NCBI RefSeq assembly: GCF_003207895.1
Contig: NZ_NKUB01000002.1
Location: 248,001-312,000 of the forward strand
Source of the DNA: Komagataeibacter swingsii
Lineage (GTDB): Bacteria; Pseudomonadota; Alphaproteobacteria; Acetobacterales; Acetobacteraceae
Direction: 5' to 3'
Length of the DNA: 64,000 nt
The notes under the pieces are model-generated. The model did not search any database, had not been told where the DNA came from, and saw nothing but the letters and a program-made list of their open reading frames with translations. This document shows, piece after piece, positions 1-64,000 of this stretch (position 1 is the stretch's first letter; every line of letters begins with the position of its first letter). Both the position numbers and the translations under genes were made by a program.

Positions 1-18
1 GCTCCGGGGGAATAAGGG

Positions 19-549
19 ATGGATATGCTGGTTTTGCAGGGGGCATGTGGCCTCTGTTGCGGACTGGTCGGGGGCATGTTCCTGCTTGCGGGCCTGCCCA
101 AGCTTGCGGATCACGACAGTTTCCTCGGGGTAATCGCGTCCTACCGGCTTGTGCCGTCATCACTTGTCGCCGTTGCGGCATGGGGCATCGCGCTGGCTGA
201 AACGCTGGCGGCGGCGGCCCTGCTGTCGGGCATGGCGCCGCGTCCGGGTGGCCTGCTGTCTGTGGCGCTGATCGCCATGTTCACGCTGGCGATGGGCATA
301 AACGTCGCCCGTGGCCGCACCGCCCTGTCATGCGGGTGCATGCCCGGCAGTGATGGCGAACACCTTTCATGGAAGCTGGTCGCCCGCACGGCGCTGTGCG
401 CGCTGCCGGCGCTGGTGCCCGTATGGATCGCCCTGCCGCAGGCCACGGTCCTGCGGGTGGAAAGCATCGTGGGTGGCGTCTGCCTGTTCATGATGTGGCG
501 CGCGACCCGCTTGCTGGCCCCCGTGAATACGGAAGGACTGTCATCATGA
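19..549 (+). CDS. mauE: MauE-like membrane protein for TTQ amine dehydrogenase maturation
   Basis: The 176-residue protein is very hydrophobic, with about four to five membrane segments, and carries the SCGCMP cysteine motif near residue 110 that is typical of MauE (DoxX-like fold). MauE is needed, with MauD, to form the many disulfides of the amine dehydrogenase light chain in the periplasm. The ATG follows a purine-rich GGGGGAATAAGGG. The stop overlaps the mauD start (ATGA), and mauA follows, so the order E-D-A of classical mau operons is kept. The gene begins only 18 bases inside the window, so mauB (and possibly mauF) of this set would be expected just to the left. Confidence 0.88.
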   Translation: MDMLVLQGACGLCCGLVGGMFLLAGLPKLADHDSFLGVIASYRLVPSSLVAVAAWGIALAETLAAAALLSGMAPRPGGLLSVALIAMFTLAMGINVARGRTALSCGCMPGSDGEHLSWKLVARTALCALPALVPVWIALPQATVLRVESIVGGVCLFMMWRATRLLAPVNTEGLSS

Positions 550-1148
550 TGACACTTCTGGTGATCTGGCAGGTGGCCCTGGCGATTGTGGCGCTCGGTC
601 TGGCGGCCGGCCTGTTCGCGCTGGCCCGCCAGATCGGCATCCTGCATGAACGCCTGGCCCCCATCGGCCCGCAGGCCGCCCATCAGGGGCTGGATGTCGG
701 GCAGAGCGTCCCGCGTCTGGTCATGCGCACGCTGGCGGGTGAACCGTTTGTCATTGGCGGCCCGCTGGATGCGGGCCAGCGGATGATGGTCATATTCGTG
801 GCGCCCGACTGCCCCGTATGCAAACGCGTCGTGCCGCTGGCGCGCGCGATTGCGGGTGAGCAGGGTCTGGATCTGGTGCTGGTGGGCGATGGCGCGGAAC
901 CCGAGCTGAAGGAAATGGCCACCCGTCCCGACATGGCGGGGCTGACGCTGGTTACGGGTGTGGAACTGTCGCTGGTGCTGCAGGTCAACCGGTTGCCCAC
1001 ACTGGTCATAATCGATGACCATGCGACCATACTGGCCAAGGATATTGTCAATACGCGCCGGCAGATCGAAGCTGCCGTCCAGTCTTCTGAAGCCGGAGGC
1101 AAGAATGCCGGTAACGTCACAAAGGAAATTGCCCATGCTGCCGTCTGA
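546..1148 (+). CDS. mauD: MauD-like thioredoxin-fold protein
   Basis: The 200-residue protein has one N-terminal membrane anchor (about residues 4-26) and then a thioredoxin-like domain with a redox CPVC motif at residues 89-92. MauD proteins are periplasm-facing disulfide oxidoreductases or isomerases that mature the cysteine-rich light chain. The start is placed at 546 because the ATG overlaps the mauE stop (ATGA). A longer in-frame reading begins inside mauE and lacks that logic. This is the only mauE/mauD pair in the window, although three light-chain genes are present, so it may serve all of them. Confidence 0.88.
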   Translation: MMTLLVIWQVALAIVALGLAAGLFALARQIGILHERLAPIGPQAAHQGLDVGQSVPRLVMRTLAGEPFVIGGPLDAGQRMMVIFVAPDCPVCKRVVPLARAIAGEQGLDLVLVGDGAEPELKEMATRPDMAGLTLVTGVELSLVLQVNRLPTLVIIDDHATILAKDIVNTRRQIEAAVQSSEAGGKNAGNVTKEIAHAAV

Positions 1149-1719
1149 CAGGGCTGATAATGAACGCAACGGGTCCATGATGGACCGCCTGACGGAAAAC
1201 CTGGTGCGCAGGCTGGCCGGACACGCCTCGCGCCGTGGCGTGCTGGCCCGCCTGGGTGCTGCCATGGCGGCTGTCCCGGCATTTCCGCTGCTGCCGGTTA
1301 CCCGCGCATCCGCCGCCACGGCGCCCGCGGGCAAGACGGCCAAGGCCCCCAGCCCGTTCGCCGCCCATGCACAGGCCAAGGATGACATGGCATGTGACTA
1401 CTGGCGCTACTGCGCCATTGACGGCTATCTGTGCACGTCCTGCGGCGGGGGCATTCACAGTTGCCCGCCCGGCACGGCGCCTTCGCCGACATCATGGATC
1501 GGCAGCTGCTTCAACCCGCAGGATGGACGTTCCTACCTGATCGCCTATCGCGACTGCTGTGGCCAGGATGCCTGCGATGAGGTCAACTGCCTGAACACGG
1601 ATGGTGACCAGCCATCCTACCGGCCCATGGCCAACAATGACATTATCTGGTGTTTCGGCACGGGAACGTCGGAAATGTACAACTGCTCAACCGCCGCAAT
1701 TATCGGAAGCACGACATGA
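1135..1719 (+). CDS. mauA: TTQ amine dehydrogenase light chain, copy 1
   Basis: Small subunit (194 residues) of a periplasmic quinoprotein that oxidises primary amines to aldehydes and ammonia. A twin-arginine leader (SRRGVLARLG, residues 32-41, then a hydrophobic stretch) precedes a cysteine-rich domain. By alignment to Paracoccus MauA recalled from memory, the two tryptophans that become the cofactor are W121 (TSW) and W172 (IIWCFG), and the maturation aspartates are D96 and D140. The W-W spacing is 51 residues, as in Paracoccus. The start at 1135 has AAAGGAAA eight bases upstream and overlaps mauD; 1177 is an alternative. The copy differs from the other two light chains in this window in its cysteine-rich loop. 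Confidence 0.9.
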   Translation: MLPSDRADNERNGSMMDRLTENLVRRLAGHASRRGVLARLGAAMAAVPAFPLLPVTRASAATAPAGKTAKAPSPFAAHAQAKDDMACDYWRYCAIDGYLCTSCGGGIHSCPPGTAPSPTSWIGSCFNPQDGRSYLIAYRDCCGQDACDEVNCLNTDGDQPSYRPMANNDIIWCFGTGTSEMYNCSTAAIIGSTT

Positions 1720-2186
1720 TCAAGAAAACCCTCTCCCTCCTTGCTGTTGCCGGCGGTCTCGTCGCGGGCATCCATGGCGCGCATGCGGCGGAAGACGGAC
1801 AGCAGCTTTACGGGGCCAATTGTGGCCTGTGCCACCAGGCGGGCGCCACCGGCGTGCCGGGGCAGTTCCCGCCGCTGAAGGGACGGCTGGACGTGATCGC
1901 GGCCTCGCCCGAAGGCAAGAGCTACCTTTCGCACCTCGTGCTGAATGGCATGACCGGCAGCATCCAGGCGGGGGGGGCTACCTATATGGGGTACATGCCA
2001 TCCTTCCGCGCCATGACGGATGAACAGCTGGCTGCCATCCTGACCTATGTCTCCCACCTTGGGGGCAATGCTTCGGCGCCGTCCTTCAGTGCTGATGAAA
2101 TCCATGCGGCCCGTGACGCCACCATGCCGCCGACCGCCGTGCTTCAGGAACGCAATGCGCTTAATGACAAGAAAAAACTGCCTTGA
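1716..2186 (+). CDS. Monoheme cytochrome c, probable electron acceptor of amine dehydrogenase
   Basis: The 156-residue protein has a clear Sec signal peptide ending near HAA (residue 21) and one heme-binding CGLCH motif at about residues 36-40. Downstream methionines (YMGYMPSF) could supply the distal ligand, as in class I cytochromes. The ATG overlaps the mauA stop (ATGA), so it is translated with the light chain. Classical mau operons use amicyanin at this position. No copper protein is seen here, so this cytochrome is the natural candidate for taking electrons from the TTQ enzyme; that role is inference. Confidence 0.85.
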   Translation: MIKKTLSLLAVAGGLVAGIHGAHAAEDGQQLYGANCGLCHQAGATGVPGQFPPLKGRLDVIAASPEGKSYLSHLVLNGMTGSIQAGGATYMGYMPSFRAMTDEQLAAILTYVSHLGGNASAPSFSADEIHAARDATMPPTAVLQERNALNDKKKLP

Positions 2187-2655
2187 GAAAGGCGTTGGCG
2201 CGGCCTTCGTGGTCGCGTCACTGTTTCTGTCAGGGGGTGTCGCGGCGCGGGCCAATCCCGCGCCTTCCCCCACACTTGACCGGACCCAGACCGCCTACCT
2301 GACCCATTGCGGGGGATGCCACGGTATCGAGGGCATTTCCGGCCCGACCTTCGTACCCATGCTGCGTGATGCCGTTGGCACCTTTGCGTGCAGCGAGGAA
2401 GGACGCAAATACCTGGTACAGGTGCCCGGTGTTTCCATGTCGCTGATACGCGATGACCAGGAACTGGCCGATGTCATGAACTTCGTCCTGTTCCGGCTGG
2501 GTGGCAAAAGCACGCCCCCCATGACGAAACCCTATACCGCCGCCGAAATTCATGAATGGCGGCAATCGCCCCTGTCCGTCACGGATTTCATGGAACGACG
2601 CGCCCATATCCTGCAAAACGCGGTCGCAGCCTGTCAGGCCCACAAACCGACGTGA
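2155..2655 (+). CDS. Second monoheme cytochrome c of the mau operon
   Basis: The 166-residue protein has an N-terminal hydrophobic signal and a CGGCHG heme motif shortly after the mature start. A conserved second cysteine (FACSEEGRKY) and a final C-terminal cysteine give a pattern unlike ordinary class I cytochromes. It is a paralogue of the protein encoded at 8473-9045, which also sits directly behind a mauA gene. The start at 2155 is chosen because AGGA lies five bases upstream and the frame overlaps the previous gene; 2164 is an alternative. The repeated mauA-cytochrome pairing implies a dedicated partner of this light-chain family. Confidence 0.82.
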   Translation: MRLMTRKNCLEKGVGAAFVVASLFLSGGVAARANPAPSPTLDRTQTAYLTHCGGCHGIEGISGPTFVPMLRDAVGTFACSEEGRKYLVQVPGVSMSLIRDDQELADVMNFVLFRLGGKSTPPMTKPYTAAEIHEWRQSPLSVTDFMERRAHILQNAVAACQAHKPT

Positions 2656-2687
2656 TCTTTCCCGTCACGCAAGGCAGGCCCTGACAT

Positions 2688-2729
2688 AAAAAAAGGATAC
2701 GGCCCATCCGGGTGGCCGTATCCTTTTTT
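2688..2729. terminator. Bidirectional intrinsic terminator
   Basis: A perfect 16-base stem (AAAAAAGGATACGGCC pairing with its complement) around a nine-base loop is flanked by A-runs on one side and T-runs on the other. It lies between the plus-strand mau operon and the convergent minus-strand cytochrome gene and can end transcription from both. Confidence 0.93.
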
Positions 2730-2782
2730 GTTTCAGCCAGTGCCCCGGCATGCAGGCCGGGGCATCATGGGAACAGGCCGCC

Positions 2783-4033
2783 TTATTCCGGTGCGGATGT
2801 GGCCTTTGCCTTCGCCACATCCACCGCGGTCACCTTGGTGGAAGACTGACCAAAATGGTGCATGACGAAATTGGCGATATCCGCCACGTCCTGATCGGAA
2901 TACCCCCCATGGAACGCGGGCATCGTGGCGGTACCGGTCGCCGTCTGCAACGCGCTGCCGTGGGTCAGGACCTGCAGCAGGTTCTGCCCGTTCGTACCCC
3001 CCAGTGTCGTACGTGCCCCGGCAATGGAGGCCACCGGGTTCTGCCGCCCGCTACCATCGGGCAGGTGACACCCGGCGCATGCGCCCGCGTACAGCATGGC
3101 GCCGTGGCTGTCTGCCGGATCATGGGTGGCGGTCGGTTGGGCGATGACCGGCGGCGCGCCATCGGCCGAGGACCGCGCCGGGATATCGCGCAGGTATTCA
3201 ACCATTGCATCGATATCCTGACGGGTCAGGTAACGCAGGCTGTGGCTGACAACATCCCCCATGTCCCCCGATGCGCTGCCATGGCCATCCGCGTGCCCGG
3301 TAGACAGGTAGGTGGCTAGGTCATCCGCGCTCCATGCGCCAATCCCATCGGTTTTCGATGACGTGATGTTATAGGCCCGCCATCCCCCCACATCGGCCCC
3401 GGCATAGGCATTGGCTGTGGAGACCCCCATGGTGATCGTGCGCGGCGAGTGGCATTCCGCGCAGTGTCCCGGCCCTTCCACCAGGTACCGGCCCCGGTTC
3501 CATGACGGAGTATGGGCGGGATCATCAGGATGGGAGGATGCCGGCCCATTGACCAGGTTCCAGAAAATCATGGCCGAACGGATCGAAAACGGGAATTTCA
3601 GGGTGTTTTCGGGTGGGCGCGCGGCACTGGTCGGCAGGGTCGCCAGATAGGCGCGGATCGCCTTGACCTCATCGGGTGTCATATAGGCGTAATCACGGTA
3701 CGGCATGGCGGGATACAGGTGCTTCCACCCCGGTGAGACCCCGTCACGGACCGCTTTTACAAACTGGTCATCCGTCCATGCGCCAATGCCGGCCTGCCGG
3801 TCCGCCGTGATATTGGGGGAATAGATTACCCCCATGCCGGGAATGGCAAACGCGCGCCCCCCCGCGAATGGCGTGCCGCCGGGGCGGGTATGGCAGACCT
3901 CGCAATCGGCCGCGCGGGTCAGGTACTGCCCATCCGGCGCACCGGCCGCATGCGCGGGATGGATACCCGTGCTGGCCAGCAGCGTGAACAGCATGCCGGT
4001 GATACGGCCAAGGCCACGTCCTGTCATGGTCAT
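2783..4033 (-). CDS. Three-heme cytochrome c subunit of a membrane aldehyde dehydrogenase
   Basis: The 416-residue secreted protein has a signal peptide ending at HAA and three heme motifs: CEVCH near residue 44, CAECH near 191 and CAGCH near 319. This is the layout of the cytochrome subunits of acetic acid bacterial alcohol, gluconate and aldehyde dehydrogenases, which pass electrons to ubiquinone. Its start overlaps the stop of the molybdenum subunit, so the three genes on this strand form one unit (2Fe-2S, Mo, cytochrome). It therefore probably belongs to an AldFGH-type complex facing the periplasm. Confidence 0.85.
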   Translation of the reverse strand: MTMTGRGLGRITGMLFTLLASTGIHPAHAAGAPDGQYLTRAADCEVCHTRPGGTPFAGGRAFAIPGMGVIYSPNITADRQAGIGAWTDDQFVKAVRDGVSPGWKHLYPAMPYRDYAYMTPDEVKAIRAYLATLPTSAARPPENTLKFPFSIRSAMIFWNLVNGPASSHPDDPAHTPSWNRGRYLVEGPGHCAECHSPRTITMGVSTANAYAGADVGGWRAYNITSSKTDGIGAWSADDLATYLSTGHADGHGSASGDMGDVVSHSLRYLTRQDIDAMVEYLRDIPARSSADGAPPVIAQPTATHDPADSHGAMLYAGACAGCHLPDGSGRQNPVASIAGARTTLGGTNGQNLLQVLTHGSALQTATGTATMPAFHGGYSDQDVADIANFVMHHFGQSSTKVTAVDVAKAKATSAPE

Positions 4034-6201
4034 CCCTGCTGCTCCTTCTCATGGCCGGAAGGCTGGTTAAGGGGGGAAAGCAGCGGCAGGTAGCGGTAGC
4101 GCCGCTTCTGGACCGCCGCCATGGCGTTGGCCAGCGCGGGGGCGGCGGCGGCTGTGCCAGTCTCCCCTATCCCACCGGGGGATTCCCCGCTTTCGATCAG
4201 GTGGACATCAATCCGCTTCGGGGCCTCGTTCATGCGCATGACACGCCATGTGTGGAAATTGTCCTGCTGCACACGCCCTTTTTCCAAGGTAATCTCGTTA
4301 TACAATGCGGCGCTGAAGCCAAAGATCAGGCCACCTTCGATCTGTGCGGCAATCTGGTCGGGATTGATGACCTGCCCGCAATCCACGGCACAGGTCACAC
4401 GCCGGATACGGATATCGTGCGGGGCGGGCATTTCCACCTCGACAACCGTGGCCAGGTACGACCCGAAGGCAAACTGCAAAGCAACCCCGCGCCCGCAATT
4501 CGGGGGCAGCGGCGCGCCCCAGCCGGATTCACGCGCCACACGCTCCAGCACGGCAAGGGCGCGCGGGTTATTGCGCACCATTTCACGACGATAGGCCACG
4601 GGATCGATGCCCGCGCGCTGCGCCAGTTCATCAATGAACCCTTCGACCACGAACAGCCCACGCGTGCCACCCACCCCGCGCCACCATGCGGTAATCACGC
4701 CAGGCGGTTCACGACGGGCGAATTCCAGGCGATAGGCAGGATAGGTATAGGGCGTGATGACGGTGCCGACCGACAGGTCATCATCATACCCGTTCGCACC
4801 CAGGCCCGAAGGCTCCCACCGCGCCACCACGGCGGGACCGACGATGCGATGCGTCAGGCCGGTAATATAGCCACGTTCGTCCAGCCCTGCTTCCAGATGG
4901 TCCAGATAGGCGGGGCGGAAACGGTCGCGGGTAATGTCCTCCTCCCGGCTCCAGATGATCTTGAGCGGATAGGAAACCTGACGCCCGAAGCGCGCTGCCT
5001 GCGTCACATATTCATGTTCCAGCCTGCGCCCGAAGCCACCACCGATATACTGGCTGTGCAGCTTGATCCTGTCCTTGGGCAGGCCGGTGACTTCCGCCGT
5101 GGTATCCCGCGCGCGCTCGGCTACCTGCGTGCCGGTCCAGATATCGCAGCCATCGGGGCGGACATGGATGGTGCAGTTGATCGGCTCCATCGTGGCATGG
5201 GCCAGCAGGGGCTGGCGATAGGTCGCGCTGTACCGTCCATGCGCGCGGGTCATGGCCTGCTGGGTGTCACCATGGTGGTCCGCCAGGATGGCGGGGCCGG
5301 ACAGGCCACCTTCCAGCTGGCGATAGATCGCCTGCGTATCGACTGCGGCGTTTGGCCCTTCGACCCACTGTACATCCAGCGCCGCCAGCCCCTTGCGCGC
5401 CGCCCAGTAATGGTCGGCCACGACACACACCGCATCCTCGATCTGCAATACGGTCACCACACCACGTATCTTCAGCGCGGCCTGGGTATCGACATGGCCG
5501 ACATGGCCACCGATCACGGGACAGGCCGCAACCGCGCCGACCTTCTGGCCGGGCACCTGCGCATCAATCCCGAACGTGGCCTGCCCGTCCACCTTCACCT
5601 GACTGTCCAGCCGGTGCATCGGGCGACCGATCAGGCGGAACTGTGCCGGGGTTTTCAGGGCAACGTCCTTTGGCACCGGCAGCTTCGCGGCTTCCGCCGC
5701 CAGTTCACCATAGGGCAGGCGCTGCCCGGCGGGGCCGGTCATATAGCCATCCTGCGCCACGCATGCGTCCGGGGCACAGGACCAGCGTGCGGCGGCGGCC
5801 TGCTGCAGCATGGCGCGCGCCGCAGCGCCCGCCTGCCGCAGCGGCATCCATTCGGTCATGGATGATGTGGACCCGCCGGTGATCTCGGCCCCGCCACCGG
5901 GTGGCGCCGCCTCGATCCGGACCGACTGGGGATCGACGCCCAGTTCCTCTGCCATCAGCATGACGGAGGATGTATAGATCCCCTGCCCCATCTCGATATT
6001 GGGCAGGATCATCGTAATGACGTTATCACTGCCGATACGGATATAGGCATTGGGGGCGAAAGGGGCGGTTGCGTCTTCCACCAGCATTCCGGCACCCCGG
6101 CTGCGCCCGGCCGGCAGGATGGCCGCCAGCACGAAGGCCCCGGCCCCGCCCAGAACCTGCCTGCGCCGGATCGCGGGGGAAGATGGGTGTTTCGACGTCA
6201 T
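4030..6201 (-). CDS. Molybdopterin-binding aldehyde dehydrogenase large subunit
   Basis: The 723-residue protein is of the xanthine oxidase / isoquinoline 1-oxidoreductase beta type. A twin-arginine leader (AIRRRQVLGGAG) shows export in a folded state. Cofactor-contacting motifs include GGGFGRRLEHEY, and a GIGETGT segment near the C-terminus carries the likely catalytic glutamate. It overlaps the neighbouring iron-sulfur and cytochrome genes by four bases at both ends. In acetic acid bacteria such enzymes oxidise aldehydes at the outer face of the membrane. Placed between two amine dehydrogenase clusters, it could oxidise the aldehydes those enzymes release; that link is inference. Confidence 0.87.
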   Translation of the reverse strand: MTSKHPSSPAIRRRQVLGGAGAFVLAAILPAGRSRGAGMLVEDATAPFAPNAYIRIGSDNVITMILPNIEMGQGIYTSSVMLMAEELGVDPQSVRIEAAPPGGGAEITGGSTSSMTEWMPLRQAGAAARAMLQQAAAARWSCAPDACVAQDGYMTGPAGQRLPYGELAAEAAKLPVPKDVALKTPAQFRLIGRPMHRLDSQVKVDGQATFGIDAQVPGQKVGAVAACPVIGGHVGHVDTQAALKIRGVVTVLQIEDAVCVVADHYWAARKGLAALDVQWVEGPNAAVDTQAIYRQLEGGLSGPAILADHHGDTQQAMTRAHGRYSATYRQPLLAHATMEPINCTIHVRPDGCDIWTGTQVAERARDTTAEVTGLPKDRIKLHSQYIGGGFGRRLEHEYVTQAARFGRQVSYPLKIIWSREEDITRDRFRPAYLDHLEAGLDERGYITGLTHRIVGPAVVARWEPSGLGANGYDDDLSVGTVITPYTYPAYRLEFARREPPGVITAWWRGVGGTRGLFVVEGFIDELAQRAGIDPVAYRREMVRNNPRALAVLERVARESGWGAPLPPNCGRGVALQFAFGSYLATVVEVEMPAPHDIRIRRVTCAVDCGQVINPDQIAAQIEGGLIFGFSAALYNEITLEKGRVQQDNFHTWRVMRMNEAPKRIDVHLIESGESPGGIGETGTAAAAPALANAMAAVQKRRYRYLPLLSPLNQPSGHEKEQQG

Positions 6202-6668
6202 GGGGTCACCCCCTGGGCTGCGGCGACGTTACGGATGGCGGCACGGATACGCATATAGGTTCCGCACCGGCACAGGTTGCCCGACATGCCGGCCTCGATC
6301 TGTTCATCAGTGGGGTTGGGAATTTTCTTGAGCAGGGCAATCGCGGCCATGATCTGCCCGGGCTGGCAGTAGCCGCACTGCACCACGTCAATATCCAGCC
6401 AGGCCTTGCGCACGGCGGCGGCGACGGGGTCCGCCTGCAGCCCCTCGATCGTGGTTATGGCCTTGTGCGGCCCGATCAGCCCGACCGGCAGGGAACATGA
6501 CCGCACGGGCCTGCCATCAACATGCACGGTGCATACGCCGCATTCCGCGATCCCACAGCCGTATTTGGTCCCGGTCATGCCCAGCACGTCACGCAGCACC
6601 CATAGCAAAGGAGTATCGGGATCGACATCCACCTCAACGCTTTTGCCATTAATCTGCAATGTCAGCAT
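6198..6668 (-). CDS. 2Fe-2S subunit of the molybdenum aldehyde dehydrogenase
   Basis: This 156-residue ferredoxin-like subunit has two [2Fe-2S] clusters. The N-terminal plant-type cluster is held by the GCGIAECGVC region plus a later RSC cysteine. The C-terminal cluster is held by QCGYCQPG and NLCRCGTY. It moves electrons from the molybdenum centre to the cytochrome subunit. No signal peptide is visible, which suggests export together with the twin-arginine-tagged large subunit. It is the first gene of the three-gene unit, and the 287 bases upstream hold its promoter. Confidence 0.9.
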   Translation of the reverse strand: MLTLQINGKSVEVDVDPDTPLLWVLRDVLGMTGTKYGCGIAECGVCTVHVDGRPVRSCSLPVGLIGPHKAITTIEGLQADPVAAAVRKAWLDIDVVQCGYCQPGQIMAAIALLKKIPNPTDEQIEAGMSGNLCRCGTYMRIRAAIRNVAAAQGVTP

Positions 6669-6955
6669 GATGTTCCTGTTCTGACTGGATATGGCCTGCC
6701 TGCTGCAGCCTATTCATTTCGCATTTAATTGTATCGCGGTTCCATAACGAGTTCAATCGGCAGGTATATTCCCGACGGAATACAGTGGGTATGCCCTATT
6801 TCTATCGTCAGCAGGAAGTATTGCATCAAAACCATTACTGTCGCACAGCCCGCGCATTCGACTGCATGCCCGAAAAACGCCACCCATGATGGTTTTCGCG
6901 GATGTACACGGGCCTTTCCCCGATGACCGGCCGGCCATCGGGAAACGCCATCATA

Positions 6956-8245
6956 TTATCGCGACAGCCTGTCCATGATCCGGCCGCGTATCACGGCGGC
7001 GGCAACCCCGATGCGCCAGCCAAAATGGGCGGGAATGGGACGCACGGGCGATGCGGGCAGCAGCAGGTCCGCCGGACTGGCCCCTTCTATCCGCCGTGCG
7101 ATCTCACGCCCCATCAGGGTCGCCATGGCAACGCCCCGGCCATTATAGCCGACGCATGCCATGATCCCTTCCATCGGTTCATGCCAGTGGGGGTAATGGT
7201 CCAGCGTAATGGCGATCTGTCCGTTCCACCCGTAACGCCATGCCACATCACCCAGAAATGGCCATAGCCGTTTCGCATGCTGTTGCAGGAACGGGAAGGT
7301 TTCCGGGCCGGACAGATCCAGCGAGGCGGAACGTCCGCCAATCAGCAACCGCCCCGCCCCATCAATGCGGTAATAGGTTACCAGTTCACCCAGTTCATAC
7401 ACCACTTCACGCTGTGCCAGGATACGCGTACGTACGGATTCAGGCAGCGGGTCGGTCGCGACAATCGCGCTATAGGCGGGGACCAGCGTGCGGCGCAGCC
7501 GGTCCCATAACCGACCCGTATATCCATTGGTGGCGAATACGACCTGCCGCGCATGCACACTGCCCGCGGGTGTCCTGACATGCCAGTTCCCCGCATCCCG
7601 CCGCAGCGAGAGAACCGGACTGTTCGCATGCACGACCGCACCGGCATCCATCGCGGCCCTGGCCAGGCCCCGTGTATAGGCCAGGGGGTTGAGCTGGCCC
7701 CCGCGCGCATCAATGAACCCGCCACAATAACGCTCCGTTCCGGTGCGCCCGGCAATATCGGCCTGATCCAGCCACGTGACCGGGCCGCCACGTTCACGGC
7801 ATTCGTTGAACAGGGTCCGTTCATGATCCAGCTGGCCCGATGCCGTCGCCGCGCGGATCGTGCCGCCACGCGCCGCATCACACACGATGCCATGCCGTTC
7901 GATCAGATCGAAAACCAGGTCGGGGGCATTCCATGCGGCTTCAACCAGGGTACGGCCATGCGCGCCCAGGTCGCGCTCCACCTCGGCTGGCGTATATTTG
8001 AGACCGGGATTGACCTGCCCCCCATTCCGTCCCGATGCCCCCCAGCCAATGGCATTTGCCTCCAGCACCATGGCCTTGTGCCCCCCCTGGGCAAGGTGCA
8101 GGGCGGCCGACAGGCCTGTAATGCCGCCACCGATAATCACGGTATCGGTCACCTGCGCCGCTGTCAGGGCAGACGCATCCGGGCCGGGTGGCGTAATGGC
8201 CGCATACAGGCTGGAAGGAAGGGATTTGATGGAAGACGAAACCAT
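6956..8245 (-). CDS. FAD-dependent amine/amino acid oxidase, PuuB-like
   Basis: The 429-residue protein is of the DAO family. It has an N-terminal Rossmann motif (GGGITG, residues 39-44), then a GWGASGRNGGQVNPG stretch that matches gamma-glutamylputrescine oxidase (PuuB) and related enzymes. The C-terminal part (GRGVAMATLMGREIA) closes the FAD site. The ATG at 8245 is preferred over an upstream reading to 8389 because GGAG precedes it and the extra N-terminal residues fit no known family. No puuA, puuC or puuD gene is near, so the substrate may be another secondary amine. The polyamine genes in this window make a polyamine-related role likely but unproven. Confidence 0.72.
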   Translation of the reverse strand: MVSSSIKSLPSSLYAAITPPGPDASALTAAQVTDTVIIGGGITGLSAALHLAQGGHKAMVLEANAIGWGASGRNGGQVNPGLKYTPAEVERDLGAHGRTLVEAAWNAPDLVFDLIERHGIVCDAARGGTIRAATASGQLDHERTLFNECRERGGPVTWLDQADIAGRTGTERYCGGFIDARGGQLNPLAYTRGLARAAMDAGAVVHANSPVLSLRRDAGNWHVRTPAGSVHARQVVFATNGYTGRLWDRLRRTLVPAYSAIVATDPLPESVRTRILAQREVVYELGELVTYYRIDGAGRLLIGGRSASLDLSGPETFPFLQQHAKRLWPFLGDVAWRYGWNGQIAITLDHYPHWHEPMEGIMACVGYNGRGVAMATLMGREIARRIEGASPADLLLPASPVRPIPAHFGWRIGVAAAVIRGRIMDRLSR

Positions 8246-8472
8246 GGGAAACAGGTACTCCAGCATAATCCGGGCAGGCCAGACGGGACATGGGATAAAG
8301 AGCGTGCCCGCGTCCGCCGTTGCAATGGTGGTTGATGATCTGACAAACGGGCCGGCCCCGATCACATCACCTATGGACATCCCTGACACATATACCAGTG
8401 CATGAACTACACAATCCGTGATGACGCTTCGGCGGCGCTGATCCGGGATGCATCCCCATCCGCGGCCAGGGT

Positions 8473-9045
8473 TTATTTATTGTCTATTTCACGCTTATCC
8501 AGCGCAAGGTCATAGGCATGGATAACCGTTGCGGCCTGCGGGCAGGCATGAATGACGTCACGCACCACATCCAGCCGGTAGGATTGCAGGCTGTAATTCC
8601 GGAATGGCGCCTGCCGCAACCCCGCCACCTCGGCTGCCGTATAGGGGCGCGCGCCCGCCGGCACGCTCTTTCCCCCCAGGCCGAACGCCACATAGTTCAT
8701 GAGGTCGGCAAGGTCAGCCGAGGAAAGCGGGGAAAACGCGACATTGGGCAGGTGGATCATGTATTCGCGCCCCTTGGGCGAACACAGGAAATACCCGGCC
8801 TGTTCCTTCAGGTCGGGCACCACATCGGATGCCGAGACCCCCGTTATGCCATGGCAGCCGCCACAGCCGACCAGGTAATGCGCCCTGACCTGTGACAGGA
8901 CTGGCCCGTTACCCGCTGCCGCATGCCCCCCGTCCGCATCGGCACGCGCGCCCGGCGCAGGCGCGACAGCGAACACGCAAAGGGTGACAGCAAGCCGCAC
9001 GATGGACAAAGGCCACGGGCCGGGCCGTTCCTCACGCATCTGCAT
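8473..9045 (-). CDS. Cytochrome c paired with amine dehydrogenase copy 2
   Basis: The 190-residue secreted protein has a hydrophobic signal segment (about residues 14-35) and one CGGCHG heme motif. It is a paralogue of the cytochrome at 2155-2655, sharing the second cysteine (FLCSPKGREY), the LADLMNYV segment, the GLGGKS stretch, PYTAAE and a C-terminal cysteine. It begins 14 bases behind the second light-chain gene, the third member of a mauB-mauA-cytochrome unit. It is probably the electron acceptor of that dehydrogenase. Confidence 0.82.
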   Translation of the reverse strand: MQMREERPGPWPLSIVRLAVTLCVFAVAPAPGARADADGGHAAAGNGPVLSQVRAHYLVGCGGCHGITGVSASDVVPDLKEQAGYFLCSPKGREYMIHLPNVAFSPLSSADLADLMNYVAFGLGGKSVPAGARPYTAAEVAGLRQAPFRNYSLQSYRLDVVRDVIHACPQAATVIHAYDLALDKREIDNK

Positions 9046-9059
9046 GACCGTTTTCTATC

Positions 9060-9629
9060 TTATCCCGCCTGCCCGACAATGGCGGCGGTAGAGCAGTGAT
9101 AGGCGGCGGAGGTCGTGCCAAAACACCAGATGATGTCGTTGCTGGCCTGCGGTCGATAGATCGGCATTTCACGATCCGCCGTATTGCATTCGCAATCCGA
9201 TGACGTGGTGCACGTGGTACGCCCGCAGCAGTCACGATAGGCGATGACATACGAACGCCCGTCATCGGGGTTACGGCAGGTTCCGATCCATGAGACCGGC
9301 GAAGGCTGCGTGCCCGGCGGGCAACTGTGTATCCCCCCGCCACAGCACCCGCACAGCACGCCATCAATGGCGCAGTGCCGCCAGTAATTGCATTTCGTGG
9401 GGTCGGATGACTGGGCGCGCCGTTCAAAATCGGACAATGTCGTGACGTCGGCGGGCCTGGGGGCGGCACTCCCGGCCGCGGCCCGGGCGCGCTGCACCGG
9501 CAGGAGCGGGAAGACACCACCGGCGACCATGGCCGTTCCCACCCGTCCCAGCACGCCACGGCGCGAGGATGAAGAAGCCAGCCTGCGGGTCAGGTGCTCC
9601 CCTATCTGCTCCAGAAATGATGGTTTCAT
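9060..9629 (-). CDS. mauA: TTQ amine dehydrogenase light chain, copy 2
   Basis: The 189-residue protein has a twin-arginine leader (SRRGVLGRVG, residues 22-31). The TTQ tryptophans align to W114 (VSW) and W168 (IIWCFG), with D89 and D133 as the maturation aspartates. The W-W spacing is 54 residues, three more than in copy 1, because of a longer cysteine-containing loop (CTTSSDCEC). AGGGGATC precedes the start by about eight bases. It lies 65 bases behind its heavy chain. It is closest to copy 3 (23886-24434), with which it shares the 54-residue spacing and the CGCCGGG motif, so copies 2 and 3 form a subtype distinct from copy 1. Confidence 0.9.
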   Translation of the reverse strand: MKPSFLEQIGEHLTRRLASSSSRRGVLGRVGTAMVAGGVFPLLPVQRARAAAGSAAPRPADVTTLSDFERRAQSSDPTKCNYWRHCAIDGVLCGCCGGGIHSCPPGTQPSPVSWIGTCRNPDDGRSYVIAYRDCCGRTTCTTSSDCECNTADREMPIYRPQASNDIIWCFGTTSAAYHCSTAAIVGQAG

Positions 9630-9694
9630 CCGATAGATCCCCTGAACTTTCTAGTCGCTTTTGGAACATTCAAACAAGGAAGGCAGGCCACCTG

Positions 9695-10858
9695 TCACGG
9701 CTGCGGCACAATGGAAATGCCACCGGCCTTTGCCTCGACCGTTTTTTCAACCTGACCGGTCGTGGCGGACAGGATGGCCATCTTCCCCGATGCCAGCATG
9801 GCGTAGACCTGCGGGCTGGCCGTATCGGGGCTGACGGTAATGCCCTTGGCGGGCGAAGGCAGGTCGATCCGCTGTAGCAGGCGCTGGGCCGTGACATCAT
9901 AGACCCAGACTTCGGTCCCTTCCTGCTTGTGGGTCCAGTATCCCCCCACATGCATCAGGACATACAGCCTGTTATCCGCCTCGTGCCATGCGAAGGGCTG
10001 CTCGCCGCCGGGGCGCCAGGCCTGTTCCTGCTGCCCCGTCCCGGCGGCCGGCTGGCCTGCGGCGGCCTGTAGCGACCAGCTTTTGCCCATGGCCGGCGTG
10101 GCCCCGAGCGTTACGGGGTAAACCTGCCCGGTATAGCTTATGAACAGGGCCTTGCCGGCCCTGCGGTCAGCGGGACTCTGTTCGAATACGGGATCACGGT
10201 TGGCATCGAAAAACGGTTTGCTGTGGGTGACGTTCACGGCGCTGGCCGCCAGCGCCACATTGGTCAGCGATCCATCACCGCAGAGAGTTGAAAACCCGTC
10301 ATGCGCCCACGGGAAAACCAGCGCGCAGCCGGGGATGTCGACCGTACGGGCGGCCTTGTGTTCATGCAGGTCCACCACGGTGACGGCGGTTGCGGGACTC
10401 ATGTCGAAGATGAAGGCCCAGTGGCCATCCTGGCTGAGTTCCAGGTTCTGCTGCTTGAAGACCGCGAGGCCACGGGGCGGCAGTTCGATTTCATGTGCCA
10501 GGTCAAGGGTGTGCGCGTCATAGTCGCGCAGGAAATCTTCCCGCGTACCATGGTCCCCCCGGCTCCACATGGTTACGGCGACGTAAATATCCTTACGGTC
10601 CGGGGCAATGGCGATATTGTCCACCATGGAAGCCGGGAGCGTGCCCAGTATCCGTCCCTTGTCCCCGTCATACAGGGTAAAGGACTGTTCGCCCGTGGCG
10701 ACCAGCACCGAGTGGTCGCCCATGGGGGGGAGGCTCAGCACATCGCTCTGTTCGGGCTGGAGGACGGGCGGGATGGCTTTCGCCATGCCCCCCATCGCTA
10801 TCCCCGCCCCGATCACGCTGGCCAGCAGCAGGTACCGCGATCTGGAAAAACATGTCAT
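9695..10858 (-). CDS. mauB: Amine dehydrogenase heavy chain, copy 2
   Basis: The 387-residue protein has a signal peptide (about residues 1-28) followed by beta-propeller repeats typical of the MauB/AauB heavy chain. Recognisable conserved stretches are FDMSPATAVTVVDL, CALVFPW, LCGDGSLTNVAL and the YVLMHVGGYWTHK region. It would dock the TTQ light chain encoded just behind it. The ATG at 10858 has AGGATAGG upstream and a proper signal sequence; a longer reading to 10918 has neither. Upstream lies a TonB receptor gene in the same direction, 105 bases away. Confidence 0.88.
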   Translation of the reverse strand: MTCFSRSRYLLLASVIGAGIAMGGMAKAIPPVLQPEQSDVLSLPPMGDHSVLVATGEQSFTLYDGDKGRILGTLPASMVDNIAIAPDRKDIYVAVTMWSRGDHGTREDFLRDYDAHTLDLAHEIELPPRGLAVFKQQNLELSQDGHWAFIFDMSPATAVTVVDLHEHKAARTVDIPGCALVFPWAHDGFSTLCGDGSLTNVALAASAVNVTHSKPFFDANRDPVFEQSPADRRAGKALFISYTGQVYPVTLGATPAMGKSWSLQAAAGQPAAGTGQQEQAWRPGGEQPFAWHEADNRLYVLMHVGGYWTHKQEGTEVWVYDVTAQRLLQRIDLPSPAKGITVSPDTASPQVYAMLASGKMAILSATTGQVEKTVEAKAGGISIVPQP

Positions 10859-10963
10859 GATCTTACCTATCCTTCCACGACAACGAACAGGCAGCCGGGA
10901 AAGACAGACACATTCCACACTCTTCCATTACCCGCCCGTGCTGTACCTTCGTTAGGTCAAATA

Positions 10964-13408
10964 TCAGTATTCCGCCTTGATCGTGCCAAAGTATTCACGC
11001 ACCGCGCCACGTTCGACGGACTGCATGTCCCCACTTGCCGGGAAGCCGTTTTCACCCATCATGGCAATATACTTGGCGTTGAACAGGTTATAGACAGTAA
11101 AGCTGGCCGTGACATTATGCAGGAAGCCAACCTTGCCGAAATGGTAGCTCGCCCCCAGATTGGCCAGCCAGTATGCGGGCACATGGGTATCGTTCAGCAG
11201 CGAATACTGCCGTTTGGAATAGTAGTTGACGTCCAGGTAGGCGGAAGCCTTGCGCCAGGTATAGGACAGGTTCGCCTTATACATGACTGACGGATAGCCA
11301 TCCATCTTCTTGCCACGCAGGTTCTCGCAACCCGTTGTGGCAGACGTCAGGCAGATCGGCACATTGGCCGCATAGGCGAAATGGTTGTAGCTGACGGAGT
11401 TGGTGATCGCCAGCCCCTTGACCGGGGTAATGGTCAGGATCGCATCCATGCCCCACTGGCTGGCATGCTTCGAATTGATGAAGGAAGCAGACTGGTCGCC
11501 ACCACCGATGCCACTCGCGGCGGAAATCAGGCGGTTATAATTGTCGGAGTGGTATCCGTCGATCCCGGCCGTCAGCAGGCGGGACGAATAACGATAACCC
11601 AGCACATAGGTGAAATCGCGTTCCGGGGTCAGCGTTTTCTTCAACTGGTTGAACTGCGACTGCGTCTGGACCATCCACGGCCCCGGCTCGTTGGCGCTGG
11701 CATAGGGGGACGCGCTGTAGGGCCGCATGTTTTCGGCAAAGTCGAAGTACAGTTCATGCCCCGGCAGGAAACGCCAGTCCAGGTTCACCGCTGGCAGGAA
11801 GGCCGCGGCAGACGTCATTGACCCCGTGGGGCCGGGATTGTTCAGGCCGGAATAATTCCCCGTCGGGTCATATGCATAATCACCGCCCGCCGTGGTCTGC
11901 AGCACGGACTTGAAGCCATATGTGGCCGTAAAGTTGGGCAGGATGCGCCATGTATCCATGACGTGGTACTGGAATGTATTGGTGCTCCACCTGTACGCCC
12001 AACCGGTCGCGAAGGCCTGGCCATAGGTCGTGTAAGGCCCTGTCGTGCTCAGCGGCGCGCCATGGCCCAGCAACGGCTCGTTGAAGTAATCGGTCAACGC
12101 CGAGCTGGAGTTGTTTTCAAACCACGCACCCGTGTTGATGGTATGGTTGGCGATCTTGTATTCGAAGTAGGTATTGAACCCCTCGCGCATTTCGCGGTTC
12201 ATCCAGACCTGTTCGGACAGGGGGGCACCCGTTCCCGGAGATTCGGTACCCGGCGCGCTGTAGGTGGCGTTGGACAGATCGCGATGCGCATAAAGCGTTG
12301 TTTTCCAACGCAGGTTATTCGCAAGCTTCAGGTCGAAATTGATGCCGCCGATGTAGTCCTGCGTGGACTGGCCCGCATCATACAACTGGGTATAGTTACC
12401 GCTAACCAGCGAATTCCAGCCCGCAGGATAATTCCCCTCCGCATAGCTGTAGGCCTGCGCGTAGTTGGGGTACATCAGCTCCTGCCGCCAGCCGTATTTT
12501 GCCAGCGATCCCAGTGACTTATCCAGATAGCCGTAAACTTCGGCGTTGTTCCAGTTGAAGAACGCCGTCATCTTGCTGTCCTCGCCAATCGGCTGGACAA
12601 GCTTGGCGTTCACCTGCTGCATGAAATCGGGGCTGTCCGCGTCATACTTCTTTTCGAAATCACGCGAATAGGCCACGTAGAAACGGGTCCCGGTCTTGTT
12701 CAGCTTGCCACTGTCCACACGGACATAGGTGCGTTTCATCGCATAGCTGCCAAAGCCCTGGGATACGGTCGCCCCGGCCTTTTCCTTCGGGTCGGACGTG
12801 AAGAACTGCATCGTCCCACCAAGATTGGTGTTGGACGGCAGGTCAACAGCCCCGGCCCCCTGCGAGACGCTGACACGGCTGATATCATCGGATATCCACG
12901 CATTCGCGATATTCAGGCCGTTGGTCGAGGTATAGGTCTGGTCGTTAAGCGGAACGCCATCAAGCGTCACACCCAGCTGGTTCATGAAGAAACCGCGCAT
13001 GTAGACGCTGGCACCCCAGGTATCGATACCCAGCGGGTCGGTGGAGCTGTAGCTGACGCCGGGCAACTGGCCGACGGCCTTCAGCACGTTCTGCCCCGGA
13101 ACCTGCTGCGCCAGTTCCTTTCTGCCAATCACGTTTTCACTGTTGTGCGAAATGGCGCGGCGGGTATGGCTGACGGTCAGGACTTCCGGACGGCCTGCGG
13201 TCACGCGCGTATTGTTGGTGGATGTGCGCGCAACCTGCTTGGCCCCGCCCATGGACCCCCGGATCGGATGGTGGGCAGGCGTGACCGCGGTGGAATCCGT
13301 ATCGGACGTGGAATGCACGGACTGCGCCCGCGCATAGTGATCCCCGCCAAAAATCAGCGCCGATGATGTCAGGAGTAAAGATATGTACTTAGGTCTCAAC
13401 ATCCACAT
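10964..13408 (-). CDS. TonB-dependent outer-membrane receptor 1
   Basis: The 814-residue protein has an N-terminal signal (ending near YARAQS), a plug domain containing VSVSQGAGAVDLPSNTNLGG, then many beta-strand repeats and a C-terminal aromatic residue (AEY). The ATG at 13408 follows GGGAGAG by about nine bases. The C-terminal region is nearly the same as in receptor 3 at the right edge of the window (MGENGxPxSGD...ERGAVRxYFGTI), so the two are paralogues. It stands upstream of the second amine dehydrogenase on the same strand. The substrate is unknown; PQQ, a metal complex or an amine conjugate are possible. Confidence 0.88.
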   Translation of the reverse strand: MWMLRPKYISLLLTSSALIFGGDHYARAQSVHSTSDTDSTAVTPAHHPIRGSMGGAKQVARTSTNNTRVTAGRPEVLTVSHTRRAISHNSENVIGRKELAQQVPGQNVLKAVGQLPGVSYSSTDPLGIDTWGASVYMRGFFMNQLGVTLDGVPLNDQTYTSTNGLNIANAWISDDISRVSVSQGAGAVDLPSNTNLGGTMQFFTSDPKEKAGATVSQGFGSYAMKRTYVRVDSGKLNKTGTRFYVAYSRDFEKKYDADSPDFMQQVNAKLVQPIGEDSKMTAFFNWNNAEVYGYLDKSLGSLAKYGWRQELMYPNYAQAYSYAEGNYPAGWNSLVSGNYTQLYDAGQSTQDYIGGINFDLKLANNLRWKTTLYAHRDLSNATYSAPGTESPGTGAPLSEQVWMNREMREGFNTYFEYKIANHTINTGAWFENNSSSALTDYFNEPLLGHGAPLSTTGPYTTYGQAFATGWAYRWSTNTFQYHVMDTWRILPNFTATYGFKSVLQTTAGGDYAYDPTGNYSGLNNPGPTGSMTSAAAFLPAVNLDWRFLPGHELYFDFAENMRPYSASPYASANEPGPWMVQTQSQFNQLKKTLTPERDFTYVLGYRYSSRLLTAGIDGYHSDNYNRLISAASGIGGGDQSASFINSKHASQWGMDAILTITPVKGLAITNSVSYNHFAYAANVPICLTSATTGCENLRGKKMDGYPSVMYKANLSYTWRKASAYLDVNYYSKRQYSLLNDTHVPAYWLANLGASYHFGKVGFLHNVTASFTVYNLFNAKYIAMMGENGFPASGDMQSVERGAVREYFGTIKAEY

Positions 13409-13841
13409 CCGCTCGCTCTCCCACGCGTCCAAAACTCAGGTCTTGATCTAATGACCAATTCCTATTCGGAACGCGCTACGCTGCATAGGAGTAATCTTTC
13501 TTGTCCATTACAATTTCGAAAGCGCAGCGATACATGTGGCCGCGACGACACACCTGCCGTGGTCTTGCGACCATCATGGCCATACCGCGCATGTCAGTTC
13601 GGACAAAAAACGAAAATGGAACAAAAAATTATTTAAAATCAATACTATAATATGGAAATTCAAACAGGTAACAACAATCCGGGCGCACCCTGAATGCCTT
13701 TAATCATAGTCCCTTGCCTCACGCCGCGCGATGGACGCTGCCGATTGCATTTAGTGCCAAATAAGCAACATATCCCCGTCAAAAAAAATCATTGATGGCA
13801 GCGGACAATTGACTTCCCGATATCAATCTGCCCATCGCAGC

Positions 13842-13866
13842 GAATGTGTTATATTATACCACATTC
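13842..13866. promoter_or_regulatory. Long near-perfect palindrome
   Basis: A 25-base dyad has arms GAATGTG and CACATTC around an AT-rich centre, with only one mismatched pair plus the central base. It looks like a dimeric regulator site or a small cruciform. The nearest gene start is TonB receptor 1, more than 400 bases away, so its target is unclear. Confidence 0.5.
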
Positions 13867-13872
13867 ATCACA

Positions 13873-13915
13873 ATACATTTCTTTATTGCATGAACCATGT
13901 CATGAAGAAATGTAT
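13873..13915. repeat. Inverted repeat with nested stem
   Basis: Outer arms ATACATTTCTT (13873-13883) and AAGAAATGTAT (13905-13915) are perfect complements. Inside them CATGA and TCATG form a second stem. There is no U-run, so it is not a standard terminator. It lies seven bases from the preceding palindrome. Confidence 0.5.
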
Positions 13916-14096
13916 TTACATATACACAGACCAACAGGCGCCATATCTGGAAATTAAAAAATCGTATAGGCGCATTGGTTTTTTGCATGTGATCCCAAAA
14001 GACGCCTGACTACGTTCACAGATGTAAATAAAAATAGAATGTAATATTATTTCAAAACATGCATGCGAATGGTTTTTGAAATCATGAAAAAAACAA

Positions 14097-14127
14097 GGAA
14101 AAAGCCGGGCCTTTGTCAGGCCCGGCT
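14097..14127 (-). terminator. Intrinsic terminator of the transaminase/decarboxylase unit
   Basis: A nine-base G+C-rich stem (AGCCGGGCC with its complement) and a seven-base loop are followed on the minus strand by a T-rich run. It sits nine bases after the decarboxylase stop. Confidence 0.9.
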
Positions 14128-14135
14128 GCATCATG

Positions 14136-14549
14136 TTACGCTGGCGCGCCTGGCAGCGGCAGTTCACCCGTTAGGAACTGTGCCCGGCCCAGGCCGAAGC
14201 TCCAGTGTTCATCCTGATTTTCAATAATGGAAACCATCAGGTCGGATGGCGCCAGGCCACAACGGGCCTGCAGTGTTTCCGCCAGCAGCTTGTAGAATGC
14301 GGCAATCTGTTCCTTGCCGCGCGGGCGGGAGACAACCTGCAACAGCACGACTTTGGGGGTGCGGGGAATATCCAGCCCGGTATCCTCGATCACCATATGG
14401 GTCGGCTCATGTTCGGATACCAGCTGGTAGCGATCACGCACCGGCACCTTGAAGGCTTCCAGCATGGCGTCATGCGCCGCATCCAGCAGGCCACGCAGTT
14501 CGGCGGGGTTCCGCTGGCCCTTCACAACGTGAAAATGCAATAAAGGCAT
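14136..14549 (-). CDS. Malonate semialdehyde decarboxylase (tautomerase superfamily)
   Basis: The 137-residue protein starts MPLL, so the proline becomes residue 1 after methionine removal, as in all catalytic tautomerase-fold enzymes. Compared from memory with MSAD of Pseudomonas pavonaceae, the catalytic set is present: Pro1, Asp (D39 from Met), the Arg pair in SRPR (R75, R77), and Trp/Phe of the HWSFG stretch (W116, F118), with a single one-residue shift. The Arg pair and Trp separate decarboxylases from plain tautomerases. The start at 14549 is required for Pro1 and has AAAGGAAA upstream. It lies 32 bases behind an omega-amino acid transaminase whose product could be malonate semialdehyde; the products would be acetaldehyde and CO2. 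Confidence 0.83.
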   Translation of the reverse strand: MPLLHFHVVKGQRNPAELRGLLDAAHDAMLEAFKVPVRDRYQLVSEHEPTHMVIEDTGLDIPRTPKVVLLQVVSRPRGKEQIAAFYKLLAETLQARCGLAPSDLMVSIIENQDEHWSFGLGRAQFLTGELPLPGAPA

Positions 14550-14581
14550 GGTATTTCCTTTTTTTATCTGAGACCTGTTAC

Positions 14582-15931
14582 TCAACCCACCTGGGTAATG
14601 AGCTTGCGTAGTGTCGAAACCATGTCACGCAGTTCCTGCGCGGTAGAGATGAACGGCGGTCCGAACGACACCGTATCACCAGTGCAGCGCAGCAGCAGCC
14701 CGTTACGCAGGCCCGCTTCAAACAGCGCCAGTCCACGCGCACCGGGCTTGCCTTCCACCGGCTTGAAGTCGATGCCCGCCGTCAGCCCGATATTTCGGAT
14801 ATCAGCGATGACATCCAGATCCTTCAGGCTGTGAACGGCATCCTCCAGCACGGGTTCAAGTTCACGCACGCGGGCAACCAGACCTTCCTCGCGCATGACA
14901 TCCAGCACCACATGCCCGACGGCTGCCGCCATGGGGTGACCGGAATAGGTGTAGCCATGACAGAACTCGATGGCATTTTCCGGGCCGGTCATGAACGTAT
15001 TGTAGATTTCGTCGGTAACGATCACGCCACCCATCGGCACGATGCCGTTGGTCACGGCCTTGGCGAAGGTGATGATATCCGGCGTCACGCCAAAACGCTG
15101 GGCGCCGAAATTTTCGCCCATGCGGCCAAATCCGGTAATGACTTCATCAAAAATCAGCAGGATGCCATTGGCCGTGCAGATTTCACGCAGGCGTTGCAGA
15201 TAGCCCACCGGCGGCACGATCACCCCTGTTGATCCCTGTACCGGCTCGACAATGACCGCCGCGATGGTGGACGCATCATGCAGGGCCACCAGCCGGACCA
15301 GATCTTCCGCCCGGTGCGTGCCCCATGTCGGCTGCCCGCGGGTAAAGGCCATGTGCCTGGGTTCATAGGTATGGCGCAGGTGATCGACGCCCGGCATCAT
15401 GCCCGCGGCGAACATCTTGCGATTGGACACGATGCCGCCGACCGACATGCCGCCAAAGCCCACGCCATGGTACCCACGTTCACGGCCGATCATGCGGAAG
15501 CGGTTGCCCGCCCCCTTGATCCGGTGATAGCCCAGCGCGACCTTCAGCGCCGTATCCACGGCCTCCGATCCGGAATTGGCGAAAAAGACATGGTTCATGC
15601 CCTGCGGCGCAAGATCGGCAATCCGTTCGGCCAGCGAAATGGCGCCGGGATGGGTCAACTGGAAGCAGGGCGCGAAATCCAGTGTCTCGGCCTGCTTGCG
15701 CACGGCTTCCACAATACGCGGATGGGCATGTCCCAGCGGGGTGCACCACAGGCCGGACAGGGTATCAAATACCTTGTTGCCTTCGCTGGTGGTGTAATAT
15801 GCCCCCTTGGCGCTGACCAGCGTACGGGGTTCCATATTGGCGCGCAACAGACGGTTGGCGGTAAAAGGCTGCCAGTAAACCCCTTCACGCTCATTTCGGA
15901 GAAGGTCCGCTTTTTCTGAATCCTGAGCCAT
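14582..15931 (-). CDS. Class III omega-amino acid:pyruvate aminotransferase (beta-alanine type)
   Basis: The 449-residue PLP enzyme resembles beta-alanine-pyruvate transaminases throughout. Landmarks are GLWCTPLGHAHP, FFANSGSEAVDTALK, the YHGVGFGGMSVGG stretch, VEPVQGSTG, FDEVITGFGRMG (PLP aspartate D262) and TFAKAVTNG (Schiff-base lysine K291). It transfers the amino group of beta-alanine or a similar omega-amine to pyruvate. Transcribed with the decarboxylase downstream and divergently from a MocR regulator, it forms a compact beta-alanine degradation unit. Other omega-amines (GABA, diaminopropane products) cannot be excluded. Confidence 0.87.
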   Translation of the reverse strand: MAQDSEKADLLRNEREGVYWQPFTANRLLRANMEPRTLVSAKGAYYTTSEGNKVFDTLSGLWCTPLGHAHPRIVEAVRKQAETLDFAPCFQLTHPGAISLAERIADLAPQGMNHVFFANSGSEAVDTALKVALGYHRIKGAGNRFRMIGRERGYHGVGFGGMSVGGIVSNRKMFAAGMMPGVDHLRHTYEPRHMAFTRGQPTWGTHRAEDLVRLVALHDASTIAAVIVEPVQGSTGVIVPPVGYLQRLREICTANGILLIFDEVITGFGRMGENFGAQRFGVTPDIITFAKAVTNGIVPMGGVIVTDEIYNTFMTGPENAIEFCHGYTYSGHPMAAAVGHVVLDVMREEGLVARVRELEPVLEDAVHSLKDLDVIADIRNIGLTAGIDFKPVEGKPGARGLALFEAGLRNGLLLRCTGDTVSFGPPFISTAQELRDMVSTLRKLITQVG

Positions 15932-16015
15932 GTTACAATCCTGTTACCGAAATACGTCCCCAATCCCTGGTGCGGAGACGATTCATTCCGTAAATGTAAA
16001 ACCCAGCCGACATCC

Positions 16016-16027
16016 TGTATATGTACA
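16016..16027. promoter_or_regulatory. Candidate MocR operator
   Basis: TGTA and TACA half-sites four bases apart lie in the divergent promoter region, 48 bases before the MocR start and 85 before the transaminase start. MocR-type regulators usually bind repeats in such intergenic regions; this placement is inference. Confidence 0.35.
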
Positions 16028-16074
16028 ATCAGCGCGCACGTCGTGATACTGTACTGATTGGAAACACATCCTCC

Positions 16075-17481
16075 ATGACATCCCCCGCCCCCTTTCCCAA
16101 TCCGGACCGACGCAGCCGCATGCCCCTGGTCGGCCAGATCGGGCAGGACATTGAAGAGCGCATCCGCAACGGCGTGCTGCGTCGGGGGGAACGCCTGCCC
16201 TCCATCCGGCGCATGGCGCGGCAATGCGGGGTCAGCACCATTACGGTCGCCAATACCTACCTGCGCCTGGCGGCCGCGGGACTGCTGGAAAGCCGGGGCA
16301 CACGGGGGTATTTCGTCACGGGACCGACACCGGAGACACCGCTGTTGCAGCGGTCGATTGATTCGATGTGGCTGCTCCAGCATGCGTATGAGGACGAGGC
16401 CCCGGTCATCAAGGCCGGATGCGGCTGGCTTCCGTCCGACATGCTGTTCACATCGGCCGCCCAGCGTGCGCTGGCGGGACTGTCCACCCAAAAGCTGGCA
16501 AGCATGCTGGAATACGGCAATCCCTACGGCCATGCCGGGCTGCGGCACAACATCCGCCAGATGCTGGCGCGTCGGGACATCGGGTGTGGGGAAAGCAGCA
16601 TCATCCTGACACATGGGGCAAGCCAGGCGCTGGAACTGGCTGTACGCTGCCTTTCGACACGGGGCGATACAATCCTGGTGGAAGATCCGGGTTACTGCAA
16701 CCTCTACCCGGCGCTACAGGCGCTGGGCTTGCAGATCGCCAGCATCCCCCGCCTGCGTGACGGCCCCTGCCCCGAACAGCTTGAACGCGTCGTGCGCCGG
16801 TACCAGCCGCGCCTGTTCATCACCACATCCATCCTGCATAATCCCACCGGCACATGCAGCACAACACAGAACATGCGCGATGTCCTGCGCATTGTCCGGC
16901 AGAATGATGTAACGGTGATCGAGGATGACATATTCCTTGACCTTGCCCCGAACGGGCAGCAGACGCTGTCACAACTGGGTGGCCTGAAAACGGTTATCCA
17001 TATCGGCAGTTTTTCCAAGACCATCGGGCCGGGACTGCGCGTGGGCTATGTGGCCTGCGACCCGGATACGGCACAGCGCATCCTGCGCCAGAAAATGGCC
17101 AGCAACCTGACCACAGCCCCCCTGAACGAGGAAATTGTCCATAATATCGTAAGCAGCGGACTGTACCATCCCCATCTGGCGCATCTGCGTGAAAGCCTGA
17201 CACGGGCGCAGGCGCGGGTCTGCACCCGCCTGGAACAGGTGGGCATGCACCTTTATTTCAATCCTGCAGGCGGCATGTTCGCATGGGCGCGGTTTCGGCA
17301 GGACATGGACGTGCGCGCCCTGGCGGAACGTGCGTGTTCATATGACATCATGCTTGCCCCCGGCCACCTGTTCCGCCCGGATGAACAGCCATCTCAATGG
17401 TTCCGGTTCAATGTGGCCCATGCGGATAATCCGCGTCTTTTCAATTTCCTCGAAGACAGCCACACGAGAGGTGGGCCATGA
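16075..17481 (+). CDS. MocR/PdxR-type regulator (GntR HTH fused to aminotransferase domain)
   Basis: The 468-residue protein has a GntR winged helix at about residues 15-80 (RLPSIRRMARQCGVSTITVANTYLRL). A fold-type I aminotransferase-like domain follows, with ILTHGASQALEL, VEDPGY, NPTG and the PLP lysine in GSFSKTIGPGLR near residue 315. Such proteins sense PLP adducts of an amine and control a neighbouring transaminase gene, as GabR does. The start at 16075 is chosen for its position before the HTH and GGAA upstream. It is transcribed away from the beta-alanine transaminase, its likely target. Confidence 0.88.
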   Translation: MTSPAPFPNPDRRSRMPLVGQIGQDIEERIRNGVLRRGERLPSIRRMARQCGVSTITVANTYLRLAAAGLLESRGTRGYFVTGPTPETPLLQRSIDSMWLLQHAYEDEAPVIKAGCGWLPSDMLFTSAAQRALAGLSTQKLASMLEYGNPYGHAGLRHNIRQMLARRDIGCGESSIILTHGASQALELAVRCLSTRGDTILVEDPGYCNLYPALQALGLQIASIPRLRDGPCPEQLERVVRRYQPRLFITTSILHNPTGTCSTTQNMRDVLRIVRQNDVTVIEDDIFLDLAPNGQQTLSQLGGLKTVIHIGSFSKTIGPGLRVGYVACDPDTAQRILRQKMASNLTTAPLNEEIVHNIVSSGLYHPHLAHLRESLTRAQARVCTRLEQVGMHLYFNPAGGMFAWARFRQDMDVRALAERACSYDIMLAPGHLFRPDEQPSQWFRFNVAHADNPRLFNFLEDSHTRGGP

Positions 17482-17729
17482 CCGTAGCGGGGTGGCATGC
17501 ATGCCCTGGCGCGTTCCCTGAGCTAAAGCGGGATATCCCTGCGGAGCAGGCCAGAGCCAGCGGTGCTGGCAATGAGGAACTCGTGGATAAATTCCGCAAG
17601 TCAATCAATAATAAAACGGACATGGATCTTGCGTCCCTGCCAATGGGCGACTTCCTGATGCAGGCAAAAGCCAGCAGGCCGGGTAAAATGCCAGACACAT
17701 TCAAAATATTCCGATATTTCAAACATTGA
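17478..17729 (+). CDS. Small hypothetical protein overlapping the MocR stop
   Basis: An 83-codon frame starts with an ATG that overlaps the MocR stop (ATGA) and ends just before a strong hairpin. The second half (from NEELVDKFRKS on) reads like a soluble protein, the first half less so. No family is recognised. Codon bias is weak and there is no obvious ribosome site, so it may be chance. Confidence 0.25.
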   Translation: MTVAGWHACPGAFPELKRDIPAEQARASGAGNEELVDKFRKSINNKTDMDLASLPMGDFLMQAKASRPGKMPDTFKIFRYFKH

Positions 17730-17736
17730 TCGCATT

Positions 17737-17780
17737 GCATTCATACATGCGGGACAGGCCCTGCCCGCATGTATGAATGC
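17737..17780. terminator. Long hairpin between convergent genes
   Basis: A perfect 17-base stem (GCATTCATACATGCGGG with its complement) extends inward by CAGG/CCTG with one bulged base. It lies between the MocR end and the convergent aldehyde dehydrogenase end and probably stops transcription from both sides, although neither flank has a long T-run. Confidence 0.7.
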
Positions 17781-17785
17781 TTTGG

Positions 17786-19240
17786 TCAGGATGCCGTCCA
17801 GTATCCAAGGATCGCCTTGATCTCCATGAAATCACGCAGTCCGTACACGCTGCATTCCCGCCCGTTGCCGGATTGCCCATATCCACCAAATGGCGCGGCG
17901 ACGGTCCAGGGGGCGCCATTGATATTCACATTACCGGCCCGCAGGTAGCGGGCGACATGCCGCGCATGGGACAGGTCGCCTGACTGGATGTATGCCGCAA
18001 GGCCATAAGGCGTGTCATTGGCGATCTGGATGGCGTGTTCTTCATTATCATAAGCCATTATGACCAGAACCGGGCCAAAGACTTCCTCCTGCGCGATGGC
18101 CATGCCGGACGTTACATGCCCGAATATGGTCGGGCGCACGTAATACCCGCATGTCAGGCCATCGGGACGGCCCGGGCCGCCACAGACCAGCGTGGCGCCT
18201 TCATCCATGCCCTTATGGATCAGCGTCTGGATACGATCGAACTGGAGATGGCTTACAACCGGCCCGAGATCGACCTCCGGGTCCATCGGGTCCCCCACGC
18301 GAATGGTGGCGGCCGTCCGACGGGCGATGTCCAGTGCTTCCTCCATCCGGGCGGCGGGTACAAGCATGCGGGTTGGCGCATCGCAGGACTGGCCCGAGTT
18401 GCTGAAACACTTACGCACACCCTGCGCCACGGCCTGTTCCAGATCGGCATCAGGCAGGATGATGTTGGGGGATTTCCCCCCCAGTTCCTGATGGACGCGC
18501 TTGACCGTATCCGCCGCCAGACGCGCCACCGCAGCACCTGCACGGGTAGACCCGGTGATGGACACCATATCGACCAGCGGGGAACGGGCCATGGCCTCCC
18601 CCACTTCGGGGCCGGTGCCGTTCAGCATGTTGTACACACCCGGCGGCAGGCCGGCCTCATCAAGGATTTCGGTAAACAGCAGGGCGCTGAGGGGGGCGAC
18701 TTCGCTGGGTTTGAGGATAATGGTGCAGCCCGCCGCAAGGGCCGGCGCGACCTTGCAGGCGATCTGGTTCATCGGCCAGTTCCACGGGGTAATCAGGCCG
18801 GTAACGCCGACCGCTTCATGGACGATCAGCATATCGTCGCGCCGTTCCTCGAACGGGAAGTCACGCAGCACCGTCACCATTTCTTCCAGATGCGCCATCC
18901 CCGCCCAGGCCTGGCTGTCATAGGCACGGGTCAGGGGACTGCCCATTTCCAGCGAAATGGCGCGGGCCATGTCCTTCATGCGCCTTTTGTAAATCTCCAC
19001 AATCCGTTCCAGCGCCGCCAGGCGCGTGGCGCGATCGGTCATGGACCATGCGGGGAAAGCCGCGCGGGCCGCCCTGATCGCACGTTCCGTATCCCGTGCA
19101 TTGCCCAGCGTGATCCGGGCGCAGGGCTGCTCGGTCGCGGGATTGATGACATCCATCTGCTCCCGTCCATCCGGCGTGATCCACTGCCCGTTGCAATACA
19201 TCTGGTGGGCGTACGGCGAAATCGCGCTGTCGCTTGTCAT
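17786..19240 (-). CDS. NAD(P)-dependent aldehyde dehydrogenase
   Basis: The 484-residue ALDH superfamily enzyme has all catalytic residues: N154 (TPWNWP), K177 (LKPSE), E252 (QELGGKSPN) and nucleophile C286 (NSGQSCDAP). The ADCD-type insertions of methylmalonate-semialdehyde dehydrogenases are absent, so a simple aldehyde is expected. It starts three bases after the end of the spermidine-dehydrogenase-like gene, so the two are co-transcribed. That neighbour would release an aminoaldehyde (3-aminopropanal or 4-aminobutanal), giving beta-alanine or GABA after oxidation. The substrate is inferred from context only. Confidence 0.85.
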   Translation of the reverse strand: MTSDSAISPYAHQMYCNGQWITPDGREQMDVINPATEQPCARITLGNARDTERAIRAARAAFPAWSMTDRATRLAALERIVEIYKRRMKDMARAISLEMGSPLTRAYDSQAWAGMAHLEEMVTVLRDFPFEERRDDMLIVHEAVGVTGLITPWNWPMNQIACKVAPALAAGCTIILKPSEVAPLSALLFTEILDEAGLPPGVYNMLNGTGPEVGEAMARSPLVDMVSITGSTRAGAAVARLAADTVKRVHQELGGKSPNIILPDADLEQAVAQGVRKCFSNSGQSCDAPTRMLVPAARMEEALDIARRTAATIRVGDPMDPEVDLGPVVSHLQFDRIQTLIHKGMDEGATLVCGGPGRPDGLTCGYYVRPTIFGHVTSGMAIAQEEVFGPVLVIMAYDNEEHAIQIANDTPYGLAAYIQSGDLSHARHVARYLRAGNVNINGAPWTVAAPFGGYGQSGNGRECSVYGLRDFMEIKAILGYWTAS

Positions 19241-19243
19241 GGC

Positions 19244-21235
19244 TTATATTTTTCCCTCTTTATGTGTATCGGCGGAATGGCCCGGAACGGTCGGGACGAA
19301 CGGATACTGGCCCGCATCCAGCAGTTCGGTCACGGCACGATGCGCCTCAAGGAAGGCGGCATCAGTGTGGGGACTGGCCGATGCATCCGAATTGGCGATG
19401 GCAATGCGCCCGAACAGTTGCCTGCCCACCACGCAGGGACGGGTATCCGTCTCGGTAAACACCCATTCGGCGGGGTCGTACAGGCTGTTATAGGTATAGG
19501 CATACCCATGCGGCCAGCGGTTGACGGTTATGGCGGCGATATCACGGGTGGCGTCAAATCCGCCCGCGCCCAGCACGCGCTGCAACTGGTTGCGGATTTC
19601 GTGTTCAAACGTCTCGAATGAAATGCCCAAAAGCATGCCGCGCGCGGCCCGGTACTGCTCCCGCTTTGACAGGCCCGGCACGCTGAATGTCTTGATCATG
19701 CGGATGACGATGGGGCGGTCCGGATCGGATGGCAGGGCAAGCCCGCCAAGGGCCATGGGTTCAGCGAGCGAGACCTCATCAAAATACATTCCCGGACAGC
19801 GGATTTCACTTACGCCCAGTTTTTCAAATGCCCGCCAGTTACGCAATGCCACATTCACGTAAACAATCGGTCCCTTGACCCCGTAGGCCAGCGCCTTCTT
19901 CTGCGTATCAGGCAGCGTCGGCACCAGATAGGGAATGAACATGTTCCAGCACGCCATGACCACCTGCCTGGCCTGCACCTGATGATACTGCGTGGGAGAG
20001 GCTTCCCCCGCCGGGGCATACAGGACCGATACGTGCTGCGCCTGATCCGGGGCGCCGTCATGGGCGACATTCATCACCATGCTGCCCAGCCGCAAGCGGA
20101 CGGCGGAGCCTGCGCGGTCCAGCGCGCCGTAATCGAACGTGGCCGTCGCCATGTCTTCCTGCGTGCGCCCCTTTGTTGCCGCGGGGATGAGGGAGGCAAC
20201 CAGCAGCCGGGCAAGGGTCGCATTGCCATCGGGGAAATGGACGCTATGCCCGCTTTCCTTCTGCCGCCCATGCTGGCCACCGGGCAGGTCGGCCAGAAGT
20301 CCTTCCGGCACGTCCCCCAGCCCCAGACCCGAAAATCCCGGCAGCCCCATTGTCCATGCGAACAGCGCGGGCAGCGTATCGGACCCGACGCAGAAGACGC
20401 CGCTGCCCGCCTTGCGAAAAAACCACAGGATGGACGGGTCCACCTTTGCCCATTTGCCAAGGTACTCCGGGTAGGAAATACCGGCGAGAAATTTCTTCTT
20501 TTCCGCAACCGAGCGACCATGCAGGTAATCCGGCTGCCGCGCTGAAAGCAGGCGCATGAGATCCGCGCGCGCCCTGTTGCTGAGCGGGGCATGTTGCAGG
20601 GCATGGGCATTGAGGCAGTTTTCCGTGCCGGCGGCGCTGCGCACCAGGGTATCGGCATGCCATGTTTCCTGATCGAAAAACAGGCCCGGTCCCATGCCAT
20701 GGCTGGAATAAAGGGACTCGTTGGCGGCATTTTCCTTCAGGTAGCGATCAAGGTCGACACCGATGTCGTCCAGGACCATCCGTGCCCACTGGTTGTAGCG
20801 TTCGGGGGATTCGACCTCCAGCGTACCGCCGTTGAGCACCATCCGGGCGCCATCGACACTGAATTCATTCCGCTTGGCATGCCCGCCAAAATCATCATGG
20901 TTGTCGATGATGAGGATCTTTTTGTCCGCTCCCGCATATTTGCGAAAGAAATGGGCCGCCGAAAGGCCGCTCAGCCCCCCGCCCACGATGACCAGGTCAT
21001 AGACCTCGCCAGTCCTGTGAATCCTGTGGGCCGGAACGGTCCCGTCACGCAGGGCGTGCGCTGCCTCGAACGCCCCGGGGTGGCTGCCGCGCATGCCGGT
21101 CCGCGCGGGCGGGTCCACGACGCCCGCCGCCTGCGCCCGCCCTTCCATCGTGCCGACCGCGGCACTGACCAGCACACCATTGATAAAATCACGACGCGTC
21201 ACCGCAGGCGTGGAAACCGTTGTTTTCCTTGACAT
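19244..21235 (-). CDS. Spermidine-dehydrogenase-like flavoprotein 1
   Basis: The 663-residue protein has a twin-arginine leader (TRRDFINGVLV, residues 13-23). An FAD Rossmann motif follows (GGGLSG, residues 85-90), then the DNHDDFGGHAKRNEF block typical of Pseudomonas SpdH-type enzymes. Its C-terminal block NRWPHGYAYTY...GRQLFGRIAIANSDA is shared with its divergent neighbour. Such enzymes oxidise spermidine in the periplasm to a diamine and an aminoaldehyde. The start at 21235 gives the Tat signal directly; a longer reading to 21391 overlaps the opposite promoter. It is followed after three bases by an aldehyde dehydrogenase. Confidence 0.78.
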   Translation of the reverse strand: MSRKTTVSTPAVTRRDFINGVLVSAAVGTMEGRAQAAGVVDPPARTGMRGSHPGAFEAAHALRDGTVPAHRIHRTGEVYDLVIVGGGLSGLSAAHFFRKYAGADKKILIIDNHDDFGGHAKRNEFSVDGARMVLNGGTLEVESPERYNQWARMVLDDIGVDLDRYLKENAANESLYSSHGMGPGLFFDQETWHADTLVRSAAGTENCLNAHALQHAPLSNRARADLMRLLSARQPDYLHGRSVAEKKKFLAGISYPEYLGKWAKVDPSILWFFRKAGSGVFCVGSDTLPALFAWTMGLPGFSGLGLGDVPEGLLADLPGGQHGRQKESGHSVHFPDGNATLARLLVASLIPAATKGRTQEDMATATFDYGALDRAGSAVRLRLGSMVMNVAHDGAPDQAQHVSVLYAPAGEASPTQYHQVQARQVVMACWNMFIPYLVPTLPDTQKKALAYGVKGPIVYVNVALRNWRAFEKLGVSEIRCPGMYFDEVSLAEPMALGGLALPSDPDRPIVIRMIKTFSVPGLSKREQYRAARGMLLGISFETFEHEIRNQLQRVLGAGGFDATRDIAAITVNRWPHGYAYTYNSLYDPAEWVFTETDTRPCVVGRQLFGRIAIANSDASASPHTDAAFLEAHRAVTELLDAGQYPFVPTVPGHSADTHKEGKI

Positions 21236-21439
21236 CTGGAACAGGACCCTTTGAAGCCAGAACGAAACAGTCCCGCAAAATAATCTTAATCCACAATCAT
21301 GACCATGCCTTTTCGTTCTGGAAAAAAAACGTTCTGTATCGGGTACGCAATCCGCAAATACAGGCGGTGCAATTCCTGTTTGTTCCGTCAACGAAACATG
21401 TTATGCGCATGGGACGCAAACCACACGCATGGACCCGGA

Positions 21440-23332
21440 ATGAGCGACAAATCTCCAGCCGATACCCCAAGGATAACGCGTCGCAACGTGATACAGGGCG
21501 TAATCCTGCCAATCATGGCGAACGCCATGCCATCCCCGGCCCAGGCAGCATCACCCGCTGCGGTTTCCCTGAACGAGACAGCCGCATCCTACCCACCGCT
21601 GCGCACCGGCCTGCGCGGGCAGTATCCCGGCTCTTTCGAAGTGGCCCACGCGGCGCGCGACGGACTGTTTGCCGGCCCGGTCACCGCAACCGACACGGGT
21701 GAACATTATGACCTGGTTGTCGTGGGGGCAGGCATATCCGGCCTGTCGGCGGCATTGTTCTACCAGCGCGCGATGGGACCGGATGCACGCATTCTGATCG
21801 TGGACAACCACGACGATTTTGGCGGCCATGCCAAACGGAACGCATTGCAGTACAAGGGCCAGACCTACCTGGGCTATGGCGGGACGATGAGCATCGAAAC
21901 CCCCTTCCCTTACAGCTTTACCGCAACAACCCTGCTGATGGACCTTGGCATCCGCCCGGACACCTATTCCAGCTACCTGAAGACCAGCCGCCTGAAGGGA
22001 CTGGAACCGGCTGTTTTTTATGATCGGGAAAATTTCGGCAAGGACCAGTTGGTGCCCGGCTATCATGAAAAAAACTGGGACAGGTTTTTTCGCGATTCAC
22101 CGCTGGATGATGAAACCCGGACCGATCTCTTGCGGCTGCATACGCAGGCCATCAATTATCTGCCTGACCTGACACCGGATGCCCGCCAGGCCCTGCTGCG
22201 CACGATCAGTTACGAAACATTCCTGCGACGTTACGCCCACATGTCGGACGGGGCCATCCGTTTCTTTGCCGGCAAGGCCTTTCGCAACAATATGCGCGTG
22301 GATACCTGCCCCGCCTATGATGCGATGAAGGCGGAGGCACCCGGCTTCAACGGGATGGAGGTCACGCATGACACACCGCATGAATCGGCCGTCTTCCACT
22401 TCCCCGACGGAAATGCCACGATTGCCCGCCTGCTGGTCGGGCGGTTGGTGCCATCATTTTTTGGCGCCCCGCAAACGGCGGCAAGCATTGTCATGGCGCA
22501 GGGAAATTATTCCCGGCTGGACCAGCCCGGTGCGGTACGGATCCGCCTGAACAGCATGGTCGTGCGCGTGGAACATACCGGCGACCCGATCAGGCCGAAT
22601 GATAACAAACCTGTAAGGGTGGTGTACCAGAAACCGGATGGCACATCCGACACGCGCCATGCGGTCATGGCTGACAATGTCATCATGGCATGCTTCAACA
22701 ATATCATTCCGTTTATTGTGCCCTCCCTGCCCGAATCACAAAAGGATGCATTGAAATACCCGTCCAAGGTTCCAATGCAATACAGCAGTGTCCTGCTGCG
22801 TAATGGACAGGCATTGCGCCGTTGCGGCACCCAGTCCATCTATGCGCCCTGTTCCTACCATACCCGCCTTCTGGTAGACGAACCGGTGGATATTGGCGGA
22901 TACACGACCAATCCCTCCCCTGATCGCCCGACCATGATCCACCTGCTGCGCAATGCAAATGCCCCTGGCCACCCGCGCAAGGAACAGAACAGGCTGGGGC
23001 GACAGGAAATGCTGGCCATGACTTTCCCCGAAATCGAGGCAAAGACCCGCGACCAGCTCCAGCGCATGTTCGGTCCCCTTGGTTTCAACCATGAACAGGA
23101 TATTGTCGGACTGACCGTAAACCGCTGGCCCCACGGCTATGCCTATACTTACGACACGCTGGGGGATCCATACATGCCCGCAGCCCTGCGCCCCCATGTT
23201 ATCGGACGGCAGCCTTACGGACGGATCGCCATTGCCAATGCGGATTCCACTGCCGCGGCCTTTACCAATACCGCAATAGATGCAGCCGAACGCGCGGTGC
23301 AGGAATGCCTTATCAGTCGTGGATATACCTGA
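21440..23332 (+). CDS. Spermidine-dehydrogenase-like flavoprotein 2
   Basis: The 630-residue paralogue of the divergent gene has a twin-arginine leader (ITRRNVIQGVIL), GAGISG at residues 96-101, DNHDDFGGHAKRNAL, and the same C-terminal NRWPHGYAYTY...GRIAIANADS block. It differs from copy 1 in the middle third, which suggests a different substrate or cleavage site. The two starts are about 200 bases apart and share a promoter region. No downstream partner gene follows; a MITE-like repeat begins 45 bases after the stop. Confidence 0.78.
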   Translation: MSDKSPADTPRITRRNVIQGVILPIMANAMPSPAQAASPAAVSLNETAASYPPLRTGLRGQYPGSFEVAHAARDGLFAGPVTATDTGEHYDLVVVGAGISGLSAALFYQRAMGPDARILIVDNHDDFGGHAKRNALQYKGQTYLGYGGTMSIETPFPYSFTATTLLMDLGIRPDTYSSYLKTSRLKGLEPAVFYDRENFGKDQLVPGYHEKNWDRFFRDSPLDDETRTDLLRLHTQAINYLPDLTPDARQALLRTISYETFLRRYAHMSDGAIRFFAGKAFRNNMRVDTCPAYDAMKAEAPGFNGMEVTHDTPHESAVFHFPDGNATIARLLVGRLVPSFFGAPQTAASIVMAQGNYSRLDQPGAVRIRLNSMVVRVEHTGDPIRPNDNKPVRVVYQKPDGTSDTRHAVMADNVIMACFNNIIPFIVPSLPESQKDALKYPSKVPMQYSSVLLRNGQALRRCGTQSIYAPCSYHTRLLVDEPVDIGGYTTNPSPDRPTMIHLLRNANAPGHPRKEQNRLGRQEMLAMTFPEIEAKTRDQLQRMFGPLGFNHEQDIVGLTVNRWPHGYAYTYDTLGDPYMPAALRPHVIGRQPYGRIAIANADSTAAAFTNTAIDAAERAVQECLISRGYT

Positions 23333-23885
23333 TACAGGATAAAGAGGACTGAATAATTATTTTAAAATATAAGAGACTGTTTGAAAAGTCAGTTCATGAT
23401 AGTGCTTTAAAATTAAAGGAAGTTTTTGGTGAAGCTTTTTGCAAAAGCTTCGAAAGAACGCCGCCTTTTTAAGCAAAAGGCGGCATCCTCCCTGTTTTCA
23501 GAATCATTCCGCCAGAAAACTGCTTCATAATTTACGGGATGCTGCGAAAGCAGGCTTTTCAAACAGGGCTGACAGAACACGTCCTGTCTGGTTCCCCATC
23601 GTCATGACCGGATCACATTACTATGTCAGGCTTTTATGGTTTTCAGCCGCCGCCTTGCCAGAAAACCTGTCCTTGATCCATGTGATCTGCATGGCAGCAG
23701 ACTGGATTATGATCGAGTCCATGATCCAGACCCGGCAAGTTCAGTGAAAAACAGCACCGGTCCCTGCAACGGTTGGCGGCCCAAGGCAGGCACGGCCGCG
23801 CACGCGGCCGCAACCGAATGGATGACATCGTACGGCGGGAGATAATCCGTTGGCCGTTCCCATGCCCCGCACATGGGGCGGGTAC
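23333..23885. other. Intergenic region with repeat element, no gene supported
   Basis: The left part is a MITE-like element (23377-23566). The right part (about 23570-23885) shows broken frames on both strands and no recognisable protein. It lies downstream of both flanking genes, so it needs no promoter. Confidence 0.55.
23377..23566. repeat. MITE-like element with 12-base terminal inverted repeats
   Basis: CTGTTTGAAAAG at 23377-23388 and its exact complement at 23555-23566 bound 190 bases. Inside are two hairpins: GAAGCTTTT...AAAAGCTTC and CCGCCTTTT...AAAAGGCGG. The right half resembles 59575-59640, and the CCGCC/GGCGG hairpin recurs at 50861-50888 and 59530-59552. The element is non-coding. 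Confidence 0.6.
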
Positions 23886-24434
23886 TTATTCCGCCTGCCC
23901 GACCAGTGCCGCTGTTGAACAGTGGTACACTGCGGAGGATCCCCCGAAACACCAGATGATGTCATTATTGGCTTGGGGGCGGTAAACCGGCAGTTCCCTG
24001 TCTTCCGTATTGCAATGGCAATCCGGCGACGAATTACACAATGTCCGCCCGCAGCAATCCCGATAGGCAATGACGTAAGACCGGTTATCGACAGGGTTAC
24101 GGCAGGTGCCTATCCACGACACGGGCGAAGGCTGCGTGCCGGGCGGGCAGGTATGCACACCACCGCCACAGCACCCGCACAGCACTCCGTCAATGGCGCA
24201 ATGCCGCCAGTAATCGCATTTTGTCGGGTCGGTGGACTGGGCGCGGCGGTCAAAATCCGAAACCGCAGCCGGTTGCGCCTGCGCCGCCTGCGCGCGCTGA
24301 ACGGGCAGGAGCGGCAGGGAAGACGTCACCACGGCAGCGCTTCCCGCCTTGGCGATCATGCTGCGACGGGAAATGCCCTGTGCCATTTTCCGCGTCAGCT
24401 TTTCGCCCAGCCTGTCAAAAAAGGATTCAGTCAT
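23886..24434 (-). CDS. mauA: TTQ amine dehydrogenase light chain, copy 3
   Basis: The 182-residue protein has a twin-arginine leader (ISRRSMIAKAG). TTQ tryptophans align to W107 (VSW) and W161 (IIWCFG), with D82 and D126 as the maturation aspartates, at a W-W spacing of 54 as in copy 2. The ATG at 24434 is preferred over a TTG at 24455. It lies 52 bases behind its heavy chain. Unlike copies 1 and 2, no cytochrome gene follows, only broken sequence and a repeat, so its electron acceptor must come from elsewhere. Confidence 0.9.
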   Translation of the reverse strand: MTESFFDRLGEKLTRKMAQGISRRSMIAKAGSAAVVTSSLPLLPVQRAQAAQAQPAAVSDFDRRAQSTDPTKCDYWRHCAIDGVLCGCCGGGVHTCPPGTQPSPVSWIGTCRNPVDNRSYVIAYRDCCGRTLCNSSPDCHCNTEDRELPVYRPQANNDIIWCFGGSSAVYHCSTAALVGQAE

Positions 24435-24486
24435 GACCAGTATTTTCCAAACCAAGGGGGACAGTATGAATTAAACGGGAATTGCC

Positions 24487-25644
24487 TTACGGCGGCGTGA
24501 CGGTCATGGCGCCTGCGTCAATATGGGTATTGCGCAGGGTCTTCCCGCTCTGCAGGTCGATGACCATCAGGTTTCCGTTTTCCCCGTTGGCATACAGCAA
24601 TGGTTTCTCGTCCTGACTGACCGCCACCACCTTGGCAGGCGCCGGCAGGTCGATGCGGCGTACCAGGCGATGGGCCTGCGTATCGAGTTCCCACACCTCG
24701 GTGCCTGCCGTCTTGTGGGTCCAGTACGTGCCTGTATGCATCAGGGCGAACAGGTGGTGGTTGTAATAGGACATGGCAAACGGCTGCGTGCCGCCCGGAC
24801 GCCATGCCAGTTCCTGCACCCCGGTCCCGGCAGCGGGCTGGCCCGCCGCCTGCTGGATTGACCATGCCGGTTCGATAACCGGCTGCGGCCCCAGATGCGC
24901 CTTCATGACCTTGCCGCTATAGGTAATGAAATAGGCATCGCCCTTCGCGCGTTCCGCCAGGCTCTGTTCATAAACCGGGTCGCCATCCGCGCTGAAAAAC
25001 GGTTTGGAATGGGTAACGCTGGCCTTGCCGTCCGTGCCCACCGCCACATTGGTCAATGACCCATCGCCACACAGGCTGGAAAATCCACCGCTCTGCCATG
25101 GAAAGACCAGCGCACAACCGGGAATATCCACCGTGCGGACTACCCTGAACGCGGACAGGTCGACAACAGTCACCGCGGATGCGGGGCTGAGGTCGAATAT
25201 GAACCCGAGCTTCCCGTTGGCATCGACATCGAAATTCTGCTGCTTGCGCCCCACCAGCGCGCGCGGCGGCAACGCCAGTTCGCGCACGCGTTCCAGCGTG
25301 CGGGCATCGAACTGCTGCAACATGTCATGCCGGTCGCCATGGTCGACAAGCGACCATGACGTCTCGGTTACATAAATGGTCCGCCGGTCAGGCGTGATGA
25401 CATTGTTGGCCAGCGGCGTTGCGGGAATCGTGCCCAGGACATGACCGTTATCCCCATCATAAATGGTGATCGCCGTTGTCCTGGTATAGGGAAAGACCCA
25501 GTGCGCCCCCATTGCCGGAAGCTGCGCTACATCGCTCTGTTCCGCCTGCAGGGCAGGCGACGGTTCGGCAGCCTGCGCCACGGCGGGAGCGGAAACCACG
25601 ACAGATGCGACCATGGCCGATACATGCCGAAACCAACCTGTCAT
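24487..25644 (-). CDS. mauB: Amine dehydrogenase heavy chain, copy 3
   Basis: This 385-residue beta-propeller protein has a signal peptide ending near AQAAEP. It shares with copy 2 the blocks FDLSPASAVTVVDL, VRTVDIPGCALVFPW, LCGDGSLTNVAV, QPAAGTG and LMHTGTYWTHK. A strong ribosome site (TGGAGG) lies six to seven bases before the ATG. It forms a two-gene unit with light chain 3. The substrate is not predictable from sequence; methylamine, aromatic amines, histamine and diamines are all oxidised by members of this family or its relatives. Confidence 0.88.
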   Translation of the reverse strand: MTGWFRHVSAMVASVVVSAPAVAQAAEPSPALQAEQSDVAQLPAMGAHWVFPYTRTTAITIYDGDNGHVLGTIPATPLANNVITPDRRTIYVTETSWSLVDHGDRHDMLQQFDARTLERVRELALPPRALVGRKQQNFDVDANGKLGFIFDLSPASAVTVVDLSAFRVVRTVDIPGCALVFPWQSGGFSSLCGDGSLTNVAVGTDGKASVTHSKPFFSADGDPVYEQSLAERAKGDAYFITYSGKVMKAHLGPQPVIEPAWSIQQAAGQPAAGTGVQELAWRPGGTQPFAMSYYNHHLFALMHTGTYWTHKTAGTEVWELDTQAHRLVRRIDLPAPAKVVAVSQDEKPLLYANGENGNLMVIDLQSGKTLRNTHIDAGAMTVTPP

Positions 25645-25978
25645 GCATTTCCTCCATCAAGATTTCTTACGATACAAATATTATTGCGAAGTCACAATAT
25701 GTAAGCCAGCATACCCGATATTACAAATTACGGTGCGGCATGCGCCCGGGCCGCCACGCAGCCCGTATGCCATGGATGCCTGCATCGCGGATTCCGGCAG
25801 ATAAACATGATTCGCCATGGCTGCCTGTCCGGTACGGGCCGGTATTGCATGGGGCGCCGCGTCGTGCCTGTTTTTGCCCGGCGGTCGGGATGCCGGGCGC
25901 TCGTTGCATATTTACAACAACGGACGCAGCCTTTATGTATATACAAGTAGACGCAAATTTATTGAAAAGGCTATTTCC
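25645..25978. other. Divergent promoter region, amine dehydrogenase 3 / HisC-like gene
   Basis: These 334 bases between divergent genes contain no supported gene. The part nearest the HisC-like gene is AT-rich and holds a HutC-type palindrome at 25936-25945. Confidence 0.5.
25936..25945. promoter_or_regulatory. HutC-type operator, perfect TGTATATACA
   Basis: A perfect palindrome lies 34 bases before the HisC-like start. HutC operators known to me have this TGTAT(A/G)TACA core. Related cores occur before hutC, hutU, hutI/hutF and a TonB receptor in this window. Confidence 0.6.
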
Positions 25979-27130
25979 ATGGCTGCTTCTTCCATGCCTA
26001 CCCGGTCAGCACGCGTGCCTTCCCGCCCCGAGGTTGCCGCCCTGCCCGTCTATAATGCCGGCCTGTCGGAAGATGAGGTACGCCAGAAGTACAACGCGCC
26101 GCATATTTCAAAACTGGGCAGCAACGAAAACCCCTACGGTCCCTCGCCCACTGCCCTGAAACAGTGGGAAAACCTGACGCGCCAGATGTTCCGCTACCCC
26201 GATGCGACGGCATCGGCATTGCGCCACGCGCTGGCGCAGATCACGGACATGCCAGCAGACCACATCATGCTGGGCAATGGCTCTGAACAGATCATACGCC
26301 TGATCTGCGAGGCCTATCTTTCCCCCGGCGACCGGGTGGTGACCGTGCTGCCATCCTTCGGGCTGCACATGATCTGGCCCGAAATGATGGGGGCACGGGT
26401 CGATGCGGTTTCCATTACCGCCGAAGGCCGGTTCGACCTGCCGGCGATGAAGCAGGCGGTTCAGGCCGCGCCACTGAAAATCCTCATGTTTTCCAATCCC
26501 TCCAATCCGGTTGGCTGCATGATGAACGCGCCCGACATGCTGGAACTGGTGGCGTGCTGCCCGCCAGACACGCTGATCGTGATTGACGAAGCCTATTACG
26601 AATACGCCCAGGGCAGCCCGGACTACCCCGACGCCACGAAAATCCTGCCCCGGCAGGAACGGCCATGGCTGGTGCTGCGCACGTTTTCAAAGGCGTACGC
26701 CCTTGCCGGGCTGCGGATTGGCTACGCGCTTGCATCCGATACCGGTGTCATCACCACCCTGAACAAGGTGCGTGACCCGTTCAACACCAACATGGCGGCG
26801 CAGGGCATGGCGCTGGCGTCGCTGCGGGACAGGGCGCATATGCGCGACAGCGTCGCGGCGACCGTGGCTGAACGCGAACGCTTCATGCTTGCGCTGGCAC
26901 GGCAGGGCTATGCCCCCGTGCCATCGCATGCCAATTTCATATTCCTTGATGTCGGGCATGATGCCGCCATTGTGGCGGAACGCCTGCTGCGGCATGGCGT
27001 CATCATCAAGCCCTGGCGTGAAAAAGGGTTCGAGACCTGCCTGCGCGTCAGCGTCGGCCTGCCTGTGGACAATGACCGCTTCCTCCACGCCCTCGCCATT
27101 GAAACGGGACAGACCGATGACAGCCATTGA
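25979..27130 (+). CDS. HisC-like aminotransferase
   Basis: The 383-residue fold-type I PLP enzyme resembles histidinol-phosphate aminotransferase. Landmarks are [13 protein letters not shown], the [10 protein letters not shown] substrate loop, NPSNPVG, DEAYYEY and the Schiff-base lysine K238 in [16 protein letters not shown]. No other histidine biosynthesis gene is near, and the next genes encode a 2-hydroxyacid dehydrogenase, HutD and HutC. That suggests transamination between histidine and imidazole-pyruvate rather than biosynthesis. The start at 25979 follows AAAAGG by eight bases and lies behind a HutC-type operator. The stop overlaps the next gene by 14 bases. Confidence 0.82.
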
Positions 27131-28514
27131 GTCCTTCATCGCGCGTCTCCGCCCCGTGCTCGGGGACAAGATTTCCACCAATGCGACGGTCCGGCGGCAT
27201 CACGCCCATGGCGAGGGCTGGCAGTCCCCCGACCCGGCCACGCAGCCGGATGTGGTCGTATTCGCCCGGACGACGGAGGAGGTCGCAGCCATCGTCCGCG
27301 CCTGTCATGACCTGCACCTGCCGGTCATACCCTTCGGGGGCGGCACGTCGCTGGAGGGGCAGCTGACCGCGACAAAAGGCGGCATAAGCCTGGACCTGTC
27401 ACAGATGGACGCCGTTATCGACATCCGCCCGCAGGACCTGAGCTGCCGGGTGCAGGCGGGAGTGACGCGCCAGCAGCTGAACAGCCTGCTGCGCGGCGAC
27501 GGGCTGTTTTTTGCCGTGGACCCCGGAGGGGAAGCGACGCTGGGCGGCATGTGCGCCACCCGGGCATCCGGCACGGGGGCCGTGCGCTATGGCACGATGC
27601 GCGAGAACGTACTGGGCCTGACCGCGGTCATGGCGGATGGCAAGGTCATCCAGACGGGGGGCAATGTCCGCAAATCCGCGACCGGGTATGACCTGACCGG
27701 CCTGCTGATCGGATCGGAAGGCACGCTGGGCATCATTACGGAAATCCAGGCCCGTCTGCATCCGCTGCCCGAAACCATCCTGGGGGCGACCTGCCAGTTC
27801 GCCACGCTGGCGGACGCGGTGGATACCGCCACGTCCATCATTCAGGCTGGCCTGCCCATCGGGCGGCTGGAACTGCTGGATGACGTGCAGATGGATGCCT
27901 GTATCAAGTATTCGTCGCTGGAGGGCTACCGCCCCCTGCCGACCCTGTTCTTTGAACTGCATGCATCCCCCGCCTCGGTAACGGAACAGGCGGACCTGCT
28001 GCGCGAAATCACCGAATGCCATAACGGCCTGTCCTTCCGGGCATCCGCCAGCCCCGAGGAACGCACCCGGCTGTGGAAAGCCCGCCATGACGCCTTCTGG
28101 GCCTGCATGGCCTACCGGCCGGGATACAAGGGCATGACCACCGATGCCGTCGTGCCGATTTCCGCCATGACGGACATGATTACACTGGCCAGGCAGGACA
28201 TCGAGGACTCCGGCCTGGCGGCCCCCATCGTCGGCCATGTGGGGGATGGCAATTTCCATACCGTCATCCTGGTCCCGCCCGAACCCGATGGGTGGGCGCG
28301 CGCGCAGGCGCTGGACCACAAGATCATCCAGCGCGCCCTTGACCTCGGGGGGGCCATAAGCGGGGAACACGGCATTGGCATAGCCAAGCAGGCGTTCATG
28401 CACGCCCAGCACGGCAATGACGCGATTACGGTCATGCGCGCGATCAAGCAGGCGCTGGACCCGCGCAATATCCTCAATCCCGGCATGTTGCTGCCTGCGC
28501 CGGCCAACCCGTGA
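27117..28514 (+). CDS. FAD-linked D-2-hydroxyacid dehydrogenase (GlcD/LDHD-like)
   Basis: The 465-residue protein is of the vanillyl-alcohol-oxidase fold. The FAD loop [10 protein letters not shown] is at residues 72-81, [18 protein letters not shown] follows, and the C-terminal half has the HVGDGNFH metal/substrate histidines and GEHGIG. This is the layout of D-lactate dehydrogenases. It overlaps the HisC-like gene upstream and hutD downstream, so it is translated with them. A hydroxyacid made from histidine, imidazole-lactate, is a plausible substrate: its oxidation gives imidazole-pyruvate, which the HisC-like enzyme could convert to histidine. That is inference from context. Confidence 0.82.
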
Positions 28515-29068
28515 CGCCGCGTGTGTTTTCCATCCAGTCGCTGCCCCTGAGCGCCTGGAAAAACGGGCAGGGCATGACGCGGCCCGTGGCCGAGGCACCC
28601 GGCTGGCGCGTCAGTATCGCAACCATTGGCCGGTCATGCGCCTTTTCCGCCTATCCCGGCCTGCAACGCCAGCAGGCATTGCTGTCCGGCGCCGGGCTGG
28701 AACTGGTCCTGCCCACGCGCGAACGCATGCGACTGGCCAGCGCGGGTCCGGTGCTGTCGTTTTCCGGCGCGGTTCCCCTTGCCTGCCATCTGGTCGGGGG
28801 TGCGGTCACCGTCCTGAACATCATGTTCGCACCCGGCAGGTTTCCCGATGCCGCAATCCGGTCAGTCACGACAACGTTCTTCCCCAATGCGGGAGCCGAT
28901 ACCATTATTGTGCCCGCAAGCGGTTCGTGGCGGACAACCTGTGCCAATAATACGGTCCATCATGTGACAACAGGTGAAATCCTGCGCGGCGCGGTATTGC
29001 ATATTGCGCCATTACCTGCCCCCGGCCAGCAATCCGCATTGTGTTATATTGCTTCATCATGTATGTAA
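28511..29068 (+). CDS. hutD: HutD family protein
   Basis: The 185-residue protein is of the HutD cupin-like family, recognised by WKNGQGMTRPVAE near the N-terminus, then W-RVSIATI, FSAYPGLQRQ and a two-fold cupin pattern. HutD is found in hut operons and was proposed to limit histidine pathway flux; its biochemistry is not settled. The GTG start overlaps the previous stop (GTGA), so coupling is tight. The typical acidic pocket residues are less clear here than in Pseudomonas HutD. Confidence 0.82.
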   Translation: MTPRVFSIQSLPLSAWKNGQGMTRPVAEAPGWRVSIATIGRSCAFSAYPGLQRQQALLSGAGLELVLPTRERMRLASAGPVLSFSGAVPLACHLVGGAVTVLNIMFAPGRFPDAAIRSVTTTFFPNAGADTIIVPASGSWRTTCANNTVHHVTTGEILRGAVLHIAPLPAPGQQSALCYIASSCM

Positions 29069-29069
29069 G
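29060..29069. promoter_or_regulatory. Partial HutC-type site before hutC
   Basis: TGTATGTAAG matches eight of ten positions of the palindrome and lies 85 bases upstream of the hutC start, at the end of hutD. This would fit autoregulation. Confidence 0.4.
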
Positions 29070-29153
29070 ACTGTGTCATGATAATGCGCAGGTCATTCCT
29101 TTTCCATCCGGCGCCGCACAGGTTGCCATAAACCATGAATTGAGTGCCGCAAT

Positions 29154-29879
29154 ATGGCTACAGGTATTGCTGAAACCCAGGCAATCACACGCTATGAACA
29201 GGTCAAGCAGTATATCACGGCACGCATAAAGCGGGGAGAATGGAAAGTCGGCCAGCGCCTGCCATCGGAAAGTGAACTGGTGGAAATCACCGGCGTATCG
29301 CGCATGACGGTACATCGCGCCCTGCGCGAACTGATGACGGAAGGCATGGTCACGCGCGCACAAGGCGTTGGCACCTTTGTCGCCCGCCCTGCGCCGCGCG
29401 CCGAACTGCTTCAGTTACATGATATTGCCGATGACATTATCGCCAGCGGCCATACCCACCATTCCCGTGTCATCACGCTGGACACGGCGCGGGCCGATGT
29501 TGACCTGGCCATGTCGTTTGACCAGCGCCCGGGCAGCAAGCTGTTCCATTCCGTGATCGTGCATTACGAGGACGACACCCCCCTGCAGGTGGAAGAACGG
29601 TATGTTTCGCCGCATTTTGCGCCGGACTACCTGAACCAGGATTTTTCCATCGCGCATCCACACCGGCACCTGTACCATATTGCCGAACCCGACGAGATCG
29701 AACACGTCATTTTCGCCATCACCCCGTCACAGGAACTCCAGCACCTGCTGGAACTGGAAACGCCGGAAGCCTGCCTGCAACTGGTGCGCCGCACATGGGT
29801 ACAGGACAGGATCGTGATGAAGGGCATCTTTACCTATCCCGGCAGCCGATACAGCCTGGGTGGCCGCCAGCATATGTAA
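29154..29879 (+). CDS. hutC: Histidine utilisation repressor HutC
   Basis: The 241-residue GntR-family protein of the HutC subfamily has an N-terminal winged helix (about residues 12-78; LPSESELVEITGVSRMTVHRALREL, then GVGTFVA) and a C-terminal UTRA ligand domain (about residues 95-235). HutC normally represses hut genes and is released by urocanate. The position after hutD and beside hutH/hutU, plus matching palindromes in nearby promoters, supports the assignment. The gene is convergent with the FMN dehydrogenase; the ends are only seven bases apart. Confidence 0.92.
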   Translation: MATGIAETQAITRYEQVKQYITARIKRGEWKVGQRLPSESELVEITGVSRMTVHRALRELMTEGMVTRAQGVGTFVARPAPRAELLQLHDIADDIIASGHTHHSRVITLDTARADVDLAMSFDQRPGSKLFHSVIVHYEDDTPLQVEERYVSPHFAPDYLNQDFSIAHPHRHLYHIAEPDEIEHVIFAITPSQELQHLLELETPEACLQLVRRTWVQDRIVMKGIFTYPGSRYSLGGRQHM

Positions 29880-29886
29880 GGGATGC

Positions 29887-31029
29887 TCAGGCCCGGCGCA
29901 GCACCTGCGTGCGCCGGGCCGCCAGTTCGGCCATGGTACGCAGCCCGGCCAGCCCCATGACGTCACGCACCTCCCCCGACAGGCCGGTTGTCAGGGCGTC
30001 CATGCCCTTGCGCCCCGCCGCCGCCAGCGCCCATGCCCACGGGCGACCCAATGCCACCCCGCATGCGCCCAGCGCCAGCGCGGTCACGATATCGCCCCCC
30101 TGCCGCACGCCGCTATCCAGCACGATCTCGCAGTGTTCCCCAACACTTTCCACAATTTCCGGCAGCACGGACAGCGTTGCGGGCGACGGGTCCATCTGTC
30201 GCCCGCCGTGGTTGGAGACTACCAGCGCATCCACCCCGTTTTCCACGCATTGCCGGGCATCATCGGCATCCATCACACCCTTGACGATCAGCCTGCCCCC
30301 CCATTCCTTGCGCAGCCATGCCAGATCCCGCCATGTCAGGGAGGGGTCAATGCCAGCGGCGGCATTCCGTGCCTCCTCCAGCAGGTTCCGGCCCATGCTG
30401 TAGGGGGCAAGATTGCCGATGCGGGCCTTTCCCGCCATCAGCATGCGCAGGCTCCATCCCGGCCTGCTGGCCATCGACAGCAACTGGGCGACTGACGGGC
30501 GCGTCATGCGCCGGAACCCGTTGCGCACATCACGCGCCCGCATGGGCGTAATGGCGGTATCCACTGTCAGGATAATGCCATCAATCCCGCATGCATGCGC
30601 GCGGCGCAGCATGTCACGCGTAAGCGCGCGATCCCTGAAGACATAGATCTGCGCCAGAAGGTCCACCCCCGGCACACGGGCCAGTTTTTCCATGGAAGCG
30701 ATGGAAAAGGTGGAAACGGCAAACGGGATACCCGCCCTTGCGGCTGCCTGCGCCGCCATGATGTCCCCGCCGGCATGCATCATGCCCGCGAAACCGACCG
30801 GTCCCAGCATGAACGGCGCCCCACGGGGCTTGCCCAGCCATGTGGACCCGATATCCACCTGCGACACATCCCGCAGGCAGCGCGGGACAATTTTCCAGTC
30901 AAGAAACGCTTGCCGGTTCGCCCGCATGGTAACTTCGCCATGCGCGCCGCCATTCACATAATCCCGAAACAGGCGCGGCAGGCGATGGCTGGCCGTCCGA
31001 CACAGGTCATCAACGCCCGAAAATTCCAT
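29887..31029 (-). CDS. FMN-dependent L-2-hydroxyacid dehydrogenase (LldD family)
   Basis: This 380-residue TIM-barrel flavoenzyme has the family signature SNHGGRQMD, with catalytic H274 and R277, an FMN-contacting lysine at K250 (LIVKGVMDADDA) and the C-terminal DSGVRQGGDIVTALALGA. Family members oxidise L-lactate, glycolate or mandelate. It lies between hutC and hutH, behind hutH on the same strand, separated by 96 bases. Together with the FAD D-specific enzyme across hutC it could convert both forms of imidazole-lactate to imidazole-pyruvate. The substrate is not shown by sequence. Confidence 0.84.
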   Translation of the reverse strand: MEFSGVDDLCRTASHRLPRLFRDYVNGGAHGEVTMRANRQAFLDWKIVPRCLRDVSQVDIGSTWLGKPRGAPFMLGPVGFAGMMHAGGDIMAAQAAARAGIPFAVSTFSIASMEKLARVPGVDLLAQIYVFRDRALTRDMLRRAHACGIDGIILTVDTAITPMRARDVRNGFRRMTRPSVAQLLSMASRPGWSLRMLMAGKARIGNLAPYSMGRNLLEEARNAAAGIDPSLTWRDLAWLRKEWGGRLIVKGVMDADDARQCVENGVDALVVSNHGGRQMDPSPATLSVLPEIVESVGEHCEIVLDSGVRQGGDIVTALALGACGVALGRPWAWALAAAGRKGMDALTTGLSGEVRDVMGLAGLRTMAELAARRTQVLRRA

Positions 31030-31125
31030 CGCCTGTTTTCCCCACGGTCGCGTTGCATCATTACCAGAAACATCCCTAACCCATTACTTTGAAATAATAA
31101 AGTCAGGAAAAACGTCCTATCCGCC

Positions 31126-32676
31126 CTATCCGACCCGCGGCAGGGCCACGTGCTGGCCAAGGCTCGCCACCAGGCTGCCATCCGCCAGCAGTTCCGCCGC
31201 CTTTTCGATATCAGGGGTAAACAGGCGATCGTGGTCAAAGAACGGAACATGCGCGCGCAGCACCTGCGCCGCCGCAACCAGCGGCCGCGATGACGACAGG
31301 GGTGCGAGGAAATCCAGCCCCTGCACCGCCGCAAGGTATTCCACCGCAAGGATGACGCGGACATTATCGACAATATCCGTCACCCGGCGGGCGGCGAAGG
31401 TTGCCATGCTGACGTGGTCTTCCTGATTTGCGGAAGTCGGCAGGCTGTCCACGGAAGCAGGATGGGCCAGCGTCTTGTTTTCCGATGCAAGGGCCGCAGC
31501 CGTGACCTGCGCGATCATGAAGCCGGAATTCAGGCCACTGTCATTGACCAGGAATGGCGGCAGGCCGCTCATCTGCGCATCGACCAGCAGGGCAAGGCGC
31601 CGTTCGGCAATCGCCCCGATTTCCGATACCGCAATCGCCATAAGGTCGGATGCGATCGCCACGGGTTCGGCATGGAAATTACCGCCGGAAATCATTTCAT
31701 CCGTATCGGCGAAATGAATGGGGTTGTCGGATACCGCATTCGCTTCCAGCAGCAGGATACCCGCCGCATGGCGCAGGCTGTCCAGGCAGGCCCCCATGAC
31801 CTGTGGCTGGCAGCGCAGGCAGTACGGGTCCTGCACGCGCTCGTCTTCCTCGACATGGGAGGCGCGAATGGCCGATCCCTGCATCAGCGCCCGATAGACG
31901 CTGGCGCATTCGATCTGGCCGCGCTGGCCACGCAGTTCATGCAGGCGTGGGTCGAAGGGCGCATCCGTGCCGCGCGCGGCGTCCAGCGTCAGGCCGCCGG
32001 TCGCAAGGGCGCATTGCAGCAGGCGTTCGGCGTCAAACAGGGCTGCCAGCGCCAGCGCGGTGGAAACCTGCGTGCCATTCAGCAGCGCCAGCCCTTCCTT
32101 CGGCCCCAGTTCCAGCGGCGCCAGTCCGGCCAGGCGCATCGCCTCGGCCCCGGTGCGCCTTTCGCCATTGAAAAAGGCCTCGCCCTCGCCGATCATCACC
32201 GCGCTCATATGCGCAAGCGGCGCCAGGTCGCCGGATGCGCCGACCGATCCCTTGTACGGGATAACCGGCACGACACCCCGTTCGAGCATGGTGATCAGCA
32301 ATTCGACCACTTCCGCCCGCACACCCGAAAAGCCACGGGCCAGCCCGTTCGCCTTCAGCAGCATGATCAGGCGCACGATACGCGCGGGCATCGGCTCCCC
32401 GATCCCTGCGGCATGGCTGAGCACGAGGTTGCGCTGCAGGTCGCGCAACTTGTCATCGGGAATACGCGTCTTGGCCAGCTTGCCAAAGCCGGTATTGACA
32501 CCGTAAACCGGCTCGCCACGTTCCACGATCCGGGTGACGGAGGCAGCCGCTTCATGCAGGTGCGCCACAGCGCCCGGCGCCAGTACCACATCCGGCCCGT
32601 CAAGGTAGAACTGGCGCATCTGCGCCAGTGTCAACTGGCCCGGTTCCAGCACCAGCCTGTCTGTTGTTGTCATCAT
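31126..32676 (-). CDS. hutH: Histidine ammonia-lyase HutH
   Basis: The 516-residue enzyme converts L-histidine to urocanate and ammonia. The self-forming MIO cofactor triplet A147-S148-G149 is in [12 protein letters not shown]. The YGVNTGFG tyrosine loop near residue 58 and the C-terminal [14 protein letters not shown] block are present. Length and motifs are normal for the family. It starts two bases after the hutU stop on the same strand, so hutU-hutH are one transcript. Confidence 0.96.
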
Positions 32677-32677
32677 T

Positions 32678-34375
32678 TCAGCTCTTTCGCGTAATCATGG
32701 GCAGGTCCAGCCCTTTTTCACTGGCGCAGGAAACCGCGATGTCGTAGCCGGCATCCGCATGGCGCATCACGCCGGTAGCCGGGTCGTTCCACAGCACGCG
32801 CTCAAGCCGCCGGGTCGCGCCCTCGCTCCCGTCCGCCACGATCACCATCCCGGCATGCTGGGAAAAGCCCATGCCCACGCCCCCCCCATGGTGCAGGGAA
32901 ACCCACGTCGCACCCGACGCCGTATTGAGCAGCGCATTGAGCAGCGGCCAGTCCGACACGGCATCGCTTCCGTCGCGCATGGCTTCGGTTTCACGGTTGG
33001 GACTGGCGACCGAACCGCTGTCCAGATGGTCACGGCCAATCACGATCGGCCCCTTCAGTTCCCCTTTGGCCACCATTTCATTGAATGCGAGGCCAAGGCG
33101 GTGCCGGTCCCCCAGGCCAACCCAGCAGATACGCGACGGCAGGCCCTGGAACTGGATTTTCTCACGCGCCATATCCAGCCAGTTATGCAGGTGATGGTCG
33201 TCGGGCAGCAATTCCTTTACCTTCTGGTCCGTGCGGTAGATGTCCTCGGGGTCACCGGACAGGGCGGCCCAGCGGAACGGGCCGATCCCACGGCAGAACA
33301 GCGGGCGGATATAGGCGGGCACGAAACCGGGGAAGGCAAAGGCGTCCGCGCAACCGGCCTCGTACGCCATCTGGCGGATATTGTTGCCGTAATCGAAGGT
33401 CGGGATGCCCAGCTTGTGGAACGCCACCATCGCCTCGACATGCAGGCGCATCGACTCCTTTGCCGCCTTTTCCACGGCCGCGGGATTGGTAATGCGCATC
33501 TTTTCCGCCTGTTCCAGCGTCCACCCCGCGGGCAGGTAGCCATTGAGCGGATCATGCGCCGATGTCTGGTCCGTCACCGCATCGGGATGGATGCCACGGC
33601 GCACCAGTTCGGGGAACACTTCGGCCGCATTGCCCAGCAGGCCGACCGAAACGGGTCTGCCGCTGCGGGTTGCTTCGGCAATCAGTTCCAGCGCCTCGTC
33701 AAGGCTGTCCACCCTGCGGTCGAGATAGCCGGTTTCCAGCCGTTTCTGGATACGGCCGGGCTGGCATTCCACCGCCAGCATGGACGCGCCCGCCATGACT
33801 GCGGCCAGCGGCTGCGCGCCGCTCATGCCGCCAAGGCCGCCGGTCAGTATCCAGCGTCCCTTCAGGTTGCCGCCGTAGTACTGGCGACCCATTTCCACAA
33901 AGGTTTCATACGTGCCCTGCACGATCCCCTGCGAGCCGATGTAGATCCATGAACCCGCCGTCATCTGGCCGTACATCATGAGGCCAAGCCGGTCGAGTTC
34001 GTTGAATTTATCCCAGTTCGCCCAATGCGGCACGATATTGGAATTGGCGATCAGCACGCGCGGCGCATCGGCGTGGGTGCGGAAGATGCCCACGGGCTTG
34101 CCGGACTGCACCAGCAGCGTCTGGTCGTCTTCCAGGCCGCGCAGGCACGCAACGATGCGGTCATAACACGACCAGTTGCGGGCGGCCCTGCCGATACCAC
34201 CATATACAACCAGTTCGGACGGGTTTTCGGCCACGTCGGGATCAAGGTTGTTCATCAACATGCGCAAGGCCCCTTCGGTCTGCCAGCTACGCGCTGTCAA
34301 CTGGGAACCGTGGGGGGCACGGATCACGCGGTCGTTTGCCATGCGATCGTTACAGGGGGATGGGGTCTCGGTCAT
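32678..34375 (-). CDS. hutU: Urocanate hydratase HutU
   Basis: The 565-residue NAD-dependent enzyme adds water to urocanate to give imidazolone-propionate. Diagnostic segments are [32 protein letters not shown] (NAD binding), [12 protein letters not shown] and the C-terminal [14 protein letters not shown] region. The length is normal. It is the first gene of the hutUH unit, divergent from an NCS1 permease across 286 bases that hold a HutC-like site. Confidence 0.97.
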
Positions 34376-34400
34376 AGCGTCGGATCACCTTGCATGCACT

Positions 34401-34410
34401 TGTATATATC
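34401..34410. promoter_or_regulatory. HutC-type site before hutU
   Basis: TGTATATATC, eight of ten positions of the palindrome, lies 26 bases upstream of the hutU start, where a repressor would block transcription. Confidence 0.5.
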
Positions 34411-34661
34411 ACTACTTAGCGCATATCGATTTTGTCCTGTCAATCCATACCCGGAATGATATGATGTTTTCCCGCGGCGACAGGCACGGCGGCAACCGTA
34501 CTGGACGGCGCGGACTGCCCTTAACTTCAGCATCGCATATATTTTTTTGTTGCGTTGGGACAGAATAAGTTATGCAGGCAAATGCAATGCATCACTTACG
34601 ATAGGCACAAAGCCCCCATCCCGTACAGGGGACGCCATATCGTTACGGAGTATATTTCCTG

Positions 34662-36062
34662 ATGGCAGAAACGGTTCCGACAAAAATCGAATCCGCGACC
34701 ATATACCGTATCCCGCTGGACCAGCGGCACGGACGGCCCCGCGACCTGTTTACGATATGGTTCGGTTCCAACCTGATGATGCTGACAGTCGTGACCGGGT
34801 CGCTGGCGACAAGTGTCTTTGGCCTGCCGTTCCTGCCCGCGCTTGCCGCCATCGTCGCGGGCAACATGGTCGGCGCCATCTTCATGGCGCTTCATGCCGC
34901 GCAGGGGCCGCGCCTTGGCGTGCCGCAGATGGTCCAGACACGCGGCCAGTTCGGCATGGTCGGCGCGGTGCCGATCACGGCCCTTATCGTCATCATGTAC
35001 GTGGGTTTCGCCGCGTCCAACCTGGTGCTGGGGGGTGAAGGGCTGCAGTTCATCCTGCCGCATCTCAGCCGGATGGGGGGCATCCTGATCATCCAGGCGC
35101 TGTCCGTCATTCCGGCCATTTACGGTTATGTCATGATCCATACGGCCGCACGGATCATGACATGGGTATGCGGGGTCGCCATCATGCTGTGCCTGTGCCT
35201 TGTCAGCTGGGAACATGGCGCCGACCTGCTGCGCGCAGGCCACGCCCATGTCAGCACGCATGGCATACTGGGCACGATTTCAACCGCCGCCCTGTGGCAG
35301 ATTGCCTATGCCCCTTACGTATCTGATTCATCACGCTACCTGCCCCCCGGCCCGGAAGGGGAGCGCAAGGCGTTCCATGCCAGTTTCTGGGGCGCGGTGC
35401 TGGGGTCGGTGCTGCCCATGGCGCTGGGGGCCATGATCGGCCTGCTGGCCAACGGGCATAATATTGTAGCAACGCTGGGGCAGATGCTGCATGGCGCGGT
35501 CGTGCCGGTGCTGTGCGCCCTGTCGCTCAGCATTGCGGTGGCCAATGCAATGAATGTCTATTGTGGCGCCCTGTCCACCCTGACGATCATCCAGACCTTT
35601 GTCTCCACCCGCAGGCACCAGAAGGCGCTGCGCCTTGCCATTACGTCGGTGCTGCTGATGATCGCGCTGCTTATGGCCGTGTTCATGGCCCGCAGTTTCA
35701 TGGCGCTGTATAGCGAATTCCTTGAACTGCTGATGTCCGTCATGATCCCGTGGACTGCGATCAACCTGACGGATTACTACCTGATCCACCGTGGCGAATA
35801 TGATGTGGAGGCCTTTTTCCACCCTACGGGCGGCCGTTATGGCCGTTACAACAAACCGGCCTTCATCTGTTATTTCATCGGCATCCTGATCCAGATCCCC
35901 TTCCTGTCCAATGCCCTGTTCACCGGCCCCATGGCGCGGCTGGTGCATGGGGTGGACCTGTCATGGATTGTGGGACTGGTTGTTACCACGCCCCTGTACT
36001 GGTGGGCGGCCGGGCGTTACTCACGCCCCGTACCGGCCGGCCTTGCCGCCACGGCGGATTGA
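34662..36062 (+). CDS. NCS1-family permease 1
   Basis: The 466-residue integral membrane protein has about 12 membrane helices and NCS1 features such as GNMVGAIFMALHAAQGPRLGVPQM near the start, QIAYAPYVSDSSRYLP in the middle and PWTAINLTDYYLIHRGEYD. The family imports cytosine, purines, hydantoins, allantoin or thiamine. Being divergent from hutU with a shared HutC-type site, it may import urocanate or another imidazole. It resembles permease 2 at 48027 over its length. Confidence 0.87.
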   Translation: MAETVPTKIESATIYRIPLDQRHGRPRDLFTIWFGSNLMMLTVVTGSLATSVFGLPFLPALAAIVAGNMVGAIFMALHAAQGPRLGVPQMVQTRGQFGMVGAVPITALIVIMYVGFAASNLVLGGEGLQFILPHLSRMGGILIIQALSVIPAIYGYVMIHTAARIMTWVCGVAIMLCLCLVSWEHGADLLRAGHAHVSTHGILGTISTAALWQIAYAPYVSDSSRYLPPGPEGERKAFHASFWGAVLGSVLPMALGAMIGLLANGHNIVATLGQMLHGAVVPVLCALSLSIAVANAMNVYCGALSTLTIIQTFVSTRRHQKALRLAITSVLLMIALLMAVFMARSFMALYSEFLELLMSVMIPWTAINLTDYYLIHRGEYDVEAFFHPTGGRYGRYNKPAFICYFIGILIQIPFLSNALFTGPMARLVHGVDLSWIVGLVVTTPLYWWAAGRYSRPVPAGLAATAD

Positions 36063-36097
36063 GGCCGTCCCCGATCGGCCCCGCGTTTCCCGCCCGT

Positions 36098-37714
36098 TTA
36101 TCGCCGCCGGTCTGACAGGATCATATCGGCGGCTTTTTCAGCAATCATGATACAGGGCGCATTGGTATTGCCGCTGACAAGCGTCGGCATGATCGAGGCA
36201 TCGGCAATCCGCAGTCCCGTCATGCCCCGCACCTTCAGCTCAGGCGTCACCACCGCGTCCCCATCCATGCCCATCCGGCATGTGCCGGCGGGGTGGAAGA
36301 CGGTACTCGCACTGCGCCTGATATAGGCCATCAGCTCGTCATCGGTTACAACCTCCGGGCCGGGCGCCATTTCGCGCCCACGAATACCGTCGAAAGCCGG
36401 GGCACGGATGATCTGGCGCGCCAGGCGAATGCCTTCCCTCAGGACCTCTCCATCACGGGGATCATGCAGGAAACGAAAATCGATCTGGATATCCCGCGCC
36501 CCATTGCGGCCCGGACGGATCTCCCCCCGGCTACGCGGACGCAGCACACAGGTATGAATGGCAAAGCCATGCCCCATTTCAAACAGGCGCCCCCGATGGC
36601 TGCGGAAACCGGGTACGAAATGGAACTGGACATCCGGCACGCCATCCGCCAGCTTCGTACGGGCGAAGCCACCTGCTTCCACATAATTGGTTGTCAGCCA
36701 CCCCTTGCGCCACAGGGCGTATTGATGCGGGGAAGACAGGACCGCAGGCAGTGATTTCCATGAAAAGCCAAGGCTGCGGGCCTCGTCCGAGCGCACGGTG
36801 ACAAGGCCGTCCAGATGGTCCTGCAGGTTCTGCCCCACCCCCGGCAGGTCATGGATAACCGATATCCCTGCCCGCATCAGGTCATCCCCCCGTCCGATCC
36901 CCGACGCCATGAGGATGGCGGGAGAGCCGATGGCGCCTGCCGACAGCACGGTTTCCCGCTGGGCGAACAGGGCGGAGCGTTGTCCACCATGAACCACATT
37001 GACCCCCTCTACCCTGCCCTGCCGGATAACCAGGGATTTGACGGTGACACCCGTCACAATATGCAGGTTGGGCCGATGGCGTATCGGATGCACGAAGGCA
37101 CGATAGGCACTCAGCCGTTTTCCATCGCGCTGCGTGACATTGTAGATGCCGACACCTTCAAGGATACCGCCGTTGAAATCGGGGTTTTCCGCCTGCCCGG
37201 CCTGTTCGGCCGCTTTGATAAACATACGCGACAGGGGATTGGCCTCACGCGGGGCGGTGACATCCAACTCCCCCGCCACCCCATGAAAGCGGGGATCAAG
37301 GCCAAGGCAGTCATGTTCCGATTTCATGAAGTATTTCAGCACCGAGGCATAATCCCACCCGGCACATCCCTGCGCTGACCAGCCATCGTAATCCGAGCGG
37401 TCGCCCCGGATGTAGATCATGCTGTTCATTATGCTGGACCCCCCAAGGCCCCGCCCGCGCGGCACATGGATGCGGCGGTTGTCGAGGCCGGGCTGCGGCA
37501 CCGAGAAAAACTGGTAGGCCAGCTTCCGGCTTTTATACAGCGTCAGGGTGCCGGCGGGAATCTGGATGCGGGGCGTGTTATCGCGGCCCCCTTCCTCAAT
37601 CAGGCAGACCCGGTTACGTGGATCGGCGCTCAACCGATTGGCCAGCACGCAGCCCGAGGAGCCGCCCCCGACAATGATATAGTCAAATTCACGAGGAAAG
37701 GACGCCTGCCGCAT
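36098..37714 (-). CDS. GMC-family FAD alcohol oxidoreductase
   Basis: The 538-residue protein has the ADP-binding VGGGSSG (about residues 15-21), GGSSIMNSMIYIRG (GMC signature 1), GAIGSPAILMASGIG (signature 2) and the C-terminal catalytic HPAGTCRMG with the later N of SGNTNAPCIM. This is the choline dehydrogenase / alcohol oxidoreductase branch. No signal peptide is seen. It follows a TonB receptor on the same strand and is convergent with the permease. The substrate is unknown; a primary alcohol of an imidazole compound (for example histidinol or imidazole-ethanol) is one idea from context. Confidence 0.82.
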   Translation of the reverse strand: MRQASFPREFDYIIVGGGSSGCVLANRLSADPRNRVCLIEEGGRDNTPRIQIPAGTLTLYKSRKLAYQFFSVPQPGLDNRRIHVPRGRGLGGSSIMNSMIYIRGDRSDYDGWSAQGCAGWDYASVLKYFMKSEHDCLGLDPRFHGVAGELDVTAPREANPLSRMFIKAAEQAGQAENPDFNGGILEGVGIYNVTQRDGKRLSAYRAFVHPIRHRPNLHIVTGVTVKSLVIRQGRVEGVNVVHGGQRSALFAQRETVLSAGAIGSPAILMASGIGRGDDLMRAGISVIHDLPGVGQNLQDHLDGLVTVRSDEARSLGFSWKSLPAVLSSPHQYALWRKGWLTTNYVEAGGFARTKLADGVPDVQFHFVPGFRSHRGRLFEMGHGFAIHTCVLRPRSRGEIRPGRNGARDIQIDFRFLHDPRDGEVLREGIRLARQIIRAPAFDGIRGREMAPGPEVVTDDELMAYIRRSASTVFHPAGTCRMGMDGDAVVTPELKVRGMTGLRIADASIMPTLVSGNTNAPCIMIAEKAADMILSDRRR

Positions 37715-37846
37715 CGATTTACATACCTTGTCACAATCATGATAATATCATGCATGTATTGCACAGGGCTGAAATCGTAATGTTCGCCCGGCACAGGGCA
37801 ACAACAAAAAACATGCCGGATGGATAGCCAGAACCTATACAGATGC

Positions 37847-37880
37847 AAAAAAGGGCCATGCCCGCAGGCATGACCCCTTT
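37847..37880 (-). terminator. Terminator of TonB receptor 2
   Basis: A ten-base stem (GGGCCATGCC against GGCATGACCC, one G-U type pair) with a four-base loop and a run of six T on the minus strand lies 17 bases after the receptor stop. Confidence 0.88.
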
Positions 37881-37896
37881 GTGAACCGCAACCGGG

Positions 37897-40260
37897 TCAG
37901 AAACCCGTGCTGAATGTTCCCAGGCACGCGAAGTTCGGCGCCGTGTAGTATTGAGCGGTTCCCGCAACCGGCCCGGTGTTATACACACCGGACAGATAAT
38001 GGTGATCCGCCAGGTTGATGACATTCAGGCGCAGTGACGGCGCCTTGAGGAAGCCGATATCCGGCGCGCGGGCACCGATCATCATGTCAACCTGCTTGTG
38101 GCCGGAAATCTGTTCATCGTTCATGAACGTGCCGTATTCCTTGTCCACATATTTCAGCGAGACACTGCCAAAGAAACGGCCATCGTCATATTGAAGGCCC
38201 GCCGCCGCCATCCAGCGTGGCGCGGATGTCGCCATCTTGCCAGCCGTCTGATACGTCACGCCATCCATTGTAATGTTGGAATCCTGACGGGCGTACAAAT
38301 ATTCAACCGATCCGTACGGCGTGATGTGGTGCCATGGATGCAGCGCCAGTTCACCATCGAAACCGCGCGTCGTCATGCTGCCCGCATCCTGATAATACGG
38401 CACGTTACCGATGTATTCGTTAATCTGATGGTGCGAGAAATTATAATTGAACAGGGTCAGTGACGCCGTGATCCATTTGTCATGGTAGCGTGCGCCCACT
38501 TCTTCCGACACGCTGTATTCATCATGCAGTTTCTTGTTCGCGGTCTGGTACAGGCCGCCATCCCAAGGGCTGTCATACTGGTTGTAGAACGCGGAACCCA
38601 GCGGCAGGCGGTAACTGGTCGTCACGTTGCCGAATACCATGATGTTCGGGGTGAATTTGTAGCTTACGGACATGCGCGGCAGTGGCTGCGCCGAATAGTA
38701 ATTGGCGTTGTACTGGGGTCCCGGCTGGTTCAGCGTGCCGTTTCGTGCTGCCATGACCTCCTTGAAACCGACATCAAGCGTCAGCTTCCGGTTCAGGAAA
38801 TGCATGGTGTCACCAATATACAGCGCGTTTGTCTGGGTGATGGTATGATAGGACCATTCATTCAGCGTGGTGCCATCCTGCTGGCGCAGGTAGCCCGTTG
38901 AATTGCCGGATGCATCCAGCCCGCTGAGCGGTTCATCAACATGCATGTCGGTATAGCCATACCAGTATCCAAAGACGAGATCGTGGTTGGCCACCTTGTA
39001 ATGCAGGGTGCTGTTGAAGCCTGTATAGCCCTCCACGCCGATCCAGTTCTGGATTGCGGCGATCTGGCCGTCCTCGGAATAGTTGTTCCCGGCTAGCGGT
39101 GAATTGTTGGCCGCCGTTCCGTTATAATACGGCCCGGTGGTCGAGATGGTTGTCACACCAAAGGGATAGTTCCCGCTGCCATGATAATAATAGGGTGTTA
39201 CATCCAGTGTCAGGTTACGCGCCAGCTTGAAATGCGATGGCGCGCTCAGGAAATAATCGGTCCAGCTGGTGGCGTAGGATTTGTAGTAATTCGCCTCACC
39301 AAAGCTGTACTTGCCCTGCATGTCGTCAGGATTGTTCTTCAGCCCGTACTTGTTCCAGTCGCTCAGGGTTGGCGTGCTGTACCATGCCGTATGCTCGTTG
39401 TTATAGGAACCGGACAGGGAGATGTAATTCCCGTCACCCCATTCCTTGACCAGCTTGTAATCCACATGCCAGCGATTGTTGCGCCCCGGACCACGCCAGG
39501 CGCGGCTGGTCAGGTCGGAGAAGGATGCAAAAGCCCGCAGACCGGTATTGGCGATGTCCCCGCTGTCATAACGGATGAACTGGCGGTTCATCTGGTGCGT
39601 GCCGTAACTGACGTCAAATTCGCCACCACGGGTATGCTTCGGGCCACGCATCCTGACGGCCATGGTGCCGCCGGATGAAGTGGTGGTGGGGGTCTCGATA
39701 CTGGGCGCGCCCTGCTGTAGCTGGACGTTATCCATGTTCTCGCTATCCACCCATTCGGACGAATTGGGGGTATAGTCGTCCGGATCGTTCATTGGCGCGC
39801 CTTCGAAGGTGAAGCCAATTTCCTGCTGGTTCAGGCCGCGGACATTGATATCGGATTCGTCACTGACGCCAAACGGGTCGCCCATGGACACGTTCGCACC
39901 CGGGGACATGGCCACCAGCGCCAGCGCGTTGGAGGCCGGCGCCTGCTTGGCGATATAATCATGGGATATGGTACTGACCGATTTCGCCGCCGTTTCATTA
40001 CGGATCAGGCCGCCATATGAACGCGCGCCTGTGACGCGCAGCTGTTCCGCCCCCCCGGCGGCGTTGATGCCCGTATTGACCGTGGTGCCCCCTGCCCTGG
40101 CAGCCGTCGCCTTGCCCCCGACTGCGGCCGTCGTCTTTGCATTGACAGAGTTTTTCTGCACGCTATCGGCTGCCTGGGCCATGTGCAGGCGCAGTCCATT
40201 AGTCAGGAATGTTGATGACAGTATCATACATACAGTCAAGCCAGTCGAACGTCTGCGCAT
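37897..40260 (-). CDS. TonB-dependent outer-membrane receptor 2
   Basis: The 787-residue protein has a signal peptide (ending near MAQAADS), a plug with IRNETAAKSVSTISHDYIAKQAPASNALAL and VQLQQGAPSIETPTTTSSGG, and a 22-strand barrel ending in phenylalanine (STGF). AAAGGGGGCGG precedes the start. It is a different branch from receptors 1 and 3. A HutC-type palindrome lies 109 bases upstream, and it sits inside the hut region, so uptake of a histidine-related or imidazole-metal compound is possible. Confidence 0.87.
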   Translation of the reverse strand: MRRRSTGLTVCMILSSTFLTNGLRLHMAQAADSVQKNSVNAKTTAAVGGKATAARAGGTTVNTGINAAGGAEQLRVTGARSYGGLIRNETAAKSVSTISHDYIAKQAPASNALALVAMSPGANVSMGDPFGVSDESDINVRGLNQQEIGFTFEGAPMNDPDDYTPNSSEWVDSENMDNVQLQQGAPSIETPTTTSSGGTMAVRMRGPKHTRGGEFDVSYGTHQMNRQFIRYDSGDIANTGLRAFASFSDLTSRAWRGPGRNNRWHVDYKLVKEWGDGNYISLSGSYNNEHTAWYSTPTLSDWNKYGLKNNPDDMQGKYSFGEANYYKSYATSWTDYFLSAPSHFKLARNLTLDVTPYYYHGSGNYPFGVTTISTTGPYYNGTAANNSPLAGNNYSEDGQIAAIQNWIGVEGYTGFNSTLHYKVANHDLVFGYWYGYTDMHVDEPLSGLDASGNSTGYLRQQDGTTLNEWSYHTITQTNALYIGDTMHFLNRKLTLDVGFKEVMAARNGTLNQPGPQYNANYYSAQPLPRMSVSYKFTPNIMVFGNVTTSYRLPLGSAFYNQYDSPWDGGLYQTANKKLHDEYSVSEEVGARYHDKWITASLTLFNYNFSHHQINEYIGNVPYYQDAGSMTTRGFDGELALHPWHHITPYGSVEYLYARQDSNITMDGVTYQTAGKMATSAPRWMAAAGLQYDDGRFFGSVSLKYVDKEYGTFMNDEQISGHKQVDMMIGARAPDIGFLKAPSLRLNVINLADHHYLSGVYNTGPVAGTAQYYTAPNFACLGTFSTGF

Positions 40261-40551
40261 ACCGCCCCCTTTAAATCATGACTGGAAGAATATCTGATTG
40301 CACCTGAAACATACGCCATGCCTGCGCCCGCTGACCCTTCGGGGCCTGGGGGAGGTCACATAACCACATGTATGTACAAGCAGAGATGACATCGTTTCAT
40401 TATTATGTTTCCGTAATGGATAAGGCAACAGAATTCCGGCATTTCCAAGGTGCCGACAGGGGCTGTCCATACATTTGTCAGGACATGTTGCATTTTGGCA
40501 ATTATTTTTGATGCCGTATCGCCGGTTGTTGAAATACTTGCCACAACAGGC
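40261..40551. other. Upstream region of TonB receptor 2
   Basis: No gene is supported here. It holds a HutC-type palindrome (40369-40378) and borders a hairpin at its right end. It is moderately AT-rich. Confidence 0.5.
40369..40378. promoter_or_regulatory. HutC-type operator, perfect TGTATGTACA core
   Basis: The core, inside ACATGTATGTACAAGC, lies 109 bases before the TonB receptor 2 start. This matches the variant HutC core with a central G. Confidence 0.5.
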
Positions 40552-40585
40552 CAGGGCTGCCGCCGCAGTAACGGCGGCAGCCCTG
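40552..40585. terminator. Strong hairpin after the monooxygenase unit
   Basis: A perfect 14-base stem (CAGGGCTGCCGCCG with its complement) with a six-base loop lies 27 bases past the RidA stop. The T-run lies on the gene-proximal side rather than after the stem, so termination would be non-classical. Confidence 0.65.
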
Positions 40586-40611
40586 ACAAAAAAAGCTTTT
40601 ATATAAACATT

Positions 40612-41031
40612 TCACGGGATGACGGCGATCACATCCACTTCGATCAGCCATTCCGGGCGGGCCAGCGCCACGATAACCAGCCCCGTGAAAACGGGAAACA
40701 CCCCTTTCATGCGCCGTCCCAGGACACGATATGTTGCTTCCCTGTAACGGATATCGGTCAGGTAAACCGTAACCTTGCAGATATGGGACAGGTCCGAACC
40801 GGATTCCTTCAGCAGCAGTTCGATATTGTCCATCACCTTTTCAGCCTGGCCGGTCGGATCGCCTACGGCAACATTTTCACGCGTATCAAGGTCCTGCGGC
40901 ACCTGGCCGCGCACATAAACCGTCTGGCCCGCGACAACAGCCTGGCACAGGTCATTGTCCAGATTCTGTTCAGGATAGGTATCGCGCGTATTGAAACAGC
41001 GGATCCGCTTATGTGTCACCTGGTCTGTCAT
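40612..41031 (-). CDS. RidA (YjgF/UK114) family protein
   Basis: The 139-residue protein has the Rid fold, with VRGQVPQD, ENIELLL-type helix (MDNIELLLKESG), CKVTVYLTD and a C-terminal VDVIAVIP strand. The usual RidA arginine of the R-A-x-VxV motif is replaced by a divergent ARPEWLIEV stretch, so it may belong to a Rid subfamily that acts on a ring-opening intermediate, as RutC does. It overlaps the end of the HpaB-type gene (TAATG), so it is the third member of a flavin reductase-monooxygenase-Rid operon. Confidence 0.87.
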   Translation of the reverse strand: MTDQVTHKRIRCFNTRDTYPEQNLDNDLCQAVVAGQTVYVRGQVPQDLDTRENVAVGDPTGQAEKVMDNIELLLKESGSDLSHICKVTVYLTDIRYREATYRVLGRRMKGVFPVFTGLVIVALARPEWLIEVDVIAVIP

Positions 41032-42500
41032 TATTTTGTCCCTTTCTTGTCCTGCGCCAGAACGCCTTCGCTCAGCCCGGCTGAACGCTGCACGAATTCC
41101 AGTGCGCCGTTCCAGTCAAAGTTACGATAGACCGCGGCCAGATGCGCAAACGGCGGCGCCTGCGCAAACAGCTGGAATGTCAGGCGATGGCCGGCGTAAT
41201 CGGAATTCAGCATGTCACGGGCATAGGCCAGCAGCTTGCGCCGGTCCTCAGCCTGCCATGTTTCATTGATGGAATAGAATTTTTCCATCCACGGCGCGGT
41301 TTCAGGGTCACGGAACGTCGCCACATCCGGGGTGACACAGATCTGCCCGCCGCACAGTTCGCGCGTCAGGTGCATCATTTCATGCAGCCTGGAACATGCC
41401 AGCACGCGCCCTGACATCAGCAGCGACTGGTTGGGCATAAGCAGGCCGCCGGGGCTTTCTTCTGCCATGGCGATGGATGCCGTCAGGTGCGCATTGATCC
41501 CTTCGCGGTAGCACGCAAGGGTCGCAAGCTTTTCCTGCACCGCCTGCTGGCGATCCAGCCCCGTCTGCCGCACGTTGAACAGGGCGGCGCCGATCATCAT
41601 GTCGGCCAGTTTCTGGTTGCGCTGCACGAAGGCAAAGGCGCTGTAGCGGTGCAGTGTCGCGCGGATGAAGGTCGCAGCCTTGGTATGCCGGTAGAAAAGC
41701 ACGTTTTCCCAAGGGATCAGCACGTCATCGAAAATGACAAGGGCCTCGACCTCGTCATACCGGTTGGACAGCGGGTAATCCTCGATCGGGGCGCGCCCCG
41801 CAAAGCCGGTGCGGCAGATGAATTTCAGGTTGGGCGAGGAAAAATCGCAGATGAACCCGACCGCGTAATCAGACAGTTCGGCATCGCCCCAGTTGGCGAT
41901 GGTGGGCTTGGTGAATGCCTGGTTGGCATAGGCGGCCGCCGTTTCGTACTTGGCGCCCCGGACAATGATGCCCGCATCCGTTTCGCGCACCACATGCAGC
42001 AGCATGTCCGGGTCCTGGTCCTGCGGCCGCTTGGAACGGTCGCCCTTGGGGTCCGTGTTGGCCGAGACATGGAACGGGTCCGCATACATCGCCTTGTGCA
42101 CATGATGGCGGATGTTTTCCGCGAACTGGGGATTGACCTCGTTCAGGATGTCCTGCCCGTCATACAGGGACCACATTTCGCCAATCGTCTCGTCACCGAC
42201 GCGCGTCACGATGCCGCCCACTTCGTCCAGCACGGTATCGGTGGCGATACGCTTTGCCTTCCAGTCCTCCTGCGTATGGGGCAGTTGCAGGGCCAGCGGG
42301 GATTCATCGCCCCTGTCATCGGTATAGACAAGCCGGTCGCGGAAGGCGGCTTCGTGCTGCATGTCGTACATCCGCGCGCGGATGGAAACGATGGGCCTGA
42401 ACATCGGATGTGTCGTGACATCCTTCACCCGTTCGCCATTCATCCATATCCGCCTGCCATCACGGATGGAGTCCAGATACTGCTGTCCTGTACGGATCAT
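41031..42500 (-). CDS. FADH2-dependent monooxygenase, HpaB family
   Basis: The 489-residue protein is of the 4-hydroxyphenylacetate 3-hydroxylase oxygenase family. Typical segments are MIRTGQQYLDSIRDGRRIWMNG, the middle RPQDQDPDMLLHVVRETDAGIIVRGAK, DDVLIPWENVLFY, and the helical C-terminus with QICVTPD and SDYAGHR. The enzyme uses reduced flavin from a partner reductase, encoded directly upstream. Known substrates of the family are phenols. Here the setting (RidA, DUF1028, M20 hydrolase, NCS1 permease, hut genes) suggests a nitrogen heterocycle such as an imidazole instead; that is inference. Confidence 0.83.
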   Translation of the reverse strand: MIRTGQQYLDSIRDGRRIWMNGERVKDVTTHPMFRPIVSIRARMYDMQHEAAFRDRLVYTDDRGDESPLALQLPHTQEDWKAKRIATDTVLDEVGGIVTRVGDETIGEMWSLYDGQDILNEVNPQFAENIRHHVHKAMYADPFHVSANTDPKGDRSKRPQDQDPDMLLHVVRETDAGIIVRGAKYETAAAYANQAFTKPTIANWGDAELSDYAVGFICDFSSPNLKFICRTGFAGRAPIEDYPLSNRYDEVEALVIFDDVLIPWENVLFYRHTKAATFIRATLHRYSAFAFVQRNQKLADMMIGAALFNVRQTGLDRQQAVQEKLATLACYREGINAHLTASIAMAEESPGGLLMPNQSLLMSGRVLACSRLHEMMHLTRELCGGQICVTPDVATFRDPETAPWMEKFYSINETWQAEDRRKLLAYARDMLNSDYAGHRLTFQLFAQAPPFAHLAAVYRNFDWNGALEFVQRSAGLSEGVLAQDKKGTK

Positions 42501-42515
42501 GAATTATATTCCTGC

Positions 42516-43052
42516 TCAAGAATTATGGAGAACGGGTTCCGGCCGGTGAAACCCCCGGCGGAAATGCAGCAATGTCAGTGCCGGCTGCAGACATGTGTGC
42601 CCGACATTGCCGATGATCACGCCATGGGTCCCGACATCGACGGCGCGTTCAAGGCTGCATTCAAAGGCGGCCAGCGCCCCGTCCAGCAGCCATCCCCCCG
42701 CCTGCCCCGGCTTCCACGCCGCGCAGGCGAAATCGAATGCGGGGAACATGCCGGCCCGGCCCGCGAAATTTTCCGCCACCCCCACATGGCCATGCGACAG
42801 CATGTTGATGACGAAACCGCCATTTTCGATAATGGCGGCAAAGGCCGGGCTGCGCCGGTTGATGCACGCCATCATCATTGGCGGGTCAGCCGACGCGGAT
42901 GTCACGGAACTGACGGTAATGCCGAACCGCCCGGCGGGTCCGTCCGTGGTGATCACGGCCACGGGGGCCGCGACATGCCCCATGGCCGCGACAAACATGT
43001 CGCGTTCGGATGATCCCTGTCCATGCTGTGATACCGATGCCTGGGTGGACAT
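42516..43052 (-). CDS. Flavin reductase (HpaC/RutF-like)
   Basis: This 178-residue FMN-binding split-barrel protein has PVAVITTDGPAGRFGITVSSVTSASADPPMMMACI, the core of the family, and FVINMLSHGH. It supplies reduced flavin to the HpaB-type oxygenase whose start is 15 bases away. The ATG at 43052 is chosen for CGGGAGG seven bases upstream; a longer reading to 43109 lacks one. It is the first gene of the monooxygenase operon, and CCGAAG repeats lie in its promoter. Confidence 0.87.
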   Translation of the reverse strand: MSTQASVSQHGQGSSERDMFVAAMGHVAAPVAVITTDGPAGRFGITVSSVTSASADPPMMMACINRRSPAFAAIIENGGFVINMLSHGHVGVAENFAGRAGMFPAFDFACAAWKPGQAGGWLLDGALAAFECSLERAVDVGTHGVIIGNVGHTCLQPALTLLHFRRGFHRPEPVLHNS

Positions 43053-43128
43053 GCCACGCCTCCCGAAAATCAGTGCTGGTGACCATGGGATATTCGAACG
43101 GAACTTCATTGCGCCAAAGAAATATATA

Positions 43129-43156
43129 CCGAAGATCAGCTTCGGAAAAACCGAAG
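43129..43156. promoter_or_regulatory. Repeated CCGAAG/CTTCGG motif before the monooxygenase operon
   Basis: CCGAAG, CTTCGG and CCGAAG are spaced by five bases each, about 80-100 bases before the flavin reductase start and 34 bases after the DUF1028 stop. It could be the LysR binding site or, read on the minus strand as GCTTCGG-TTTTT-CCGAAGC, a weak terminator of the DUF1028 gene. Confidence 0.4.
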
Positions 43157-43189
43157 CAATAATGATTGATCAAAGGTTATTGCAATGCT

Positions 43190-43867
43190 CTACTCATCCC
43201 CCGGCACACCATATGAAGGGGCCTGGGTGGGATGCAGCGCGCGCTGGACATAATCATACATCTGGGGCTTCCACACCGCCCACAGTGCCGTCAGCCGCGC
43301 GACCGGGTTTTCATCCCAATCCACCCGCAGGTCCGCAAGCGGCCATTTTTCACAGTCAACCACCAGCATTCCGGCGGAATGGACCGGCCCAGCCTCCCCC
43401 CCTGCATCCGCTCCGGCCTGCAATGCCAGCAGGATCCGCGCGCCCAGTTCAAGCGACGGGTCGCTTTTTTCAAACGCCGCGACGATCGCGGCCGGCACAT
43501 CCGCATTGGCCAGAAGGTTACCGGCGGATACGACGTGTTGGCCAAAGGCTTCGGCATGGGTGCCCAGCGTGCCGGTACCCGACCACGCGGCCCCGCGGCC
43601 ACTGCTGTCGATAAAGGTCATCTGCCGGTATTCGGCATGGGTGGCGACACGGGCCATGACAACCTGGCATTCAGCGGGCGTCAGCCCGCGTTCCAGCAGG
43701 TCAAGGGCCATTGGCCCCAGTCGCGGGTCGGTCACATTCTGCGACGTGACCGCCCCCACGCCCGCCCGGGCAAAGGCGCACCGCGCCGCCACGGCGGGCG
43801 ACGACGATACGACAGCCACCCCGAACTGCCCGGTGCGCGCGCAGTGCGCGACGATGGAAAATGTCAT
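43190..43867 (-). CDS. DUF1028 family protein
   Basis: The 225-residue protein begins MTFSIVAHCARTGQFGVAVVSSSPAVAARC, the hallmark of DUF1028, whose fold resembles Ntn hydrolases. An internal GNLLANADVP block and the LRVDWDENPVARL C-terminus also match. Family members occur with M20 peptidases, Rid proteins and amidohydrolases and are thought to be hydrolases, but no function is established to my knowledge. The start at 43867 follows GGAAAGG. It is divergent from the LysR gene and precedes the monooxygenase operon on the same strand. Confidence 0.85.
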   Translation of the reverse strand: MTFSIVAHCARTGQFGVAVVSSSPAVAARCAFARAGVGAVTSQNVTDPRLGPMALDLLERGLTPAECQVVMARVATHAEYRQMTFIDSSGRGAAWSGTGTLGTHAEAFGQHVVSAGNLLANADVPAAIVAAFEKSDPSLELGARILLALQAGADAGGEAGPVHSAGMLVVDCEKWPLADLRVDWDENPVARLTALWAVWKPQMYDYVQRALHPTQAPSYGVPGDE

Positions 43868-43971
43868 GATCCTGCCTTTCCTATCCTGTCCTGTTTCATT
43901 CGATCCGGCGCCCCCTGCGGCCATACGGTCCCTGCCCCCATCGCGACAGACACAGCAGCCGGAGCCACCCC

Positions 43972-44889
43972 ATGCGCTTTACACTGAAACAGATCGAATA
44001 TTTTGTCGCGGCGGCTGAAACGGGGTCGATCACCGCGGCGTCCCGGCGGGTCCATATCTCCCAGCCTTCCATTTCCGCCGCCATCGCCCAGCTTGAGGAC
44101 GTGTTCGGGATCAGCCTGTTCATCCGCCACCATGCGGCTGGCCTGTCCCTGACACAGGAAGGCCACAGCTTCCTGCGGGAGGCGCGCAACCTGCTGCTTC
44201 ATGCCACGGAACTGGACATGACGGCGTCCGGCCTGTCGGGGCAGGTCAGTGGCCTGATTGAAGTGGGCTGCATGACAACGCTGTATTCCCTGATCGTGCC
44301 GGAACTGTTGCAGGAATTCGAGATCCGCCACCCCGATGCCCAACTGCGCATTATCGCGGGTCATCACAGTGAACTGATTGAAAAGCTGCGCAATGGCGAA
44401 ATCTGCGCCATACTGGCCTATGACCTGAACATGCCGCAGGACCTGGATTTCTCCCCCCTGGCCGCCCTGCCCCCCTTTGTCTTTGTATCAGCGCAGCACC
44501 GTCTGGCCCGCAGGCGGCATGTCGCCCTGTCGGACCTGGAGCATGAACCCTTCCTGCTGCTGGACCTGCCGCTGTCACGGGATTATTTCCTGTCCCTGTT
44601 TTCCCATGCGGGCATCGTGCCCAACGTCATGGGGCGGTTCCAGAGCATTGATGTCATCCGCTCGCTGGTCGCGCGTGGCGAAGGCTACAGCCTGGCCAAT
44701 GCGCGCCCCCGCAACAAGGCGGCGCTGGATGGCAGGCCGCTGGCCTATCTGGCGCTCAAGGACACACCCCAGCCGCTGCTGTACGGCACCGCGACAATCG
44801 CGAACATACGCCAGACGGCGCGGGCGACGGCCTTCCTGCGGGTATGCCGGGAACTGCTTGCGGGAAAACCCCTGCCGGGCAGCGACTAG
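43972..44889 (+). CDS. LysR-family transcriptional regulator
   Basis: The 305-residue protein has the N-terminal LysR helix-turn-helix (MRFTLKQIEYFVAAAETGSITAASRRVHISQPSISAAI, residues 1-38) and a periplasmic-binding-protein-like effector domain. It is divergent from the DUF1028 gene and lies beside the monooxygenase and M20 genes, so it probably controls this module with a ring compound or its product as inducer. It is convergent with the M20 gene, whose end is 11 bases away. Confidence 0.9.
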   Translation: MRFTLKQIEYFVAAAETGSITAASRRVHISQPSISAAIAQLEDVFGISLFIRHHAAGLSLTQEGHSFLREARNLLLHATELDMTASGLSGQVSGLIEVGCMTTLYSLIVPELLQEFEIRHPDAQLRIIAGHHSELIEKLRNGEICAILAYDLNMPQDLDFSPLAALPPFVFVSAQHRLARRRHVALSDLEHEPFLLLDLPLSRDYFLSLFSHAGIVPNVMGRFQSIDVIRSLVARGEGYSLANARPRNKAALDGRPLAYLALKDTPQPLLYGTATIANIRQTARATAFLRVCRELLAGKPLPGSD

Positions 44890-44900
44890 GCGCGGACGCC

Positions 44901-46064
44901 TTACGCCACGCACAACGTATCAACAATACGGGCAAGGAAGGCGTCACCCGCGGCCAGTTCGTCGCGGGTAATGTATTCATCCGCCTTATGGGCACGATCG
45001 ATTGACCCCGGCCCGCATATTACGGTGGGCAGCGCCAGTTCCTGCTGGAACAGCCCGGCTTCCGTCCCGAACCCGATGGTGGTCACTGCATTATGCCGGC
45101 TGGCCTGCAGGGCGATATTGCGGATGGCGGCATCCGGTTCGGGCACAAGGCCCGGATATCCGTTGATGATTTCGAAATCGATTGTCCCACCGGGATAATC
45201 GGCCACCACCAATGCCGCACGTTCACGCAACTGCGCCAGCCAGACATCAGCCGCCTGTCCGGGCAGCAGGCGCATCTCGAACTGGATTTCGCACCGGTCA
45301 GGGACGATATTCAGCGCAACCCCGCCGTTTATCAGCCCGACCTGCGCTGTATTGAATGGCACCTCGAACGACGGGTCCTGCATCGGGGCATCCATCATCT
45401 CCGCCTGGATGCGGGCGACTTCCTGTGTCATGCGGGCCGCGATCTGGATCGCGTTGCATCCCAGCATGGGATTGGCGGAATGCGCCGCCCGGCCATGGCA
45501 TACGATGCGTACGGCCACCTTCCCCTTATGCGCCACGGCAACCTGCAAGCCGGTTGGCTCCCCCACGATACATCCCTGCGCCGTGACGCCACGTTCACGC
45601 AGGAACGCCAGAAGGGAACGCACCCCCACGCAGCCGATTTCCTCATCACAGGAAACGGCGAAATGCAGCGGACGCCGCAATGCCCTGCCCGCCGCGTACT
45701 GCGCCGCCGTCAGCATGCAGGCCAGAAAGCCCTTCATGTCGCTGCTGCCGCGCGCGAACAGCTTTCCATCACGGTCCGTCAGGCTGAACGCGTCGCACGT
45801 CCATGCCTGCCCCTGCACCGGCACGACATCGCTATGGCCGGACAGGACAATGCCCTGCCCGGCATCCGGCCCGATCGTGCCGAACAGGCCATAGCGGTCC
45901 GTTTCCCCATGCCGCACGACCGTCACGGCGGCACGCGCCGCGCGTAACTGCTGCGCATACCATTCGATCAGACCGAGATTGCCCGCCCTGCTCAGGGTCG
46001 GCCATGCGACCAGATGCGCAAGGGCGGCAACGCTCGGGTTACTGTCATGCAGCAGGGACGTCAT
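44901..46064 (-). CDS. M20-family amidohydrolase (ArgE/DapE-like)
   Basis: This 387-residue zinc enzyme has the metal ligands in GHSDVVP, RGSSDMKGF and CDEEIGC, the dimerisation domain GRAAHSANPMLGCNAI, and the C-terminal GPGSIDRAHKADEY histidine. It resembles acetylornithine deacetylases, but no arginine genes are near. M20 enzymes also cleave N-carbamoyl, N-formyl and N-acyl amino acids. With the monooxygenase module a ring-opened N-acyl or N-formyl amino acid is a reasonable substrate; that is inference. Confidence 0.83.
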   Translation of the reverse strand: MTSLLHDSNPSVAALAHLVAWPTLSRAGNLGLIEWYAQQLRAARAAVTVVRHGETDRYGLFGTIGPDAGQGIVLSGHSDVVPVQGQAWTCDAFSLTDRDGKLFARGSSDMKGFLACMLTAAQYAAGRALRRPLHFAVSCDEEIGCVGVRSLLAFLRERGVTAQGCIVGEPTGLQVAVAHKGKVAVRIVCHGRAAHSANPMLGCNAIQIAARMTQEVARIQAEMMDAPMQDPSFEVPFNTAQVGLINGGVALNIVPDRCEIQFEMRLLPGQAADVWLAQLRERAALVVADYPGGTIDFEIINGYPGLVPEPDAAIRNIALQASRHNAVTTIGFGTEAGLFQQELALPTVICGPGSIDRAHKADEYITRDELAAGDAFLARIVDTLCVA

Positions 46065-46414
46065 GTTCGCTCCGTTATCAGGGCCACGCGCCCTATCGTA
46101 AGGCAGTCAAGCGGTGTCGCCTGCTCGGAAGTTTCTATACCAAAGGAAGAAACTTCCGATGCGCTGCATTCCTGCAGGGCAACTGACCAGACGATGGTAC
46201 CCGTCCCCTGTTCCCACCGTCTGGCAATAAATGGAGATATCGACAGCAACCAATTGAAAATAAAATACTATTCACTGGACCATCCTGATCGTGTGTCCGG
46301 CCGTCACCTGGTTGGCCATCCGTGAACCGACGTACCATACCGTCCGTCGCATACCCTTACATTCAGGAATCAATATGCTCTAATCGCGCCATATTCCATT
46401 GCAGGACGCAATAC
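46065..46414. other. Divergent promoter region, M20 gene / amidohydrolase
   Basis: These 350 bases contain no supported gene. A perfect 11-base inverted repeat lies near the M20 start (46126-46158), and an AT-rich stretch follows at 46235-46300. Confidence 0.5.
46126..46158. promoter_or_regulatory. Inverted repeat CGGAAGTTTCT-N11-AGAAACTTCCG
   Basis: Perfect 11-base arms with an 11-base spacer lie 62 bases before the M20 start and about 256 before the amidohydrolase start. It is well placed as an operator for a dimeric regulator; no binding protein is assigned. Confidence 0.45.
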
Positions 46415-48034
46415 ATGCCCCTCGACCTCGCCATCATCAACGCTGACATTCACGGCCATGCCGCGCCCGTCAATGCGGTCGGCATCATGGACGGACATAT
46501 CGTGGCAATCGGCCCATCATCCGACATCATGGCGCAATGTGACCCGGACACTGTCATCCGTGACCTGGGCGGCATGTTCCTGATGCCGGGCTTTATTGAT
46601 GTCCACATGCATATCGCCATGGCGGCCGACTATCTTTCCGCCATCGGGCTGCGGGATGTACGGAGCATGAAGGCCCTGCTGGAACGGGTCGCGGCATGGG
46701 CGGCGGCACACCCTGATGCGCCATGGATCCGCGGGCTGGAATGGAGCTACGGCTACCCCGACCTGCCCAACGGTGAATTTGATGCGCGCATGATTGACAG
46801 CATCCTGCCAGACCGCCCGGTCATCCTGACATCCGGCATGGCGCATGCGGCATGGGCGAATTCCCGCGCCATGGAAATCGCCGGAATCACCCGCGACACG
46901 CCCGACCCGGAAAATGGCGAGATCGTCCGTCGCGCCGACGGCACGCCATCGGGCTGGCTGAAGGAAGACGCCGTCCACCTTGTCACCAGCCATATCCCCC
47001 CCATGACCGGGCCGGAGATGGACCATGCGCTGGGTCTGGTGCTGGATACGGCGTCACGGCTGGGCATCACCCGCATGCAGAGCGCAGCGTATGACGAAGC
47101 CTACCTGCCGCTGCTGTCGGCACGAGACGCGGCGGGCACGCTGCCGGTCCGCATCGGGATGATGACGGAAATAGAACCCGATCCCGGCCTGACGCCACAA
47201 CGCCTGCGCGAGGCACTGGAACTGCGTGCGCGCTATGACAATGCCATGGTGCGGCTGGACGGCATCAAGTTCTTCCTTGACGGCGTGCTGGAATCCCATA
47301 CCGGCTACATGCCCGAAGGCTACGCGGACCAGCCGGATGCGCGCGGCACCCTGTTATGGGACCGCACGGCCTATATCGATGCGGTCCGTACCGGCGTGGC
47401 GCACGGGCTGGACATATGGACCCACGCCATCGGGCCGGGGGCTGTCCACCTGGCGCTTGACGCAGCGGAAAACGCGGGCAACAGCCCGGGCCGCGCGCGC
47501 ATTCGCGTGGAACATGCCGAACTGCCCTATCCCGATGACATCGCGCGTTTTGCCAGCACATCCACCATCGCCAGCATGCAGCCCGTCATGATCGCGCCGG
47601 CGGATGAATGGATGGGCATGGAAGGGGTATGGAAAAAGCGCGTGGGGGATAACCGCGCGCAACTGGCCTTTCCAATGCGCGCGCTGCTGGATGCGGGCAG
47701 CATGCTGGCGTTCGGTACGGACTGGCCGATCGTATCCCTCGATCCCCTGCGCGGGCTGCGCAAGGCCGTCCTGCGCCGTCCCATCGGGGCACCGGCATCA
47801 GAGGCGTGGATACCGACCCAGGCGATCAGCTTTCCCGAAGCATTCGACAGCTATACCGGAAAAGCCGCGGTAGCGGCCGGGCGCGAACGCCACGAAGGCC
47901 GCATTGCCCTGGGCTACCGCGCGGATATCGCGGCCCTGTCAGGCAATCCCTTCATGATGGACCCGGACAGCCTGCCGGACCTGAAATGCATGCTGACGGT
48001 CACGGCTGGCCGTATCGTCCACGACCTTACCTGA
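46415..48034 (+). CDS. Amidohydrolase (YtcJ / Amidohydro_3 family)
   Basis: This 539-residue metal-dependent hydrolase has DVHMH in FIDVHMHIAMAAD (metal ligands), then THAIGPGAVHLALDA, RVEHAEL and FGTDWPIVSLDPL with the final metal aspartate. The ATG at 46415 has AGGA eight bases upstream; an upstream GTG at 46322 adds residues with no family match. YtcJ-like enzymes act on amides or cyclic amides such as hydantoin-like rings. It overlaps the end of permease 2 by eight bases on the opposite strand. It could open the ring of an imidazolone-type compound. Confidence 0.83.
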   Translation: MPLDLAIINADIHGHAAPVNAVGIMDGHIVAIGPSSDIMAQCDPDTVIRDLGGMFLMPGFIDVHMHIAMAADYLSAIGLRDVRSMKALLERVAAWAAAHPDAPWIRGLEWSYGYPDLPNGEFDARMIDSILPDRPVILTSGMAHAAWANSRAMEIAGITRDTPDPENGEIVRRADGTPSGWLKEDAVHLVTSHIPPMTGPEMDHALGLVLDTASRLGITRMQSAAYDEAYLPLLSARDAAGTLPVRIGMMTEIEPDPGLTPQRLREALELRARYDNAMVRLDGIKFFLDGVLESHTGYMPEGYADQPDARGTLLWDRTAYIDAVRTGVAHGLDIWTHAIGPGAVHLALDAAENAGNSPGRARIRVEHAELPYPDDIARFASTSTIASMQPVMIAPADEWMGMEGVWKKRVGDNRAQLAFPMRALLDAGSMLAFGTDWPIVSLDPLRGLRKAVLRRPIGAPASEAWIPTQAISFPEAFDSYTGKAAVAAGRERHEGRIALGYRADIAALSGNPFMMDPDSLPDLKCMLTVTAGRIVHDLT

Positions 48035-49427
48035 CGACAGGGCGCATGGGGGCATCCGGCTTGCGGCATACCAGCCAGTAAACAAGGCCCGGCAGCAGGA
48101 TGCCCACTACCCATGACAGGTCAACCCCATCCATCTGCCGGGCCAACAGGCCGGAATACAGTTCGTTGGAAATAAAGGGCACCTGCACGACAATACCCAT
48201 GATGTAACAGAAAATGGCCGGCCGGTTGAAGCGTCCGTATATGCCGCCGTCATGACGGAAAAAGGACTGAATATCATAATCACCGTGCCGGATCAGGTAA
48301 TAGTCAACCAGGTTGATCGCCGTCCATGGCGACAGGACGGCCAGCAGGAATTCAATGAAGCTGTTGAGGATATGCAGTATGTCGCCACTAAGCAGAATGG
48401 TCAGCAGCACGGACAGCAGCAGCAGCCCGCCCGACAGCAGCCCGCGACTGCGCGCCGTGGGGCGCCATGTCGGCCACATGGTATAGAACAGGGTCATGCA
48501 GGACAGGGCCGCGCAATAGATCTGCATCGTGCATGAAACCGTGATCGAAACCAGGACAATACCAAGCAGAAGACAGGCCGCCGGCGCATAATGCGCCTGG
48601 ATCGCGGCATAAAAATTATCCGCCCACGCGGTGCTTCCCAGATAGGCCCCAAGGAAGGTCGGGACTGCGGTTCCGACAATGCTGCCCGTCATGCACGACC
48701 AGAACGCATCGCGTTCGGGCGTATCGGCAGGCAGGTAACGCGAATAATCCGATACATAGGGTGCATAGGCCACCTGCCACAGCACCCCGATCGAGATGGC
48801 GGCTACGAAGTCATGCATGCGGGGGATCGCCAACAGCGGCTGGACCGGCAGGGCATGCAGGTAAAACAGGAAGAAGAACGCAAGGGCGAAGAAAGCCGTG
48901 GCCGCCACATAGGTAAACCCGACCACGAACCGTTCAATCCACCCATGCCCGACAATGCACAGCGCCAGGATGGCCACAGCCAGGGCATAGACAGGTAACT
49001 GGAGCGGCGGCCCGCCCAGGGCCTGCTGCACCTGTTCGCGCCCGATGGCCAGCAGCGTGGCCGTAAAGCCCACGTACATGACAATGACGACAACAATGAC
49101 CAGTAGCGCCCCATAGGCCCCGAACTGCCCACGTGTCTGCTGCATCTGCGGAATGCCCAGATGCGGCCCCTGGGCGGCGTGCAGGGCCATGAACATGCCC
49201 CCCACCCCGTTGCCGGCCAGAATGGCAAGCGCCGCCCAGAACAGCGACAGGTGACAGACCTGGCAATAGATCATGCCGGTCAGGATCGCGAGTATGTTCT
49301 GGTTCGCCCCCAGCCAGACCAGGCACAGCCCGCGCGTATTCCCCCGGCGCCGGTCAGCCGGTATGGGGAAAATCGTATCTTCCTCAACGGCCAGAACCGA
49401 ATTACGCAATGGTGCGTCAAGGTCCAT
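48027..49427 (-). CDS. NCS1-family permease 2
   Basis: This 466-residue membrane protein with about 12 helices has the same core blocks as permease 1: GNGVGGMFMALHAAQGPHLGIPQM, QVAYAPYVSDYSRYLP and SPWTAINLVDYYLIRHGDYD. The start at 49427 follows GGAG by nine bases. It is convergent with the amidohydrolase and follows the kinase region. The divergence from permease 1 in the N-terminal third suggests another substrate. Confidence 0.86.
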   Translation of the reverse strand: MDLDAPLRNSVLAVEEDTIFPIPADRRRGNTRGLCLVWLGANQNILAILTGMIYCQVCHLSLFWAALAILAGNGVGGMFMALHAAQGPHLGIPQMQQTRGQFGAYGALLVIVVVIVMYVGFTATLLAIGREQVQQALGGPPLQLPVYALAVAILALCIVGHGWIERFVVGFTYVAATAFFALAFFFLFYLHALPVQPLLAIPRMHDFVAAISIGVLWQVAYAPYVSDYSRYLPADTPERDAFWSCMTGSIVGTAVPTFLGAYLGSTAWADNFYAAIQAHYAPAACLLLGIVLVSITVSCTMQIYCAALSCMTLFYTMWPTWRPTARSRGLLSGGLLLLSVLLTILLSGDILHILNSFIEFLLAVLSPWTAINLVDYYLIRHGDYDIQSFFRHDGGIYGRFNRPAIFCYIMGIVVQVPFISNELYSGLLARQMDGVDLSWVVGILLPGLVYWLVCRKPDAPMRPVVR

Positions 49428-49489
49428 ATGCGGCAACTCCTTCAACAACAGGGGATCACTGTTATCAGATTGGCTCCGGAATGATATTT

Positions 49490-50773
49490 CTAATTCCCCG
49501 GATCGATCGCATCAAGGAAACGGCTGACCACATCGCGTCCCGGCGGCACGGGTTCACTGCCGCACATGACGGCGATCGCCAACCCGGTCAGGGATGAAAG
49601 CGGGGTATGGCCGCCAGCGCCCCCGGCGCACAGGTCCATCACCAGCGTGGGGCAGCAGAACAGCCCGCACCGGATCGTCGCGCGCCAGTCGGCGGGCAGG
49701 TGCCCCGTGGCGCGCATGTGGGCCAGCAGCGGACGCCACAGCAGTTCCGCCTTGGAATCCAGAAAGGCGCGCCGCAGGTCATTCATTTCCCATGCCAGCG
49801 TGACATCCAGTATCCCGTCCGGCGTCACACTGGCATGGGTGGGGGTATCCACGGGCAGGTCATGGGGGTGATACAGCCAGTCCGCATGGGCGAAGATGTT
49901 ATGGAAGGTCGCCTTGACCTCCGCCATGATGGCCGGGATATGCAGCCCGGCAAAGGCCGGGTCAAAGAAGGTCAGGCTCCTGCCCGCCCCTTCCCACCAT
50001 ACATTGGCGTTATGCGCATCCCCATGCGCCGTAACCCCGCCGGAACGGGCCAGCATGCGCGGGGAAAGCAGCCGCATGCTGCGTTCCAGCATGCAACGCA
50101 GCGTATCGGCATACATGGTCCCGTTGATGCGCCACTTCATGTCAAGCAACGCCTGATCGGCAACAGCCACGCCCGGAAACGCGAATGTGCGGCCCGATGC
50201 GAAAAAACGCGCCGCCCGCGCCCCGGGCTGCGTGCCGTCGGTTGTCAGGCGGTGGTGGAACAACTGGTGAAAGGGTTCAGCAGCGCATGCGGCCCCGGAT
50301 ATCGGGTGGAAGGTGTCACGGTAGATGCGCGCCGTCAGCGCATCAAGTGCGCGCTGCGCCGCCACGACCGGCCCGATATCGGCCTGCGTCCCGTCATGGG
50401 CGCGGCACAGATCCGCCAGTCGTGGCGTTGACCGTTTTGCATAAAGCAGTATCTGCCGGCCGACAGCCCGCGACACATAAACCGGCATGTCGATCGGGTA
50501 GCCCGCATCGCGCAGGACCTCGTCACGGTAGAATTCCTGCAGGGTGCTTTCCTCATTTTCCTCATGATGGAATTTGAAGAAATATTCCTCCCCCGTCGGG
50601 GTGGTCAGGAAGCCATTTACGGAATTCAGGCTGTATCCATCATTGCCCAGCGTGATATTGCTGGCCTGCAACCCGAATTCTTCCCGTATCAGATCGGAAA
50701 GGATCGTGCATGTCCGCGCCATGTCTTTCGCACGAAAGGCCTGAAGCGCCTGCGCGGATGCTGAGCCATTCAT
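49490..50773 (-). CDS. APH/choline-kinase-fold phosphotransferase
   Basis: The 427-residue protein has the kinase-like core of the aminoglycoside phosphotransferase family: a possible ATP lysine K67 (YFFKFHH), the catalytic loop HGDAHNANVWW (H250, D252, N255) and the metal aspartate D271 (FFDPAFAG). The family includes choline, ethanolamine, homoserine and hydroxylysine kinases. There is no resistance-gene context. It lies behind the HisD-family gene on the same strand, separated by about 195 bases that hold a repeat, and could phosphorylate an amino alcohol. The real substrate is unknown. Confidence 0.7.
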   Translation of the reverse strand: MNGSASAQALQAFRAKDMARTCTILSDLIREEFGLQASNITLGNDGYSLNSVNGFLTTPTGEEYFFKFHHEENEESTLQEFYRDEVLRDAGYPIDMPVYVSRAVGRQILLYAKRSTPRLADLCRAHDGTQADIGPVVAAQRALDALTARIYRDTFHPISGAACAAEPFHQLFHHRLTTDGTQPGARAARFFASGRTFAFPGVAVADQALLDMKWRINGTMYADTLRCMLERSMRLLSPRMLARSGGVTAHGDAHNANVWWEGAGRSLTFFDPAFAGLHIPAIMAEVKATFHNIFAHADWLYHPHDLPVDTPTHASVTPDGILDVTLAWEMNDLRRAFLDSKAELLWRPLLAHMRATGHLPADWRATIRCGLFCCPTLVMDLCAGGAGGHTPLSSLTGLAIAVMCGSEPVPPGRDVVSRFLDAIDPGN

Positions 50774-50860
50774 GAATACAGCCTTTATTTTGCAACTATC
50801 GGTTGAGGGATGGTTTCAAAACAAACCATTGATGAAACGGCCCTGAACATTTCCGGAGCC

Positions 50861-50888
50861 GCCCTTTCCCCGAAAAGGCGGTCTTCCC
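50861..50888. repeat. CCGCC/GGCGG hairpin of the intergenic repeat family
   Basis: CCGCCCTTTCCCCGAAAAGGCGG is a short stem related to the hairpins in the MITE-like element at 23377-23566 and at 59517-59565. It lies between the HisD-family gene and the kinase. Confidence 0.45.
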
Positions 50889-50968
50889 GGAACTTCCCGG
50901 AAATGGCATTATCAGACATCTCCCTGTAATGTCCGGGCAGCATCACGGGCGGCCTGTAAAGCCGTCCC

Positions 50969-52291
50969 TTACTGGCCTTCGGGCAGGGGCCGGGCCGGGG
51001 ACACCGCGCGCGCATGGCCCGAAAACCCTTCATATGACGCAAAACGGTGCGTGTGGGCCGCCATTTCCCTGTATCCGCGCGCGGACACGCGGGCAAAGGA
51101 CATCCGTTTCATGTAATCATGCACCGAAAGCGGCGAATGCGTGCGCGCGGCCCGGTTTGTGGGCAGCACGGCATTGGGGCCAATGACGTAATTGCCAAGG
51201 CTGACGGGCGTGTGATTGCCCAGCAGCACCTCGCCCGCGTTACGGATGCGCCCAAGGTCAGCCATCGGGTCGCGTGTCAGGATCTCAAGGTGTTCAGGGG
51301 CATAGGCATTGGTGAATTCCACCGCCGTATCAAAGTCGCGCGTCAGCACGATGCCACCATAGGCGCCGCACAGGACGGTGGATGAAAATTCGGCGCGTTT
51401 TGCATCCATCTGCCGCCAGTGCCCGGGCAGCGCCTCCCGCACGCCCTGCGCCACGCGCGGGCTGTCCGTCACCAGCCAAGCGGAGGAATCCGGCCCATGT
51501 TCGGATTCGATAATCAGGTCCAGCGCCGCCAGGGCGGGATCAACGCTGTCATCGGCCAGGATGATCGCCTCACTGGGGCCAGCGGGCACGCCAGGGTCGA
51601 TGATGTGCGAAAGCAATTTTTTTGCCGCGACGACATACGGGCTGCCCGGCCCCACCACCTTCATGCAGGCCGGGACGGTTTGCGTGCCATAGGCCACGGC
51701 GGCCACGCCCTGCGCGCCACCACATTTGTAGACCTCGGTCACGCCAATCAGGCGCGCGGCCACGAGCGTGCCCGCATCCACGCGCCCATCCGGCGCGGGC
51801 GGCGTGATGATGACAAGGCGCGGAACCCCGGCCACCATGCCCGGAATGGCGGTCATGTTCACAACACTGGGAAACGCGCCCTTGCCACGCGGCACGTAGC
51901 AGGCCACCGATTCAATGGCGACATTCCGGTCCCCTGCCCATACGCCGGGCTGGACCTCGATCATCCAGCTGTCCTCGGGCTTCTGGGCCTCATGGAATTT
52001 GCGGATATTGCCGATTGCATATTCGATTGAACGGATCAGTTCGGGATCCATTTCACGAAAGGCGGTTTCAAACTCCTCCTCCGTCGCCCGGATGCCCATG
52101 TCGGGCACGCTCACGCCGTCATAAGCCTGCGCGAAGCGGCGCAGGGCGGCATCGCCTTCGGTGCGGACGGCCTCGATAATCGGCCTGACCCGGTCCAGAT
52201 ACGGGCCAAGGTCGGCCTCCGTACGCTCCAGAAGGTGGGCGGGAATGGTCTCTGCATCCCGCAGATCGACAAAATTGACAGTCTTGTTCAT
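50969..52291 (-). CDS. HisD-family dehydrogenase with altered active site
   Basis: The 440-residue protein is of the histidinol dehydrogenase family. It keeps the PEHL pair (E333, H334) and the metal histidines H265 and H426. It differs at positions that in E. coli HisD bind zinc or substrate: Q259 is E262, D360 is N367 (GNY instead of GDY) and H367 is A374 (PNAVLPT instead of TNHVLPT). Those substitutions recall the HpsN branch, which oxidises dihydroxypropanesulfonate. It is followed upstream by an SDR and a zinc alcohol dehydrogenase, as hpsN-O-P are. GGAAG precedes the ATG at 52291. It is not the biosynthetic hisD. Confidence 0.8.
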   Translation of the reverse strand: MNKTVNFVDLRDAETIPAHLLERTEADLGPYLDRVRPIIEAVRTEGDAALRRFAQAYDGVSVPDMGIRATEEEFETAFREMDPELIRSIEYAIGNIRKFHEAQKPEDSWMIEVQPGVWAGDRNVAIESVACYVPRGKGAFPSVVNMTAIPGMVAGVPRLVIITPPAPDGRVDAGTLVAARLIGVTEVYKCGGAQGVAAVAYGTQTVPACMKVVGPGSPYVVAAKKLLSHIIDPGVPAGPSEAIILADDSVDPALAALDLIIESEHGPDSSAWLVTDSPRVAQGVREALPGHWRQMDAKRAEFSSTVLCGAYGGIVLTRDFDTAVEFTNAYAPEHLEILTRDPMADLGRIRNAGEVLLGNHTPVSLGNYVIGPNAVLPTNRAARTHSPLSVHDYMKRMSFARVSARGYREMAAHTHRFASYEGFSGHARAVSPARPLPEGQ

Positions 52292-52452
52292 CTGGTCGCT
52301 TCCACTCAGGCAACGCATTATGGGCGGCAGGCAGCAGGCATGGCCGGGCAGAAAACCATATCCGGCCCCGCCACGCGCTACAGGCCAGTCCGGCCCCTGT
52401 TCACACGATTCATATCAATTTCAAAACGGATGGGCAACGATAATATCATACA

Positions 52453-52462
52453 TATATATACA
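52453..52462. promoter_or_regulatory. Weak HutC-like site upstream of the HisD-family gene
   Basis: TATATATACA matches nine of ten bases of the palindrome and lies about 160 bases before the HisD-family start, just after the SDR stop. AT-rich chance occurrence is possible. Confidence 0.3.
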
Positions 52463-52466
52463 ACCT

Positions 52467-53228
52467 TCAGATGGCAGCCAGGAAACCACCATCCACATAC
52501 AGGATCTGCCCGTTTACGTATGCCGCCGCATCCGAACACAGGAACTGGACAATACCCCCCAGTTCCGCAGGGTCACCAAACCGCCCCAGCGGAATGCGCG
52601 GCATCATTGCTTCGCGCCATTTTTCATCACAGAAAAAGGGTTCCGTCATTTCCGTACGGAAATATCCCGGCCCCACCGCATTGACCCGGATACCCTTCGG
52701 CCCCCATTCCGTGGCCAGTCCGCGCGTAACACCCAGCAGGCCGGATTTCGATGCCCCGTACGGTACCGCCCCGGGAATACCAACCGCGGACGCCAGCGAG
52801 CACATGTTGACGATCGCCCCCCCTGCCCGCATGCCGCCCGCCGCATGCAACGCACAGAAAAATGCCCCACGCAGGTTTGTATCGACAATCCTGTCCCACA
52901 ACGCCTCATCCGCATCCATGGCGGGACGCAGGTCTTCCGTGCCAGCATTGTTCACCAGCGCATCGATCTGGATGCCCTTTGCGCGCAGGGCCTGAAACGC
53001 CCGCCCGATATCGTCGGTATCGGCGACATCCACGGTAAAATGGTCCATGGCGAGACCATCGTCGCGCGCCATGTCGCAGGTCTCGCGCAAGGGGGCGACA
53101 GAACGGCCACCGATAAATACCCGTGCCCCCTGCCCCGCCAGATGCAATGCCACCGCCCGGCCAATGCCACGACCGCCCCCCGTCACGACAATGGCGCGAC
53201 CGCGCACACAGAACGGGTTCTGCATCAT
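52467..53228 (-). CDS. Short-chain dehydrogenase/reductase
   Basis: The 253-residue classical SDR has the NAD(P) motif TGGGRGIGRA (about residues 16-25), NNAG, the catalytic Tyr and Lys in YGASKSG, and the preceding serine in NMCSLAS. The C-terminus has the usual QILYVDGGF. GGAGGAAAC gives a strong ribosome site for the ATG at 53228. It overlaps the zinc alcohol dehydrogenase stop by four bases, so the two are co-translated. With the HisD-family enzyme this looks like a module that epimerises and oxidises a hydroxy compound. Confidence 0.87.
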   Translation of the reverse strand: MMQNPFCVRGRAIVVTGGGRGIGRAVALHLAGQGARVFIGGRSVAPLRETCDMARDDGLAMDHFTVDVADTDDIGRAFQALRAKGIQIDALVNNAGTEDLRPAMDADEALWDRIVDTNLRGAFFCALHAAGGMRAGGAIVNMCSLASAVGIPGAVPYGASKSGLLGVTRGLATEWGPKGIRVNAVGPGYFRTEMTEPFFCDEKWREAMMPRIPLGRFGDPAELGGIVQFLCSDAAAYVNGQILYVDGGFLAAI

Positions 53229-54247
53229 GTTTCCTCCGTAACACAATGGGGCAGGACCAGTGTTTTCAGCCCTGCACGCCGTTGTGCCAGCAGTTCCCCA
53301 TAGACCTCCGGTATCCGCCCCACCCCCTGCACGATGGATACGAAGGCTTTCAGCCGTTCGCGCAAGGCAGGCAGCAGGGCGATGGCCTGCGGCATTTCAT
53401 CGGCGAAGGCGCTGACGCCACGCACCTCCAGCTCACGTTCGACAATAACATTCAGGTCAAGGTCGAGCCTTGTCGCGCCCAGCCCGGCCAGAACCAGCCG
53501 CGTTCCCGGCGCGGCGCAGCCCAGCAGGTGTCCCGCCACCGCAACCGATCCCGTGGTGTCCAGCATGAAACGGGGCGACCGGCCAGTGACAAGGGTGCCG
53601 AGCGCATCCAGCGCCACGGGCGCAACCCCGCAGGTTTCCTGCAACAGATGCTGGCGCTGCGGGTCGCGTTCGACAAGGTAGACCGCGCCATCATGCCGTT
53701 CGGACAACACCAGCGCCGCAAGGCCGCCGATCGCCCCGCCGCCACAGACCACGACAGGTTGGCCCGGATCGGGGGCCAGCCGGTTTACGGCATGCACCGC
53801 CACGGACAGGGGTTCAGCCAGTGCGGCCAGCCAGAACGGCGTATCGGGGGGAACGCGGTGCAACTGGCGGGCCGGAAGTGTCACTTCCCCCGCGAACCCG
53901 CCATCGCAGACCTCGCCCACAAATCCCAGCGTGGCGCACAGGTTACGCCGCCCCTGCCGGCACGATGGGCACTGCCCGCATCCCACGCGGGAATCCGCCA
54001 CCACGCGGTCCCCGGTCCGGAATCCGGTAACGCCAGGCCCGACTGCCATGACTTCACCGGAAAACTCATGCCCCGGTGTGACGGGCGCGCGCGTAATCCA
54101 CTGGCCTGTCCGGAAATTGTGCAGGTCCGAACCGCAGATTCCGGCCGCCATGACCCGTATCCGCACCTGATCCGGACCCGGCGCAACCGGCGCCGGAACC
54201 GTTTCGATGCGTATGTCCCCCATTCCGTATAAACGTGCTGCCTGCAT
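53225..54247 (-). CDS. Zinc-dependent medium-chain alcohol dehydrogenase
   Basis: The 340-residue MDR enzyme has catalytic zinc ligands C38 (GICGSDLH), H (GHEFSGEV), and a structural zinc site in VGCGQCPSCRQGRRNLC. A Rossmann GGGAIG motif lies near residue 170. It resembles sorbitol, threonine or butanediol dehydrogenases. It is the first gene of the unit with the SDR. In the hpsNOP scheme the corresponding enzyme inverts a secondary alcohol. No substrate can be read from sequence. Confidence 0.85.
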   Translation of the reverse strand: MQAARLYGMGDIRIETVPAPVAPGPDQVRIRVMAAGICGSDLHNFRTGQWITRAPVTPGHEFSGEVMAVGPGVTGFRTGDRVVADSRVGCGQCPSCRQGRRNLCATLGFVGEVCDGGFAGEVTLPARQLHRVPPDTPFWLAALAEPLSVAVHAVNRLAPDPGQPVVVCGGGAIGGLAALVLSERHDGAVYLVERDPQRQHLLQETCGVAPVALDALGTLVTGRSPRFMLDTTGSVAVAGHLLGCAAPGTRLVLAGLGATRLDLDLNVIVERELEVRGVSAFADEMPQAIALLPALRERLKAFVSIVQGVGRIPEVYGELLAQRRAGLKTLVLPHCVTEET

Positions 54248-54281
54248 CCGTCATCCCTTCCGCGTCATGTCCGGGTGGCCA

Positions 54282-55103
54282 TCAGGCCTGTGGCTTCCAG
54301 TCCAGAACGGTATCAAGGAATCCCGCCATGGCTGCGGAAAGCCTGCGGAAAGCCGTTTCGTCCAGCGGCCATGGGGCGTCTTCGTGCTGGAGATAGGTGC
54401 TCTGGGCAATTTCCATCTGCACGGCATGAAAACCCCTGTCCGGCTGTCCGTAATGCCGGGTGGTGTACCCCCCGCGAAAACGCCCGTTCACGACATGGGT
54501 ATAGCCGGGCAGGCTTTCCGCATGGGCCTCGATGCCCGCCAGAAGCCGCCCGTCACAGGATGCGCCACTATTCGTGCCGATGTTCAGGTCGGGCAGGCGC
54601 CCTTCAAACAGGCGGGGAATGTGGGTCCGGATGGAATGCCCGTCCCATAACACCGCCCATCCGTGCTGCCGTTTCAGCCGTTCCAGTTCCTGGCCCACCG
54701 CATCGTGATAAGGCTGCCAGAATGCGGCGGTCCTGTCCCGGACCTCGGTCTGGTCCGGCTCCTGCCCATCCTGATAAATCGGCGTGCCGTCAAATGCCAG
54801 GGCGGGCACAAGCCCGGTGCTGGGACGCCCCGGATAAAGGACGGCATCATCCGCCCCACGATTAAGGTCCACCACGTAACGCGAATACCGCGCGCGGATG
54901 ACCCCGATGCCGCGTTCGCGCGCATGGGGGGTATAGAGTTGGTCGATATACCAGTCCGTATCAGGCAGTTGCGCGCCATGCGCGGTCATGCGCCCCGCCA
55001 TGCCGGGGGGCAGGTCCGTGCCCGAATGGGGAAGTGTCAGCAGTACGGGCGCATGACCGGGCTGGAAATCGAACACCGGGGAAGCTGAAGGGATATTGGT
55101 CAT
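54282..55103 (-). CDS. hutG: N-formylglutamate deformylase HutG
   Basis: The 273-residue zinc enzyme of the FGase family has LLTLPHSGTDLP (metal His), DTDWYIDQLY, RYSRYVVDLNRG and DGHSIRTHIPRL. It hydrolyses N-formyl-L-glutamate to glutamate and formate, the last step of the five-step histidine pathway. The start is set at 55103; 55124 would overlap the hutF stop and is also possible. It lies directly behind hutF, as in Pseudomonas. Confidence 0.93.
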   Translation of the reverse strand: MTNIPSASPVFDFQPGHAPVLLTLPHSGTDLPPGMAGRMTAHGAQLPDTDWYIDQLYTPHARERGIGVIRARYSRYVVDLNRGADDAVLYPGRPSTGLVPALAFDGTPIYQDGQEPDQTEVRDRTAAFWQPYHDAVGQELERLKRQHGWAVLWDGHSIRTHIPRLFEGRLPDLNIGTNSGASCDGRLLAGIEAHAESLPGYTHVVNGRFRGGYTTRHYGQPDRGFHAVQMEIAQSTYLQHEDAPWPLDETAFRRLSAAMAGFLDTVLDWKPQA

Positions 55104-55120
55104 TGTTCGATCGCAACCTT

Positions 55121-56491
55121 TCATTCATCCGCCAGCGCCGCAAGGGCGCGGTGGAAATTACGGACAATGCCATCATGATCGGGATGACGGCCATCCCGCA
55201 CCACCCACTGCCCCGCGCACATCACATCACGCACAGGCAGCGTGGGACAGGCAAAAATGGCTGAATCGAGTATCCTGTCGCCCTGCAGCCCCGGCAGGGA
55301 CAGTTTTTCCGGGTCCAGCACGCACAGGTCGGCCCGCGCCCCCACCATCAGCCCCGATGGCGGCAGGCCGCAGGCCTGGCGGCCGCCTTCGTGGGCCGCG
55401 CGGTACAGGTAGCCGCCAACCGCACCCATCTCCCCTTCCGGCAGGCAGACGCAGCGCTGCTGGCGGTCAAGGCGCGCGCCATATTCCAGCATGCGCAGTT
55501 CCTCGCCCGGGCTGATCAGTATGTTGCTGTCGCTGCCAATGCCGAAACGCCCGCCCCGGGCCACGTAATCCTGAAAGGGAAAAAGCCCGTCCCCCAGATT
55601 GGCTTCCGTAATCGGGCACAGACCGGCCACGGCGCCACTACCGGCAATCCGTGCCGTCTCGGCCGGTGACAGGTGCGTGGCATGCACAAGGCACCAGCGC
55701 GCATCGACCGCCGCATGGTCAAACAGGTATTCGACAGGCCGCGCGCCGGTCGCCTGCAGGCATGCCTCCACTTCGGCCTGCTGTTCGGCTACGTGAATAT
55801 GGATCGGTGCGCCCGCCGCCACCTGGTCGACCGCCGCCCCTACCTCGCGAATATCGACAGCGCGGACGGAATGCAGCCCGACCCCGACAATGGGGGGCAT
55901 CGGATGGCCACCTTCGCGGCGCAGCCGGCTTATGATATCCGCCAGGGCCTGCAACGTATTGGCGAAACGCTGCTGCTGGGGCAGCGTTGTCCGCGCCCCG
56001 AAACCCGACCGGGCATATAATGTCGGCAACAGGGTCAGGCCCATGCCCACGTTTCGCGCCGCATGCACGATACGCAGCGACATTTCCGCGCGGTCGGCAT
56101 ACGGCGTGCCGCCCCTGCCGTGGTGCAGGTAATGGAATTCGGCCACCTGCGTATAGCCCCGTTCCAGCATTTCCATGTACAGGAATGTAGCAATATCCTG
56201 CATCTGTTCCGGCGTTATATTGTCAGCCAGACGGTACATGGCCCTGCGCCATGTCCAGAATGTATCGGACGGGTTGCTGCGCCCTTCCGCAAGGCCGGCC
56301 ATGGCGCGCTGGAATGCATGGGAATGCAGGCTGTATTGCGGGGGAATGACAATATCCGTGCATGGCACCAGAGGGTCGGGATCGGAATCCGGCGTGATGG
56401 CGGAAAAGCAGCCATCTTCCCCCACTTCGATACGCACGTTGCCGCGCCACCCGGCAGGCAGCATGGCCTGCCTTGCAAAAATCGTGATCAT
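55121..56491 (-). CDS. hutF: N-formimidoyl-glutamate deiminase HutF
   Basis: The 456-residue amidohydrolase has the HutF signature LHSHAFQRAMAG (about residues 54-65), HIHVAEQQAEV, LVHATHL, and the final GIGSDSNILISP metal aspartate. It converts formimino-glutamate to formyl-glutamate and ammonia. Its presence, with HutG, shows that the organism uses the deiminase/deformylase route rather than formimidoylglutamase. GGAAG precedes the ATG at 56491. It is divergent from hutI. Confidence 0.94.
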   Translation of the reverse strand: MITIFARQAMLPAGWRGNVRIEVGEDGCFSAITPDSDPDPLVPCTDIVIPPQYSLHSHAFQRAMAGLAEGRSNPSDTFWTWRRAMYRLADNITPEQMQDIATFLYMEMLERGYTQVAEFHYLHHGRGGTPYADRAEMSLRIVHAARNVGMGLTLLPTLYARSGFGARTTLPQQQRFANTLQALADIISRLRREGGHPMPPIVGVGLHSVRAVDIREVGAAVDQVAAGAPIHIHVAEQQAEVEACLQATGARPVEYLFDHAAVDARWCLVHATHLSPAETARIAGSGAVAGLCPITEANLGDGLFPFQDYVARGGRFGIGSDSNILISPGEELRMLEYGARLDRQQRCVCLPEGEMGAVGGYLYRAAHEGGRQACGLPPSGLMVGARADLCVLDPEKLSLPGLQGDRILDSAIFACPTLPVRDVMCAGQWVVRDGRHPDHDGIVRNFHRALAALADE

Positions 56492-56561
56492 TTCCACTTC
56501 CGTGTCTGACAGGCAGGTGATCCTGTATTTTGTTATGGATTGATAACAGATTTGACTTATT

Positions 56562-56571
56562 TGTATATACT
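56562..56571. promoter_or_regulatory. HutC-type site between hutF and hutI
   Basis: TGTATATACT, nine of ten bases of the palindrome, lies 70 bases before the hutF start and 37 before the hutI start, so one site could control both directions. Confidence 0.55.
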
Positions 56572-56607
56572 TATCTACAAAAGACGGAGAGCGAAGGAAA
56601 ACGCACG

Positions 56608-57843
56608 ATGTGGGACAGACTCTGGATCAACCTGAATATCGCAACGATGGCGCCCGCCAATGATGCATCGGATGATCCATACGGGTGCGTGCGTGATGCC
56701 GCCATCGCCACCAGCGGCAGCCGCATCGTCTGGGTCGGCGCCCGCGCGGACCTGCCCGCCGCCCCCGATACGCTGGCCCGCACCGTCATCAATGCCCATG
56801 AGCACTGGATGACGCCGGGACTGATTGATGCCCATACCCACATCATTTACGCGGGTGATCGCAGCACCGAGTTCGAAAAACGGCTCAATGGCGTTTCCTA
56901 TGCGGTAATCGCCCGGCAGGGTGGCGGCATCCTGTCCACGGTCACCCATACACGCGCGGCGAGTGAGGATACCCTCCTGTCCCTTGCCATGGAACGCGCG
57001 CAGCGCATGATCCGCGCCGGCACCACCACCATTGAGGTCAAGTCAGGTTACGGCCTGACGCTTGAAGATGAACTCAAGCAGTTACGCGTTGCCCGGCGGT
57101 TGGGGAATGTCCTACCCGTAGATGTACATACAACATTTCTTGGCGCCCATGCCTTTCCCCCCGAATATGCGGACAGGCATGACGATTACGTCTCCTTCCT
57201 GATTGATGTCGTGCTGCCACGCGCGGCAGGCGAAGGGCTGGTGGACAGTGTCGATGCCTTCTGTGAAAGCATCGCCTTCAGCCCCGCGCAGGTCCGCAGG
57301 CTGTTTGACAGGGCCATGGAGCTGCATCTGCCGGTGCGCATCCATGCCGACCAGCTATCGGATACCGGCGGCGGCAGCCTGGCCGCGCAGTACTGCGCCC
57401 TGTCCGCCGACCATGTGGAATATGTCAATGAAGCGGGCATCATCGATATGGCGCGGGCCGGGACGCTCGCCATGCTGCTGCCCGGGGCGTTCTATTTCAT
57501 TCGTGAACAGCATGCGCCCCCCGTCGCCCTGTTCCGCAAGCATGGGGTGGCCATGGGGCTTGCGACCGACTGCAATCCTGGCACATCTCCCATGACCAGC
57601 CTGACAGCCGTGATGAACATGGCCTGTACCCTGTTCCGCATGACACCGGCGGAAGCGCTGGCGGCCGTCACCCGCATCGGCGCGCAGTGCCTGAACCTGC
57701 AGGACACAAGGGGCAGGCTGGCGGCTGGCATGATGGCGGACATGGCGATCTGGAACGTCAGCGGCCCGCACGAACTGTCGTACTGGATCGGGGGACTTGC
57801 CCCCGTCACGCGGATTTTCCACGGCGTGCCGGACGCGACATAG
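56608..57843 (+). CDS. hutI: Imidazolonepropionase HutI
   Basis: The 411-residue amidohydrolase has [16 protein letters not shown] (metal ligands and substrate site), [19 protein letters not shown] and the metal aspartate in [10 protein letters not shown]. It opens the imidazolone ring of imidazolone-propionate to give formimino-glutamate. The start at 56608 has AAGGAAAA upstream; a reading from 56530 adds residues before the family start. It is divergent from hutF and followed by an APC permease. Confidence 0.95.
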
Positions 57844-57995
57844 CAATGCCGGGGGCATGACAGTTCCCGGCGGCCGCGCAGCGGGAAAGGCCGCATTTCC
57901 CTCCAGCGCTTGCGCTTGGCGATTTTATCCGTAGGTTCTGCTTCGCATGAAAGCGTATAATGCCGGGTCAGGGGCAAACGGGGGAAACCGGGTGG

Positions 57996-59504
57996 ATGAA
58001 GTTTGATCGCGTAAAGTCGTTGGACGCAATCCTGGCGACAGCCAAAAAGAAATCACTGAACCGTTCGCTTGGCGCTTTCCAACTGACGATGCTGGGGATC
58101 GGCGGGATCATCGGCACCGGGATTTTCGTGCTGACCTCCGAAGCCGCGCAGAAGGCGGGGCCGGGCATGATGCTCAGTTTCGTCCTTGCCGGTTTCATCT
58201 GCATGTGCGCGGCGATCTGCTATTCGGAACTGGCGTCCATGGTTCCCACCGCGGGATCGGCCTATACCTATACCTATGCCGTGATGGGGGAGCGGCTGGC
58301 GTGGATGGTGGGCTGGGCGCTGATCCTGGAATATGCCATCGGGGCCTCCGCCGTGGCGTCAAGCTGGTCGGGATACATGATCGGTCTGGTCCAGAACCTG
58401 TTCCATATCAAAATCTCCCCCTTATGGGTCAACAGCCCATCCGCTGGCGGCTATATCAACCTGCCGGCGGTGGTCATTACGCTGCTGATTACCTGGCTCC
58501 TGATCCTCGGCACGACCGAAAGCGCGCGGGCCAATGCCATTCTGGTCGGCATCAAGGTCGCTGCCCTGTCCCTGTTCGCCATCCTTGCCATCCCGGTCAT
58601 GAACGCCAGCCATTTCGAACCGTTCATGCCCACCGGGATCACAGGCGTGGCGGGGGCGGCCGCCTCGATCTTTTTTGCCTATGTCGGCTTTGACGCCGTC
58701 TCGACCGCGGCCGAGGAGACACGCAACCCGCAACGTAATGTGCCTGTCGCCCTGATCGCCTCCCTTGCCTTCTGTACGATCTTCTACCTGCTGGTCTCGC
58801 TTGGGGCCATTGGCTCGCCCCTTGGCGCACAGCCGGTTACAGGGGCCGATGGCGGCATCCTTGCGCCCGGCACGCTTGCACTGGAGCAGAGATGCCACAC
58901 GATTGTCGCAACGGGCGCGCAGGAGCCGCTGCCGTGTTCCCATGAAGCGCTGGCGCATGTGCTGCGATCCATCGGATGGAGCAGGATTGGCAACCTGATC
59001 GGCCTTGCGGCCACCATCGCCCTGCCCTCTGTCGTGCTGATGATGATTTTCGGACAGACGCGCATATTTTTCACCATGGCGCGCGATGGCCTGCTGCCCG
59101 ACAGCTTTGCCCGTGTCCACGCCCGCTATCGCACGCCACATATCGTGACGACTGTAACCGGCATCGGCACGGCCATTGGGGCCGCCTTCCTGCCGGTGGG
59201 CACGCTGGCCGACTATTCCAATTCCGGCACACTGTTTGCATTCGCCATGGTGGCGGTATCCGTGCTGATCCTGCGCCGGACCGATCCCACGCGCGCGCGC
59301 CCGTTCCGGGCGCCTGCCATATGGCTGTTCGCACCGCTTGCCATCATTGGCTGTATCTATCTTTACCTGTCGCTGGACCTGATCGCGATCCTGGTGCTGC
59401 CGGTATGGGGGGCGATCGGGCTGCTCATATATTATGGATATGGCCGGTCACGCAGTTATGTGGGGCGTGGGATTGAAACATCCGACAGCCTGGAACCCAA
59501 CTGA
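57996..59504 (+). CDS. APC-superfamily amino acid permease
   Basis: The 502-residue membrane protein has about 12-14 helices and the cationic-amino-acid-transporter blocks GIGGIIGTGIFVL, ELASMVPTAGSAYTYTY, FFAYVGFDAVSTAAEETRNP and TRIFFTMARDGLLP. The start at 57996 is preferred for a GGGGGAAA upstream. Located behind hutI, it may import histidine or a related cationic amino acid. It is followed by a strong terminator. Confidence 0.85.
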   Translation: MKFDRVKSLDAILATAKKKSLNRSLGAFQLTMLGIGGIIGTGIFVLTSEAAQKAGPGMMLSFVLAGFICMCAAICYSELASMVPTAGSAYTYTYAVMGERLAWMVGWALILEYAIGASAVASSWSGYMIGLVQNLFHIKISPLWVNSPSAGGYINLPAVVITLLITWLLILGTTESARANAILVGIKVAALSLFAILAIPVMNASHFEPFMPTGITGVAGAAASIFFAYVGFDAVSTAAEETRNPQRNVPVALIASLAFCTIFYLLVSLGAIGSPLGAQPVTGADGGILAPGTLALEQRCHTIVATGAQEPLPCSHEALAHVLRSIGWSRIGNLIGLAATIALPSVVLMMIFGQTRIFFTMARDGLLPDSFARVHARYRTPHIVTTVTGIGTAIGAAFLPVGTLADYSNSGTLFAFAMVAVSVLILRRTDPTRARPFRAPAIWLFAPLAIIGCIYLYLSLDLIAILVLPVWGAIGLLIYYGYGRSRSYVGRGIETSDSLEPN

Positions 59505-59516
59505 TCAATGAAAAGA

Positions 59517-59565
59517 AAAGCGTCCGGATGCCGCTTTTCCCGAAAAGGCGGCATCCGGACGCTTT
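59517..59565. terminator. Strong hairpin terminator between convergent genes
   Basis: A near-perfect 18-base stem (AAAGCGTCCGGATGCCGC with its complement) with additional TTTTC/GAAAA pairing lies 13 bases after the permease stop. The inner part matches the CCGCC/GGCGG repeat family found near 23480 and 50870. Confidence 0.85.
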
Positions 59566-59574
59566 CTGTAAAAA

Positions 59575-59645
59575 AATGCAGCCAGACACGTCCTCGTATC
59601 TTGCAGGACATCGCGCGGGCAGGCTTTTCAGGCAGCCCGCAAAAG
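59575..59645. repeat. Diverged copy of the MITE-like element's right half
   Basis: The sequence shares GCCAGA near its left end and GCAGGCTTTTCA-CAG at its right end with 23505-23566, with partial matches between. It lacks a recognisable left end. Confidence 0.4.
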
Positions 59646-59665
59646 CAAGGCTGCCCTTGACGCCA

Positions 59666-61828
59666 TCATGGTTGTGGCAGGGTCTGGTGGGCGCGTTCGA
59701 TGATGAACTGCCGGATGCTTTCAATTTCATCCGGTTTCATGGATTGCTCGAACCTGTCCATGCCGAAGCGGCTCAGGGCGCCCTTGCCAACAATGGCATA
59801 GAAACTGTTTTTGTCCTGAATGGCCGGGGACTTCCTTAAATCCGGCAGGACGCCATTCCATTCCACATTGGCGCCGTGGCAGTACTGGCAGTAATTCAGG
59901 TACTGCTGGCTGCCCGCCAGCGCCTGCCGGGGCATGAATGACGCTGGCGGCGGGGATGAAGGAACAGGGTCGTCACTGACCGCCGGCAGATGGTCCCTGC
60001 CATCAAGGGCAAAGACAAGCATACGGGAATGATTGACCGACCCGGTTTCCTGACGGGCCAGCCCGGTGGCGAACAGGCCATACGACCCGCCCCAGCCCAC
60101 TTCAATGGCGACATACTGCCGCCGGCCGATACGATAGCTGACGGGAGAGGCGATGATGCCACTTTGCGCATCAAAGCTGAACAGATCCTTCCCGTCATGC
60201 GCGTCATAGGCATGGAACGTGCCATCCGTCAGCCCCTGGAACACCAGGTCACCCGCGGTGGCAAGCGCCCCACCATTCGCGGGACCTTTCTGCACCACTT
60301 CCCAGCGCGCTTTCTGCGCCACGGGGTCCCACGCCACCAGCGATCCCCGCAGGTCCCTTACCGCGGCTTTCTGTTCCTTGATGGATGGCATTTTGTCATC
60401 TGGCTGAATATCCAGCCCCAGATTCCACCCATCCGGCAGGGGCCGGAATTTGCGTGCGCCCTTCAGGTGGTCAGGCACCTGCTGGGTCGGCAGGTACACC
60501 AGTCCCGTGCGGGGGCTGTAGCTCATGGCGGCGATGCCATGGCCCCCCATATCCCCAGGAAAGACATAGAATGGCTTGCCGGTAACGGAATACTGCGCAT
60601 CCGGATTGAAGATCGGCCGCCCGGTCTTCGGGTCCAGTCCCTTTGCCCAGTTTACGAAGACGAAGTTCCTGCCTGAAATGAACGCCCCCGTGGCGGCATC
60701 CAGAACATAGAAAAAGCCGTTTTTGGGCGCATGCACGATCACATGCCGCATCTGCCCCCCAAGCGGCAGGTCCAGCGTCATGATCTGCTGGGTTGATGTA
60801 TAATCCCACTGGTCTTCAGGCGTTTCCTGAAAATGCCAGACATATTCCCCCGTTTCCGGCTTTACGGCGACAATGCTGTCAAGAAAGAGGTTATCCCCCC
60901 TGCCGTTGGAACGGATGCCATAACTCCATGGCGACCCGTTCCCCACCCCGAAATAGACCAGATCCGTCACGGGATCATAGACGATCGAATCCCATACCGT
61001 GCCGCCGCCACCCTGACGCACCCATGCGCCAGTGGGACTCCATGTCGGATAGGCACGGGTCATGAGCACCGTATCGGATGGCGCATGGTCGGGCCTGTTA
61101 TGCGGATTGGGCACCGTAAAGAACCGCCAGTCCAGCTTGCCCGTTTCGGCGTCAAAGGCGGAAATGAAGCCACGGGCGCCGAATTCCGCACCACCATTGC
61201 CAATCAGCACCCTGCCCCTTGCAATGCGCGGGGCGCCGGTAATGGTATAGGCCCGCTGCTGCCCCAAATCGGCATCTGTCGGGATTGTATCGACACTCCA
61301 GATGACCTTGCCATCCCGGGAATCCAGGGCGATCAGCCTGTTGTCAAACGTTGCCAGATACAGCTTGCCATTCCAGTAGCCCAGGCCACGGTTCACGATA
61401 TCGCAGCACCCCCGGACCCCCACTTTCCCATCCACCTGCGGGTCATAGGCCCATAGCAGGCGTCCGGTCGCGGCATCCAGCGCCTTGACCTTGCTCCATG
61501 CGGTGGTGGTGTACATGACTCCATTGACGACCAGGGGCGTTGCTTCCTGTCCCCGGTTGGTATCCAGGTCGTAATGCCACGCCAGATGCAGGCGACCGAT
61601 GGTCCGGGCGTTGATCTGGTTTAACGGGCTGTATCGCTGTTCTGAATAGGTACGGCCATGGGTCAGCCAGTCACCGGGATGATCATCAGCATGAATAATG
61701 GCGTCCCCTGTTGACTCCGCGTTCACCGGCACACCGGCGCACAGGAGCATCCCCATACCCAGCAGGACATCGCGCAACCGCAGATTGAAAAGATGATGAC
61801 CCCGGATCGGATTGGAACGCCTTCCCAT
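59666..61828 (-). CDS. PQQ-dependent quinohemoprotein alcohol dehydrogenase
   Basis: The 720-residue periplasmic protein has a signal peptide, eight-bladed propeller with repeated tryptophan-docking motifs, the vicinal cysteines C141-C142 (RGCCDIVNRG) typical of PQQ alcohol dehydrogenases, and a C-terminal cytochrome c domain with CQYCH. It oxidises alcohols and passes electrons via its heme. It may be type II (soluble) or part of a membrane complex; no small or cytochrome subunit gene is next to it. The ATG at 61828 has AAGGAAA upstream, whereas a GTG at 61849 lacks a site. The next gene upstream on the same strand is a TonB receptor. Confidence 0.9.
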   Translation of the reverse strand: MGRRSNPIRGHHLFNLRLRDVLLGMGMLLCAGVPVNAESTGDAIIHADDHPGDWLTHGRTYSEQRYSPLNQINARTIGRLHLAWHYDLDTNRGQEATPLVVNGVMYTTTAWSKVKALDAATGRLLWAYDPQVDGKVGVRGCCDIVNRGLGYWNGKLYLATFDNRLIALDSRDGKVIWSVDTIPTDADLGQQRAYTITGAPRIARGRVLIGNGGAEFGARGFISAFDAETGKLDWRFFTVPNPHNRPDHAPSDTVLMTRAYPTWSPTGAWVRQGGGGTVWDSIVYDPVTDLVYFGVGNGSPWSYGIRSNGRGDNLFLDSIVAVKPETGEYVWHFQETPEDQWDYTSTQQIMTLDLPLGGQMRHVIVHAPKNGFFYVLDAATGAFISGRNFVFVNWAKGLDPKTGRPIFNPDAQYSVTGKPFYVFPGDMGGHGIAAMSYSPRTGLVYLPTQQVPDHLKGARKFRPLPDGWNLGLDIQPDDKMPSIKEQKAAVRDLRGSLVAWDPVAQKARWEVVQKGPANGGALATAGDLVFQGLTDGTFHAYDAHDGKDLFSFDAQSGIIASPVSYRIGRRQYVAIEVGWGGSYGLFATGLARQETGSVNHSRMLVFALDGRDHLPAVSDDPVPSSPPPASFMPRQALAGSQQYLNYCQYCHGANVEWNGVLPDLRKSPAIQDKNSFYAIVGKGALSRFGMDRFEQSMKPDEIESIRQFIIERAHQTLPQP

Positions 61829-62011
61829 AGAGCATATTTCCTTTTTCACTAAAGTCCGTTCGACTTGAATATTTCCATATCGTATCTAACAAGGCCAGAA
61901 ATTACACGTGGTTTCCCCCTCACCAACCAGCTCCCGCCCATTACCGGGCAGCATGCCGGAAAGGGAAATAGAATAACCCGCACAGCGCGGATAATCGTAC
62001 CTGGATGCATT

Positions 62012-62053
62012 CCAAATAAAACAAGGGGGCAGGTCCGTGCCCGCCCCCTTGTT
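62012..62053 (-). terminator. Terminator of TonB receptor 3
   Basis: An 11-base stem (AACAAGGGGGC with its complement) and 12-base loop are followed on the minus strand by TTTTATTT. It lies 27 bases after the receptor stop. Confidence 0.88.
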
Positions 62054-62079
62054 CAGGATATGGAATAAATGCGTTTTAT

Positions 62080-64000
62080 TCAGTAGAAATGCGCACTGAT
62101 CGTCCCGAAATACTGCCGCACCGCGCCGCGCTCCATGGAATAGGCGTCGCCTGAGGTGGGGTTCCCATTTTCACCCATCATGGAAATATACTTGGTGTTG
62201 TTCAGGTTATAGACACTGAAATCGAATGTCAGCCCTTTCAGCGGACCATAATCCCCAAAGCGGTAACGTGCGCCCAGATTGACCAGCCAGTAAGGCGCAA
62301 CCCATGTATCGTTTGTATAGCTGAAATAACGCTTTGAATAATAGTTGGCATCAAGGTGGACTTCGGCGCCCTTGTAGCCGTAGGTAATATTCGCCTTGTA
62401 CATGATCTGCGGGAAGTTCACGAATTTCTTGCCGCGTGTATCCGCATACCCTCCGGAACCGTTGGGAAAATCACTGCCATAGGTCGAGTGGTTGTAGCTG
62501 ATGCTGCTGAATGCGGACAGGCCCTTCATCACGCCGCGCTTGAACGGCTGAATGGTAAGCGCGGCATCCACCCCGTAAATCGAGACATGCCCCGTATCCA
62601 CAACCGTGCCGACAATGTTCCCCAGCCCCTGGCTGCCGGGCACTTCGCCATATTGCAGGCGATGGTAGGCATCGGCATGATAGGCATCGATCGAGGCAAT
62701 GACGGGCTGGGACGTATAGCGATACCCCACCAGGTAAACCCAGTCACGTTCCGGGCGCAGCGTTTTCTGCAATCCCTTGAATGTCGCCTGGTTCTGCACG
62801 GACCATGGCGAGGCGCCGCCACCTTCATAAGCCTGAACCTGATAGCCACGCATATTTTCGGCCACATCGAAATAGACTTCGTGACCGGGCAGGAAGCGGT
62901 AATTCACGGCGACATGCGGCAGGAACGCCGCGGCCGCGGTCAGTGACCCGTTGGCCAGCGGGTCCGTGCTGCCGGTAAAGGCGGGGTCCTGCCACTGCGC
63001 GCCACCGGATGTGGTCGTAATCATGGAGCGTAAGCCCGCATGGATATCAAGATTATGCACGGGGTGATAAACATCGGACAGGAAATACTGGAATGTATCT
63101 GTCGTCCACTTGAACCCGTAGGGCGACATGAAAGCCTTGCCATAGGTATTATATGGCCCGATTGTCAGCAGGGGCGGCGCACCGGACGCCAGGGTCGGTT
63201 CATTATAAAAATAGTTGGACTGTTCCTGATTGTTGTTTTCCAGCCAGATGCCGGATTCAATCGTATTATGCGCAATATTATACTGGACGGATGACGTCAT
63301 GCCATAGCGGACTTCATGGGACTGCCATACCTGTTCCGAGAACGGTGCGGCGGAAGTGCCCCCCATCGTATTGACCGATGGCTGGTAGGGGTTGCCATAA
63401 GTCGTATACAATACTTCGCTGTTCCCATAAAAAATGGTTTTCCAGCGCAGGTTGTTTGTCAGTGCGAAATCAAGTGTCAGCCCCCCGAGATAGGACACCT
63501 GATGCTGGCCACCATCATAGATGGTGTCATAATTCCCGGCGGCCGCCGCGGCATATGCCTTGCTGAAATCAGGGTAATAGTCATCCGTCCGCCAGCCATA
63601 TTTACGGATACTGGCCAGCGACATATCCGCATAACCCCACTGCGAATTGTTGGACCAGTTCATGAACGCGGAAATATGGCTGTCCTGTCCGACGGGCTGC
63701 ACCAGCTTGGCTTCCGCCTGCTGCTGCAACTGGTCACCGCCGCCTTTCCATTTATGCGTATCGGACCGCGCATATGAAATATAGAACTTGGTTCCCGTCG
63801 AATTCAGCTTGCCGCTGTCAAAACGCCCGTATGTGCGGAAGGAAGCATTACTTCCGAACATCTGCGAAACCTGCCCTTCCATCCTGTCGGATGGATCACT
63901 GCTATGGACCTGGATCGCGCCACCAAGATTGGTGTTGGACGCCACGTTTACGGCGCCACCGCCCTGGGAGACAGACATGAAGCCGATATTGTTGGTAATG
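62080..64000 (-). CDS. TonB-dependent receptor 3, 5' end outside the window
   Basis: A long open frame enters at the right edge without a start; only the last 640 or so residues are inside. The visible plug end (VSVSQGGGAVNVASNTNLGG) and barrel match TonB receptor 1 (10964-13408) closely, including the shared C-terminal block MGENGNPTSGD...ERGAVRQYFGTIS. Receptor 1 lies beside an amine dehydrogenase and this one beside the PQQ alcohol dehydrogenase, so both may serve a periplasmic oxidation system, perhaps by importing a cofactor or metal. The plug start and signal are not visible. Confidence 0.86.
   Translation of the reverse strand, partial: ITNNIGFMSVSQGGGAVNVASNTNLGGAIQVHSSDPSDRMEGQVSQMFGSNASFRTYGRFDSGKLNSTGTKFYISYARSDTHKWKGGGDQLQQQAEAKLVQPVGQDSHISAFMNWSNNSQWGYADMSLASIRKYGWRTDDYYPDFSKAYAAAAAGNYDTIYDGGQHQVSYLGGLTLDFALTNNLRWKTIFYGNSEVLYTTYGNPYQPSVNTMGGTSAAPFSEQVWQSHEVRYGMTSSVQYNIAHNTIESGIWLENNNQEQSNYFYNEPTLASGAPPLLTIGPYNTYGKAFMSPYGFKWTTDTFQYFLSDVYHPVHNLDIHAGLRSMITTTSGGAQWQDPAFTGSTDPLANGSLTAAAAFLPHVAVNYRFLPGHEVYFDVAENMRGYQVQAYEGGGASPWSVQNQATFKGLQKTLRPERDWVYLVGYRYTSQPVIASIDAYHADAYHRLQYGEVPGSQGLGNIVGTVVDTGHVSIYGVDAALTIQPFKRGVMKGLSAFSSISYNHSTYGSDFPNGSGGYADTRGKKFVNFPQIMYKANITYGYKGAEVHLDANYYSKRYFSYTNDTWVAPYWLVNLGARYRFGDYGPLKGLTFDFSVYNLNNTKYISMMGENGNPTSGDAYSMERGAVRQYFGTISAHFY

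What the first reader, a model, noticed from the sequence alone, without database searches (positions are those of the whole stretch)
14136..23332. Polyamine to acetaldehyde route built on a malonate semialdehyde decarboxylase
The gene at 14136-14549 carries Pro1, Asp, the Arg pair and the Trp/Phe of malonate semialdehyde decarboxylase, an enzyme known to me mainly from chloroacrylate degradation. Here it sits behind an omega-amino acid:pyruvate transaminase under a MocR regulator, next to an aldehyde dehydrogenase and two spermidine-dehydrogenase-like genes. The set fits spermidine -> 3-aminopropanal -> beta-alanine -> malonate semialdehyde -> acetaldehyde, which acetic acid bacteria can oxidise. 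I do not know a described pathway that uses this decarboxylase for beta-alanine.
Basis: partly seen in the sequence, partly recalled or inferred. Interest (0 to 1): 0.85.

Follow-up and report, generated by a model that had tools for sequence, protein, structure and literature searches.

The report
Beta-alanine breakdown ending in acetaldehyde
In this vinegar bacterium, an enzyme known mainly from pesticide breakdown appears to be the last step in using up beta-alanine, turning it into acetaldehyde; relatives carry the same enzyme gene among genes for breaking down pyrimidines and inositol, which suggests a natural everyday role for it.

Summary
Observation confirmed; core interpretation strengthened. 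The window (Komagataeibacter-type acetic acid bacterium) encodes a close malonate semialdehyde decarboxylase (MSAD) homologue: 56% identical to the P. pavonaceae enzyme, all eight published active-site residues present. It lies 32 bp behind a beta-alanine:pyruvate-type transaminase (TA), divergent from a MocR regulator. In the genus, all 9 TA genes found in 19 genomes sit directly before an MSAD. In three genomes the MocR|TA-MSAD cassette lies inside a reductive pyrimidine (uracil to beta-alanine) gene set. The six other TA genomes have that pathway elsewhere and/or the spermidine-dehydrogenase/quinoprotein island seen here; the ten TA-less genomes have neither, though five hold a distant SpdH homologue. 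MSAD relatives also sit in myo-inositol clusters: of 73 iolD places, 6 have MSAD within 10 kb, 14 have IolA/MmsA, none both, 53 neither. No MmsA was found in the window's genome. So beta-alanine -> malonate semialdehyde -> acetaldehyde is well supported by genomics; the polyamine source is plausible but unproven, and published SpdH chemistry makes spermidine -> 3-aminopropanal indirect. Nothing has been assayed. I found no paper joining MSAD with beta-alanine in the open-access library. New variant of a known pathway.

The parts
14136..14549 (-). malonate semialdehyde decarboxylase homologue (MSAD), 137 aa
   Evidence: phmmer to 2aag/2aaj/3mjz; PF14552 over cut-off; 55.8% identity to P. pavonaceae MSAD; eight active-site residues; the only PF14552 match in the genome
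14582..15931 (-). beta-alanine/omega-amino acid:pyruvate transaminase (AptA/BauA type), directly upstream of MSAD (32-bp gap)
   Evidence: NF052567 646 bits over cut-off 500; 4b98 E 1.6e-134; gap
16021..17481 (+). MocR-type (GntR + aminotransferase fold) regulator, divergent from TA-MSAD
   Evidence: PF00392 and PF00155; divergent MocR|TA-MSAD order recurs
17786..19240 (-). aldehyde dehydrogenase, candidate 3-aminopropanal/aminoaldehyde dehydrogenase; not MMSDH by score
   Evidence: PF00171; MMSDH model 240 bits vs cut-off 448.5; best PDB hit 6x9l; 69% homologue in the amine-type locus L035, none listed in the pyrimidine loci L093, L095, L096
19244..21235 (-). spermidine-dehydrogenase-like flavoprotein A, twin-arginine-like signal; ORF listed to 21391 by first-start rule
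   Evidence: 42% identity to B; the ALDH begins 3 bp after its stop; start by eye
21440..23332 (+). spermidine-dehydrogenase-like flavoprotein B, twin-arginine-like signal; ORF listed from 21299
   Evidence: SpdH 7d9i E 5.1e-116; start by eye
23886..24455 (-). TTQ amine dehydrogenase light chain b
   Evidence: PF02975 over cut-off; TIGR02659 192.2 bits, just under its cut-off 196.85
24487..25644 (-). TTQ amine dehydrogenase heavy chain b
   Evidence: PF06433 over cut-off; TIGR02658 152.1 vs cut-off 454.45
9060..9629 (-). TTQ amine dehydrogenase light chain a
   Evidence: TIGR02659 198.7 bits, over cut-off 196.85
9695..10918 (-). TTQ amine dehydrogenase heavy chain a
   Evidence: TIGR02658 152.1 bits, under cut-off 454.45
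10964..13432 (-). TonB-dependent receptor
   Evidence: PF00593, PF07715 over cut-offs
8473..9045 (-). small haem-c type protein, possible electron acceptor (CGGCH read by eye; no Pfam match)
   Evidence: sequence; no family
6956..8389 (-). FAD oxidase (AmaA/PuuB-like) that recurs near TA-MSAD in relatives
   Evidence: NF050086 299.8 bits, below cut-off 600; homologue within 8 kb of MSAD in L035, L052, L053, L055; DAO-family gene after MSAD in L075

Best explanation
TA and MSAD form a two-gene catabolic end module. TA moves the amino group of beta-alanine to pyruvate, giving L-alanine and malonate semialdehyde; MSAD decarboxylates malonate semialdehyde, without CoA or NAD, to acetaldehyde and CO2, which an acetic acid bacterium can oxidise further. 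This replaces the usual (methyl)malonate semialdehyde dehydrogenase step (MmsA/IolA/BauC), which yields acetyl-CoA. MocR controls the module. In this genome beta-alanine most likely comes from polyamines or 1,3-diaminopropane, oxidised in the periplasm by two SpdH-like flavoproteins and TTQ amine dehydrogenases and then by the adjacent ALDH; in sister species it comes from uracil. Shown here: gene identities, active-site residues, gene order, co-occurrence. Inferred: both activities, the flux, the regulator's role, protein location, the amine source. My confidence is about 0.85 for the TA-MSAD chemistry and about 0.55 for the polyamine source; the figure below is for the whole.
For: MSAD identity and complete active site. 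TA over the AptA cut-off. Genus: TA (E 1e-150 or better) in 9 of 19 genomes, each directly before an MSAD. Three genomes (G942 = K. melaceti, G946 = K. rhaeticus, G941) carry RutR-like-MocR|TA-MSAD-PreT-PreA-beta-ureidopropionase-like, with a dihydropyrimidinase about 5 kb (G942) or 15 kb (G941, G946) away; in two others (G940, G945) RutR-like and PreT are direct divergent neighbours and TA-MSAD is on another contig, so the cassette behaves as a unit. PreA in 6 of 19 genomes, all TA-positive; SpdH B orthologue (91% identity or more) in 4 of 19 and TTQ light chains in the same 4, all TA-positive; 9 of 9 TA genomes have PreA or that SpdH, 0 of 10 TA-negative genomes do (Fisher p 1.1e-5, not corrected for ancestry). 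G022: MSAD between a beta-ureidopropionase-like and a RutR-like gene, with PreT, PreA and dihydropyrimidinase. iolD: MmsA within 10 kb at 14 of 73 places, close MSAD at 6, both at 0, neither at 53. MmsA not found in G000. In the tree the label 'TA neighbour' needs at least 5 gains or losses, also when the TA and TA+pyrimidine rows are pooled; TA-linked MSADs lie in separate clades, one outside the family (L075). Published beta-alanine operon with MSA dehydrogenase, for comparison: PMC4907197 (passages).
Against: No enzyme of this locus has been assayed. 35 of 64 tree rows have no recognised malonate semialdehyde source nearby (this includes the P. pavonaceae reference and three distant rows; labels are mine, from the tblastn survey). 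One type-A MSAD (K. xylinus L058) and the 80% homologue in Acetobacter okinawensis (L062, L063) lack TA. 8 of 17 family genomes with a close MSAD also have MmsA, so MSAD is not a general genome-wide replacement. 53 of 73 iolD places have neither enzyme within 10 kb, partly perhaps because contigs are short. Of 50 TA homologues in the family sample only the 3 most similar are next to MSAD and 2 others are next to MmsA. SpdH presence is not specific: 5 of 10 TA-negative genomes have a 38-39% SpdH homologue. 5 of 9 TA genomes have no SpdH match at all at E 1e-60. The absence of MmsA rests on a search that scored 7 of 10 first-look candidates.
Confidence: 0.72

Rival explanations
1. TA and MSAD work on beta-alanine, but in this genome it comes from something other than polyamines (uptake, pantothenate or peptide turnover, another amine); the SpdH/TTQ island is a separate amine-oxidation system that happens to sit beside the module.
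For: The module exists without SpdH in 5 of the 9 TA-bearing genus genomes; Acetobacter L060 and L061 have a nitrilase-family hydrolase and an amino acid permease between MocR and TA instead; published SpdH splits spermidine to diaminopropane and 4-aminobutyraldehyde (PMC9397018 passages).
Against: The SpdH B orthologue and TTQ light chains occur in the same 4 of 19 genomes, all with TA-MSAD; G192/L035 has a diverged cluster of TTQ, TonB receptor, MocR, TA, MSAD, ALDH and FAD oxidase, without SpdH.
Confidence: 0.35
2. The pair also, or mainly, handles beta-aminoisobutyrate from thymine: methylmalonate semialdehyde is decarboxylated to propionaldehyde.
For: The cassette lies in reductive pyrimidine gene sets in three relatives, which also degrade thymine (general knowledge).
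Against: The window has no tblastn match (E 1e-5) to PreT, PreA, the beta-ureidopropionase-like, RutR-like or dihydropyrimidinase proteins of L032 and its genome no PreA; iol clusters yield malonate, not methylmalonate, semialdehyde (general knowledge; genes).
Confidence: 0.15
3. The protein is a tautomerase or hydratase without physiological decarboxylase activity and protects against a reactive aldehyde or enol by-product.
For: Same superfamily; hydratase activity of MSAD is reported (passage and reference titles seen).
Against: Arg73/Arg75, Asp37 and the hydrophobic wall match the decarboxylase; repeated placement at malonate-semialdehyde-producing steps and, near iolD, never together with MmsA.
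Confidence: 0.08
4. The MSAD gene serves the degradation of a 3-carbon halo-acid or another xenobiotic, as in P. pavonaceae.
For: Sequence family only.
Against: Of ten window proteins scanned, Pfam named no tautomerase other than MSAD, and PF14552 matches once in the genome; the recurring partners are TA, pyrimidine and iol genes. Dehalogenases were not searched for as such.
Confidence: 0.02

Closest known systems
Beta-alanine pathway with omega-transaminase and malonate semialdehyde dehydrogenase (Pseudomonas sp. AAC KES23458/KES23460; aptA-mmsA1 in Cupriavidus necator)
   Same: A class-III transaminase of this kind makes malonate semialdehyde from beta-alanine and is encoded next to the enzyme that consumes it (PMC4907197 and PMC6572756, passages).
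   Different: There malonate semialdehyde goes to acetyl-CoA by an NAD/CoA-dependent dehydrogenase; here that dehydrogenase was not found in the genome and a decarboxylase stands in its place.
Malonate semialdehyde decarboxylase of Pseudomonas pavonaceae and coryneform FG41 (1,3-dichloropropene pathway)
   Same: 55.8% identity and identical active-site set to the P. pavonaceae enzyme.
   Different: Context is amine, pyrimidine or inositol catabolism, not haloacrylate degradation.
P. aeruginosa spermidine dehydrogenase pathway (SpdH, KauB, beta-alanine to acetyl-CoA)
   Same: SpdH homologues and an ALDH next to the beta-alanine module (PMC9397018 passages).
   Different: End step by MSAD; two SpdH paralogues plus TTQ dehydrogenases; no MmsA found.
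myo-Inositol iol operon with IolA
   Same: The iol cluster of a relative has IolC/J, D, E and B over cut-offs (L033), which together make malonate semialdehyde (general knowledge; PMC6856214 passages).
   Different: A close MSAD and no IolA/MmsA lies within 10 kb of iolD at 6 of 73 places.

Membership tests
MSAD subgroup of the tautomerase superfamily | N-terminal Pro1 and Asp37 | tested here: met
   site table with the window included; alignment with 2aag
MSAD subgroup of the tautomerase superfamily | Arg73/Arg75 pair and hydrophobic wall Trp114, Phe116, Phe123, Leu128 | tested here: met
   residues from PMC10606566 passages
MSAD subgroup of the tautomerase superfamily | decarboxylation of malonate semialdehyde to acetaldehyde | not testable with these tools
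   needs assay
Beta-alanine/omega-amino acid:pyruvate transaminase (AptA/BauA) | class-III aminotransferase fold and equivalog score over cut-off | tested here: met
   PF00202, NF052567 646 vs 500 bits
Beta-alanine/omega-amino acid:pyruvate transaminase (AptA/BauA) | conserved Lys of the active site and carboxylate-binding Arg (roles recalled) | tested here: met
   aligned with 4b98 (fAKavtng; lllRctgdt vs fyvRfggdt)
Beta-alanine/omega-amino acid:pyruvate transaminase (AptA/BauA) | activity on beta-alanine | not testable with these tools
   needs assay
Classical beta-alanine pathway ending in MmsA/BauC | (methyl)malonate semialdehyde dehydrogenase present | tested here: not met
   TIGR01722 not found in G000 at E 1e-100 (7 of 10 first-look candidates scored; found in 81 of 200 family genomes)
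Spermidine dehydrogenase SpdH | full-length similarity to solved SpdH | tested here: met
   7d9i E 5.1e-116 over residues 59-669 for gene B; gene A only by 42% identity to B
Spermidine dehydrogenase SpdH | haem b binding and polyamine cleavage | not tested
   no structure comparison or assay made
Methylamine dehydrogenase (TTQ) | light- and heavy-chain equivalog scores over cut-off | tested here: inconclusive
   light chain a 198.7 and b 192.2 vs cut-off 196.85; heavy chains 152.1 vs 454.45: TTQ-type, probably not methylamine dehydrogenase itself

The most novel reading that the evidence does not exclude
MSAD is a natural, general, CoA-free sink for malonate semialdehyde in acetic acid bacteria and some others, taking the place of MmsA/IolA in parallel operons for beta-alanine (from pyrimidines or polyamines), myo-inositol and perhaps 3-hydroxypropionate. 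The MocR|TA-MSAD cassette moves as a unit between a pyrimidine locus and an amine-oxidation locus. The xenobiotic-degrading MSAD of P. pavonaceae would then have been recruited from such a role.
Probability: 0.6. Interest if true: 0.75.

Novelty: new variant of a known kind. Interest (0 to 1): 0.64.

Why it matters
MSAD has been described mainly in the breakdown of a man-made fumigant; what such enzymes do in nature is largely open (my reading of the passages). These gene sets give a concrete, testable natural role. They also predict a route from uracil, inositol or polyamines to acetaldehyde, without acetyl-CoA, in bacteria that oxidise aldehydes for energy. The same small protein could serve as a CoA-independent malonate semialdehyde outlet in engineering.

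Tried and rejected
I considered MSAD as a simple genome-level substitute for MmsA: rejected, 8 of 17 close-MSAD family genomes hold both. I considered carnosine or histamine as source because hut-like genes lie at 31126-57843 (by eye): not followed. I considered the window ALDH as acetaldehyde dehydrogenase: its homologue (69%) is in the amine-type locus L035 and none was listed in the three pyrimidine-linked loci, so aminoaldehyde dehydrogenase is likelier, but this is inference. For the MSADs in other contexts I scanned up to four neighbours from each of 15 chosen loci (not all such loci): FMO-like and GCV_T/DUF1989 genes in Hyphomicrobium L065, an amidase in Gluconacetobacter liquefaciens, a flavohaemoprotein-like gene (under its cut-off) in Gluconobacter, LysR genes, a GGDEF/EAL protein, an HpcH/HpaI-family gene and others, with no theme common to all. 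No structure prediction was made: solved homologues suffice.

Literature: no paper held both 'malonate semialdehyde decarboxylase' and 'beta-alanine' (0 papers); 'malonic semialdehyde decarboxylase' gave 0; 10 papers hold the enzyme name (listing), of which I saw passages of three (PMC10606566, PMC5818174, PMC11641302). Searches with the substrate name plus acetaldehyde and inositol (5 papers) or uracil (4 papers) were seen as listings; passages of one, PMC6856214, give IolA as the route. Searches were listings; I saw passages of PMC4907197 and PMC6572756, passages of PMC9397018. All limited to the open-access library.


Full report
What is there. It matches the crystallised Pseudomonas pavonaceae malonate semialdehyde decarboxylase at E 8.7e-43 and the FG41 enzyme at E 1.1e-26, with 55.8% identity over 129 residues to the former. 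The eight positions reported as important in the P. pavonaceae enzyme (passages of PMC10606566) are all identical in the window and in 63 of 72 aligned rows in all; the 9 exceptions are among the more distant ones, 33-55% identical to the window. It is the only PF14552 match in the genome. The gene follows the transaminase by 32 bp. The transaminase scores 646 bits against the NCBIfam omega-aminotransferase AptA model (cut-off 500), and its three best solved relatives are beta-alanine/omega-amino acid:pyruvate transaminases. The MocR regulator is divergent. The ALDH is generic and not an MmsA-type enzyme by score. The SpdH-like gene 21299-23332 matches solved SpdH; its divergent neighbour is 42% identical to it. 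Both have twin-arginine-like signals by eye, which would place them in the periplasm.

The module in the genus. The genome-contig scan returned 23 loci, among them eight named Komagataeibacter records. In whole genomes, MSAD (E 1e-20) occurs in 11 of 19 genomes of the genus and TA (E 1e-150) in 9 of 19; each of the 9 TA genes lies directly upstream of an MSAD, less than 60 bp away by the coordinates of the two calls. One further type-A MSAD (G950, K. xylinus K2G30) has no TA. Outside the family MSAD is rare: matches at E 1e-20 in 5 of 385 genomes of the class and 15 of 398 of the phylum, both counts including family members.

A second source of beta-alanine points to the substrate. In K. melaceti (G942), K. 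rhaeticus (G946) and G941 the order is RutR-like, MocR, then TA, MSAD, PreT, PreA, beta-ureidopropionase-like; a dihydropyrimidinase lies about 5 kb away in G942 and about 15 kb away in the other two. The family evidence: PreA (NF006183) is over cut-off in L093 and L032, dihydropyrimidinase (TIGR02033) and the hydantoinase/carbamoylase-family amidase (TIGR01879) are over cut-off in L032; the RutR-like gene is under its cut-off, and PreT and 'beta-ureidopropionase' are named from position and general knowledge. Together such genes turn uracil into beta-alanine (general knowledge), and TA-MSAD stands where beta-alanine would be used. In G940 and G945 RutR-like and PreT are neighbours without the cassette, and TA-MSAD lies on another contig, so the cassette behaves as a movable unit. 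PreA is found in 6 of 19 genomes, all with TA. A close SpdH B orthologue is found in 4 of 19, all with TA, and TTQ light chains are found in the same four. Every TA-positive genome (9 of 9) has at least one of these two sources, G939 both, and none of the 10 TA-negative genomes has either (Fisher p 1.1e-5; shared ancestry not corrected). Against this, five TA-negative genomes have a 38-39% SpdH homologue. The window itself shows no match to the pyrimidine or iol reference proteins.

Other pathways that make malonate semialdehyde. In the family sample MSAD matched 31 of 200 genomes at E 1e-5; I used the 18 places in 17 genomes with 53-100% identity (one a fragment) as close MSADs and left the weaker ones out of the distance count. 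In L033 the MSAD lies behind IolC/J, IolD, IolE and IolB, all over their cut-offs. iolD was found at 73 places in 66 of 200 genomes and MmsA/IolA (TIGR01722) in 81 of 200. MmsA is within 10 kb of iolD at 14 places, a close MSAD at 6, both at none, neither at 53. Four Komagataeibacter genomes have a second MSAD near IolD; for one of them IolD and IolE were scanned and are over cut-off, with an SSADH-like ALDH and an HpaI-like aldolase. In L101 and L103, two of three third-type copies, MSAD lies directly behind a gene that is choline-dehydrogenase-like (scanned for L103 only); hpdH of C. necator, a 3-hydroxypropionate dehydrogenase gene next to mmsA2, was annotated choline dehydrogenase (PMC6572756 passages). 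That fourth case is only a lead.

Phylogeny. A tree of 64 MSAD rows (nine duplicate rows removed, fragments left out, P. pavonaceae and the window included) puts the window in a 15-row clade (support 100/99): 8 TA, 3 TA + pyrimidine, 1 pyrimidine, 3 other. A second clade (97/89) holds 11 iol-context rows, two TA-linked ones (L034, L035) and two others. A genome outside the family (G479, L075; its genus-mate G708 groups with Methylobacterium) has MocR|TA-MSAD too. At least five gains or losses of a TA neighbour are forced by well-supported branches, also with all TA rows pooled. Repeated joining of TA to different MSADs is what a shared metabolite predicts. 35 of 64 rows have no recognised source nearby, and several long branches make deep placement unsure.

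Mechanism. Shown: gene identity, active-site letters, order, co-occurrence. Inferred: TA makes malonate semialdehyde and alanine from beta-alanine and pyruvate; MSAD decarboxylates it to acetaldehyde; acetaldehyde is oxidised by the cell's usual enzymes. The amine part is less certain. The review PMC9397018 (passages) gives SpdH products from spermidine as 1,3-diaminopropane and 4-aminobutyraldehyde, and from spermine as spermidine and 3-aminopropanal. So here spermine, or spermidine through diaminopropane and a second amine oxidation (TTQ dehydrogenases or FAD oxidase), could yield 3-aminopropanal, which the adjacent ALDH could make into beta-alanine. L035, a diverged cluster of TTQ, TonB receptor, MocR, TA, MSAD, ALDH and FAD oxidase without SpdH, suggests that primary-amine oxidation may be the more constant partner.

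What is known. The published partner of such a transaminase is a malonate semialdehyde dehydrogenase forming acetyl-CoA (PMC4907197 passages; aptA-mmsA1 in PMC6572756 passages); in this family sample two TA homologues (G140, G143) also lie beside MmsA. No MmsA was found in the window's genome, with 7 of 10 first-look candidates scored. In the open-access library I found no paper that joins MSAD with beta-alanine; for inositol and uracil I searched only the substrate name plus acetaldehyde. Subscription papers were not searchable, so priority is not established. Verdict: real, well supported as a variant end of beta-alanine catabolism, known enzymes in a combination I did not find described.

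Noticed in passing
window 19-2655, 9060-10918, 23886-25644: Three TTQ-type amine dehydrogenase light chains in one window, one with MauE/MauD-like neighbours (read by eye); in the genus the light chain occurs in 4 of 19 genomes, three copies each.
   Followed up: partly
L060:6190-8438 and L061: In Acetobacter the MocR and TA-MSAD genes enclose a nitrilase-family hydrolase and an amino acid permease, perhaps for a beta-alanine amide or carbamoyl compound (speculation).
   Followed up: no
L101:3696-5826, L103:8237-10304: Third-type Komagataeibacter MSAD copies directly behind a choline-dehydrogenase-like GMC gene, possibly a 3-hydroxypropionate dehydrogenase.
   Followed up: partly
L065:5055-10775, L067:5052-10784: Hyphomicrobium MSAD homologues (65-66%); in L065 the gene follows an FMO-like monooxygenase and a DUF1989/GCV_T fusion gene, and L067 has genes of the same sizes in the same order; role unclear.
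   Followed up: no
L097:9851-18958, L099, L100: IolD/IolE cluster with an SSADH-like ALDH, HpaI-like aldolase and 2-hydroxyacid-dehydrogenase-like gene (the last by eye) beside a second MSAD: a possible variant inositol-type pathway.
   Followed up: partly
L033:9907-10695, L038:10165-10995, L040, L042: A hydroxypyruvate-isomerase-like TIM barrel gene often follows MSAD in iol clusters.
   Followed up: no
window 31126-57843: Large histidine-utilisation-like region (histidine ammonia-lyase, urocanase, imidazolonepropionase and amidohydrolase genes by eye).
   Followed up: no
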